Assembly (NCBI GenBank): GCA_018607905.1
Contig: JABBAP010000034.1
Coordinates: 1-34,630 of the forward strand
Length of the DNA: 34,630 nucleotides
Source: Paracoccaceae bacterium
GTDB lineage: Bacteria; Pseudomonadota; Alphaproteobacteria; Rhodobacterales; Rhodobacteraceae
Direction of reading: 5' to 3'
The notes beneath the pieces are model-generated. The model saw only the letters and a list, made by a program, of their open reading frames with translations, was not told the origin of the DNA and ran no database searches. Of the stretch, positions 1 through 34,630 are shown one piece after another. Each line of letters opens with the position of its first letter. Position 1 is the first letter of the stretch. Made by a program: the position numbers and the translations under genes.

Positions 1-33
1 TTTGCATACCATTTGCATACGCTTTGCGGACAG
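1..33. repeat. Three 11-bp phased TTTGC repeats at the window edge
   Basis: TTTGC starts at positions 1, 12 and 23, so three 11-bp units follow each other. The first two share TTTGCATAC and the third has diverged to TTTGCGGAC. The spacing is about one helical turn. The array may continue beyond the left edge of the window. It lies beyond the 3' end of the symporter gene. No function can be assigned. Confidence 0.4.
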
Positions 34-69
34 TTTTTTGGCCCTAAAAACCGCGTTTTCGCCCAAATC

Positions 70-945
70 CTAATGCAGCGTGCGGCGCCATAACACAAAG
101 GGCACAGCGCCAAAATACATCACCACGCCATACATCGCGGACGGCAGCGCAAAGGTCGAAAATCCTTCACTTCCGCCCAGTATTTGCCCCGCCAAAATGG
201 CCCCAACAGCGATCCCCAACGTGCTGTTTTGAACACCCGTTTCAACCGCAACTGTGGTCGCGTCTTTCACCGAAAGACCGAGCATTTTGGCGCTGCCCAA
301 ACCCACGCCAATCATGATCACCATCAACAAGATCGTGGCAGGGCCAAGCAGCCCAATATTGTCAAACAGCACATCCAAATTCGTCAAAATCGCGGCCAAT
401 ACGATCACCGCAAACAGCACCACCGCGATGCGGCTTAACCATTGCCCACCACCACTTACAAAACGCGGCGCAAGGGTGGTTACAACCATGCCCAATGCAA
501 CAGGAACTACGGTCATCAAAAACATCGTGATCGACAGCGAAAGCGTGTTCACATCAGGGGTATCCGCGCCCATGAAATACCGCACCCCAAAGGCGATAAT
601 AATCGGCAACGTCACTGCAGAAATGATCGTCACAATCGCTGTCAGCGAAATTGACAGCGCCATGTTGCCATTGCCAATCTTCGCCAAAACATTCGTCGTT
701 ACACCCCCAGGTGCCAACGCAAGGATCATCATTCCAACCGCCAATTCAGGTGGCATCCCCAGCAGCACTGCAATCGCAAATCCCACCAGCGGCAGCAGCA
801 CCATCTGGTTCACAACACCAACCGCAAACGCTTTGGGCATGGCAAAAACCTGTGTAAAATCAGCGGCTTTCAGCCCCAAACCCAGCGTGAACATAATGAA
901 CGCCAGCGCCAGGGGCAGCACCACATCAATCAAAACATTTCCCAT
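70..945 (-). CDS. Bile acid:sodium symporter (BASS) family transporter
   Basis: This is an inner-membrane secondary transporter that probably imports an organic anion with sodium. The 291-residue product is almost entirely hydrophobic, with eight to ten predicted membrane segments. It carries two signatures of the family: APGGVTTN in the first half and ETGVQNSTLG in the second, the crossover segments that bind sodium in bacterial ASBT homologues. The start at 945 is preferred because GGGG lies six bases upstream. An alternative ATG two codons earlier would sit directly on that ribosome binding site. The gene is divergent from glpX across about 135 bp. Family members carry bile acids, pyruvate, pantothenate or other anions, and nothing here fixes the substrate. 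Family confidence is high, substrate unknown. Confidence 0.9.
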   Translation of the reverse strand: MGNVLIDVVLPLALAFIMFTLGLGLKAADFTQVFAMPKAFAVGVVNQMVLLPLVGFAIAVLLGMPPELAVGMMILALAPGGVTTNVLAKIGNGNMALSISLTAIVTIISAVTLPIIIAFGVRYFMGADTPDVNTLSLSITMFLMTVVPVALGMVVTTLAPRFVSGGGQWLSRIAVVLFAVIVLAAILTNLDVLFDNIGLLGPATILLMVIMIGVGLGSAKMLGLSVKDATTVAVETGVQNSTLGIAVGAILAGQILGGSEGFSTFALPSAMYGVVMYFGAVPFVLWRRTLH

Positions 946-1080
946 AACCATCCCCGTTTTTTCAGCCTTATTTGGGATGCAGAATGTCCTTAGAAACGGG
1001 GCCTGTAAATGCTTTTATGTTGTATCGCGCCGCGTTTTGCGGCAAGGCAGCATCACGTTTATTGTTTAGGAACCCGTTCA

Positions 1081-2046
1081 ATGACTGATACCGCCGATTT
1101 TGCCGACCGCATGCTTTCCTTGGGCCTTGCCCGCGTTTCAGAAGCAGCCGCAATTGCCTCTGCCAAACTCGTTGGACGTGGCGATGAAAAAGCCGCCGAT
1201 CAGGCTGCTGTGAATGCCATGCGCGAACAGCTGAACATGCTCGATATTGCGGGCGTTGTTGTCATCGGCGAAGGCGAACGCGACGAAGCCCCCATGCTGT
1301 TTATTGGCGAAGAAGTCGGCACAGGAAACGGCCCGGGCGTCGACATCGCGCTCGACCCTTTAGAGGGCACGACCCTGACCGCCAAAGACATGCCAAACGC
1401 GCTGACTGTGATCGCCATGGGCCCACGGGGTTCGATGCTGCACGCGCCCGACGTTTACATGGATAAACTCGCGATTGGCCCAGGCTTTCCGACCGACACC
1501 GTGACGATGGACATGAGCCCGCGCGAATGCGTTGAAAACCTTGCCAAAGCAAAGGGCTGTAAAACCGATCAAATCACCGTTTGCGTGTTAGAACGCCCCC
1601 GCCACGAAGCCATGATCGCCGAATTGCGCACCACAGGCTGCGCCATCCGCCTGATCACCGACGGCGACGTCGCAGGCGTCATCCACTGCGCCGAAGCAGA
1701 GACCACCGGCATCGACATGTACATGGGATCAGGCGGCGCACCAGAAGGCGTTCTTGCCGCCGCAGCTCTTAAATGTATGGGCGGACAGTTCTACGGCCGC
1801 CTCACATTTCGCAACGACGATGAACGGGGCCGCGCCACCCGCGCTGGCATCACCGACTTTGATCGCATCTACACCCGCGACGAATTGGTCACCGCAGACG
1901 TGATCTTTGCGGCCACTGGCGTCACCGATGGTTCGATCCTGCACGGCACCAAAAAAGACGGTGATTTCATGGAAACGGAAACGATCCTCATGCGCTCCAA
2001 AACTGGATCCGTGCGGCGGATCAAATACCGCCAAAACAACCAATAA
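1081..2046 (+). CDS. glpX: Fructose-1,6-bisphosphatase class II (GlpX)
   Basis: GlpX removes the 1-phosphate of fructose 1,6-bisphosphate in gluconeogenesis and is a cytosolic, divalent-metal-dependent, lithium-sensitive phosphatase of the inositol monophosphatase superfamily. The product is 321 residues, the usual family length. Visible motifs are GEGERDEAPMLFIGEEVGTG, which holds acidic metal ligands, ALDPLEGTT, the DP(L/I)(E/D)GT metal-binding motif, and GSGGAPEGVLAAAALKCMGG near the C terminus. The start at 1081 (MTDTADFADRML) matches known GlpX N termini. The frame stays open upstream to 1009, but that part does not resemble the family. Downstream genes follow closely (12 bp), and glpX followed by recJ is a common Rhodobacterales order. 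Homoserine dehydrogenase, often found upstream in that order, is absent; a BASS transporter is there instead. Confidence 0.95.
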   Translation: MTDTADFADRMLSLGLARVSEAAAIASAKLVGRGDEKAADQAAVNAMREQLNMLDIAGVVVIGEGERDEAPMLFIGEEVGTGNGPGVDIALDPLEGTTLTAKDMPNALTVIAMGPRGSMLHAPDVYMDKLAIGPGFPTDTVTMDMSPRECVENLAKAKGCKTDQITVCVLERPRHEAMIAELRTTGCAIRLITDGDVAGVIHCAEAETTGIDMYMGSGGAPEGVLAAAALKCMGGQFYGRLTFRNDDERGRATRAGITDFDRIYTRDELVTADVIFAATGVTDGSILHGTKKDGDFMETETILMRSKTGSVRRIKYRQNNQ

Positions 2047-2058
2047 TAGCGGGGACCT

Positions 2059-2412
2059 ATGGTACGAGAAGTCGGATTTTCACGCAAAGACACGGAACCC
2101 AAAAAGTCGATAGCTGACAGCTATCTCGACGAGTTTCGCAAAAAGCATAATCACGAGCTATCGCCCAACACCCAACCCACGCCCAAGGCCGCAAAAGTGA
2201 AGCGCAACTGGGTCGTTATTATCTTTCTGCTGATTTGGCTCACGTTTTGGTCCATCGGCATATTAACCGTGATCGGCATCGTCGCGGGTGGCAACCCAGA
2301 GCCCTTCCTTCTGATTTGGCTGACCGCCGCGATCTTTGGTTGGGTCGTCGTTGTTGCCATTTTGAAAAGAATGCTCAGGGGCAAACCGATTGATCCACGG
2401 GAAAACCGATGA
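2059..2412 (+). CDS. Small two-helix membrane protein, function unknown
   Basis: The 117-residue product has a polar N-terminal part of about 47 residues rich in lysine and proline. Two strongly hydrophobic segments follow (about 50-76 and 81-103), ending in a basic tail (KRMLRGKPIDPRENR). This predicts an inner-membrane hairpin with both ends in the cytoplasm. The ATG at 2059 follows GGGGA at a suitable distance. It lies 12 bp after glpX, and its stop overlaps the recJ start by four bases (ATGA), so it is probably co-transcribed with both and translationally coupled to recJ. I do not recognise the family and assign no function. Confidence 0.75.
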   Translation: MVREVGFSRKDTEPKKSIADSYLDEFRKKHNHELSPNTQPTPKAAKVKRNWVVIIFLLIWLTFWSIGILTVIGIVAGGNPEPFLLIWLTAAIFGWVVVVAILKRMLRGKPIDPRENR

Positions 2413-4154
2413 CAGCATTCTTAGGCGTTTCCGCTTCCGTTACAGGGCGCCGTTGGGTTGGTTTATCCGAAAACGACGACCGTTTGGCCCAAGCCATCGC
2501 CCAACAAACAGGCCTGCCCGCAACACTATCGCGCACCCTCGCCCGCCTCGGTGTTGCCGCAACGGATGCCTCCGCCTACCTTACACCTTCCCTTCGCGAT
2601 CTCATGCCAGACCCTTCTATTTTTCGCGATATGGACACCGCCGCAGAACGCATCATGCAGGCCATCACAAAACGCCAAACCATTGCAATCTTTGCAGATT
2701 ACGACGTTGATGGCGGCTCCTCTGCCGCTCTGCTGATCGATTATTTGCGCCAATTTAGCATCCCCGCCACGCTTTATGTTCCAGATCGCATCGACGAAGG
2801 TTACGGCCCAAATGAACCTGCGATGGCCGACCTTGCATCGCGCCACGACCTCATCATTTGCGTCGATTGCGGCACCCTATCCCACGACGCCATCGCCGCC
2901 GCCAAAGATGCCGATGTCATCGTGCTCGATCACCACATGGGCGGTGAAACCCTGCCTCCTGCGCTTGCCGTTGTGAACCCAAATCGCCAAGACGAAGACA
3001 ATGATTTCGGCAATCTCTGCGCTGCTGGCGTGGTGTTCCTCACCCTCGTCGCCGTGAACCGCAACTTGCGGGCCGCTGGGCAAACCGAACCCAACCTCAT
3101 AGCGCTTCTCGACCTCGTGGCACTGGCCACAGTTGCCGATGTTGCCCCCCTCACGGGTCTTAACCGCGCCCTTGTTCGTCAAGGCCTCAAGGTCATGACA
3201 CGGCGCGATCGTGTCGGCCTTGCCGCCCTGTCAGACGCGGCGCGCCTCACCTCTGCGCCCAACAGCTATCACCTCGGCTTTGCGCTTGGTCCGCGCATTA
3301 ACGCAGGCGGGCGCATCGGCAAAGCAGACCTTGGCGCGCGCCTTCTCGCGACCACCGATCCCCACGAAGCACAGGCCATGGCCGATCAGCTGTCACAACT
3401 GAACGATGATCGCCGTGACATCGAAACGCAAGTGCGCCTCCAAGCAATGGAGCAAGCCGAAGAGCGCGGCTTTAACGCGCCGTTGGTGTGGGCCGCAGGC
3501 AACGGCTGGCACCCGGGCGTTGTTGGCATCGTTGCATCGCGCCTCAAAGAAGCCTCCAACCGCCCGGCTATCGTCATCGGATTAGACGGAGCAGAGGGCA
3601 AAGGCTCTGGGCGCTCGGTTACGGGCATCGACCTCGGGTCTGCCATCGCCACCTGCACGCACGAAGGCCTCCTGCTGAAAGGCGGCGGTCACAAAATGGC
3701 CGCGGGCCTAACGGTTGCCACGGACAAATTGGAAGAAGCGATGGCACGGCTCTCCGAACTGCTGCAAAAACAGGGCGCAGATAAAATCGGCCCCAAAGAC
3801 CTGATGCTCGACGGTTCTGTCATGCCCTCCGCCATCACAACCGACCTTATCGAGCAACTCGAAATGGCTGGCCCGTTTGGCGCTGGCGCACCCGCCCCGC
3901 GTTTCGCCCTGCCAGCGCAAAAAATTGCCTTCGCCAAACGCGCGGGCGAAAGCCATTTGCGCCTTACCGCACAGGACGCAAACGGCGGGCGCATCGATGC
4001 AATTTGCTTTGGCGCTTACGACGGCCCGATTGGCCCAATGTTGGAAAACCACAAGGGTCAATCCTTTCATTTGGCAGGCAGATTAGAGATCGACGAATGG
4101 GGTGGACGGCGCAAAGCGAAACTGCGTTTGGAAGACGTCGCGCTCGCAGAATGA
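2409..4154 (+). CDS. recJ: Single-stranded-DNA-specific exonuclease RecJ
   Basis: RecJ degrades single-stranded DNA 5' to 3' in recombinational repair, base excision repair and mismatch repair. The 581-residue product has the DHH phosphoesterase domain in its first half, with metal-binding motifs FADYDVDGG (about residues 97-105) and VLDHHMGG. The DHHA1 domain follows, with GGGHKMAAG (about 424-432), and a C-terminal OB-type region that binds single-stranded DNA. Length is normal for alphaproteobacterial RecJ. The start overlaps the stop of the preceding membrane-protein gene by ATGA. It is the last gene of the glpX group and is followed by tRNA-Glu, which has its own promoter. Confidence 0.96.
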   Translation: MTAFLGVSASVTGRRWVGLSENDDRLAQAIAQQTGLPATLSRTLARLGVAATDASAYLTPSLRDLMPDPSIFRDMDTAAERIMQAITKRQTIAIFADYDVDGGSSAALLIDYLRQFSIPATLYVPDRIDEGYGPNEPAMADLASRHDLIICVDCGTLSHDAIAAAKDADVIVLDHHMGGETLPPALAVVNPNRQDEDNDFGNLCAAGVVFLTLVAVNRNLRAAGQTEPNLIALLDLVALATVADVAPLTGLNRALVRQGLKVMTRRDRVGLAALSDAARLTSAPNSYHLGFALGPRINAGGRIGKADLGARLLATTDPHEAQAMADQLSQLNDDRRDIETQVRLQAMEQAEERGFNAPLVWAAGNGWHPGVVGIVASRLKEASNRPAIVIGLDGAEGKGSGRSVTGIDLGSAIATCTHEGLLLKGGGHKMAAGLTVATDKLEEAMARLSELLQKQGADKIGPKDLMLDGSVMPSAITTDLIEQLEMAGPFGAGAPAPRFALPAQKIAFAKRAGESHLRLTAQDANGGRIDAICFGAYDGPIGPMLENHKGQSFHLAGRLEIDEWGGRRKAKLRLEDVALAE

Positions 4155-4194
4155 ACGACCGAATGAAAAAGTACGAATTTGCGTAAGAATCATC

Positions 4195-4223
4195 TTGAAC
4201 CGCGCAAGGTCTCGGACTAAAAG
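4195..4223 (+). promoter_or_regulatory. Predicted sigma70-type promoter of tRNA-Glu
   Basis: TTGAAC at 4195-4200 could be a -35 element and TAAAAG at 4218-4223 a -10 element, separated by exactly 17 bases. Each matches consensus at four of six positions. The tRNA begins 16 bases after the -10, which leaves room for a short 5' leader. This is inferred from sequence pattern and position only. Confidence 0.5.
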
Positions 4224-4239
4224 CCACTTCACAGATCGT

Positions 4240-4314
4240 GGTCCCTTCGTCTATCGGTTAGGACGCCAGGTTTTCAACCTGGAAAGAGGGGTTCGATTCC
4301 CCTAGGGACTGCCA
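4240..4314 (+). tRNA. tRNA-Glu (anticodon UUC), with encoded CCA
   Basis: All four arms fold. The acceptor pairs GGTCCCT with AGGGACT, the D stem pairs GTCT with GGAC, the anticodon stem pairs CCAGG with CCTGG around a TTTTCAA loop with anticodon TTC, and the T arm pairs AGGGG with CCCCT around TTCGATT. The discriminator is G and CCA is encoded, giving 75 nt. The first acceptor pair is a G-U wobble rather than G-C. It reads GAA and GAG. It lies alone between recJ and a convergent gene. Confidence 0.97.
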
Positions 4315-4372
4315 TCTGTTAATTCCCCCCACTCCTAAGATTTGCGCCGACAGTTTTGTAGGCACCGATCTC

Positions 4373-6334
4373 TCAATCCGCTCTGGGCCTGGCTCGTTTT
4401 GCACCAACAGCCTGCAATGCCAACAAATCGTTTTCTACATCCGCAGAATACGCCCGCAAAAATGCGCGCAATCCGTTTTGGATCGACAGGTTTAAATCCG
4501 CTTCGTTCGGCAAATCATGGGGGAAATGCAGCGCATGATTGCGCGGGCCAGACAGAATCAACGACCACAGATTTTCAGCTGCCAAATCAGCGTTTTCAAA
4601 CACCAACGCCTTGTCCGCCCGCTTTTCCCCAAGATACCGCGCGATCCCCGCCAATGCTTGCGCAGGGCCCGTTTCGTGATATTGCCGTGCGATATCGGGC
4701 ACCCGCTCTGCCTCGCCAATCATCAAACGCGCAATCGACAGATTGTCAGGGTGCAACACAAAATCAGAATACGCCCAACTGAAATCCCAAAGAACCCCAA
4801 CCATTTCTTTGCCAACAGCATCATCGAATGGCGCAAGTATAGTCGCCCGCCCCGCATCCAAAACCGCCCGAAACAGCGCGTCTTTCTGGCCGATGTATTG
4901 GTACAACGTCGGCTTTGAAACCTCTGCCCGTTTCGCAATCGCCGTCATCGATGCCCCTGAATATCCGCTCTTGGAAAACTCCCGCAGGGCTGCGTTCAAA
5001 ATCCGCGCCCGCTTTTCGCTGCGCTTCACTTCTTTAGTCGCGGGTTTAACAGGTGGCAAAACCATGCCGAAAAACTGCGCCAAATGTGCATTCACCGCTT
5101 CGGGCTGTTCCAGATTGCAAACATGGCCCGCATCCGCGATCACCTCAAACCCAACAAACGGGGCGCCAGCATCTGCAAAGCGCTGACTTACCGCGCGAAT
5201 TTCTGTTGGTGGCGCCAGCTTGTCATGTTCGCCCGTCATCAAAAGTACAGGAAAATTAGCAGCGCCAAAATTCAGCTTTTCAGGCGGGTTGCAAAAACAG
5301 TTCAACGCATCGCGGTACGTATCTTGCGGGATCGCCGCCATCGAAGCCTGCAGCGCCTGACGTGCCCTAGCCGACGCATTTGGCCCAGCGATTACCGCCA
5401 CAACGGCATCCGCAAAATCCGCAGGCGTTTGCCCTGCATCAAGGGGCACCTCGCGCGAAACGCGGAACGCTTCACGCTCATCAGGATCCGCCTCAGACAT
5501 TCCAGTGCACCCCCCAGCCAGAACCAAACCCGTAATCAAATCAGGGTGACGCAACGCAAAACTGGCCGCGATCCACGACCCGTAACTCAACCCACACAGC
5601 ACGAGTTTTTCCGCCCCAAACTGGCGCATAACCACGAGAATATCTTCAAAATAATCGTCAATCTGGGTTTGCGAAAACCCCAGCGTGCTATCGCCGTACC
5701 CGCGCAGATCAAGCGCGACCATCGGCATCTGATTGCCAAGTGCCGTAAGCTGATCATCCCAATTTTTACGACTTCCCCCAATCCCGTGCAGCAAAATGCA
5801 AATCGTTTTAGCAGTACTAAACCCCTCAGGTGCAACCGTCAGCGCAAGGCGCGGGGTTCCCTCAATCACCGACGGTTCGGTCTTACAAATCAGGGGCATC
5901 GTACGTTTAACCACACGCGCAATTGGCGCATTCAACGCCGCAATGCCTGCATCAAAAACCGCGTTCGTCCCAGCCGCAATCTCGCCCGCGCGGGGCGATG
6001 CGCCGTCCACATCCGCATGCCATGTTATCGTTGATCCTGTCCCGTTCGCCGTGATTTTCAGCCGCGCAGTGTACCTTTGCGCGCCTTCAATTCCATCGAC
6101 CAAAGTATAACTCATCACGCGATCCGAGTGGCTGATATACGTCAGCCGCTCAATCATTACCGCCTCGTCACCCTCTGCCCCGAACCGTCGAACAACCTCG
6201 CCGCGCGGGCTCACCTCGACCTCGCACCACGCCACAAACGGGTGCCAACCAACACCAAAATCAGCAACCGCACACCAAACTTCATCAGGGCTGGCCGCGG
6301 AATTACCAATGCAATGAACGCTTTCGCGGGCCAC
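4373..6334 (-). CDS. SRPBCC - alpha/beta hydrolase - TetR regulator fusion protein
   Basis: The 653-residue product holds three domains in one open frame. Residues about 1-145 look like an SRPBCC (polyketide-cyclase-like) domain that forms a hydrophobic ligand pocket. Residues about 160-425 are an alpha/beta hydrolase: oxyanion motif HGIGG (183-187), nucleophile elbow GLSYG with Ser250, acid Asp371 in GEHDKLAP and His404 in DAGHVCN, so the catalytic triad is complete. Residues about 437-640 are a TetR-type repressor: helix-turn-helix at about 461-485 (ASMTAIAKRAEVSKPTLYQY), then an all-helical ligand and dimer domain. The linker is PPVKPATKEVKRSEKR. Translation starts at GTG 6334, directly abutting the stop of the upstream gene, so it is the third gene of a coupled operon. 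The natural reading is a hydrolase and a ligand-responsive repressor of the same pathway on one chain. Domain calls are firm; substrate and pathway are inferred. Confidence 0.88.
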   Translation of the reverse strand: MARESVHCIGNSAASPDEVWCAVADFGVGWHPFVAWCEVEVSPRGEVVRRFGAEGDEAVMIERLTYISHSDRVMSYTLVDGIEGAQRYTARLKITANGTGSTITWHADVDGASPRAGEIAAGTNAVFDAGIAALNAPIARVVKRTMPLICKTEPSVIEGTPRLALTVAPEGFSTAKTICILLHGIGGSRKNWDDQLTALGNQMPMVALDLRGYGDSTLGFSQTQIDDYFEDILVVMRQFGAEKLVLCGLSYGSWIAASFALRHPDLITGLVLAGGCTGMSEADPDEREAFRVSREVPLDAGQTPADFADAVVAVIAGPNASARARQALQASMAAIPQDTYRDALNCFCNPPEKLNFGAANFPVLLMTGEHDKLAPPTEIRAVSQRFADAGAPFVGFEVIADAGHVCNLEQPEAVNAHLAQFFGMVLPPVKPATKEVKRSEKRARILNAALREFSKSGYSGASMTAIAKRAEVSKPTLYQYIGQKDALFRAVLDAGRATILAPFDDAVGKEMVGVLWDFSWAYSDFVLHPDNLSIARLMIGEAERVPDIARQYHETGPAQALAGIARYLGEKRADKALVFENADLAAENLWSLILSGPRNHALHFPHDLPNEADLNLSIQNGLRAFLRAYSADVENDLLALQAVGAKRARPRAD

Positions 6335-7639
6335 CTATTCGCCAGCCTGCTCAGCCGCGTCTGGGCGCCACATCGAAACACGCGCGCTTGCCGGATCATT
6401 GGGGTCTTCGACAATATCCGCCATATCATACAGCGTCATCACGCTCAGGTAATCTTCCATGATTTCAGTGGTGTAGGGCAACATTAACGCGCCACAACGG
6501 CTATCACGGTACATGCGTTCCAACGGCAGCGATTTCAGCATAGACTGCCCACCACAGGTGCGGATCGCCAGTGCTGTCATCTCTTGCACACCCTCCATTA
6601 CCGCGTATTGCGCCGCGTATAATCGCATAACTTGCGCCTTGCTCGGAAACCCACAGGCCTCGCTGAATGCGGCATGCCAAAGCGTGCGCATTTCCGTTAG
6701 TTTTTGATACATCTTCGCGACACTTGCCCGTTTGGTCGGGTAAATACGGCGGTCAATCGGCGGCAGGCCTTCGACCTCTCCACGCAGATACTTCACGGTG
6801 TAATCATAGGCCCCCTGCGCGATCCCCATGTACGCAGGCGTCAAGGTCGCCATCATGTGCGGCCACTGCGGCAAGGTTCGCACAAACATGCCTTGGGGCA
6901 TCATCATTTCCTCGTTTTTGACGAACACATCCTTCAAAACGAGGTCCTTAGAATGCGTGCCACGCATGCCAATCGGATCCCACTCCCCCACAACCTGTAA
7001 TCCGGGCGTGTCCTTATGGACCGCGAAATTCATCGTGTCCTCATGGCGCGGTTCAACGCCTTCAAAATGCTCGGTGCAAACGATGGAATAGTAATCGCAA
7101 TGCCCTGCCAATGACGCGAATTTTTTGAACCCGTTGATGACATACCCGCCCTCAACTTTCTTGCAATTGGTTTGGATCGGCTTGGCCGTCCAATTGGTTC
7201 CACCCTCGGAAATCGGTTGCGAATAAATCGCGTTATCTTGCACCACATTGCGGAATTGGCGTTCGCGCAACGGCGCAAAGGCCGTCCGATCCGCGTCGGT
7301 CAAATTCGGCAATTCATACATAAACCGCGACCACATCATGGATGAGGTGTGCATGTTAAACGTCAGCGCCGTCGCCCCACAATATTTGCCAATCTCCGCC
7401 CCGATCATTGCATATTGACCGAGCGAAAACCCAAAGCCGCCAAATTCCTTCGGGATCACCAACCGCAGAAAACCATGCTTTGCAAAATCCTCATAATTGG
7501 CCGTCGGAAAGGATGCGTCTTTGTCTACCTGAACCGCGCGTTTCGCGATTTTGGGGCCCAGCTCATTGACCAATTCCATCATGCGCAGAAATTCAGTATC
7601 GATATCCTCGACATTATAATAATCGTGAAAAGAACTCAT
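6335..7639 (-). CDS. Acyl-CoA dehydrogenase-fold flavoprotein, probably not a dehydrogenase
   Basis: The 434-residue product has the three-part acyl-CoA dehydrogenase layout: helical N terminus, central beta domain (SEGGTNW, GYVINGFKKF, GMRGTHSKDLVLKDVFV) and C-terminal helical bundle with RTCGGQSM. The segment that normally holds the catalytic glutamate (IYEGT in classical enzymes) reads ALMLPYTTE here (384-392), so Leu or Pro stands at that place. The alternative helix-G glutamate of isovaleryl-CoA dehydrogenase is not evident in QWPHMMATLTPAYMG either. The fold is also used by group D flavin monooxygenases and nitroalkane oxidase, so a hydroxylase role is possible. It is about 50 residues longer than typical dehydrogenases, with an acidic C-terminal tail. 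Its start overlaps the NicX-like stop by ATGA, with AGGGAG upstream. No flavin reductase gene is nearby. Confidence 0.88.
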   Translation of the reverse strand: MSSFHDYYNVEDIDTEFLRMMELVNELGPKIAKRAVQVDKDASFPTANYEDFAKHGFLRLVIPKEFGGFGFSLGQYAMIGAEIGKYCGATALTFNMHTSSMMWSRFMYELPNLTDADRTAFAPLRERQFRNVVQDNAIYSQPISEGGTNWTAKPIQTNCKKVEGGYVINGFKKFASLAGHCDYYSIVCTEHFEGVEPRHEDTMNFAVHKDTPGLQVVGEWDPIGMRGTHSKDLVLKDVFVKNEEMMMPQGMFVRTLPQWPHMMATLTPAYMGIAQGAYDYTVKYLRGEVEGLPPIDRRIYPTKRASVAKMYQKLTEMRTLWHAAFSEACGFPSKAQVMRLYAAQYAVMEGVQEMTALAIRTCGGQSMLKSLPLERMYRDSRCGALMLPYTTEIMEDYLSVMTLYDMADIVEDPNDPASARVSMWRPDAAEQAGE

Positions 7640-8682
7640 GCTAACTCTCCCTGCAGCTTGCCTTTGATAACAACGGGCACCCCGTCCAGCGTAATGGTGC
7701 AGCCCCGCATCGGCAGATCAAAATGCCCCAACGTGAACCGACCCGCGTATTGATTTGATCCCGTCGACCACAGGAAATTACCCGCCCAAGCGCGGAATTC
7801 TGTGCCCTGCACATCGCCTTTGTCATAGAGCGCAAGGCTCTCCCAACGGGCATGCGGGTTCATCCCCCAACCCACATGGCTAAACCCATAGGCCTTGGGG
7901 TCATCCCACGCGCCGAGGTATTCGCGAAACAACTCCGCATCCAGATTATCACCAATAATATCAGTGATATAATCGTTTTCCACAGTCATTGTAACGCGAT
8001 CACGCAGGTAATCTTTGAACGTCAGGTTCATGTCCCCAACGTCCATCACGACCGTGCCATTCACCGCATTCTCACCTGGAAAACACAGGCACAAACCACC
8101 GGGCCAGTGATCCACCGCACCGGGGCGTGTGGAAAATCCAGGCGTCCCACCACACGGCGCATCTTTGATATTAATCGTCAAATCCGTGCCTGCATCCGAC
8201 GTGATCCGCATTTCAGATGCGGCCTTCAACATCTCAATCCCAAGCGCAACTTTGGGGCCAAGTTCCGCCCGTGGTTCAGTGCGTTCCAAAATTTCGGGGT
8301 GCTCGTTACAGATCACCAATAACCGCGTTCCCGCTTGCTCAATCTCGGCCATTTCCTCGGCGTGGATCATGCCCTCAACCGTCACATCAACAATGACATC
8401 CACATGTTTCAGCGCCTCGATCACATGGCGAATGCCCTGCACAGCATCGCTTGTTCCCGTGGATTTCACAGGCACAGGCGCGGTTTGCGGCGCGCTTGGC
8501 AGGGTAATCGTCGAATACACCGCACCCAGATCATACAGCGCAAGCGCTGCCAGTTGCCCCAGAACAGGGCGTGATTGGGTTTCTGCCACAATCGCCACTT
8601 GCGTGCCTTTGCCAATGCCATTCAACGCGAAAACACGTTTGAACGAAGCGACCCATTTGGGTTCTGGAATTTCTTGCATCAT
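7636..8682 (-). CDS. NicX-like 2,5-dihydroxypyridine 5,6-dioxygenase family protein
   Basis: The family shares the fold of M29 aminopeptidases. Its characterised member NicX opens the ring of 2,5-dihydroxypyridine with Fe(II) and O2 to give N-formylmaleamate in nicotinate degradation. The 348-residue product matches NicX length and several blocks recalled from it: DHWPGG, GTVVMDVGDMNLTFKDYLRDR, YGFSHVGWGMNPHARW and GNFLWSTG. The iron ligands described for Pseudomonas NicX (two His and one Asp) appear as His269, His320 and Asp322, the last two in LGHFDLP. The first ATG of an ATG-ATG pair is used, eight bases after AAAAGG. It is the first gene of the operon and lies just downstream of a palindromic operator. 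The substrate need not be 2,5-dihydroxypyridine, because the upstream pathway genes of the nicotinate route are absent. Confidence 0.82.
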   Translation of the reverse strand: MMQEIPEPKWVASFKRVFALNGIGKGTQVAIVAETQSRPVLGQLAALALYDLGAVYSTITLPSAPQTAPVPVKSTGTSDAVQGIRHVIEALKHVDVIVDVTVEGMIHAEEMAEIEQAGTRLLVICNEHPEILERTEPRAELGPKVALGIEMLKAASEMRITSDAGTDLTINIKDAPCGGTPGFSTRPGAVDHWPGGLCLCFPGENAVNGTVVMDVGDMNLTFKDYLRDRVTMTVENDYITDIIGDNLDAELFREYLGAWDDPKAYGFSHVGWGMNPHARWESLALYDKGDVQGTEFRAWAGNFLWSTGSNQYAGRFTLGHFDLPMRGCTITLDGVPVVIKGKLQGELA

Positions 8683-8700
8683 CGGCCAAGCCTTTTGAAA

Positions 8701-8725
8701 ATTTTACTATACGGTTTAGTAAAAT
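8701..8725. promoter_or_regulatory. Probable TetR-family operator of the NicX-like operon
   Basis: A perfect inverted repeat has arms ATTTTACTA (8701-8709) and TAGTAAAAT (8717-8725) around a 7-bp spacer. Size and symmetry are typical of TetR-family operators. It lies 19 bases upstream of the NicX-like start codon and covers the predicted -10 element, so a bound repressor would block transcription. The operon's last gene encodes a TetR domain, which suggests autoregulation. The divergent gamma-glutamyltransferase starts 125 bp away and could also be affected. Confidence 0.7.
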
Positions 8726-8746
8726 ATATCGACGCCTCGGAGTCAA
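8718..8746 (-). promoter_or_regulatory. Predicted promoter of the NicX-like operon
   Basis: Read on the minus strand, TTGACT (8746-8741, five of six consensus bases) is followed after exactly 17 bases by TTTACT (8723-8718, four of six). The -10 lies inside the right arm of the palindromic operator. Position and spacing fit a sigma70-type promoter. The transcription start is inferred, not mapped. Confidence 0.55.
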
Positions 8747-8850
8747 ACACAAACGCAAACCGCCCCATTTTAAGAAACGGTTTAAATCCAACCCGCTTTG
8801 CCCTTAAACTCATCTCAATCCAGCACCCAAAATCAGACAAAGGCTCACAA

Positions 8851-10587
8851 ATGTCAGTCCTCACCCGCATATTCGCCGTCCTCGCCGTCACGCTTTCCCC
8901 CGTTTCAGCCCAAGACCTAACGCCAGCAGCAACCGTCGCGCTTGATGCGCGTAACTCTGGCAAACCGACCACGGCGCAAAAATGGATGATCAGCACGGCC
9001 AATCCAATCGCCGCGCAAATCGGCGCGGATATCTTGCGCCAAGGCGGAACCGCCGCCGATGCGATGGTCGCGGTTCAAGCCACGCTCGGCCTACTCGAGC
9101 CACAATCCTCTGGCCTTGGTGGCGGTGCATTTTTGGTCTGGTATGACGGTGCAACTGGCAAAGTCACCACGTTAGATGGCCGCGAAACCGCGCCCCTCGC
9201 CGCAACACCGACCCTATTCCAAGACGAAAACGGCGAGCCGCTAAAATTTTTTGATGCCGTCGTTGGCGGGCGTTCTGTTGGCACCCCCGGCACGCCGATG
9301 TTAATGGCGCAGGCCCATAAAAAATGGGGTAATCAACCTTGGCCTGATCTTTTAGCCCCCGCAAAATCCCTCGCCGCTGACGGATTTACCGTTTCCCCGC
9401 GCATGGCAGAAAGCGTAAGCGCCGACCTTGAGCGTCTGTCTCGTTTTCCCGCAACCGCCGCTTATTTCCTGCCAAAAGGAACGGCGATTAAATCGGGAGA
9501 CACGCTGAAAAACCAACCCTACGCCGAAACCCTTTCTGCCCTGCAATCAGGTGGTCCAACAGCATTTTACACAGGCAAAATCGCCCAAAATATCGTCGCA
9601 ACCGTTCACACAGCCGCGGGCAATCCCGGTGTCCTTTCCCTCGTTGATCTTGCGATTTACAAGGTCAAAACCCGCGCACCCGTTTGCGTAAATTACCGCG
9701 GATTTGATGTGTGTGGCATGGGCCCGCCCTCCTCTGGCGCACTTACTGTCGGGCAAATCCTTAAACTCATCGAACCCTTCGACATCGCCGCACTCGGCCC
9801 AGAAAACCCAGAAACGTGGCGCATCATCGGCGATGCCTCCCGCCTCGCCTTTGCGGATCGCGGCCGCTACATGGCCGACAGCGATTTTGTCCCTGTCCCC
9901 ACGAAAGGCCTTATTGATCCCAAATACCTCGCCACCCGCAGCGCGCTGTTGCGAACCGACAAAGCCTTGGAAAAACCAACGGCAGGTGACCCGAGTTTCG
10001 ATCATTCCTTCAATTGGGCCGACGACGAATCCATCGAACTCCCCTCGACCAGTCATTTCTCCATCGTCGACAGCTACGGCAACGCCCTTTCCATGACCAC
10101 CACCGTGGAAAACCGGTTCGGATCACGCCTGATGTCTGGCGGATTTATCCTCAACAACGAAATGACCGATTTCTCTTTTCGCACCAACACGGATGGCAAA
10201 CCCATCGCCAACGCGCTCGCGCCCGGCAAACGCCCGCGCTCTTCGATGTCACCGACAATTGTGCTGAAAGACGACAAACCCGTCCTCGTCATCGGCTCCC
10301 CCGGTGGCAGCCGCATCATCGGTTTCACCGCGCAAACCATCATCGCGCATCTCGATTGGGGCATGGATATCCAAGCCGCCATCGACATGCCGCGCATGGT
10401 AAACCGCTGGGGCAAATACGAGCTGGAAGCCACGGGAACGACCGAAAAATTCCAAGCCCCACTCGAGTCGATGGGCTATAAAGTTGAAATCAAACCCATC
10501 AATTCAGGCCTGCACGGCATCGCCATTGGCGACACGTTAACAGGGGGCGCAGACCCGCGGCGCGAAGGCATCGCCATCGGGGAATAA
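8851..10587 (+). CDS. ggt: Gamma-glutamyltransferase, periplasmic
   Basis: The enzyme cleaves or transfers the gamma-glutamyl group of glutathione and related peptides in the periplasm, releasing amino acids for uptake. The 578-residue product begins with a clear signal peptide (cleavage likely after PVSA, residue 20). It is made as a precursor that cuts itself into two subunits before the catalytic threonine, seen here as Thr400 in PSTSHFSIVD, equivalent to Thr391 of the E. coli enzyme. The gamma-glutamyl-binding arginine is present in LDGRETAP (Arg111), as are GSPGGSRI and the ALAPGKRPRSSMSPT block. The start at 8851 is chosen because it gives the signal peptide and follows AAAGG; the frame stays open upstream into non-homologous sequence. 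The next gene is convergent and only 4 bp away. Confidence 0.94.
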   Translation: MSVLTRIFAVLAVTLSPVSAQDLTPAATVALDARNSGKPTTAQKWMISTANPIAAQIGADILRQGGTAADAMVAVQATLGLLEPQSSGLGGGAFLVWYDGATGKVTTLDGRETAPLAATPTLFQDENGEPLKFFDAVVGGRSVGTPGTPMLMAQAHKKWGNQPWPDLLAPAKSLAADGFTVSPRMAESVSADLERLSRFPATAAYFLPKGTAIKSGDTLKNQPYAETLSALQSGGPTAFYTGKIAQNIVATVHTAAGNPGVLSLVDLAIYKVKTRAPVCVNYRGFDVCGMGPPSSGALTVGQILKLIEPFDIAALGPENPETWRIIGDASRLAFADRGRYMADSDFVPVPTKGLIDPKYLATRSALLRTDKALEKPTAGDPSFDHSFNWADDESIELPSTSHFSIVDSYGNALSMTTTVENRFGSRLMSGGFILNNEMTDFSFRTNTDGKPIANALAPGKRPRSSMSPTIVLKDDKPVLVIGSPGGSRIIGFTAQTIIAHLDWGMDIQAAIDMPRMVNRWGKYELEATGTTEKFQAPLESMGYKVEIKPINSGLHGIAIGDTLTGGADPRREGIAIGE

Positions 10588-10591
10588 CACC

Positions 10592-11749
10592 TTATTCCTC
10601 CAAATGCCCCGCCACACGGCTCAACATTTCAAGACACGCGCTAAGTTGTTCGCGGCTGACAAACTCATCAGGTTTATGGGCCTGTTCAATCGAACCTGGC
10701 CCGCAAATCACCGCACTTACGCCCGCTTTTTGGAAAATTCCCGCCTCGGTTCCAAACGAAACCACATCCGTTTCATTCCCCCCTGTCAGGTGTCGCACAA
10801 CCCGTGTCGCTTCGCTGTCAGGATCAGGTTCTAGGCCGTCAACTTCGCTGGTAAATGTTTCCTCTATCCCAACCAGCGGCGATTTTGCCTGCATTTCTGG
10901 CAGCAAAACATCGCTGGCAAAACGGGCAATTTCACCGCGCACATATTCCAGATCAGACGCCTGCACAGGGCGCATTTCCCAGCCAACAGAGGCCTTATTC
11001 GGGATCACATTATGCGCAACACCCGCTTCTAACATACACACCTGCAGCGTCGTGTGGGGCGGATCAAACCGCGATCCTGCGGGCGCACGCGCAGGTAAAT
11101 CCTGTCGCAACCGCATCAGCTCACCAACATACCGCGTCGCATATTCCAGCGCATTTACACCCAGATCGGGCAGCGACGAATGCCCCTCAACCCCCGTAAA
11201 TTCCACCGTGTATTCGCAGCAGCCTTTGTGCCCCTCGATGATGCGCATCGACGTCGGCTCACCGATAATCGCCGCACTTGGCCGCAACCCTGCTTTCACC
11301 ATTTCATCCACCAAAACACGCGCCCCAAGGCAGCCTGTTTCTTCGTCATAAGTGAACGCAAAATGCACAGGACGTTTCAGCTCGGCCGCCGCAAACTCAG
11401 GCGCCAAAGCCAAACACGCAGCGATAAATCCCTTCATGTCGCAGGTGCCACGCCCATACAGCAAACCATCGTCTTGGCGCAAAATAAACGGATCACTCGT
11501 CCAGTCTTGCCCCGCCACGGGAACCACATCCAAATGCCCAGACAGGATCAACCCGCCGTCCACATCTGGCCCGATGGTCGCAAAAATATTGGCCTTTCCA
11601 ACCGTGTCCGATGTCACCTGACACCGCGCGCCCAAGCCCTCCAGATACGCAACAATCCAATCGACACAGGCCTGATTGCTGTCCGTAGAAATTGTTGGAA
11701 ACGCGATCAGCGTCTCCAAAATCTCAATCGTTTTTTCCAAGCGCCCCAT
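10592..11749 (-). CDS. ArgE/M20-family N-acyl-amino-acid deacetylase
   Basis: This is a cytosolic zinc hydrolase closest to acetylornithine deacetylase, which removes the acetyl group from N2-acetylornithine. The 385-residue product keeps the M20 metal and catalytic motifs: LSGHLDVVPV (His and Asp), YGRGTCDMKGF (bridging Asp), YDEETGCLGA (catalytic Glu pair), GEPTSM and, near the end, a His in EQAHKPDE. The dimerisation insert begins around VEFTGVEGHSS. Its start overlaps the stop of the creatinase-fold gene by one base (TGATG), so the two are translationally coupled and probably act in one pathway. That neighbour resembles ectoine hydrolase, whose product N-acetyl-2,4-diaminobutyrate is a one-carbon-shorter analogue of N-acetylornithine. 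A role on that compound is therefore plausible but not shown. An arginine-metabolism role is the alternative. Confidence 0.88.
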   Translation of the reverse strand: MGRLEKTIEILETLIAFPTISTDSNQACVDWIVAYLEGLGARCQVTSDTVGKANIFATIGPDVDGGLILSGHLDVVPVAGQDWTSDPFILRQDDGLLYGRGTCDMKGFIAACLALAPEFAAAELKRPVHFAFTYDEETGCLGARVLVDEMVKAGLRPSAAIIGEPTSMRIIEGHKGCCEYTVEFTGVEGHSSLPDLGVNALEYATRYVGELMRLRQDLPARAPAGSRFDPPHTTLQVCMLEAGVAHNVIPNKASVGWEMRPVQASDLEYVRGEIARFASDVLLPEMQAKSPLVGIEETFTSEVDGLEPDPDSEATRVVRHLTGGNETDVVSFGTEAGIFQKAGVSAVICGPGSIEQAHKPDEFVSREQLSACLEMLSRVAGHLEE

Positions 11750-12942
11750 CAGTTTTTCACAAACAATTTGCGATCAACATTTGCCAGTGGTTCGGCAGAT
11801 CCACCCGCACGAATGCGCAGGGTTTCTGTAATTTCCAAACCCCAATCGGGCATCCACAAGGCGGGCATAAAATGGAATGTCATGTTTTCCTCAAATACTG
11901 TTTCATCTGATGGGCGTATCGAAAACGTCCGCTCGCCCCAATCGGGTGGATAGCTCATGCCGATGGGGTAGCCGCACCGACCCTCGCGCTGCACCCCATG
12001 CTTTTCCAAAACGCCGTAAAACGCCCGCGCCACATCGCCCGCCGTATTTCCGACGCGCGCGGCATCAATGCCTGCGTCGATACCTTCCAGCACAACCTCC
12101 TCGGCCACGCGAATATCCTTTGGCGGATCGCCCAACCAAATGGTGCGACACAGCGGAACATGGTATCGCCGATGCACGCCCGCAATTTCGAAAAACGTGC
12201 CAGAATTATCGGGTACAGGCTTATCATTCCACGTCAAATGCGCCGCTGCGGCTTCATCCCCTGTGGGCAATAGCGGCGTCAGCGCGGGATAATCCCCACC
12301 AAACTGCACGCCGTCTTCCTCTGCACCCCAAATCGCCGTGTGCCAAATTTCTGCCGCCACTTCGTTCTTGCGTTTGCCAGGTTCAAACACTTCGTAAATC
12401 CGCTCGTGCATCCGCTCCACAATCCGCGCACCGCGCCGCATGTACACCAATTCCTGATCCGATTTCACCGCACGACACCAGTTCACCAACGCCGTCACAT
12501 CTGTTGGCGTTTGCCCCACTTCCGCGCTCAAAACTGCATGGGCCTTGGCCGTGTAATAATAATTCTCCATCTCCACGCCGAGCCGCAGATTGGCCCACCC
12601 ACGATCCTTCAACTCGCCGCCCAAATGCTGCATCGCGTGGCGCTCTGTGGACATCACATAATCATCGGAATACCCTACAATATCAGACGCATCCATGTAA
12701 CACGTCTTGGTCGCGCCAACCGCATCCATCGCTCGCCCCCAAAACACAGGGTCGCCAGATGGCCCAATAATTACGCCCTGATGCACGTAAAACGACCAGC
12801 CGTCATACCCCGTCAACCACGCCATGTTGCTCGGGTCACAGGTGAATAAAACCTCCACCCCAGCCGTATCCATTTTCGCGCGAACCGCGGTCAATCGCGC
12901 GGCAAATTCATCGCGACTGAAATTCAATTCTACATCTGGCAT
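11749..12942 (-). CDS. Creatinase-fold (M24) hydrolase, ectoine hydrolase DoeA/EutD-like
   Basis: DoeA/EutD opens the ring of ectoine to N-acetyl-2,4-diaminobutyrate, the first step in using ectoine as carbon and nitrogen source. The 397-residue product has the two-domain M24 layout. It matches recalled DoeA blocks, notably [34 protein letters not shown]-like [26 protein letters not shown] and [11 protein letters not shown]. The aspartate metal ligands of M24 peptidases are missing: [18 protein letters not shown] stands where an aminopeptidase has the D-L-G and D-I-T-R motifs. This argues for a creatinase or ectoine-hydrolase type reaction rather than a metallopeptidase. ATG 12942 is preferred over GTG 12960 because AGGGAGAG lies just upstream of it. 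No DoeB, ectoine aminotransferase or AsnC regulator is nearby, so the exact substrate is open. Confidence 0.82.
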
Positions 12943-13062
12943 ATCAACTCTCCCTGTCACGAAAATGCTAATCGGATTCGCGTCAAACGCAAAACCAATT
13001 CGTTACCCTTTGCGCCGCCCGCCCCCCGTGCTACGCCCGTATCCAACACAAGGGAGACGCAA

Positions 13063-14532
13063 ATGAAATACGTGCTGGCAATTGATCAAGGAACCACCTC
13101 CACCCGCGCGATTTTATTTGATGAGGCGATGCACCCCGCCGCATCCGCGCAACAAGAATTTGAACAGCATTTCCCCAAATCTGGCTGGGTCGAACACGCG
13201 CCCGATGATTTGTTGAACACCACCGTGCAAACCTGCAAAGACGTGATCAAAAACCACGGTATCACCGCGTCAGATATCGCGGCGATCGGCATCACCAACC
13301 AACGCGAAACCACGCTTGTTTGGGATAAAACCACAGGCAAAGCAGTCCACAACGCCATCGTCTGGCAAGACCGCCGCACCGCCCCCTTTTGCGCCGAACT
13401 CAAGGCCGAAGGGTTTGAGGCCGAGATCACCCACCGCACGGGCCTCCTCGCTGATCCCTACTTCTCAGGCACGAAACTGCGCCACATTTTGCAAACCGTG
13501 GACAGCACCGAAAACCTACTGTTTGGCACCGTCGACAGCTTTCTCATCTGGCACCTCACAGGGGGCGCAGTTCATGCGACCGATGCCACAAACGCCTCGC
13601 GCACCATGCTTTATAACATCCGCAAAGGCTGCTGGGACAAAACGATCTGCGCCCGCTTCGACATCCCGATGCACAAGCTGCCAGACGTGCGCGACTGCGC
13701 CGCAGATTTTGGCACAACAACCCAGTTTGGCGGCGAAATCCCCATCCTCGGCGTGGCGGGCGATCAGCAAGCTGCCACCATCGGCCAGGCCTGTTTTGAA
13801 CCGGGCATGATGAAATCCACCTACGGCACGGGCTGTTTCGCCCTGCTGAACACAGGCGACACGCTTGTTTCCAGCAAAAACCGCCTGCTTGGCACCATCG
13901 CCTATCAACTCGACGGCAAACCAACCTACGCGCTCGAAGGCTCGATCTTTGTTGCAGGGGCTGTTGTGCAATGGCTGCGTGACGGGTTAAAATTCCTCGC
14001 CGATGCGTCCGAGTCCCAACCGATGGCAGAGGCAGCCGACCCCGAACAATCCCTCTACCTGGTCCCCGCTTTCACAGGCCTCGGCGCACCGTACTGGGAT
14101 GCCGAAAGTCGTGGCGCAATCTTTGGCCTCACCCGCAATTCTGGCCCCAACGAGTTCGCGCGCGCCGCGCTCGAATCCGTGGGCTATCAAACCCGCGATC
14201 TGATCGAGGCGATGCAAGCAGACGGCGCACCCAAAGACGGCGAAAACGTCCTGCGCGTGGACGGCGGAATGGCGGCCAGCGATTGGACGATGCAATTCCT
14301 TGCCGATATTTTAGGCGCAGAAGTAGACCGCCCAACAGTTCTCGAAACCACCGCCCTCGGTGCGGCGTGGCTCGCAGGAATGCGCGCAGGCCTATATCCA
14401 TCGCAAGCCGAGTTTGCCAAAACATGGGCAGGGGAAACTCGCTTCACCCCAAAGATTTCATCCGAAACGAGCGATGCAAAATACGCTGGCTGGCGCGATG
14501 CCGTCAGTCGCGTTTTGACAACTGGGCGATAG
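13063..14532 (+). CDS. glpK: Glycerol kinase
   Basis: GlpK phosphorylates glycerol to sn-glycerol 3-phosphate with ATP in the cytosol. The 489-residue product has the FGGY-kinase layout: N-terminal phosphate-binding [13 protein letters not shown] (8-20), ITNQRET and IVWQDRRT substrate region, GVAGDQQAA (catalytic Asp region), [12 protein letters not shown], and C-terminal GLGAPYWD and [18 protein letters not shown] signatures. Length is slightly short but complete. ATG 13063 follows AAGGGAGAC. No glycerol facilitator, dehydrogenase or regulator lies beside it, so it stands alone. It is divergent from the DoeA-like gene, and its last 29 bases overlap the convergent VOC gene. Confidence 0.96.
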
Positions 14533-15043
14533 CATCCGCGACGTCGCCCGTTTCCATCGCCAAGGCACCGCGTTCTAGCCGCAACCGATGCGCTAAATTC
14601 AGCACATCGCCGTGGGTTTTGCCCTGCGGCGGATCAAATTTATAACTCGCCAATTCCACCAACAACCCCAGTGGATCGCGGAAATAAATACTGTCCATGA
14701 ACCCACGATCTTTGATTCCAGATGATCCGATCCCGTGCTCCTTTAGCCGCTCCTCGGACATCCGAATTGTCGCCTGTGCCACCCAAAACGCAATGTGATG
14801 CAAAGACCCCGGCGCTTGCGCCAGCTTCTGGCTCGGCGCTTTGCGGCTTTCCTCTGTGAACACCGTCAACGTGCGCCCATCGCCCGTATCAAAATACAAA
14901 TGATTGATCGTCGGTTCATCCAGATTGGGCTGCTCAAAGATCAACGGCATGCCCAACACGCCTTCCCAAAAATCCACCGAAGTCTGGCGATCCGCGCCGT
15001 TCAGTGTGATGTGATGAATGCCTTGCACTTGAACTGGTGTCAT
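14504..15043 (-). CDS. VOC (glyoxalase/bleomycin/extradiol dioxygenase) family protein
   Basis: VOC proteins are small metal-dependent enzymes that include glyoxalase I and extradiol ring-cleaving dioxygenases. The 179-residue product has two beta-alpha-beta-beta-beta modules, and the usual 2-His-1-Glu metal site can be read as His11 (GIHHITL), His83 (LHHIAFWV) and Glu130 (LLVELASY). The hydrophobic DPLGLLVEL block is typical of the ring-cleaving side of the superfamily. ATG 15043 is preferred because AAAGGAG lies seven bases upstream; the frame is open eight codons further but without a binding site. It is the last gene of the minus-strand run after the class V aminotransferase. Its 3' end overlaps glpK by 29 bases on the opposite strand. 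Two palindromes lie upstream. Substrate unknown. Confidence 0.87.
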
Positions 15044-15082
15044 ATCAAATCTCCTTTGGTGACCCAAATCTAGCCGACGAAA

Positions 15083-15123
15083 CTGCGTTGGTCACGCAGC
15101 ACAAACGAACTTCACTGTTCGTT
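15083..15123. promoter_or_regulatory. Two adjacent palindromes upstream of the VOC gene
   Basis: CTGCGT and ACGCAG (15083-15088 and 15094-15099) form a 6-bp inverted repeat around 5 bp. AACGAAC and GTTCGTT (15104-15110 and 15117-15123) form a 7-bp inverted repeat around 6 bp. Both lie 40-80 bp upstream of the VOC start and could be regulator sites or small RNA hairpins. No cognate regulator gene is adjacent, and no U tract follows either, so they are not obvious terminators. Confidence 0.4.
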
Positions 15124-15172
15124 CAGATGGAACACCGCTCTAGCGTTTCTTCTCTGCAAAAATACTCAAACC

Positions 15173-16429
15173 CTAACGCCCGTCAACAATCCCCTGCATC
15201 GCAGCCAAAAACTGCGCCACTTCGTGTTCCGTATTGTAATGGCACATCGAAACGCGAACACAGGTTTCTAACCCCAACGGGTTCAGAACATTCCCCGAAT
15301 AATGATCGGCCTTTCGCACATGGCTTCGTATCCCTTGTTCGTTCAACGCCGCCACAACTTCTTGGCCCGTCATGCCGTCCACCGTCAGCGCAACCAACCC
15401 TTCGCGCAGCGGATTATCGACGCCGCCGATCACGCAAACACCGTCCATATCGGCAACGCCTTTCAGGTTGCCAGTGCCATGCAGCATCGCATCCGTCAGG
15501 TCTTTCTCATGGGCATGGATCGCCGCCCCAGCGGCCACAATCCGTTCGCGCCGATCATCGCTGTCGCTCACCTGCGCACCCAGCCAATCAAAGTAATCCA
15601 CCACATCGCTAAACGTCGCGTATGCCCCTGTATCGCGCGTGCCGAATTCCCAATTTTCCGACGGCCCACCGATCAACATATCGTGGTTCATCGCGCCAAG
15701 CCGATCAGACACCCAAGCAATTCCGTAGCCATGGCGCGAGAACACTTTATACGGTGACACGGCATAACCATCCACGCCGTAGGCCGCCAAATCCAGCCGC
15801 CCGTGCGCTGCGTGTTGAATACCATCGACAATGATCAAACAGTCTGGCGCAATGCCACGGATCAACGCCGCAACCGCCTCTACATCTACGGCCATTCCTG
15901 TCACGGGCGAGGTGTGCAGGATCGTCGCGACCCGCGTGTCAGGCGTGATATGCGGGCGGTAATCCTCGGCAGAAACGGACCCTGTTTCATCGTTGTGGGG
16001 CACAGAAACATATTCCTTACCCGCAATCCCTGCCCAGCGAATGGCGGCAGAGCGCGACGCAGGGTGTTCCAGCGAACTGCCTACAACACGCCCGCCATCT
16101 GCGCTTTCCACCACTGCCGTGCGGATCATTCGAAACAGCAATTCCGTGCCGCTTTCCCCAACAAAGAACTGTCCTTGCGCGGCGTTAAACATCACCGCCA
16201 TATCGTCTTTGGCCTTGGCAATCACCCGCATCAATTCAGCGGCGGCCACGTTATCGCGCCCCTGATTGTCTGGAATGCTCGCGTAAAACGTGCTGGTTTC
16301 AACGGCGGATTTTAACGTCAACGCCCCGCCCGCGTTTTCAAAGAACACCCGTGGCCCTTGAAAGGGGCATGTATCCACATGGGCAAACCGCCCGCGAATT
16401 TCTTCTATCAAACCGTCTTTTTTAAACAT
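15173..16429 (-). CDS. Class V aminotransferase / cysteine desulfurase-like PLP enzyme
   Basis: This is a cytosolic pyridoxal-phosphate enzyme of the fold shared by cysteine desulfurases, alanine-glyoxylate and serine aminotransferases. The 418-residue product shows VFFENAGGA near the start, GESGTELL, SSLEHPASRSA, the cofactor pair VDGIQHAAHG (Asp202 and His206), and Schiff-base Lys228 in VSPYKVFSRHG. The catalytic cysteine loop of desulfurases is not obvious near the C terminus, so an aminotransferase or lyase reaction is as likely as desulfuration. ATG 16429 is chosen because GGAGG lies six bases upstream. An in-frame ATG at 16465 lacks a binding site. Both lie in or beside a long hairpin that would hide the ribosome binding site. 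It follows the TRAP permease on the same strand, so it may act on the imported compound. Confidence 0.88.
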   Translation of the reverse strand: MFKKDGLIEEIRGRFAHVDTCPFQGPRVFFENAGGALTLKSAVETSTFYASIPDNQGRDNVAAAELMRVIAKAKDDMAVMFNAAQGQFFVGESGTELLFRMIRTAVVESADGGRVVGSSLEHPASRSAAIRWAGIAGKEYVSVPHNDETGSVSAEDYRPHITPDTRVATILHTSPVTGMAVDVEAVAALIRGIAPDCLIIVDGIQHAAHGRLDLAAYGVDGYAVSPYKVFSRHGYGIAWVSDRLGAMNHDMLIGGPSENWEFGTRDTGAYATFSDVVDYFDWLGAQVSDSDDRRERIVAAGAAIHAHEKDLTDAMLHGTGNLKGVADMDGVCVIGGVDNPLREGLVALTVDGMTGQEVVAALNEQGIRSHVRKADHYSGNVLNPLGLETCVRVSMCHYNTEHEVAQFLAAMQGIVDGR

Positions 16430-16478
16430 TTGCGCCTCCGATGATGTTGGTTCCAGAGAACCCATCGGAGGCGCAAAT
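16428..16478 (-). promoter_or_regulatory. 16-bp perfect hairpin hiding the aminotransferase ribosome binding site
   Basis: The minus-strand RNA has 5' arm ATTTGCGCCTCCGATG (16478-16463) and 3' arm CATCGGAGGCGCAAAT (16443-16428), a perfect 16-bp match. The 19-nt apical part itself folds as GGTTC and GAACC around TCTG. The 3' arm contains the Shine-Dalgarno GGAGG and the first two bases of the start codon, and the 5' arm supplies the complementary CCTCC. No U tract follows, so it is not a normal terminator. It may lower translation of the aminotransferase, protect the 3' end of the TRAP message, or respond to a signal. Confidence 0.75.
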
Positions 16479-16507
16479 TCAAGCGATATAATTTAGCTGT
16501 TTGGGCG

Positions 16508-18976
16508 TTAACCGCCGCCCATCACCCGTGGCAGCCACAGAACCAACTGCGGGAAGATGAACAGCAATGTCAGACCAACCAGCTGCACCACCATGAACTG
16601 CATCATGCCAAGGTAGATGTCTTTCAGGTCCCAATTGGGCACAACCCCTTTCAGGAAGTACGCCGACAATGCCACGGGCGGACTGAGCCACGCGGTTTGC
16701 AGGTTCACCGCCACAAGGATGCCGAACCAAACCATCATGTCATAGCGGTTCAGCCCGTGCAGATCCAATGCAGCAACGGTTGGCAACAGGATCGGGACAA
16801 CGATCAACACAATCGGCACCCATTCCAGCGGCCAGCCCAGCAAGAAGATCAGCGCCATAACCATCAGCAGGATCAGATACGGTGACATATCCAAACCAAG
16901 CAGGATCTCGGTCATCATCTTGGGCGTGCCCAAAGAGCTGAACTCGGCCCCAAAGAAGTTGGACGCAGCAACCAAGAACATGATCAGCACGGTGATTTCC
17001 AAGGCCTTGATCAAGCTGTTGAAAAAGCTCGGCATGGTGAACTTACCATAACAGATCGCCAGAAGGATCGACCCAAAGGCACCCATCGCTGCGGCCTCTG
17101 CTGGTGTTGCAAAACCCAAAAGGATTGAACCCAACGCGAAGGAGATGAGGATCGTTGGCGGCATAAGCCCCGCAAAAAACTCATCCCACAGATCAGAGAA
17201 GTAGAAAATTTTGTCTGCATCCGCGCTGTAAATTGGTCTGGCAAGGAATGCCAAAAGCAGCATGAACACGAACAAGATGATCGGCCAAATCGCCAAACCT
17301 TCTGGCCCTGATTTCGCAATGATCATGTACCCGTGGAACAAAATCGCGAGTGGCAATGCGATCCGCAGCACAGTCAGCTTTTTGTAAGCAGCATAAGCAA
17401 CGCCCAATACAATTGCCAAAACGATCAAGCCGCCAAATGGGATCACGCCGCCAAATGCACCGCCCATGCCAAGCCCGAAGACGCGACAAATGGTCAGCAC
17501 ACCCAAACAAATCAAAGCAACCTCTGCGCCGTAATATTTCGACGTATCAGGTTGATCTTCTTCGGCCAAAATCGGGCCCAGCTCAGGGTTCCACCAACAC
17601 CGCCCCAGCGTGTACAACAGGTACAGCGTCGCAAGGATCGCGCCGGGGATAAACGCACCACGGAACAGATCGAGCGTTGAAACCTCAAGCACTGGCCCCA
17701 TAACGATCAACATGATCGACGGTGGGATCAGAATGCCCAACGTGCCACCAGCGGTAATTGTACCCGCCGACAGTTTCACGTCATAGCCAGATCGGCTCAT
17801 CGTGGCACCCGCCATAATACCGAGCAGCGTCACCGACGCCCCAACGATACCCGTCGCCGCCGCAAAGATCGTGGACACGATCAGAACGGCGATAAACAAC
17901 GCACCACGAACCCGCGACATAATCATCTGGATCGAGGAGAACAACCGCTCCATCAGGCCAGCGGCCTCCATCACGATACCCATCAGGATAAACAACGGCA
18001 CCGCCATCAGCTGATCGTTCAACATCGTTGAATTGGTGTTCAGCGTCATCAGCAATGTGGTGAGTTTAAAGTTTGACCCCCAAATACCGAACACAAACGC
18101 AAGGAAGATCAGCGTGAAGGAAATCGGGAAGCCAACGAAAATCGCAAACAGCAACGACGCCAACATGATCAAACCAATTGTCGGTTTCGATAACCCAGGC
18201 CCATCGCCCAACAACCCACCGAAAAAGTCGCCCAAAGGCAGCGTATCAGGCGAGAATACAGACAGAACGATTGCACCCAGAACGATGAAATACGGGATCA
18301 ACAGTTTAACGAAAACCGATTCACGTGCCTTGCCCATCTTGTGGAAGGCGCGGAATAATTCGGGAAAACCTTGCAACAACAGCAACAAACCACCCACAGG
18401 CATCGCCAAACGCGCAGGCCACAAAACGGGCTCCCAGGTGCTGTCGAACGCCGTTTCACCGGTGTTCCATGCCACAGTCCAATATTTCGCAGCAATGATC
18501 GTGAAGAAGATCATCGAAGGAATAAAGAACACCATATAAAGCGTCGCATCGACGGTGGCTTGGGTCTTGTCAGACCAGTTTCGATACAAGAAATCCGCGC
18601 GAATGTGCACGCCGCGCATCAAACCGTACCCCGCCGCACCCATGAACAACACGCCAGAAATCATGCGGCTGATGTCATAGGCAAACACGGTTGGCCCAAG
18701 GCCAATGGCGCGCGCCGTATCATCCCAACCGTTCGCTGCGAAAACGGCAAAACCGTTGCGCGCAATAACTTCGAAAACCACAACACCAATCAGCGGCACC
18801 ATCAGCAGACATAGGATTTTGCCAGCCCAATCATTGAGCACATCAATCCCACCCGTGATCGGGCGTTGCCAAGGCGTCATATCCTCAGGGGTTTCACCAG
18901 GCTTTTCTGAACGCCTCTCAGCAATCAGTTCGTCGGCTATTTCCAAGTCATTTGGATCAACTTCATCAGCAGCCAT
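16508..18976 (-). CDS. TRAP transporter permease, fused DctQ and DctM subunits
   Basis: TRAP transporters import organic acids from the periplasm with sodium, using a binding protein and a two-part membrane permease. The 822-residue product joins both parts. A polar N-terminal stretch (1-45) is followed by the four-helix DctQ-like region (about 50-240), a connecting segment, and the large DctM-like region with about twelve helices. DctM hallmarks visible are AVPLFILMGIVMEAAGL, AAATGIVGASVTLLG, AGGTLGILIPPSIMLIVMG, GFATPAEAAAMGAFGS and LGWPLEWVPIVLIVVPILLP. The region has an additional hydrophobic insert (about 490-570) compared with short DctM proteins. ATG 18976 follows GGGAG. It lies downstream of its binding-protein gene, with a hairpin in the 124-bp gap. 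Confidence 0.93.
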   Translation of the reverse strand: MAADEVDPNDLEIADELIAERRSEKPGETPEDMTPWQRPITGGIDVLNDWAGKILCLLMVPLIGVVVFEVIARNGFAVFAANGWDDTARAIGLGPTVFAYDISRMISGVLFMGAAGYGLMRGVHIRADFLYRNWSDKTQATVDATLYMVFFIPSMIFFTIIAAKYWTVAWNTGETAFDSTWEPVLWPARLAMPVGGLLLLLQGFPELFRAFHKMGKARESVFVKLLIPYFIVLGAIVLSVFSPDTLPLGDFFGGLLGDGPGLSKPTIGLIMLASLLFAIFVGFPISFTLIFLAFVFGIWGSNFKLTTLLMTLNTNSTMLNDQLMAVPLFILMGIVMEAAGLMERLFSSIQMIMSRVRGALFIAVLIVSTIFAAATGIVGASVTLLGIMAGATMSRSGYDVKLSAGTITAGGTLGILIPPSIMLIVMGPVLEVSTLDLFRGAFIPGAILATLYLLYTLGRCWWNPELGPILAEEDQPDTSKYYGAEVALICLGVLTICRVFGLGMGGAFGGVIPFGGLIVLAIVLGVAYAAYKKLTVLRIALPLAILFHGYMIIAKSGPEGLAIWPIILFVFMLLLAFLARPIYSADADKIFYFSDLWDEFFAGLMPPTILISFALGSILLGFATPAEAAAMGAFGSILLAICYGKFTMPSFFNSLIKALEITVLIMFLVAASNFFGAEFSSLGTPKMMTEILLGLDMSPYLILLMVMALIFLLGWPLEWVPIVLIVVPILLPTVAALDLHGLNRYDMMVWFGILVAVNLQTAWLSPPVALSAYFLKGVVPNWDLKDIYLGMMQFMVVQLVGLTLLFIFPQLVLWLPRVMGGG

Positions 18977-19057
18977 TCCGGAACTCCCTTTGGTGTGTCG
19001 AGCCTTTCTGGCCCTTTTCTATTTTTGAAAAGGCAGCGGCCTTTGCAGAAATAGAAA

Positions 19058-19088
19058 TATACGCCCCAAGCACTGCTCGGGGCGTATA
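19058..19088 (-). terminator. Hairpin between TRAP binding-protein and permease genes
   Basis: The arms TATACGCCCC (19058-19067) and GGGGCGTATA (19079-19088) form a 10-bp stem, with AGCA and TGCT able to extend pairing in the loop. It starts 12 bases after the binding-protein stop. Read on the minus strand it is followed by ATTTCTATTTCT, only moderately U-rich. It probably stops part of transcription or stabilises the upstream message, giving more binding protein than permease. Confidence 0.6.
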
Positions 19089-19100
19089 AAAGTAACTTGC

Positions 19101-20213
19101 TTACTTCAGAGTGTCAGCGTGTGCTTTACCCAAGTTCGCGTTTGACGCCTGAGCACCAGCCCAGAACGGAACAGCGATGTCAGCAAAGTCTTTTTGTGAC
19201 TGCCATACTTCTGCGAAGAATGCGTTGTCATCAGCCGCTGCTTGCAGCAACTGTTTCGCAGCACCCATGTACTCAGTGAAGTAATCAGCTGGTGTATCTT
19301 CCAGAATAACACCGTGGTTATCTGTCAAATCTTTCAGCGCTTTACCGTTTTCATAGATGCGGTAAGACATGGACTTAGACAAAGAAGCGTTTGCTGCAAC
19401 TTCCAGCGCTTTCTTCTCAAGATCAGACAGCGCGTTGTAGAAATCGCCGTTCACATACATGTCAGCGTTCACAACAACCTGGTGCAAGCCTTGAAGGTAG
19501 TAGTGCTTCAGAACTTTCTGGAAACCAAACACGGAGTCAGGCTTCGGGCAGCACCATTCAGCCGCATCGATTGTGCCTTTTTCAAGCGCTGGAAGGATGT
19601 CGCCACCGCCCATTGCTACAGCAGCAACACCGATTTCTGTGTAAGCAGCACCAACCATGCCCGGAGGCGCGCGGAAGCGAAGTTTACGGAAATCATCCAT
19701 GGATTTGATCGGCTCTGGGAACCAACCCAATGCCTCTGGACCAACTGGCTGAAGCATGAAGCCTTTGACGTTTACGCCCATTTCGCCCCAAAGACGGTCA
19801 TACAGCTCTTTGCCGCCACCGAATTGGAACCATGACAAGAATGCCATGTTGTCTAGACCAACGCCAGCGCCCGCAATCGGTGCGCCAAACAAGTTTGCTG
19901 CTGGGTGCTTACCACCCCAATAGTGTGTCCAAGCGAAACCGCCTTCAACCAAGCCCGCATCAACCGCGTCCATGATGTCACGTGATCCTACAACAGCACC
20001 CGCTGGCAGAACTTCGATTTTCAAAGACCCGTTAGTCAGTGCAAAAACGTCGTCACCGAATGCGTTAAGCATTACAACTTCGTCAGCAGTAGTTGGTAGG
20101 ACGGATTGGATCCGCAATACTTTGGCGTGGCCGTCGGCTTGTGCGACAGTCGCCGAAGTCAATGCAACAGCAGCAATTGCCGTGGCTTTGACCAATGATT
20201 TAAAGTTGAACAT
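19101..20213 (-). CDS. TRAP transporter substrate-binding protein, DctP family, TakP-like
   Basis: This is the periplasmic receptor of the TRAP system. The 370-residue product has a signal peptide (to about residue 26, VAQADG). The ligand positions described for the 2-oxoacid-binding TakP of Rhodobacter sphaeroides (Gln155, Arg175, Glu214, Trp215) correspond here by motif to Gln155 (GFMLQPVG), Arg181 (LRFRAPPG), Glu219 and Trp220 (DAAEW). This suggests a small 2-oxo or 2-hydroxy carboxylate held with a cation. Unusually, the next two residues are Cys221-Cys222 where TakP-type proteins have Val-Gly. ATG 20213 follows AGGGAGG. A TATAAA-like element at 20250-20245 may be part of its promoter, but no convincing -35 was found. 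It heads the TRAP and aminotransferase group. Confidence 0.92.
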   Translation of the reverse strand: MFNFKSLVKATAIAAVALTSATVAQADGHAKVLRIQSVLPTTADEVVMLNAFGDDVFALTNGSLKIEVLPAGAVVGSRDIMDAVDAGLVEGGFAWTHYWGGKHPAANLFGAPIAGAGVGLDNMAFLSWFQFGGGKELYDRLWGEMGVNVKGFMLQPVGPEALGWFPEPIKSMDDFRKLRFRAPPGMVGAAYTEIGVAAVAMGGGDILPALEKGTIDAAEWCCPKPDSVFGFQKVLKHYYLQGLHQVVVNADMYVNGDFYNALSDLEKKALEVAANASLSKSMSYRIYENGKALKDLTDNHGVILEDTPADYFTEYMGAAKQLLQAAADDNAFFAEVWQSQKDFADIAVPFWAGAQASNANLGKAHADTLK

Positions 20214-20345
20214 AATGTTCCTCCCTAGGTTAACCTTCTAATTTTTTATACCGAACCTCGAAGGCTGCAAGCTCGGCTGTTCTTTCAATCAAATCAACTG
20301 CGTAAACAGTTCGGCGATCTGATGAAAACTCTTAATTCTTTGGGG

Positions 20346-21014
20346 CTAATGCCCCTTTCCGGTTTCCCAACCTTCAAACAATCCCAACATCGGCCCGACG
20401 CCGGTTTCAAGGTCGACAAAGCCGCGATAAAACATCTCGACCGCCACATAAATCAACACGATCAAACCAACCCATGAAATCCACGGGTATTTGGTCAGCA
20501 GCTTCATAATCAGCGTCGCAGCAAAGGCCATAAGCACAATCGCTAACGCCAAACCGAACACCAACATCGTCGTGTCACCATCCGCAATGGCGGCCACAGC
20601 CAGAACGTTGTCCAAAGACATCGACACATCGGCAATGGTGATCGAAATCAATGCAGACGCCATTGTCCGTTTTGGCGGGCCCGTATAGCCCGCTTCGGGG
20701 TTATTAGCATCTGCCATGGCTTGTTCGGCATGGGCATCTTGGCCTTCCCGAATCTCCACAAACAACCTCCAGCAAACCCAAAACAACAGCAATCCACCGA
20801 CAAACAGGATTCCGGGGATACCCAGCAATTTGGTTGCAACAACCGCAAACACAATCCGCAGCACGGCTGCGATGATCATGCCGTACAGGATCGCCTTTTT
20901 GCGCAGCTCAGGCGACAGGCCAGCGGCCGCCATCCCGATAATCAGGGCGTTGTCGCCCGATAAAATCAAATCTGCTATAATGATTTTACTAAAATCTAAT
21001 ACGACATCCATCAT
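20346..21014 (-). CDS. TerC family integral membrane protein (YjbE-like)
   Basis: TerC proteins are inner-membrane proteins linked to tellurium resistance and, in several bacteria, to manganese export and metal loading of secreted proteins. The 222-residue product has about seven hydrophobic segments. It carries the two family motifs with paired Asp-Asn: LSGDNALIIGMAA (about 18-30) and SLDNVLAVAAIADGD, which are thought to line a metal path. The loop after the third segment (REGQDAHAEQAMADANNPE) is acidic. Its ATG overlaps the stop of the GMC oxidoreductase by four bases (ATGA), so it is translationally coupled to it, an unusual partner. A 132-bp gap separates it from the TRAP binding protein. 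Confidence 0.9.
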   Translation of the reverse strand: MMDVVLDFSKIIIADLILSGDNALIIGMAAAGLSPELRKKAILYGMIIAAVLRIVFAVVATKLLGIPGILFVGGLLLFWVCWRLFVEIREGQDAHAEQAMADANNPEAGYTGPPKRTMASALISITIADVSMSLDNVLAVAAIADGDTTMLVFGLALAIVLMAFAATLIMKLLTKYPWISWVGLIVLIYVAVEMFYRGFVDLETGVGPMLGLFEGWETGKGH

Positions 21015-22612
21015 GGGCCTGCGTCCTCTAAAATCATGCTCGCAACCTTTTCACCAATCATGATGCAAGGCGCATTTGTGTTTCCGCTTGTGATAATCGG
21101 CATGATCGAGGCATCAGCCACGCGCAAACCGTCAATTCCGTGCACCCGCAGCCGTGGGTCAACAACCGCTTGGTCATCTTTGCCCATCTTGCAGGTTCCT
21201 GTTGGGTGATAAATCGTAACGGATTTATCACGCGCCCAATTCAACGTCGCATCATAATCATCCAACGCGACACCTTCACCCGGTGCGTGTTCCTCGGTGA
21301 TGTACTCTGCCAACGGATTAAGGCGTGAAATTTTCCGCGCTATCTGAATGCCCGCAACAATCGTGCGCTGATCCGTTTCTGTCGCCAGATAATTGGGATG
21401 GATCGCAGGATAATCGCGCCAATCGCTTGATGTCAGCTCCAAATGCCCCGCACTTTCAGGCCGCATCTGCAAAACAGACGCCGTGAACCCAGAAAATTTA
21501 TGCGGGCCATCCGCGGGCTTGTCCGCGCTGAACGGCTGAATATGAAACTGAATATCAGGCGTCGCCAAACGTTCGTCCGTTTTCAGGAATCCCGTTCCAA
21601 GACTCGCAGCCATCGTCATCGGCCCGCTTTGCGTCGTCAAAAACCGCAACCCAATCATCGCCTGCTTAAAATAGCTGTTAATCTCAAGGTTCAGCGTGCT
21701 GAGCGTCGTTTTAAACACAGGGCGCGCTTGCAAATGGTCTTGCAGGTTTTTACCCACGCCCGGCAAGTGTTTCACTCCTTCAATTCCAACCGATTTCAGC
21801 TGTTCCTGATCACCGATCCCCGACAGCATCAAAATTTGGGGCGACCCAATCGCACCCGCACAAAGCACAACTTCTTTGCGCGCCTTGATCGGTGTCGTTG
21901 TCCCGCGAATATTGGCCACAACACCCGTTGCACGACCTTCTACAATCACGATCCGTTCCGCTTGCGCTCGTGTAATCACTTCAAGGTTTTTACGTCCCCG
22001 CGCAGGCTTCAGATACGCCTTCGCCGATGAACACCGCAGCCCGCCTTTTTGGGTCAGTTGGAAATATCCAACACCCTCTTGATCGCCGCTGTTGTAATCA
22101 GAATTCTTTTTGTAACCCGCCGCCACAGCGCTCTCAATCCAGTAATCCACCAGATCACGGTTCGCCCGTGTCGGCGAAACGGTCAGCGGCCCATCATGCC
22201 CACGATCCGCAGTGGTTTGATCTCCCTGCCAGTCTTCGGCTTTCTTGAAAAACGGCAGAACATCATCCCAGCCCCAGCCCTCATTACCCATCTGACGCCA
22301 GCCGTCATAATCCTCGGCCTGACCGCGCACGTACAACAATCCGTTGATCGAAGACGAGCCACCCAAAACTTTACCACGCGGCCACGGAATATCGCGCCCG
22401 TTCAACCCCGGATCAGATTGCGTGTGATACATCCAATCCGTCTTAGGATTGCCCATCGTTTTGAAATATCCAACTGGAATATGAATCCACGGATTCGTGT
22501 CTTTCCCGCCCGCTTCAAGCAAAGCAACGGAATAACGGCCACTCTCAGAAAGTCTGGCAGCAGCGGCGCAGCCAGCAGAGCCCGCACCTATGACAACGTA
22601 GTCAAATTCCAA
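21011..22612 (-). CDS. GMC-family FAD oxidoreductase, choline dehydrogenase-like
   Basis: GMC flavoproteins oxidise primary alcohols or polyols to aldehydes and pass electrons to the respiratory chain or oxygen. The 533-residue product begins with the FAD-binding motif VVIGAGSAGCAAAARL and EAGG. It contains the first GMC signature (PRGKVLGGSSSINGLLYVRG) and the second (GAIGSPQILMLSGIG). It ends with the catalytic histidine block YHPTGTCKMG and the second FAD contact DASIMPIITSGNTNAP. The similarity is to BetA and to alcohol dehydrogenases of the AlkJ or PEG type; no betaine aldehyde dehydrogenase is nearby, so choline is not assumed. Translation appears to start at TTG 22612, eight bases after GGAG. 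It is divergent from an IclR regulator 96 bp away. Confidence 0.92.
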   Translation of the reverse strand: MEFDYVVIGAGSAGCAAAARLSESGRYSVALLEAGGKDTNPWIHIPVGYFKTMGNPKTDWMYHTQSDPGLNGRDIPWPRGKVLGGSSSINGLLYVRGQAEDYDGWRQMGNEGWGWDDVLPFFKKAEDWQGDQTTADRGHDGPLTVSPTRANRDLVDYWIESAVAAGYKKNSDYNSGDQEGVGYFQLTQKGGLRCSSAKAYLKPARGRKNLEVITRAQAERIVIVEGRATGVVANIRGTTTPIKARKEVVLCAGAIGSPQILMLSGIGDQEQLKSVGIEGVKHLPGVGKNLQDHLQARPVFKTTLSTLNLEINSYFKQAMIGLRFLTTQSGPMTMAASLGTGFLKTDERLATPDIQFHIQPFSADKPADGPHKFSGFTASVLQMRPESAGHLELTSSDWRDYPAIHPNYLATETDQRTIVAGIQIARKISRLNPLAEYITEEHAPGEGVALDDYDATLNWARDKSVTIYHPTGTCKMGKDDQAVVDPRLRVHGIDGLRVADASIMPIITSGNTNAPCIMIGEKVASMILEDAGP

Positions 22613-22638
22613 AAAATCACTCCAAACTTCAAAAATTG

Positions 22639-22694
22639 AGACTTTTTGTCTTGTTTTTCGGTAAAAACCAGCTAAACAGAGATTCTTAGAGAAT
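22639..22694. promoter_or_regulatory. Palindromes in the IclR-GMC divergent promoter region
   Basis: Two short inverted repeats lie between the divergent genes. ATTCT and AGAAT around TAG occupy 22682-22694, 14 bases upstream of the IclR start. AGAC and GTCT around five bases occupy 22639-22651, about 26 bases upstream of the GMC start. Both have 13-bp symmetry, compatible with IclR-family sites that repress the regulator and control the target. They are short enough that chance cannot be excluded. Confidence 0.4.
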
Positions 22695-22708
22695 GCAAAG
22701 GGAAAGTC

Positions 22709-23470
22709 GTGGCGTCTGAAGAGAGAATACCGACAAACATACGGATGCTTCTAATTCTAGAGGTCGTGGGCAGAACCGATAAACCGCTGACCCCAACCGA
22801 AATCAACGCCCAACTTGGCCTTCCCAAACAAACCGTCCATCGCCTGTGCTCCACTCTTGAGGCCGAGGGTTTCCTGACGCGAACACCCGATGGCAAACGC
22901 ATGAAACCCGCCCGCCGCTTGATGGATTTGGGCACGGGGTTGGTGCAATCCAACCGCGATCATATCGTGCGCCATCAAGTGCTCGAAAACATCGCCGCCC
23001 ATGTGATGGAGGCGGTCAATTACGTAATCCCCCAAGAAACCGGCATGCACTATCTTGATCGCGTAGACACCAACTGGGCCTTTCGCATTCAGCTTCCTGT
23101 CGGCACGAACGTACCGTTTCACTGCACGGCCAGCGGCAAAGCCTACATGGCCTCCCTGCCCCCCGCCGCGCGCCGCGCCTTTGTCACGGGGTTGGATTTG
23201 AAACCACTGACCGACAAAACCCACACCAATCCGCTAAGCCTGCTCGAAGAATTGGCAGAAACGCGCAAACGTGGCTACGCGCTCGACAACGAAGAATTTA
23301 TGGAAGGCATGGTCGCAATCGCGGTTCCTGTCACCGATCCAGACGGGCGCTATGTTGCCTCGCTCGCCACGCACGGCCCAAGCCAACGGTTTACCATCGA
23401 AAAGGCCGTGGCAGAACGCTCCATCCTAGTTGAGAGCGCGGAACGTATTCAGCAAATTTTGTTTGATTAA
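22709..23470 (+). CDS. IclR family transcriptional regulator
   Basis: This is a DNA-binding regulator that responds to a small organic ligand. The 253-residue product has an N-terminal winged helix-turn-helix (about 10-70), with the recognition segment LTPTEINAQLGLPKQTVHRLCSTLEAEGFL. A C-terminal IclR effector domain (about 85-250) shows PFHCTASGKAYMA and VAIAVPVTDPDGRYVASLATHGPS. The start is GTG 22709, after AAAGGGA. It is divergent from the GMC-TerC pair and convergent with the zinc dehydrogenase-hpsN pair, so it could control either or both. The GMC gene is the likelier target because they share an intergenic region with two palindromes. Confidence 0.93.
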   Translation: MASEERIPTNIRMLLILEVVGRTDKPLTPTEINAQLGLPKQTVHRLCSTLEAEGFLTRTPDGKRMKPARRLMDLGTGLVQSNRDHIVRHQVLENIAAHVMEAVNYVIPQETGMHYLDRVDTNWAFRIQLPVGTNVPFHCTASGKAYMASLPPAARRAFVTGLDLKPLTDKTHTNPLSLLEELAETRKRGYALDNEEFMEGMVAIAVPVTDPDGRYVASLATHGPSQRFTIEKAVAERSILVESAERIQQILFD

Positions 23471-23481
23471 AGCGGGCGGGC

Positions 23482-24468
23482 TTAATTAGGCCGCAAAACA
23501 ATCTTTGGCGCGGCAACTGTGCCCGACAAAATATCCGCAAATGCTTGCGCCCCGTCATCCAAGGGCCGTTCTTCAATCCAATCGAGCGAGCCAAAAATGC
23601 CGTCGAAAATCCCCTGCGCCGTGTCACAGAAATCTTGCGCAGTATAGGTGTACGTCCCGATAAACGTCACTTCTTGCAACGTCATGCGGCGAATATCTAT
23701 GCCTTCGACACTATCGCCAAGCCCAACGTGCACAATCACGCCGCCCGCCGCGACAACGCTGCTTGCGGCCTTGCGCGTGTGCGAAATCCCAACACAATCA
23801 ATGACGATGTCAAACCCTTCGCCAACATCGCTCGGATCACAAACCCTGAAATCCCCAAGGCTGTTCAAAACGCCGTGCCGCACTTTGTTTGGCTCTGCAA
23901 TGGTCACATCTTTTGCACCCATCGCCCGCAAACTTAGCGCCGAGCCAACACCGATCGCACCGCCACCCTGAACCAAGCATTTCGCATCTTTCAGATCGCC
24001 AAACAACGCTTCACGCCCAAGACGCGCCGCATGCCAACACACCGCAATCGGCTCTGCCAAGGCAGCATGTTCGATTGCAACGCCGTCGGGTACTTCTACC
24101 AAATTGGCCGTGGGCATCACCAACTGCTGCGCAAACGCACCTTCGCGCGGCAGCATCGAAATTATCTGGCGCGTCTGGCACAAGTTCTCGCGCCCTTGCG
24201 TGCAATACCGACAAGTTCCACAGCTTACCAAAGGATTAACCGTTACGTTTTTTCCTGCCATCGGCCCCGCCAACACAAGACCAGCCGCCTCATGCCCAAG
24301 GATCAGCGGCGCAGGACGGCGATCATCATGCCCCAGATAAGCGTGCATGTCCGATCCGCAAATACCAACAGCATCGACGCGGATCAGATTATCATCCCCG
24401 CGTGCAACCAGATCATCGCGTTCATGAATTTCGAGCGACTTTTGGCCAACGTAAACAAGCGCTTTCAT
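23482..24468 (-). CDS. Zinc-dependent alcohol dehydrogenase (MDR family)
   Basis: This is a cytosolic NAD(P)-dependent medium-chain dehydrogenase for a secondary alcohol or polyol. The 328-residue product has the catalytic zinc ligands Cys37 (GICGSD) and His59-Glu60 (LILGHE), the structural zinc cysteines 83, 86, 89 and 97 (CGTCRYC...C), and the nucleotide motif VQGGGAIGVGSA. It resembles the sorbitol and threonine dehydrogenase branch, and the L-idonate dehydrogenases in particular. It starts 4 bp after the hpsN-like stop, so the two form one transcript. In known dihydroxypropanesulfonate loci, hpsN is accompanied by dehydrogenases that invert carbon 2, and this gene could serve that purpose. 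That role is inferred from position only. Confidence 0.88.
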   Translation of the reverse strand: MKALVYVGQKSLEIHERDDLVARGDDNLIRVDAVGICGSDMHAYLGHDDRRPAPLILGHEAAGLVLAGPMAGKNVTVNPLVSCGTCRYCTQGRENLCQTRQIISMLPREGAFAQQLVMPTANLVEVPDGVAIEHAALAEPIAVCWHAARLGREALFGDLKDAKCLVQGGGAIGVGSALSLRAMGAKDVTIAEPNKVRHGVLNSLGDFRVCDPSDVGEGFDIVIDCVGISHTRKAASSVVAAGGVIVHVGLGDSVEGIDIRRMTLQEVTFIGTYTYTAQDFCDTAQGIFDGIFGSLDWIEERPLDDGAQAFADILSGTVAAPKIVLRPN

Positions 24469-24472
24469 CAGA

Positions 24473-25780
24473 TTAACCTTCTACGGACAGATCAAAATTC
24501 TCGCTCGGGTAATATTTGTGAAGCCGCACATCCGCCGCCCGCGCATGGCCTTCCATGCCCTCAAGGCGTGAAATCCGCGCCGTGGCTTCTGCCACCCGCT
24601 TTGATCCATCGCGCGTTGAACGCTGCCAAGTTACAACCTTCATGTATTTGTGCACAGACAAACCGCCCGTGTAACGCGCAGAGCCAGATGTCGGCAGAAC
24701 GTGGTTTGTGCCAGACGCTTTGTCGCCGTAGGAAACCGTGGTTTCTTCACCCAAGAACAGCGACCCATAACACTGCAAATTATCCAACCACCAATCGAGG
24801 TCCGCCGCTTGCACTGTCAAATGCTCTGGTGCGTAATCATCCGAACACGCTGCCATTTCAACGCGATCCGCACAAACGATTACTTCTGCATAATCACGCC
24901 ACGCAGCGCGCGCATTATCGCGGTTCAACTCTGGTAATTCCTCAATCAGCTCTGGCACACGCGCCATAACCTTCTCGGCCAGTGCCGTGCTATCCGTCAC
25001 CAACCAAACGGGTGAGTTATAGCCGTGCTCCGCCTGTGAAACCAAATCCACAGAAACGATTTCAGCGTCCGCATCCGCGTCTGCCAATACAAGGCTATCT
25101 GTCGGCCCAGCAATCATATCAATGCCAACACGACCAAACAAAATCCGTTTCGCTTCGGCCACAAACTGGTTGCCAGGACCAACAATAATATCCGCCTCTG
25201 GCAGATCAAACAGTCCGAACGTCATGGCCGCAACGCCCTGTACGCCACCCATCGACAAGATTTTATTCGCCCCGCACAGGTTGGCCGCATAAATAATCGC
25301 AGGATGCACACCGTTTTCGCCCTGTGGCGGGGAACAGGCGGTGATGTGTTTCACACCCGCAACCTTGGCCGTTGTCACAGTCATCATCGCCGATGCGATG
25401 TGGGAATACCGCCCCCCTGGAACGTAACAACCAGCCGCCCGCACAGGGATCGTTTTTTGTCCCTCAATCAGACCTGGGCGCACTTCCACTTGGAAATCAT
25501 GCATCGAGGCTTTTTGCGCCTCAGCAAAATGTTTGATGTTTTCGTGCGCAAACGCGATATCGTCTTTCAGCTTTTGCGGGACTTTATCCGCTGCCGCTGC
25601 AATCTCTTCGGCAGACAAAACCAGCGCGCCTTCGTAATTGTCGAACTTCGCCGCGTATTTTTTCGCAGCCGCCTCGCCGCCCTCTTCGATGTCGTTCAGA
25701 ATGCCGCGAACCGTGTCATGCACAGACGCGCTATCGGTTTTCGATGTTTTAGGTGCTTTTTTAAGATAAGTGCGAGCCAT
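24473..25780 (-). CDS. hpsN: Sulfopropanediol 3-dehydrogenase HpsN (histidinol dehydrogenase family)
   Basis: HpsN oxidises (R)-2,3-dihydroxypropane-1-sulfonate to (R)-3-sulfolactate with two NAD+, a step used by marine bacteria feeding on algal sulfonates. The 435-residue product is of the histidinol dehydrogenase family and keeps its zinc and catalytic residues: Gln249 and His252 (SQAEHG), Glu319-His320 (APEH), Asp353 (YGDKASGTNH) and His412 (EGHARAADVR). The sequence matches HpsN of Ruegeria as recalled, including the N terminus MARTYLKKA and FDNYEGALVL. It lacks his-operon context and differs from true HisD in the substrate region. ATG 25780 is chosen by homology; an upstream extension of 21 codons has no such support. 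The MDR dehydrogenase follows after 4 bp. No sulfolactate-degrading gene (suyAB, slc) is in the window. Confidence 0.87.
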   Translation of the reverse strand: MARTYLKKAPKTSKTDSASVHDTVRGILNDIEEGGEAAAKKYAAKFDNYEGALVLSAEEIAAAADKVPQKLKDDIAFAHENIKHFAEAQKASMHDFQVEVRPGLIEGQKTIPVRAAGCYVPGGRYSHIASAMMTVTTAKVAGVKHITACSPPQGENGVHPAIIYAANLCGANKILSMGGVQGVAAMTFGLFDLPEADIIVGPGNQFVAEAKRILFGRVGIDMIAGPTDSLVLADADADAEIVSVDLVSQAEHGYNSPVWLVTDSTALAEKVMARVPELIEELPELNRDNARAAWRDYAEVIVCADRVEMAACSDDYAPEHLTVQAADLDWWLDNLQCYGSLFLGEETTVSYGDKASGTNHVLPTSGSARYTGGLSVHKYMKVVTWQRSTRDGSKRVAEATARISRLEGMEGHARAADVRLHKYYPSENFDLSVEG

Positions 25781-25994
25781 GTGGGCGGACCTGTAACTAA
25801 GGATTGTTTCGCGATCATTTGGGCCATCGCAGGGGCATCGCACAAGGCGGACCGCTTAGTTTAGGTAAATCCGAATAAGCCTTTGCACAAAAGAAAAGTA
25901 TGAAACGCGCTGAAATCTGTTGTGCCCCTTACAACCTTGAGTTTTCGACCCAAACCAGTACGCTTGATCCTATTCAAACAAAGGGCGTCTTTTC

Positions 25995-27275
25995 ATGTTT
26001 CATAAAATCATAACAACTTTTGCCTTCATACTCGCGGCCAATTCAGCCAGCGCCTTTTGCGGATTTTACGTGGCCCGCGCAGACGGCCAACTGTTTAACG
26101 AAGCATCCAAGGTCGTGTTCATGCGCGACAAAAACCGCTCCACCATCACCATGTCTTCCGATTACCAAGGCGCACCACGTGATTTCGCGATGATCGTGCC
26201 GACGCCGAAAGTATTGAAAGAAAGCGAAATTCGCACCGTCGATGCCACAACGATTGATCACCTCGACAATTACACCGCCCCACGTTTGGTGGAATATCAC
26301 GATTACGATCCTTGTGAAGAAATGGATGTTCCAGTTTTTGAACTATCTACCCCGAGCGCCAGCCAATTGCGTAAAGAGAAAAAACAACGCCGTCGCGGTG
26401 CCAAAGCTCTCGGCGTGACCATCAAAGCCGAATACTCCGTCGACAACTACGACATCCTAATTCTCGATGCGAAACAATCCGACGGGCTCATCACCTTTCT
26501 ACGCGGTGACGGCTATCAAATCCCCGTAGGATTGGAAAAAACCTTGGGCGCTTACATCAAAGGCGGCATGAAATTCTTCGTCGCCAAGGTGAACCTAAAA
26601 CGCCATTCCGCCAAGAAAAAGCAAACCCTCAAACCGCTGCAAATCTCGTTTCGCTCATCGAAATTTATGCTGCCAATCCAACTTGGGAAAGTGAACGCCA
26701 AAGGCTCCCAAGACCTGTTGTTAATGACCCTAACCCGCAAAGGCCGCGTCGATATCAGCAACTACCGCGTTAAGAAAATCCCAACGGACACAAACATCCC
26801 CAGCTTTGTGAAAACCCAATTCGGCCCGTTTTACCGCGATATGTTCGCCCGCCAAGTTGGCAAGGCTGGCGCCACCCTCGAATATGCATGGGACATGGCG
26901 TGGTGTGATCCCTGCGCCGCCGATCCGCTCAGCAACAAACAGCTTTCAGACCTCGGTGTCTCGTGGCTCGAAACGGACAGCCCAAATGCAGGCCAAGACG
27001 TTTTTGTCACACGGCTACACCTGCGCTATTCCAAATCCAGCTTCCGCCAAGACCTCAAACTAAAAGTCACCCGCAACCGCGATAACTTTCAGGGCAGATA
27101 CGTGATGAACCACCCGTTTGTTGGTAAAATCAAATGCGAAGCAGGTCGCGACTACGTCAAAAACATTCGCCAACGTTTACGCGCCGAAGCCGTGGAATTA
27201 AACAAACTCACAGGCTGGTCACCCCGCGATATCGAACGCCGCATCCGCAAATCGGTTCCCAAATCTTATTGGTAG
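25995..27275 (+). CDS. DUF2330 domain secreted protein
   Basis: The 426-residue product starts with a signal peptide (cleavage likely after ANSASA, about residue 19). Mature FCGFYVARADGQLFNEASKV is the typical opening of DUF2330 proteins, followed by DFAMIVPTPKVL. A lysine-rich stretch (KEKKQRRRGAKALG) lies near residue 130. Further cysteines occur in WCDPCAADPLS and IKCEAGRDY, possibly forming disulfides in the periplasm. The C terminus is basic (RRIRKSVPKSYW). It is monocistronic, divergent from hpsN across 214 bp, and ends 5 bp from the convergent FrnE-like gene, itself a thiol oxidoreductase. The family function is unknown and none is assigned. Confidence 0.85.
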   Translation: MFHKIITTFAFILAANSASAFCGFYVARADGQLFNEASKVVFMRDKNRSTITMSSDYQGAPRDFAMIVPTPKVLKESEIRTVDATTIDHLDNYTAPRLVEYHDYDPCEEMDVPVFELSTPSASQLRKEKKQRRRGAKALGVTIKAEYSVDNYDILILDAKQSDGLITFLRGDGYQIPVGLEKTLGAYIKGGMKFFVAKVNLKRHSAKKKQTLKPLQISFRSSKFMLPIQLGKVNAKGSQDLLLMTLTRKGRVDISNYRVKKIPTDTNIPSFVKTQFGPFYRDMFARQVGKAGATLEYAWDMAWCDPCAADPLSNKQLSDLGVSWLETDSPNAGQDVFVTRLHLRYSKSSFRQDLKLKVTRNRDNFQGRYVMNHPFVGKIKCEAGRDYVKNIRQRLRAEAVELNKLTGWSPRDIERRIRKSVPKSYW

Positions 27276-27280
27276 CAAGC

Positions 27281-27940
27281 CTACTCCGCGCCAGTATCGG
27301 TCATTTCCGATAACTGCGTCAGGATGCTGGTGTAATTCTCAACGCCCTGCGCACCTGTCACCAAATGCTTGCGGTTAAACACCATCGCGGGCACGCCGCT
27401 GATGCCTTGCTGTGTCCAAAAACTCTCTTCACTGCGAACATCATTGGCAAAGCGTTGATCCGCAAGAACCGCCACCGCAGCATCGCGATCAAACCCGATT
27501 TCAGATGCAATATCCGCAAGCACAGCGACATCTGACAGGTCGCGCAGATAGGTGAAATGCGCGTTAAACATAGCCTGTTTCAAGTCGTCACCGCGGCCCT
27601 GCTGTTTGGCCCAATGCAGCAATTGATGCGTGTTAAACGTGTTGTGCATCCGCATGTCTTCGCTAAATGAAAACGCAAAATCCAGCTCTTCGCCGATCTC
27701 CGTCAAACGCGCACGATTGGCTTTTGAGTCCTCTGGGCTACTGCCATATTTCTCCATGATGTGCTCCACCAGATTTTGGCCTTCCACTGGCATATTCGGG
27801 TTCAACTCGAACGGATGCCAGTGAATATCCACGGACACACCCGTTGCCTTCACGGCCCGTTCCAATTGGCGATACCCGACAATGCACCAAGGGCACACAA
27901 CATCGGAAACAATATCAATTCGCAGCGCAGTCGTCGTCAT
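27281..27940 (-). CDS. DsbA family oxidoreductase, FrnE-like
   Basis: FrnE-like proteins are cytosolic thioredoxin-fold oxidoreductases related to DsbA and 2-hydroxychromene-2-carboxylate isomerase. The 219-residue product shows the active site CPWC in SDVVCPWCIVGYRQ (about residues 14-17), the helical insertion, and the cis-proline region GISGVPAMVFN. No signal peptide is seen, which fits a cytosolic role in thiol or oxidative-stress chemistry. ATG 27940 is chosen because MTTTALRIDIVSD gives the normal start of the fold, and GGA lies upstream. The frame is open for 81 more codons upstream, but that part overlaps the end of dacB and resembles nothing. The preceding dacB ends 34 bp upstream on the same strand. 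Confidence 0.9.
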   Translation of the reverse strand: MTTTALRIDIVSDVVCPWCIVGYRQLERAVKATGVSVDIHWHPFELNPNMPVEGQNLVEHIMEKYGSSPEDSKANRARLTEIGEELDFAFSFSEDMRMHNTFNTHQLLHWAKQQGRGDDLKQAMFNAHFTYLRDLSDVAVLADIASEIGFDRDAAVAVLADQRFANDVRSEESFWTQQGISGVPAMVFNRKHLVTGAQGVENYTSILTQLSEMTDTGAE

Positions 27941-27974
27941 GGATAAGTCCTTTTTATGGGGTGAAAAGGCAGGC

Positions 27975-29474
27975 CTACGACCCAACCCCGTATTCCAACG
28001 CCCAGCGTCGCAATAATTTCTGCTGCATCGCTTTGGATCGTCGCGACCACGCTTTGCCACCTTGGGGCGCTTCGCGATCTGCCTTTTTGATCTTGGCGCG
28101 TTTGCCCATATCGGCGGTAAAAATCGCGAACGACAATTTCTTCCCGCTCGGCGTATCAATATACCCCGCCAACGCGCTCGCAAAATTCAGCGTGCCGGTT
28201 TTCGCCAACACCGTAACCCCGTCGATCGGCGCGGCGCGGCGTTTGGAATTTACCAGTTTTATCTTTTTCAGCGCGGGGCGCAGCGGCCCATTCCAACCCG
28301 TTCGCGTCAGGATTTGGGTCATCTGTTTTGCGCTTATTCGGCTCGCATCCCCCAACCCCGAATGATCCACAAACTTCGCGCCGCTCACACCGTACGCCTT
28401 GCGCACCCAAGCCGTCATTTCACGCGCCGAACCAGACAGGTTCTTTACCGAGGCCCCGCGATTGCGCGTCGCCGTCAGCCCTGTCACTTCGGCCGTTAAA
28501 TTGGTCGAATATTTTAACATCGCGCGGGTTTGCTCAAACAGGCTGCCGCTCACTTCTTGCGCAACCACAGTCCCCGCAGGCAACGATTTACTCACGTTCG
28601 CGCGCGGCAATTTCACACCCTGTTGCGCGGCAACAGATCGAAACACCTCGCCGACATAGGCATCCAGATCACGCACAGGTAACCAACGCCCGCCGCCTTT
28701 GCCCAGCGCCCCACGCATCACGCTCCACTGCTCGTTCTTAGTGGATTTTTTATAGGTGAACAGCGGCCCCTGACGGTTCACAATATCCATCTGAATACCG
28801 TTCACCCTTGGCCGCATTTTATTGGTCCGCGCATCCATCGTGGTCGCGTAGCCGTTCCCCGTCCGCTTCCATTCAAAATACACACGATTGAAATTCAGGT
28901 TCAGCCCCGACAGCGATGGATTATACCCCACATGATCGGGTTGTTTTTCATCAATCACCCGCTGGTACGGCAGCGCCCCGCCGTAGACCTGCAACTTGCC
29001 CGTGACCCCCTTGATCCCGCGCTGCGCCACGCCGCGCGCCAAATTCGCCAGCCCGTCAGTATCCAGATGCGGATCACCACCGCCCGCCACAATCAGATCG
29101 CCTTGCACGATCCCGTTTGCAATCGGCCCGGTCGCAATCACCCGCGTCGCGTAGCGAAAATCACCGCCCAAATGTTGCAACGCATACAGCGCTGTCACGG
29201 CCTTTGTCACACTCGCAGGGGGCAGCGCGGTGTTCGGCGTTTCAGATTCTAATACCCGCCCCGACGCATCGCTCACCACGATGCTCACCGTTCCGGACAA
29301 ACCCGCCTCGGCCACGATCTGTTTTAACCCTTTTTGCTTATGCGCCGCCTTAACTTTGGCTGCACCGCGCAACGGCCGTGCCCTTGGGCGCAAAGACGTT
29401 AACGGCGCTTCCGCAAAAACAGGAACAGCGGCACTGGCCAGCAAAGCAGAGATCACAAATCGTCGGGTAAACAT
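27975..29474 (-). CDS. dacB: D-alanyl-D-alanine carboxypeptidase/endopeptidase DacB (PBP4, S13)
   Basis: DacB trims or cuts peptide cross-links of peptidoglycan in the periplasm. The 499-residue product begins with a signal peptide (MFTRRFVISALLASAAVPVFA) whose twin arginine resembles a Tat signal. All three penicillin-binding motifs are present: SVTK (88-91, Ser88 nucleophile), STN (323-325) and KTG (425-427). The long insert between the first two motifs is typical of S13 enzymes. ATG 29474 is preferred over a TTG 21 codons upstream because it begins the signal peptide. The mature N terminus is rich in arginine and lysine (RPRARPLRGAAKVKAAHKQK), which may help it bind the wall or membrane. 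It follows nadD on the same strand. Confidence 0.94.
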   Translation of the reverse strand: MFTRRFVISALLASAAVPVFAEAPLTSLRPRARPLRGAAKVKAAHKQKGLKQIVAEAGLSGTVSIVVSDASGRVLESETPNTALPPASVTKAVTALYALQHLGGDFRYATRVIATGPIANGIVQGDLIVAGGGDPHLDTDGLANLARGVAQRGIKGVTGKLQVYGGALPYQRVIDEKQPDHVGYNPSLSGLNLNFNRVYFEWKRTGNGYATTMDARTNKMRPRVNGIQMDIVNRQGPLFTYKKSTKNEQWSVMRGALGKGGGRWLPVRDLDAYVGEVFRSVAAQQGVKLPRANVSKSLPAGTVVAQEVSGSLFEQTRAMLKYSTNLTAEVTGLTATRNRGASVKNLSGSAREMTAWVRKAYGVSGAKFVDHSGLGDASRISAKQMTQILTRTGWNGPLRPALKKIKLVNSKRRAAPIDGVTVLAKTGTLNFASALAGYIDTPSGKKLSFAIFTADMGKRAKIKKADREAPQGGKAWSRRSKAMQQKLLRRWALEYGVGS

Positions 29475-29576
29475 CGCACAATCACTCGGGTAAGGGGTCT
29501 TTTGCGTCAAATTAGCATTCAAAAACCAAAGTTTCAAAGCCGCATTTGGGCGCAGTCGATCACAATCGCGAACGGA

Positions 29577-30182
29577 CTATTCCTTGACCCAATCGCCACG
29601 CGCACGGATTTGCGTGCTCGAAACATCAACCATCGGCCCGTTCAACATGCACCACGCAGGCGCTTCGCGAAACGGCAAGGCCTCGGCCCGTCGCGCCTGC
29701 AGGCGGTGTTGCGCATACCGGCGCGCCGCACGCGATCCACCCGCCGCCAACTGTTCACCGGGCCGTGCCATCACGCCAATTGGAACCGTCTCCATGATCC
29801 AGTCCCAATCCTTCCAACGGTGAAAATCCGCGAGGCTGTCTGATCCCATCAACCACACAAACCGCACGCCACGATAACGCGGCAACAACGCCTGCAACGT
29901 CGCCGCCGTGTACCGCGTGCCAAGCCGCGTCTCGATATCTGTGACCAAAATGCGCGGATCATCCACCAGATCAAGGCACGCCTGGACCCGCCGCCCAATC
30001 TGGGCAGGCCCACGTTTTTTCAACGGATTACCGGGCGTGACCATCCACCAAACGCGATCCAGCTGAAACCGCTTCAGCGCCTGCTTAGAAATATGCAAAT
30101 GCCCCGCATGGGGCGGATCAAACGACCCGCCAAGCAAGCCGATACGCTGGCCTTTGGTGGCAAAGGGGAAGGGTGTGGTCAT
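29577..30182 (-). CDS. nadD: Nicotinate-nucleotide adenylyltransferase
   Basis: NadD joins nicotinate mononucleotide and ATP to form deamido-NAD in NAD synthesis. The 201-residue product has the nucleotidyltransferase motifs GGSFDPPHAGHL (ATP-binding HxGH at AGHL), WWMVTPGNPLK, GSDSLADFHRWKDW, and VSSTQIRARG at the C terminus (the ISSTxIR motif). Length is normal. ATG 30182 is preferred; a TTG five codons earlier is open but lacks support. It lies on the minus strand between a small alpha/beta hydrolase gene (49 bp upstream) and dacB (102 bp downstream). It is a housekeeping gene and is not evidence for a link with the NicX-like operon 20 kb away. Confidence 0.95.
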   Translation of the reverse strand: MTTPFPFATKGQRIGLLGGSFDPPHAGHLHISKQALKRFQLDRVWWMVTPGNPLKKRGPAQIGRRVQACLDLVDDPRILVTDIETRLGTRYTAATLQALLPRYRGVRFVWLMGSDSLADFHRWKDWDWIMETVPIGVMARPGEQLAAGGSRAARRYAQHRLQARRAEALPFREAPAWCMLNGPMVDVSSTQIRARGDWVKE

Positions 30183-30231
30183 CGCAAGCAAAGCCAATCA
30201 TCAACTGTTCGCGCCAACCATAAGCTGTCCG

Positions 30232-30945
30232 TCAGGAAACTGCATCCATGATTTTTCGCGACCCAGATTGTGCCAAAACCTCTTCCAAAATCCACGCCAG
30301 TTGCCTTGGCTGTTCCAAAGGCACCGCATGGCCGCAATTCTTTAATACCCTCAAATGGGCTTGGGGGGCATTCGTGGACATAAACTTCGAAAACGCAGAG
30401 CGCGGTGTGGTGAAATCTTCGTCGCCGATAACAACGCTCGCCTTTGCTCCTGCATGACCCAGTAAATCCTTGCTGGTAAAAGACTTCGCCTGTTGTTTCA
30501 GGCTTCGAATACGCCTCAACCCATTTCGATCAGCCATCAATGCGTCGATCGTATCGCAGGCCTTCTTGACCAACTTATCCTCATTCTCAATCGTAGCATT
30601 TCGCGAAAATAACGCCCTAACAAACGGCTCGCATTTTGATTTCTGCAAAGGGATATTGCCTTGTCCAAAATCAAACGGCGGCGCGGTTAAAACAAGGCCG
30701 TCCACCACGCCCTGCAAATGCAACGCCGCCACGCAGCCAAGGGAATTTCCGACAACAATTGTGCGTTCACCGCGCGCCTGCGCAGCCCCCAACATCGCGC
30801 GGTAATGCGCGGCGACCTCCACAACATCGTGCTGCAAATAATCGGTGAAATGGTCCAAAACACATCGTTCTGATTTTGGCAAAGCCTGAACGACACGCGT
30901 CCAGTGATCAGGGCTGCCAATAAGCCCATGCAAAAATAGGTACAT
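30232..30945 (-). CDS. Alpha/beta hydrolase, small cytosolic
   Basis: The 237-residue product is a compact hydrolase with oxyanion motif LHGLIGSPDHW near the N terminus, nucleophile elbow GNSLG with Ser68, acid in IGDEDFTTP and base His in NCGHAVPLEQP, so the triad is complete. The cap (about 95-150) is short, helical and lysine-rich. ATG 30945 follows AGAGAG. No signal peptide or lipid attachment is seen, which predicts a cytosolic esterase, lactonase or amidase of unknown substrate. Upstream is a 54-bp AT-rich gap after the carboxyltransferase gene, which may hold its promoter. nadD follows. Confidence 0.85.
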   Translation of the reverse strand: MYLFLHGLIGSPDHWTRVVQALPKSERCVLDHFTDYLQHDVVEVAAHYRAMLGAAQARGERTIVVGNSLGCVAALHLQGVVDGLVLTAPPFDFGQGNIPLQKSKCEPFVRALFSRNATIENEDKLVKKACDTIDALMADRNGLRRIRSLKQQAKSFTSKDLLGHAGAKASVVIGDEDFTTPRSAFSKFMSTNAPQAHLRVLKNCGHAVPLEQPRQLAWILEEVLAQSGSRKIMDAVS

Positions 30946-30999
30946 TTAAAAAATCTCTCTAAAATATACCTATACGCTATATCTTAAAGGCGTTTTTGT
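30946..30999 (-). promoter_or_regulatory. AT-rich gap with a possible promoter for the hydrolase gene
   Basis: This gap between the carboxyltransferase and hydrolase genes is much more AT-rich than its surroundings. On the minus strand it contains TATAGCG, TATAGG and TATATT, any of which could be a -10 element. No convincing -35 at 16-18 bp was found, so the promoter call is tentative. Confidence 0.3.
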
Positions 31000-32769
31000 C
31001 TACCAAGCATCAGGATACCGCCCGCTCGCCACACACGCCCCCGCCGTTGCAAACGCGCGATCCACCACGTCCCGCGTGTCCGCAGGATCAATCACCGCGT
31101 CAAATTCTAGCTGGCTCGCCGCGTTCAGCGCCTTGCCTTTTTCGTACAACTCATCAACAAGTCGCTGATACTCCGCCGCCCGTTCAGCATCATCCGAAAT
31201 CGCCGCCAAATGCGCACGATGCCCCAGCTTTACCGCGCCTTCTAACCCCATCGCCCCGACCTCACCCGTGGGCCACGCACAACACAGATGCGGGCGATCA
31301 AAACCGCCGCCCGCCATGGCCATCGCACCAAGGCCGTAGCCTTTGCGCAAAATCACCGTCACCAGCGGTTGCCCGAAATGCGCCCCCGCCAGAAACAGCC
31401 GCGAAATATGTGCCACTTGCCCGGTGACCTCTACATCTGGCCCAACCATAAATCCGGGCGTGTCGCACAGCGTCACCACGGGCAATCCCCACGCATCACA
31501 CAGCTGCAAAAACCGCGCACCCTTGTCGCCCGCCTCTGCATCAATCGCCCCGCCCAGATGCAGCGGATTATTCGCCAGCACACCGACAGAACGCCCTTTA
31601 ATCCGCGCAAACCCCGTGATCATGCCCGCACCAAACCCACGGCGCAGCTCCAGCCAAGACCCTCCGTCTGCCACCGCACCAACGGCCCCGCGCATATCGT
31701 AGGCCTTGGTGCGATCCGTCGGTACAACATCCCGCAACGCCTCCGCCGTTGCATCCGCACACGCGCCATCCTGCCCAAGCCCGAGCAAAACCTTCGTCGC
31801 CGCAACCGCCTCTGCCTCATCCACCGTGACCAAATCATGCACACCATTCTTGGCCTGCACATCCGATGGCCCAATGTCCGTCGGCTTTACAACACCAAGC
31901 CCGCCGCCTTCGATCATCGCTGGCCCGCCCATTCCAACCCAGCTCTGCTCGGTGGCGATGCGCACATCACACACCCCAAACAGCGCCGCATTTCCCGCAA
32001 AACAATAGCCAGCCACAATCCCGATCTTTGGCCCCTTGTGGGCCGCAAAATGACGAAACGAGGTAATGTTCAGCCCCGCCACAATAAACTGCGCCACGTC
32101 GTAATCATTGGGCCGCCCGCCGCCCCCTTCGGCGAACAGAACAATCGGCAATCCGTCGCGCCCTGCCACCTCGATCAAGCGATCCATCTTTTTGTGGTGG
32201 TAAAACCCCTGCGTCCCCGCCAGCACCATATAATCCACCGCCATCGCCGCAACCACGCGCCCGCCGACCGTGCCAACACCGCAAATAATCCCGTCCGCTT
32301 GCGTGCGCGCCTGCAACTCCTCCGCTGGCCGCTTGGATCGCTGCGCCGCCACGGCCAAACCGCCGTATTCCACGAAACTCCCTGCATCAAACAAATCGTC
32401 GATATTCTCGCGTGCGGTGCGAAACCCTTTGGCGTGCCGCTTGGCCACGGCATCGCCGCGCGCCCCGTCCGCCAACAACGCCATGCGCCCCTCAAACTCC
32501 GCCATATCCGCGCGCGTTTCATCGCTGCCCGCGTCGGCCACGGCCGCAACCTCTGCCGCCTCAAACGTCACCAACGGCTCACCGCCGTGCAACTCGTCGC
32601 CAACACCCACGTGAACCGAAACAACCCGCGCATCCATGGGCGCGCGCAAATCATGGCGCATCTTCATCAACTCGGTCGTGACAACAATCGCACCGCCAGC
32701 CACCAGATCGCCAACCGCCACGTGAACCTCTGCCACCAGTGCTGCATTTTCTGCCCGTAAAACCGTCAT
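31000..32769 (-). CDS. Biotinyl domain fused to acyl-CoA carboxyltransferase
   Basis: The 589-residue product joins two parts normally carried by different subunits. Residues 1-72 form a biotinyl or lipoyl-type domain with the biotin lysine in ELMKMRHDLRAP (Lys36 between two Met). Residues about 85-589 are a carboxyltransferase beta-type domain as in propionyl- or acetyl-CoA carboxylase. N-terminal half motifs are GVGTVGGRVVAAMAVDY and GGPAMIEGGGLG; C-terminal half motifs are NNPLHLGGAIDAEAGDKGARF and CDTPGFMVGP. In most such carboxylases the biotinyl domain is at the C terminus of the biotin carboxylase subunit, so this order is unusual. No biotin carboxylase is in the window. ATG 32769 after GGGAG is preferred because the biotinyl fold begins there; ATG 32799 is also possible. 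Confidence 0.87.
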   Translation of the reverse strand: MTVLRAENAALVAEVHVAVGDLVAGGAIVVTTELMKMRHDLRAPMDARVVSVHVGVGDELHGGEPLVTFEAAEVAAVADAGSDETRADMAEFEGRMALLADGARGDAVAKRHAKGFRTARENIDDLFDAGSFVEYGGLAVAAQRSKRPAEELQARTQADGIICGVGTVGGRVVAAMAVDYMVLAGTQGFYHHKKMDRLIEVAGRDGLPIVLFAEGGGGRPNDYDVAQFIVAGLNITSFRHFAAHKGPKIGIVAGYCFAGNAALFGVCDVRIATEQSWVGMGGPAMIEGGGLGVVKPTDIGPSDVQAKNGVHDLVTVDEAEAVAATKVLLGLGQDGACADATAEALRDVVPTDRTKAYDMRGAVGAVADGGSWLELRRGFGAGMITGFARIKGRSVGVLANNPLHLGGAIDAEAGDKGARFLQLCDAWGLPVVTLCDTPGFMVGPDVEVTGQVAHISRLFLAGAHFGQPLVTVILRKGYGLGAMAMAGGGFDRPHLCCAWPTGEVGAMGLEGAVKLGHRAHLAAISDDAERAAEYQRLVDELYEKGKALNAASQLEFDAVIDPADTRDVVDRAFATAGACVASGRYPDAW

Positions 32770-32926
32770 CACCACGCTCCCAAATTCCGTTGCCCGCATC
32801 TTGGCGAAACCTCGCCCCACAAAGCAATGCCAAACGTGGGGTCAAAAACTGCGCCCCGCCCAATTGCGCCACGCCCCCACAAACGATAAGACCCATTCAA
32901 AACCACTCTCACAGCGGATGATCAAA

Positions 32927-34579
32927 ATGGCCCAGCAATACGTTTACCACATGGACGGCGTCTCCAAAACTTACCCCGGCGGCAAGAAATGCTTTGAAAA
33001 CATCCGTCTGTCCTTCCTGCCTGGCGTGAAAATCGGCGTTGTGGGCGTGAACGGCTCGGGTAAATCCACCCTGATGAAAATCATGGCGGGCTTGGATAAA
33101 GATTTCGTCGGCGAAGCATGGTCGGCCGAGGGCGCGAAAGTCGGCTATCTGCCACAGGAACCAAAGCTGGACGAAACCCTGAACGTGCGTGAAAACGTCA
33201 TGCTCGCGGTCGCCGACAAACAGGCGATCTTGAACGAGTACAACGACCTCGCGATGAATTATTCCGACGAAACAGCGGATCGCATGGGCGAGCTGCAAGA
33301 CCAGATCGACGCCGCTGATTTGTGGAACCTCGACGCCAGCATCGACATCGCGATGGAGGCCCTGCGCTGCCCCCCCGATGATGCCGCCGTTTCCTCCCTT
33401 TCAGGGGGTGAAGCCCGCCGTGTTGCCCTGTGCAAACTCCTGCTCGAAGCCCCTGATATGCTGCTGCTCGATGAGCCAACCAACCATTTGGACGCCGAAA
33501 CCATCGCGTGGCTGCAAAAGCACCTGATGGATTACAAAGGCACCATCCTGATCGTCACCCACGACCGCTACTTTCTCGACGACATCACCTCATGGATCCT
33601 TGAACTCGACCGTGGCCGCGGCATCCCATACGAGGGCAACTACTCCGCTTGGCTAGAGCAAAAAGCCAAACGCCTGTCCCACGAGGAAAAGGGCGACAAG
33701 GCCCGTCAGAAAACACTGGAACGGGAACTTGACTGGATCCGCCAAGGCGCCAAAGCCCGCCAAGCCAAACAAAAGGCACGGATCAACGCCTATAACGACC
33801 TCGCCAATCAATCCGAGCGCGAGAAAATCGGCCGCGCCCAGATCGTCATTCCGAACGGCCCTCGCCTTGGTGCCAAAGTGATCGAAGTCGAGAACCTATC
33901 TAAAGCCTACGGCGACAAACTGTTGGTCGAAAACCTGTCCTTCTCCCTTCCGCCGGGCGGTATCGTCGGCGTGATCGGCCCCAACGGCGCGGGTAAATCC
34001 ACCCTGTTCAAAATGCTCACAGGCCAAGAAACCGCTGACTCAGGTGAAGTTTCCTACGGCGACACCGTCAAACTCTCCTACGTCGATCAATCGCGCGATA
34101 ACTTGGACGACACCAAAACCGTCTGGGCCGAAATTTCAGACAGCCAAGACATCATCAAACTCGGTGACGCCGAAATGAACGCGCGGGCCTACTGCTCTGC
34201 GTTCAACTTCAAAGGCGGCGACCAGCAGAAAACCATGAACCTGCTGTCAGGGGGCGAACGCAACCGCGTCCACCTCGCCAAATTGCTACGCGAAGGCGGC
34301 AACGTCCTCCTCCTCGATGAACCGACCAACGACCTAGACGTCGAGACCCTGCGCGCCCTAGAAGACGCCCTCGTAGACTTCGCAGGCTGCGCCGTCGTCA
34401 TCTCCCACGACCGGTTTTTCCTAGATCGGATTTGCACACACATCCTCGCGTTTGAGGGCGAAGCCCACGTAGAATGGTTCGAGGGCAACTTCGCGGATTA
34501 TGAGGAAGATAAGATTCGGAGACTTGGGCCGAACGCACTGGAGCCAACGCGTGTGAAGTATAAGAAGTTTACTCGGTAA
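32927..34579 (+). CDS. ettA: Energy-dependent translational throttle protein EttA (ABC-F)
   Basis: EttA is a soluble ABC-F ATPase that binds the ribosomal E site and links early elongation to the ATP/ADP ratio. The 550-residue product has two ATP-binding cassettes. The first has Walker A GVNGSGKST (40-48), signature LSGGEARRVAL and Walker B LLLDEPTNHLD. The second has Walker A GPNGAGKST, signature LSGGERNRVHL and Walker B LLLDEPTNDLD. A charged linker between them (EEKGDKARQKTLERELDWIRQ) matches the P-site tRNA-interaction motif region. There is no membrane domain. ATG 32927 (MAQQYVYHMDGVSKTYPGG) agrees with EttA N termini and gives the usual length. ATG 32918 is an alternative. It is divergent from the carboxyltransferase gene. 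About 50 bp after the stop show no hairpin. Confidence 0.95.
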   Translation: MAQQYVYHMDGVSKTYPGGKKCFENIRLSFLPGVKIGVVGVNGSGKSTLMKIMAGLDKDFVGEAWSAEGAKVGYLPQEPKLDETLNVRENVMLAVADKQAILNEYNDLAMNYSDETADRMGELQDQIDAADLWNLDASIDIAMEALRCPPDDAAVSSLSGGEARRVALCKLLLEAPDMLLLDEPTNHLDAETIAWLQKHLMDYKGTILIVTHDRYFLDDITSWILELDRGRGIPYEGNYSAWLEQKAKRLSHEEKGDKARQKTLERELDWIRQGAKARQAKQKARINAYNDLANQSEREKIGRAQIVIPNGPRLGAKVIEVENLSKAYGDKLLVENLSFSLPPGGIVGVIGPNGAGKSTLFKMLTGQETADSGEVSYGDTVKLSYVDQSRDNLDDTKTVWAEISDSQDIIKLGDAEMNARAYCSAFNFKGGDQQKTMNLLSGGERNRVHLAKLLREGGNVLLLDEPTNDLDVETLRALEDALVDFAGCAVVISHDRFFLDRICTHILAFEGEAHVEWFEGNFADYEEDKIRRLGPNALEPTRVKYKKFTR

Positions 34580-34630
34580 GATCAGTCTTGCCAGTTTCTA
34601 ACATGAATCAATATTTAGTTGATTCTATAC

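Follow-up and report, generated by a model that had tools for sequence, protein, structure and literature searches.

Our analysis of a 34,630-nucleotide stretch of DNA from a Paracoccaceae bacterium (the window) points, with a probability of about two thirds, to three adjacent genes as the central genes of a conserved catabolic operon, whose substrate would be an amine-bearing aromatic compound or an N-heterocycle and not 2,5-dihydroxypyridine. The three-gene set is apparently part of a recurring breakdown pathway that has gone unstudied; no account of it was found in the open-licence papers that were searched.

In the pathway that we infer, from the substrate and the order of steps to the handling of an amine and repression, the ACAD-fold flavoprotein would hydroxylate the substrate with reduced flavin supplied by a separate reductase, and the NicX-type Fe(II) dioxygenase would cut the ring bond adjoining the new hydroxyl, giving an N-formyl product if a ring nitrogen sits at the cleaved bond. 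The SRPBCC-hydrolase would then hydrolyse the ring-cleavage product, any amine would pass to an amine module, be it a glutamine-synthetase-like ligase or a different one, and the residual carbon would enter a lower pathway of the gentisate, 2-aminobenzoyl-CoA or homoprotocatechuate type. The TetR part of the fusion would bind the palindrome at 8701–8725 and repress the operon, and its fusion to the hydrolase, together with the SRPBCC pocket, may tie repression to the binding of substrate or product.

Gene order and conservation of the operon

The operon spans positions 8682 to 4373 on the minus strand (Table 1). P0001 and P0002 overlap by ATGA, and P0002 and P0003 abut. The sequence-only reading had described three overlapping or abutting genes, and this was confirmed by the ORF coordinates and by the absence of internal stops, all three genes being intact.

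Table 1. Features of the operon and its upstream region
Feature	Position	Strand	Basis and remarks
Dioxygenase gene P0001	7636..8682	minus	ORF listing, 348 aa
ACAD-fold flavoprotein gene P0002	6335..7639	minus	ORF listing, 434 aa
Fusion gene P0003, SRPBCC + alpha/beta hydrolase + TetR (AefR-type)	4373..6334	minus	ORF listing, 653 aa, GTG start
SRPBCC (Polyketide_cyc2) domain of P0003, residues 13-135	5930..6298	minus	Pfam
Alpha/beta-hydrolase domain of P0003, residues 180-409	5108..5797	minus	Pfam; triad S250, D371, H404
TetR_N + TetR_C_7 region of P0003, residues 445-630	4445..5002	minus	Pfam
Operator-like perfect palindrome ATTTTACTAAACCGTATAGTAAAAT, 9-bp arms, 7-bp spacer	8701..8725		shortly upstream of dioxygenase start

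A one-genome-per-species collection contained 329 related stretches, the best 80 of which were inspected. The locus sample comprised 91 non-redundant tier-1 loci with close relatives, mainly from Rhodobacteraceae and Rhizobiaceae, and neighbours were counted as genes inside the fetched flanks, which extended 5 kb or more to each side in 68 loci. Genes outside annotated records were called by a codon-score ORF caller, so absences at relatives' loci can be missed gene calls. Within the flanks, a relative of the flavoprotein was present at 88 of the 91 loci, of the hydrolase at 86 and of the TetR protein at 81, an association that exceeds chance. The flavoprotein was missing from the fetched flanks of L085, L112 and L154, the last of which ends at a contig edge; in the flank of L085 neither flavoprotein nor hydrolase was detected. 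A glutamine-synthetase-like ligase was encoded in the flanks of 62/91 loci and a flavin reductase in those of 54/91. The relatives' loci also carry transporters. Adjacent to the operon in the window there was no reductase, ligase or transporter gene. Gamma-glutamyltransferase was rejected as a pathway part, its gene lying next to the operon in the window alone (1/91 loci).

The dioxygenase, the flavoprotein and the fusion protein

P0001 is predicted to be a NicX-type non-haem Fe(II) ring-cleavage dioxygenase. It matched the solved NicX (7cn3) at E 2.8e-58, and a profile built from 23 orthologues retrieved NicX from the PDB at E 4.3e-69; the only other matches at E<=10 were three at chance level (E 0.63 and above). 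By these searches, NicX is the sole credible match to the dioxygenase among solved proteins. The iron ligands of P0001 are H269, S306, H320 and D322, and the ligands in NicX numbering (His265, Ser302, His318 and Asp320) were present in all 108 aligned tier-1 dioxygenases, which upholds the NicX-like enzyme with its iron ligands described earlier from the letters. Arg293 and His189 were likewise retained in 108/108 sequences, and His105 is common to tier-1 dioxygenases and NicX.

Glu177, by contrast, was replaced by Thr in 108/108 tier-1 sequences, and a change of Val175 to Gly was also seen; in P0001, T180 aligns with Glu177, G178 with Val175 and Y312 with Glu308. In seven tier-3 sequences, position 177 was Glu in five and Gln in two. 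According to PMC7910607, the substrate contacts of NicX are Glu177 and His189, and Glu177 touches N1 and O1 of dihydroxypyridine. Since Glu177 is replaced by Thr, a role of P0001 as a 2,5-dihydroxypyridine dioxygenase is unlikely, in agreement with the earlier expectation that the substrate is probably a different one. The AlphaFold model of P0001 had a pLDDT of 60, and the active site was not resolved in it.

A phylogeny against true NicX had been suggested as a check by the sequence-only reading. The unrooted tree separated 14 nic-group sequences (NicX and 13 others; support 0.999), 9 tier-2 sequences (0.985) and 91 tier-1 sequences (1.0), the last forming a clade of their own, with both tiers standing apart from NicX; nine of the ten tier-2 places were aligned, L061 being omitted for want of a gene call. 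Clustering with M29 aminopeptidases, the outcome that the same reading had set against its proposal, found no support in sequence and profile searches, and the tree was built without M29 sequences. An M29 identity was rejected, as no solved M29 protein appeared at E<=10 in the PDB profile search and there was no Pfam match at 1e-3.

P0002 carries Pfam ACAD domains and is a probable flavin-dependent monooxygenase, in keeping with the ACAD-fold flavoprotein and possible hydroxylase proposed before. Its model had a pLDDT of 80 with 5z8t as the best Foldseek match; 5z8t and 5gj7 were the best matches by both fold and sequence, and the nitrososynthases came next, interleaved with plain dehydrogenases; a literature search brought up no paper on 5gj7 or 5z8t. 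As regards a dehydrogenase-type catalytic segment, alignments to two dehydrogenases ended at residue 385, that to KijD3 at 403 and those to other listed dehydrogenases at 396–404. A true acyl-CoA dehydrogenase is unlikely, because the scores against the 17 curated families listed were all far under the cut-off, the nearest fold relative is a named monooxygenase and a flavin reductase gene lies near the operon in relatives. In the window genome, the best flavin reductase was a 54% homologue on contig C40.

In P0003, the hydrolase joined to a regulator that had been described earlier was found as an alpha/beta-hydrolase domain with TetR_N and TetR_C_7 domains, and the SRPBCC domain, which had been missed, is additional. 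The hydrolase triad was intact in all 83 distinct orthologue sequences. The elbow is GLSYG, compared with GHSMG in the NicD-like gene of locus L069, where we take two genes to be NicD and NicF from gene order; the difference from the NicD elbow noted before thus held. Orthology to NicD was rejected, the identity being 30% over only 73 aa. Fusion of TetR to hydrolase and SRPBCC in one polypeptide occurs in one part of the tree.

A similar palindrome lay 5' of the dioxygenase in 70 of 89 tier-1 loci, compared with 13 of the 1376 regions upstream of other genes, by a pattern defined after inspection of these same loci, and was weaker or missing in 19 of the 89. Its spacer was 9 in the 14 TetR-fusion loci having a palindrome and mostly 4 elsewhere; the 9-bp spacing also occurred in 8 loci without the fusion. 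In all four examined loci where tctC is the first gene, the palindrome precedes tctC. Because the spacer largely follows the fusion architecture, the P0003 fusion probably represses its own operon. At the sequence level, TetR_N and TetR_C_7 domains and a candidate operator palindrome were found, as for TetR/AefR proteins; the regulator of the sequence-only reading stood as regards its TetR domains, and the upstream palindrome was no part of it.

Neighbouring genes and possible substrates

Lower-pathway genes were found near only 32 of the 91 loci and their kinds vary between loci, which may reflect loose clustering. The glutamine-synthetase-like protein GSa, linked to the operon in relatives, has a Gln-synt_C domain and a predicted role in amine handling; with co-occurrence thresholds set after the hits had been seen and kinship ignored, an orthologue (E<=1e-90) was present in 16 of the 394 family genomes, each of these 16 belonging to the 24 genomes that encode a tier-1 dioxygenase. 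Genes with GATase, GXGXG and glutamate-synthase domains, which we take to be MgsABC-like, occurred in 6/91 flanks and never alongside GSa. No amine module was seen in the fetched flanks of 17/91 loci, the window included, and 8 of these belong to the 68 loci whose flanks extended 5 kb or more to each side. The gentisate, salicylyl-/2-aminobenzoyl-CoA-type, homoprotocatechuate and amine-handling neighbours at some loci suggest an amine-bearing aromatic or benzo-fused N-heterocycle. An N-heterocycle as such, which the sequence-only reading had favoured, was not established: the residue contacting the ring N-H is lost, and some neighbours belong to benzenoid lower pathways and amine handling.

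One specific form of the main explanation, unlikely when taken alone, is that the flavoprotein hydroxylates indole, the dioxygenase opens C2-C3 to an N-formylanthranilate-type product and the hydrolase removes formate, so that anthranilate or 5-hydroxyanthranilate would pass to gentisate-type cleavage or 2-aminobenzoyl-CoA. Among the closest relatives (L036, L082 and L083, 91% identity; L082 with less than 2 kb upstream), L036 and L083 have a 'bifunctional salicylyl-CoA 5-hydroxylase/oxidoreductase' (NCBIfam) gene divergently upstream, accompanied in L083 by benzoate-CoA-ligase-type (slightly under cut-off), ACAD and RidA-type genes. Such fusions also act as 2-aminobenzoyl-CoA monooxygenase/reductase, and our 2-aminobenzoyl-CoA label on the neighbours is an assumption. 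With kinship ignored and thresholds again set after the hits, the fusion gene was present in 18/24 tier-1 genomes vs 125/370 others (p 9e-5) and a gentisate-dioxygenase-like gene, found at 27/91 loci, in 9/24 vs 19/370; the window genome has the fusion gene at 82% identity. The known indole oxygenase IifC is ACAD-like. It pairs with a flavin reductase, and indole breakdown via N-formylanthranilate, gentisate and 2-aminobenzoyl-CoA was reviewed in 2018 (PMC6221969). However, the fusion gene lies near only 3/91 dioxygenases, is common (143/394 genomes) and may serve salicylate; no gentisate dioxygenase match was found in the window genome, and the homoprotocatechuate-type genes (HpaH-like, 5/91 loci) do not fit. 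A shift of the dioxygenase to a benzenoid substrate of the hydroquinone, aminophenol or gentisate type, with aromatic amines as one conceivable origin and no heterocycle involved, we also regard as improbable. In its favour, genes resembling HpaD, HpaE, HpaH and HpaI lie beside the operon at L088, as does a PLP-decarboxylase-like gene whose scores fall under every cut-off, the gentisate genes and the loss of the residue reading the ring nitrogen point the same way, and aniline-type clusters carry a glutamine-synthetase-like ligase with a GATase. Yet ring-cleavage enzymes for such acids already lie beside the operon in those loci, and no benzenoid substrate is known to us for any enzyme of the NicX family.

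Less probable still is an N-substituted pyridine of the homarine or trigonelline type, where cleavage and deformylation would free methylamine to be caught by the ligase or an N-methylglutamate-synthase-like enzyme. An N-methyl group would fit the loss of Glu177, the N1 contact in NicX, to Thr together with Val175 to Gly; besides the MgsABC-like genes in the six flanks, an MgsA-like gene was present in 4/8 tier-1 genomes without GSa vs 12/386 others (kinship ignored, thresholds again set after the hits), and methylglutamate dehydrogenase participates in homarine catabolism (cited in PMC13390433). Against this, GSa scores higher against other glutamine synthetases than against glutamate-methylamine ligase, and the benzenoid lower-pathway neighbours are a misfit. 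L196 and L197 hold a second Mgs-like set, presumably the usual methylamine one, with which the operon-linked set shares only 34-53% identity; the operon-linked set also adjoins microcompartment genes in L185 and, to judge from the gene sizes, in L186 and L189-L191. A true NicX cleaving 2,5-dihydroxypyridine in a nicotinate-like pathway is highly improbable and was rejected: homology, the iron site, His105 and His189 speak for it, but the Thr at position 177 (Glu or Gln in tier 3), the separate clade and the gene content are all against it. Homologues of NicD and NicF were found at 0/91 loci (threshold 40% identity across 60% of the query length; queries from L069), as the earlier reading had stated for nicF, and NicC and NicE did not appear by name in the annotation of two annotated relatives.

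Significance and relation to known systems

According to PMC7910607, NicX and Hpo form a separate subclass of non-haem iron dioxygenases, and 2,5-dihydroxypyridine is the only reported substrate of NicX. A clade with the NicX iron site but a swapped recognition residue would broaden NicX/Hpo chemistry, and the tier-1 clade poses a directly testable question, namely which compound is cleaved. Speculatively, and with low confidence, a new NicX-type subfamily might open a benzo-fused or N-substituted N-heterocycle, e.g. hydroxyindole, to an N-formyl product, while the hydrolase-repressor fusion senses a metabolite and switches the operon; if true, these would be missing genes for an oxygenolytic route from indole through anthranilate to gentisate or 2-aminobenzoyl-CoA. 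With indole as the substrate, the anthranilate-type and gentisate linkage would bear on the anthranilate-to-gentisate step, whose enzyme is unreported according to the 2018 review (PMC6221969). The enzyme-repressor fusion, with palindrome spacing largely tracking architecture, is a compact case for enzyme-regulator coupling in catabolism.

The dioxygenase resembles NicX (7cn3) in homology over residues 12-342, in the two-His/Ser/Asp iron site and in His105, His189 and Arg293, whereas the tier-1 enzymes differ in Thr for Glu177, Gly for Val175 and Tyr for Glu308, in forming their own clade and in having no NicD- or NicF-like neighbour. The operon shares with the nic lower pathway (NicX-NicD-NicF) the logic of hydroxylase, ring-cleaving dioxygenase and hydrolase, but its hydrolase is SRPBCC-fused and not a NicD orthologue, and its flavoprotein has the ACAD fold, whereas annotated nic-type plasmid clusters carry an FAD-dependent monooxygenase. 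P0002 is like the ACAD-fold flavin monooxygenases (5z8t/5gj7; the nitrososynthases KijD3, DnmZ and ORF36) in fold, with a reductase gene near 54/91 relatives, although identity to them is about 27% or less. The relatives resemble aniline-type clusters in having a glutamine-synthetase-like ligase, in a few loci with a GATase, beside an aromatic oxygenase, but no ligase lies beside the window operon. With AefR-type TetR repressors, P0003 shares TetR_N and TetR_C_7 and the palindromic site 5' of the operon; the difference is that here, in one part of the tree, the repressor domains share one polypeptide with an enzyme and an SRPBCC domain.

The operon and its dioxygenase

Three overlapping or abutting genes had been proposed to form a ring-cleavage operon, and all three were found intact, joined by ATGA overlaps or direct abutment. 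The window makes up the whole of contig C15 in a draft genome of 3.17 Mb. We presume that the gene stretch in the last row below resembles sulfonate (DHPS) catabolism.

Positions of the operon, the putative operator and other features in the window
Feature	Position	Strand	Remark
P0001, dioxygenase	8682-7636	minus	348 aa
P0002, ACAD-fold flavoprotein	7639-6335	minus	434 aa
P0003, fusion protein	6334-4373	minus	653 aa
Perfect palindrome, putative operator	8701-8725		upstream of P0001
Gamma-glutamyltransferase gene	8851-10587	opposite to operon	flanks operon
tRNA-Glu	4240-4314		flanks operon at other end
Acetylornithine-deacetylase-type M20 protein	10592-11749		adjoins M24 gene
Ectoine-hydrolase-like M24 protein	11749-12960		567.6, just under DoeA cut-off of 613
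TRAP-transporter-like, IclR-like regulator and zinc alcohol-dehydrogenase-like genes, choline-dehydrogenase-type GMC oxidoreductase, HisD-type dehydrogenase	16508-25843		only the last two types confirmed

Among all solved chains, NicX (7cn3), the 2,5-dihydroxypyridine dioxygenase of the nicotinate (nic) pathway, was the sole match to P0001 (phmmer, E 2.8e-58). A 23-sequence dioxygenase profile recovered it at 4.3e-69 and otherwise gave three chance-level rows up to E 10; M29 aminopeptidases, with which such a homologue might have clustered, were not among these matches. Dioxygenase matches of any level occurred in 48 of 394 family genomes (window genome counted), and 24 of the 394 had one at ≥69% identity (tier 1). 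Tier 2 comprised ten places with 42–50% identity, nine of them aligned, and tier 3 seven sequences drawn from those near 36%, five of which sit in nic-type gene orders. A wider scan of genome contigs gave 329 relatives, the best 80 of which were examined. The 108 tier-1 sequences, one per locus, correspond to 91 loci once 17 duplicates are taken out.

All 108 retain the iron ligands together with His105, His189 and Arg293 (NicX numbering), and NicX is the only credible solved match, which bears out the proposed NicX-like enzyme. Glu177, which hydrogen-bonds substrate N1 and O1 according to the account of NicX residue roles in the sections of PMC7910607 consulted, is replaced by Thr in every tier-1 sequence; Val175 is likewise replaced by Gly, and at the Glu308 position 107 have Tyr and a single sequence has Phe. 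At the Glu177 position, eight tier-2 sequences have Val and one has Ile, whereas tier 3 shows Glu (5) or Gln (2). The presence of His105 is not diagnostic, because the seven tier-3 sequences have Phe or Trp there and, in the same sections of PMC7910607, the H105F variant is still active. In an unrooted tree of 114 dioxygenases, the nic group of 14 (including NicX), tier 2 (9) and tier 1 (91) each formed one side of a split, with supports of 0.999, 0.985 and 1.0, so that the comparison with true NicX suggested by the sequence-only reading separates tier 1 from the NicX group.

Loci L058-L067 carry a second NicX-type cluster (tier 2, 42–50% identity, Val/Ile at the Glu177 position). It includes an alpha/beta hydrolase and, as a rule, an ACAD-fold flavoprotein and an AMP-dependent ligase; TRAP or ABC transporters accompany some loci, and L060 has an aspartate-dehydrogenase-like gene in addition. 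In Leucothrix pacifica (L085), neither a flavoprotein nor a hydrolase gene was found adjoining the tier-1 dioxygenase (81% identity).

Flavoprotein, fusion protein and putative operator

The ACAD domains of P0002 are clear, as had been proposed, whereas its hydroxylase role is only likely. Every score against the curated families listed was far under the family cut-off. The best solved relatives, both by sequence and by fold, were 5gj7 and 5z8t, the latter titled a flavin-containing monooxygenase, followed by KijD3 and other nitrososynthases interleaved with plain dehydrogenases; the AlphaFold model had a pLDDT of 80. The alignment with KijD3 ended at residue 403 and those with two displayed dehydrogenases at 385, a weak point since other dehydrogenases reach 396–404. 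Of the 91 loci, 54 had a RutF/HpaC-like flavin reductase gene inside the fetched flank; the nearest relative of this reductase in the window genome (54% identical) is on contig C40. Because the curated families score below cut-off and the best solved relative by fold is titled a monooxygenase, P0002 is likely a flavin monooxygenase.

P0003 joins a hydrolase to a regulator, as predicted, with SRPBCC, alpha/beta hydrolase, TetR_N and TetR_C_7 domains. The triad S250, D371 and H404 and the HGIGG loop were invariant in 84/84 aligned hydrolase rows (83 distinct; gene calls of 381–719 aa only), and similarity to NicD was marginal. Most relatives encode TetR separately, in the gene directly next; 22 loci share the fusion seen in the window, all inside one 27-leaf part of the dioxygenase tree (support 0.54, the value printed once the tree had been midpoint-rooted).

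In 89 loci, 100 bp or more of sequence was available upstream of the dioxygenase, and in 70 of these the pattern TTWACT-N-AGTWAA (at most one mismatch, spacers 2–11) was found no more than 150 bp ahead of that gene. It also preceded 13 of 1376 other genes of the same loci and matched 2.0% of the shuffled control windows and 1.3% of the random ones (1780 each); since the pattern was derived from these same loci, the controls show enrichment and are no independent test. The spacer was 9 in all 14 matching fusion loci (21 examined), and 4 in 47 and 9 in 8 of the unfused hydrolase loci. Across tier-1 upstream regions, half-site distance thus falls into two classes, largely tracking separate or fused TetR. 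Of the seven unmatched fusion loci, four have tctC ahead of the dioxygenase, with the palindrome upstream of tctC. From this frequency, the spacing and the tctC cases, our best inference is that this TetR controls the operon via the palindrome.

Neighbouring genes and candidate substrates

Within the fetched flanks of the 91 loci, the dioxygenase was accompanied by the flavoprotein in 88, the hydrolase in 86 and TetR in 81. Other neighbours were the glutamine-synthetase-like (GS-like) ligase GSa (62), an APC permease (38), gentisate-dioxygenase-like and FAH genes (27 each), a second flavin reductase (23), nitrilase-like (16), TctC (13), another GS, GSb, and P450 (7 each), MgsA-like (6), HpaH-like (5) and a salicylyl-CoA-5-hydroxylase/oxidoreductase-type fusion (3), which we presume is also readable as 2-aminobenzoyl-CoA type. 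The gentisate-type enzyme is a close homologue of the solved gentisate 1,2-dioxygenase 3bu7. GSa occurred in 16 of 394 family genomes, all tier 1 (p 6e-23, kinship ignored), an association expected because the genes are adjacent. None of the 91 loci combined GSa with the N-methylglutamate-synthase-like (Mgs-like) set; one tier-1 genome, G213, has both GSa and an MgsA-like gene. With kinship again ignored, MgsA-like genes were present in 4/8 tier-1 genomes without GSa (including the window genome) versus 12/386 others, gentisate genes in 9/24 tier-1 versus 19/370 other genomes, and the salicylyl-CoA-type fusion in 18/24 versus 125/370.

On the Ruegeria pomeroyi megaplasmid (L162:7930-15015), nitrilase, cupin gentisate-dioxygenase homologue, FAH and TctABC genes lie together with an arylmalonate-decarboxylase/racemase-type protein, and indolepyruvate oxidoreductase genes adjoin. 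L185:356-10520 holds MgsABC-like (glutamate-synthase-type) genes and GATase beside a GS-like gene (domains tested), with microcompartment shell proteins (EutN, BMC) and an aldehyde dehydrogenase; L186 and L189-L191 are arranged similarly, judged by gene sizes. The L185-type set is possibly an amine-handling microcompartment.

The evidence supports an oxygenolytic pathway, in which an amine probably takes part. As the sequence-only reading held, the substrate is probably other than 2,5-dihydroxypyridine, given Thr for Glu177, the separate clade, and NicD-like and NicF-like genes in 0/91 fetched flanks. If a ring were opened NicX-fashion next to a nitrogen, an N-formyl compound would result, and the hydrolase could then remove its formyl group; from indole, these two steps would yield anthranilate. 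Among the three closest relatives, two carry salicylyl-CoA/2-aminobenzoyl-CoA-type genes that fit such a product (SDR and hydratase beside the fusion gene identified by visual inspection), and so do the gentisate genes found in other relatives, but homoprotocatechuate-type and Mgs-like neighbours do not agree and the fusion enzyme may use salicylate instead; we consider an indole-type substrate unlikely. Indole routes via gentisate and via 2-aminobenzoyl-CoA are both listed in the sections of PMC6221969 consulted, which call an anthranilate-to-gentisate enzyme unreported. A benzenoid substrate is similarly doubtful, and an N-substituted pyridine quite improbable.

Comparison with known systems

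Searches of open-licence literature turned up no account of the gene set. In its consulted part, PMC13390433 cites a 2026 Nature Microbiology paper on homarine catabolism; the corresponding parts of PMC9723723 and PMC12817926 contain no homarine genes. If the homarine operon were the tier-1 or tier-2 cluster, the novelty of the operon would fall. In contrast to the nic pathway, no NicD-like or NicF-like genes were found in the fetched flanks of tier-1 loci. Their dioxygenases differ from NicX at Glu177, Val175 and Glu308, and share with it the iron ligands, His105, His189 and Arg293.
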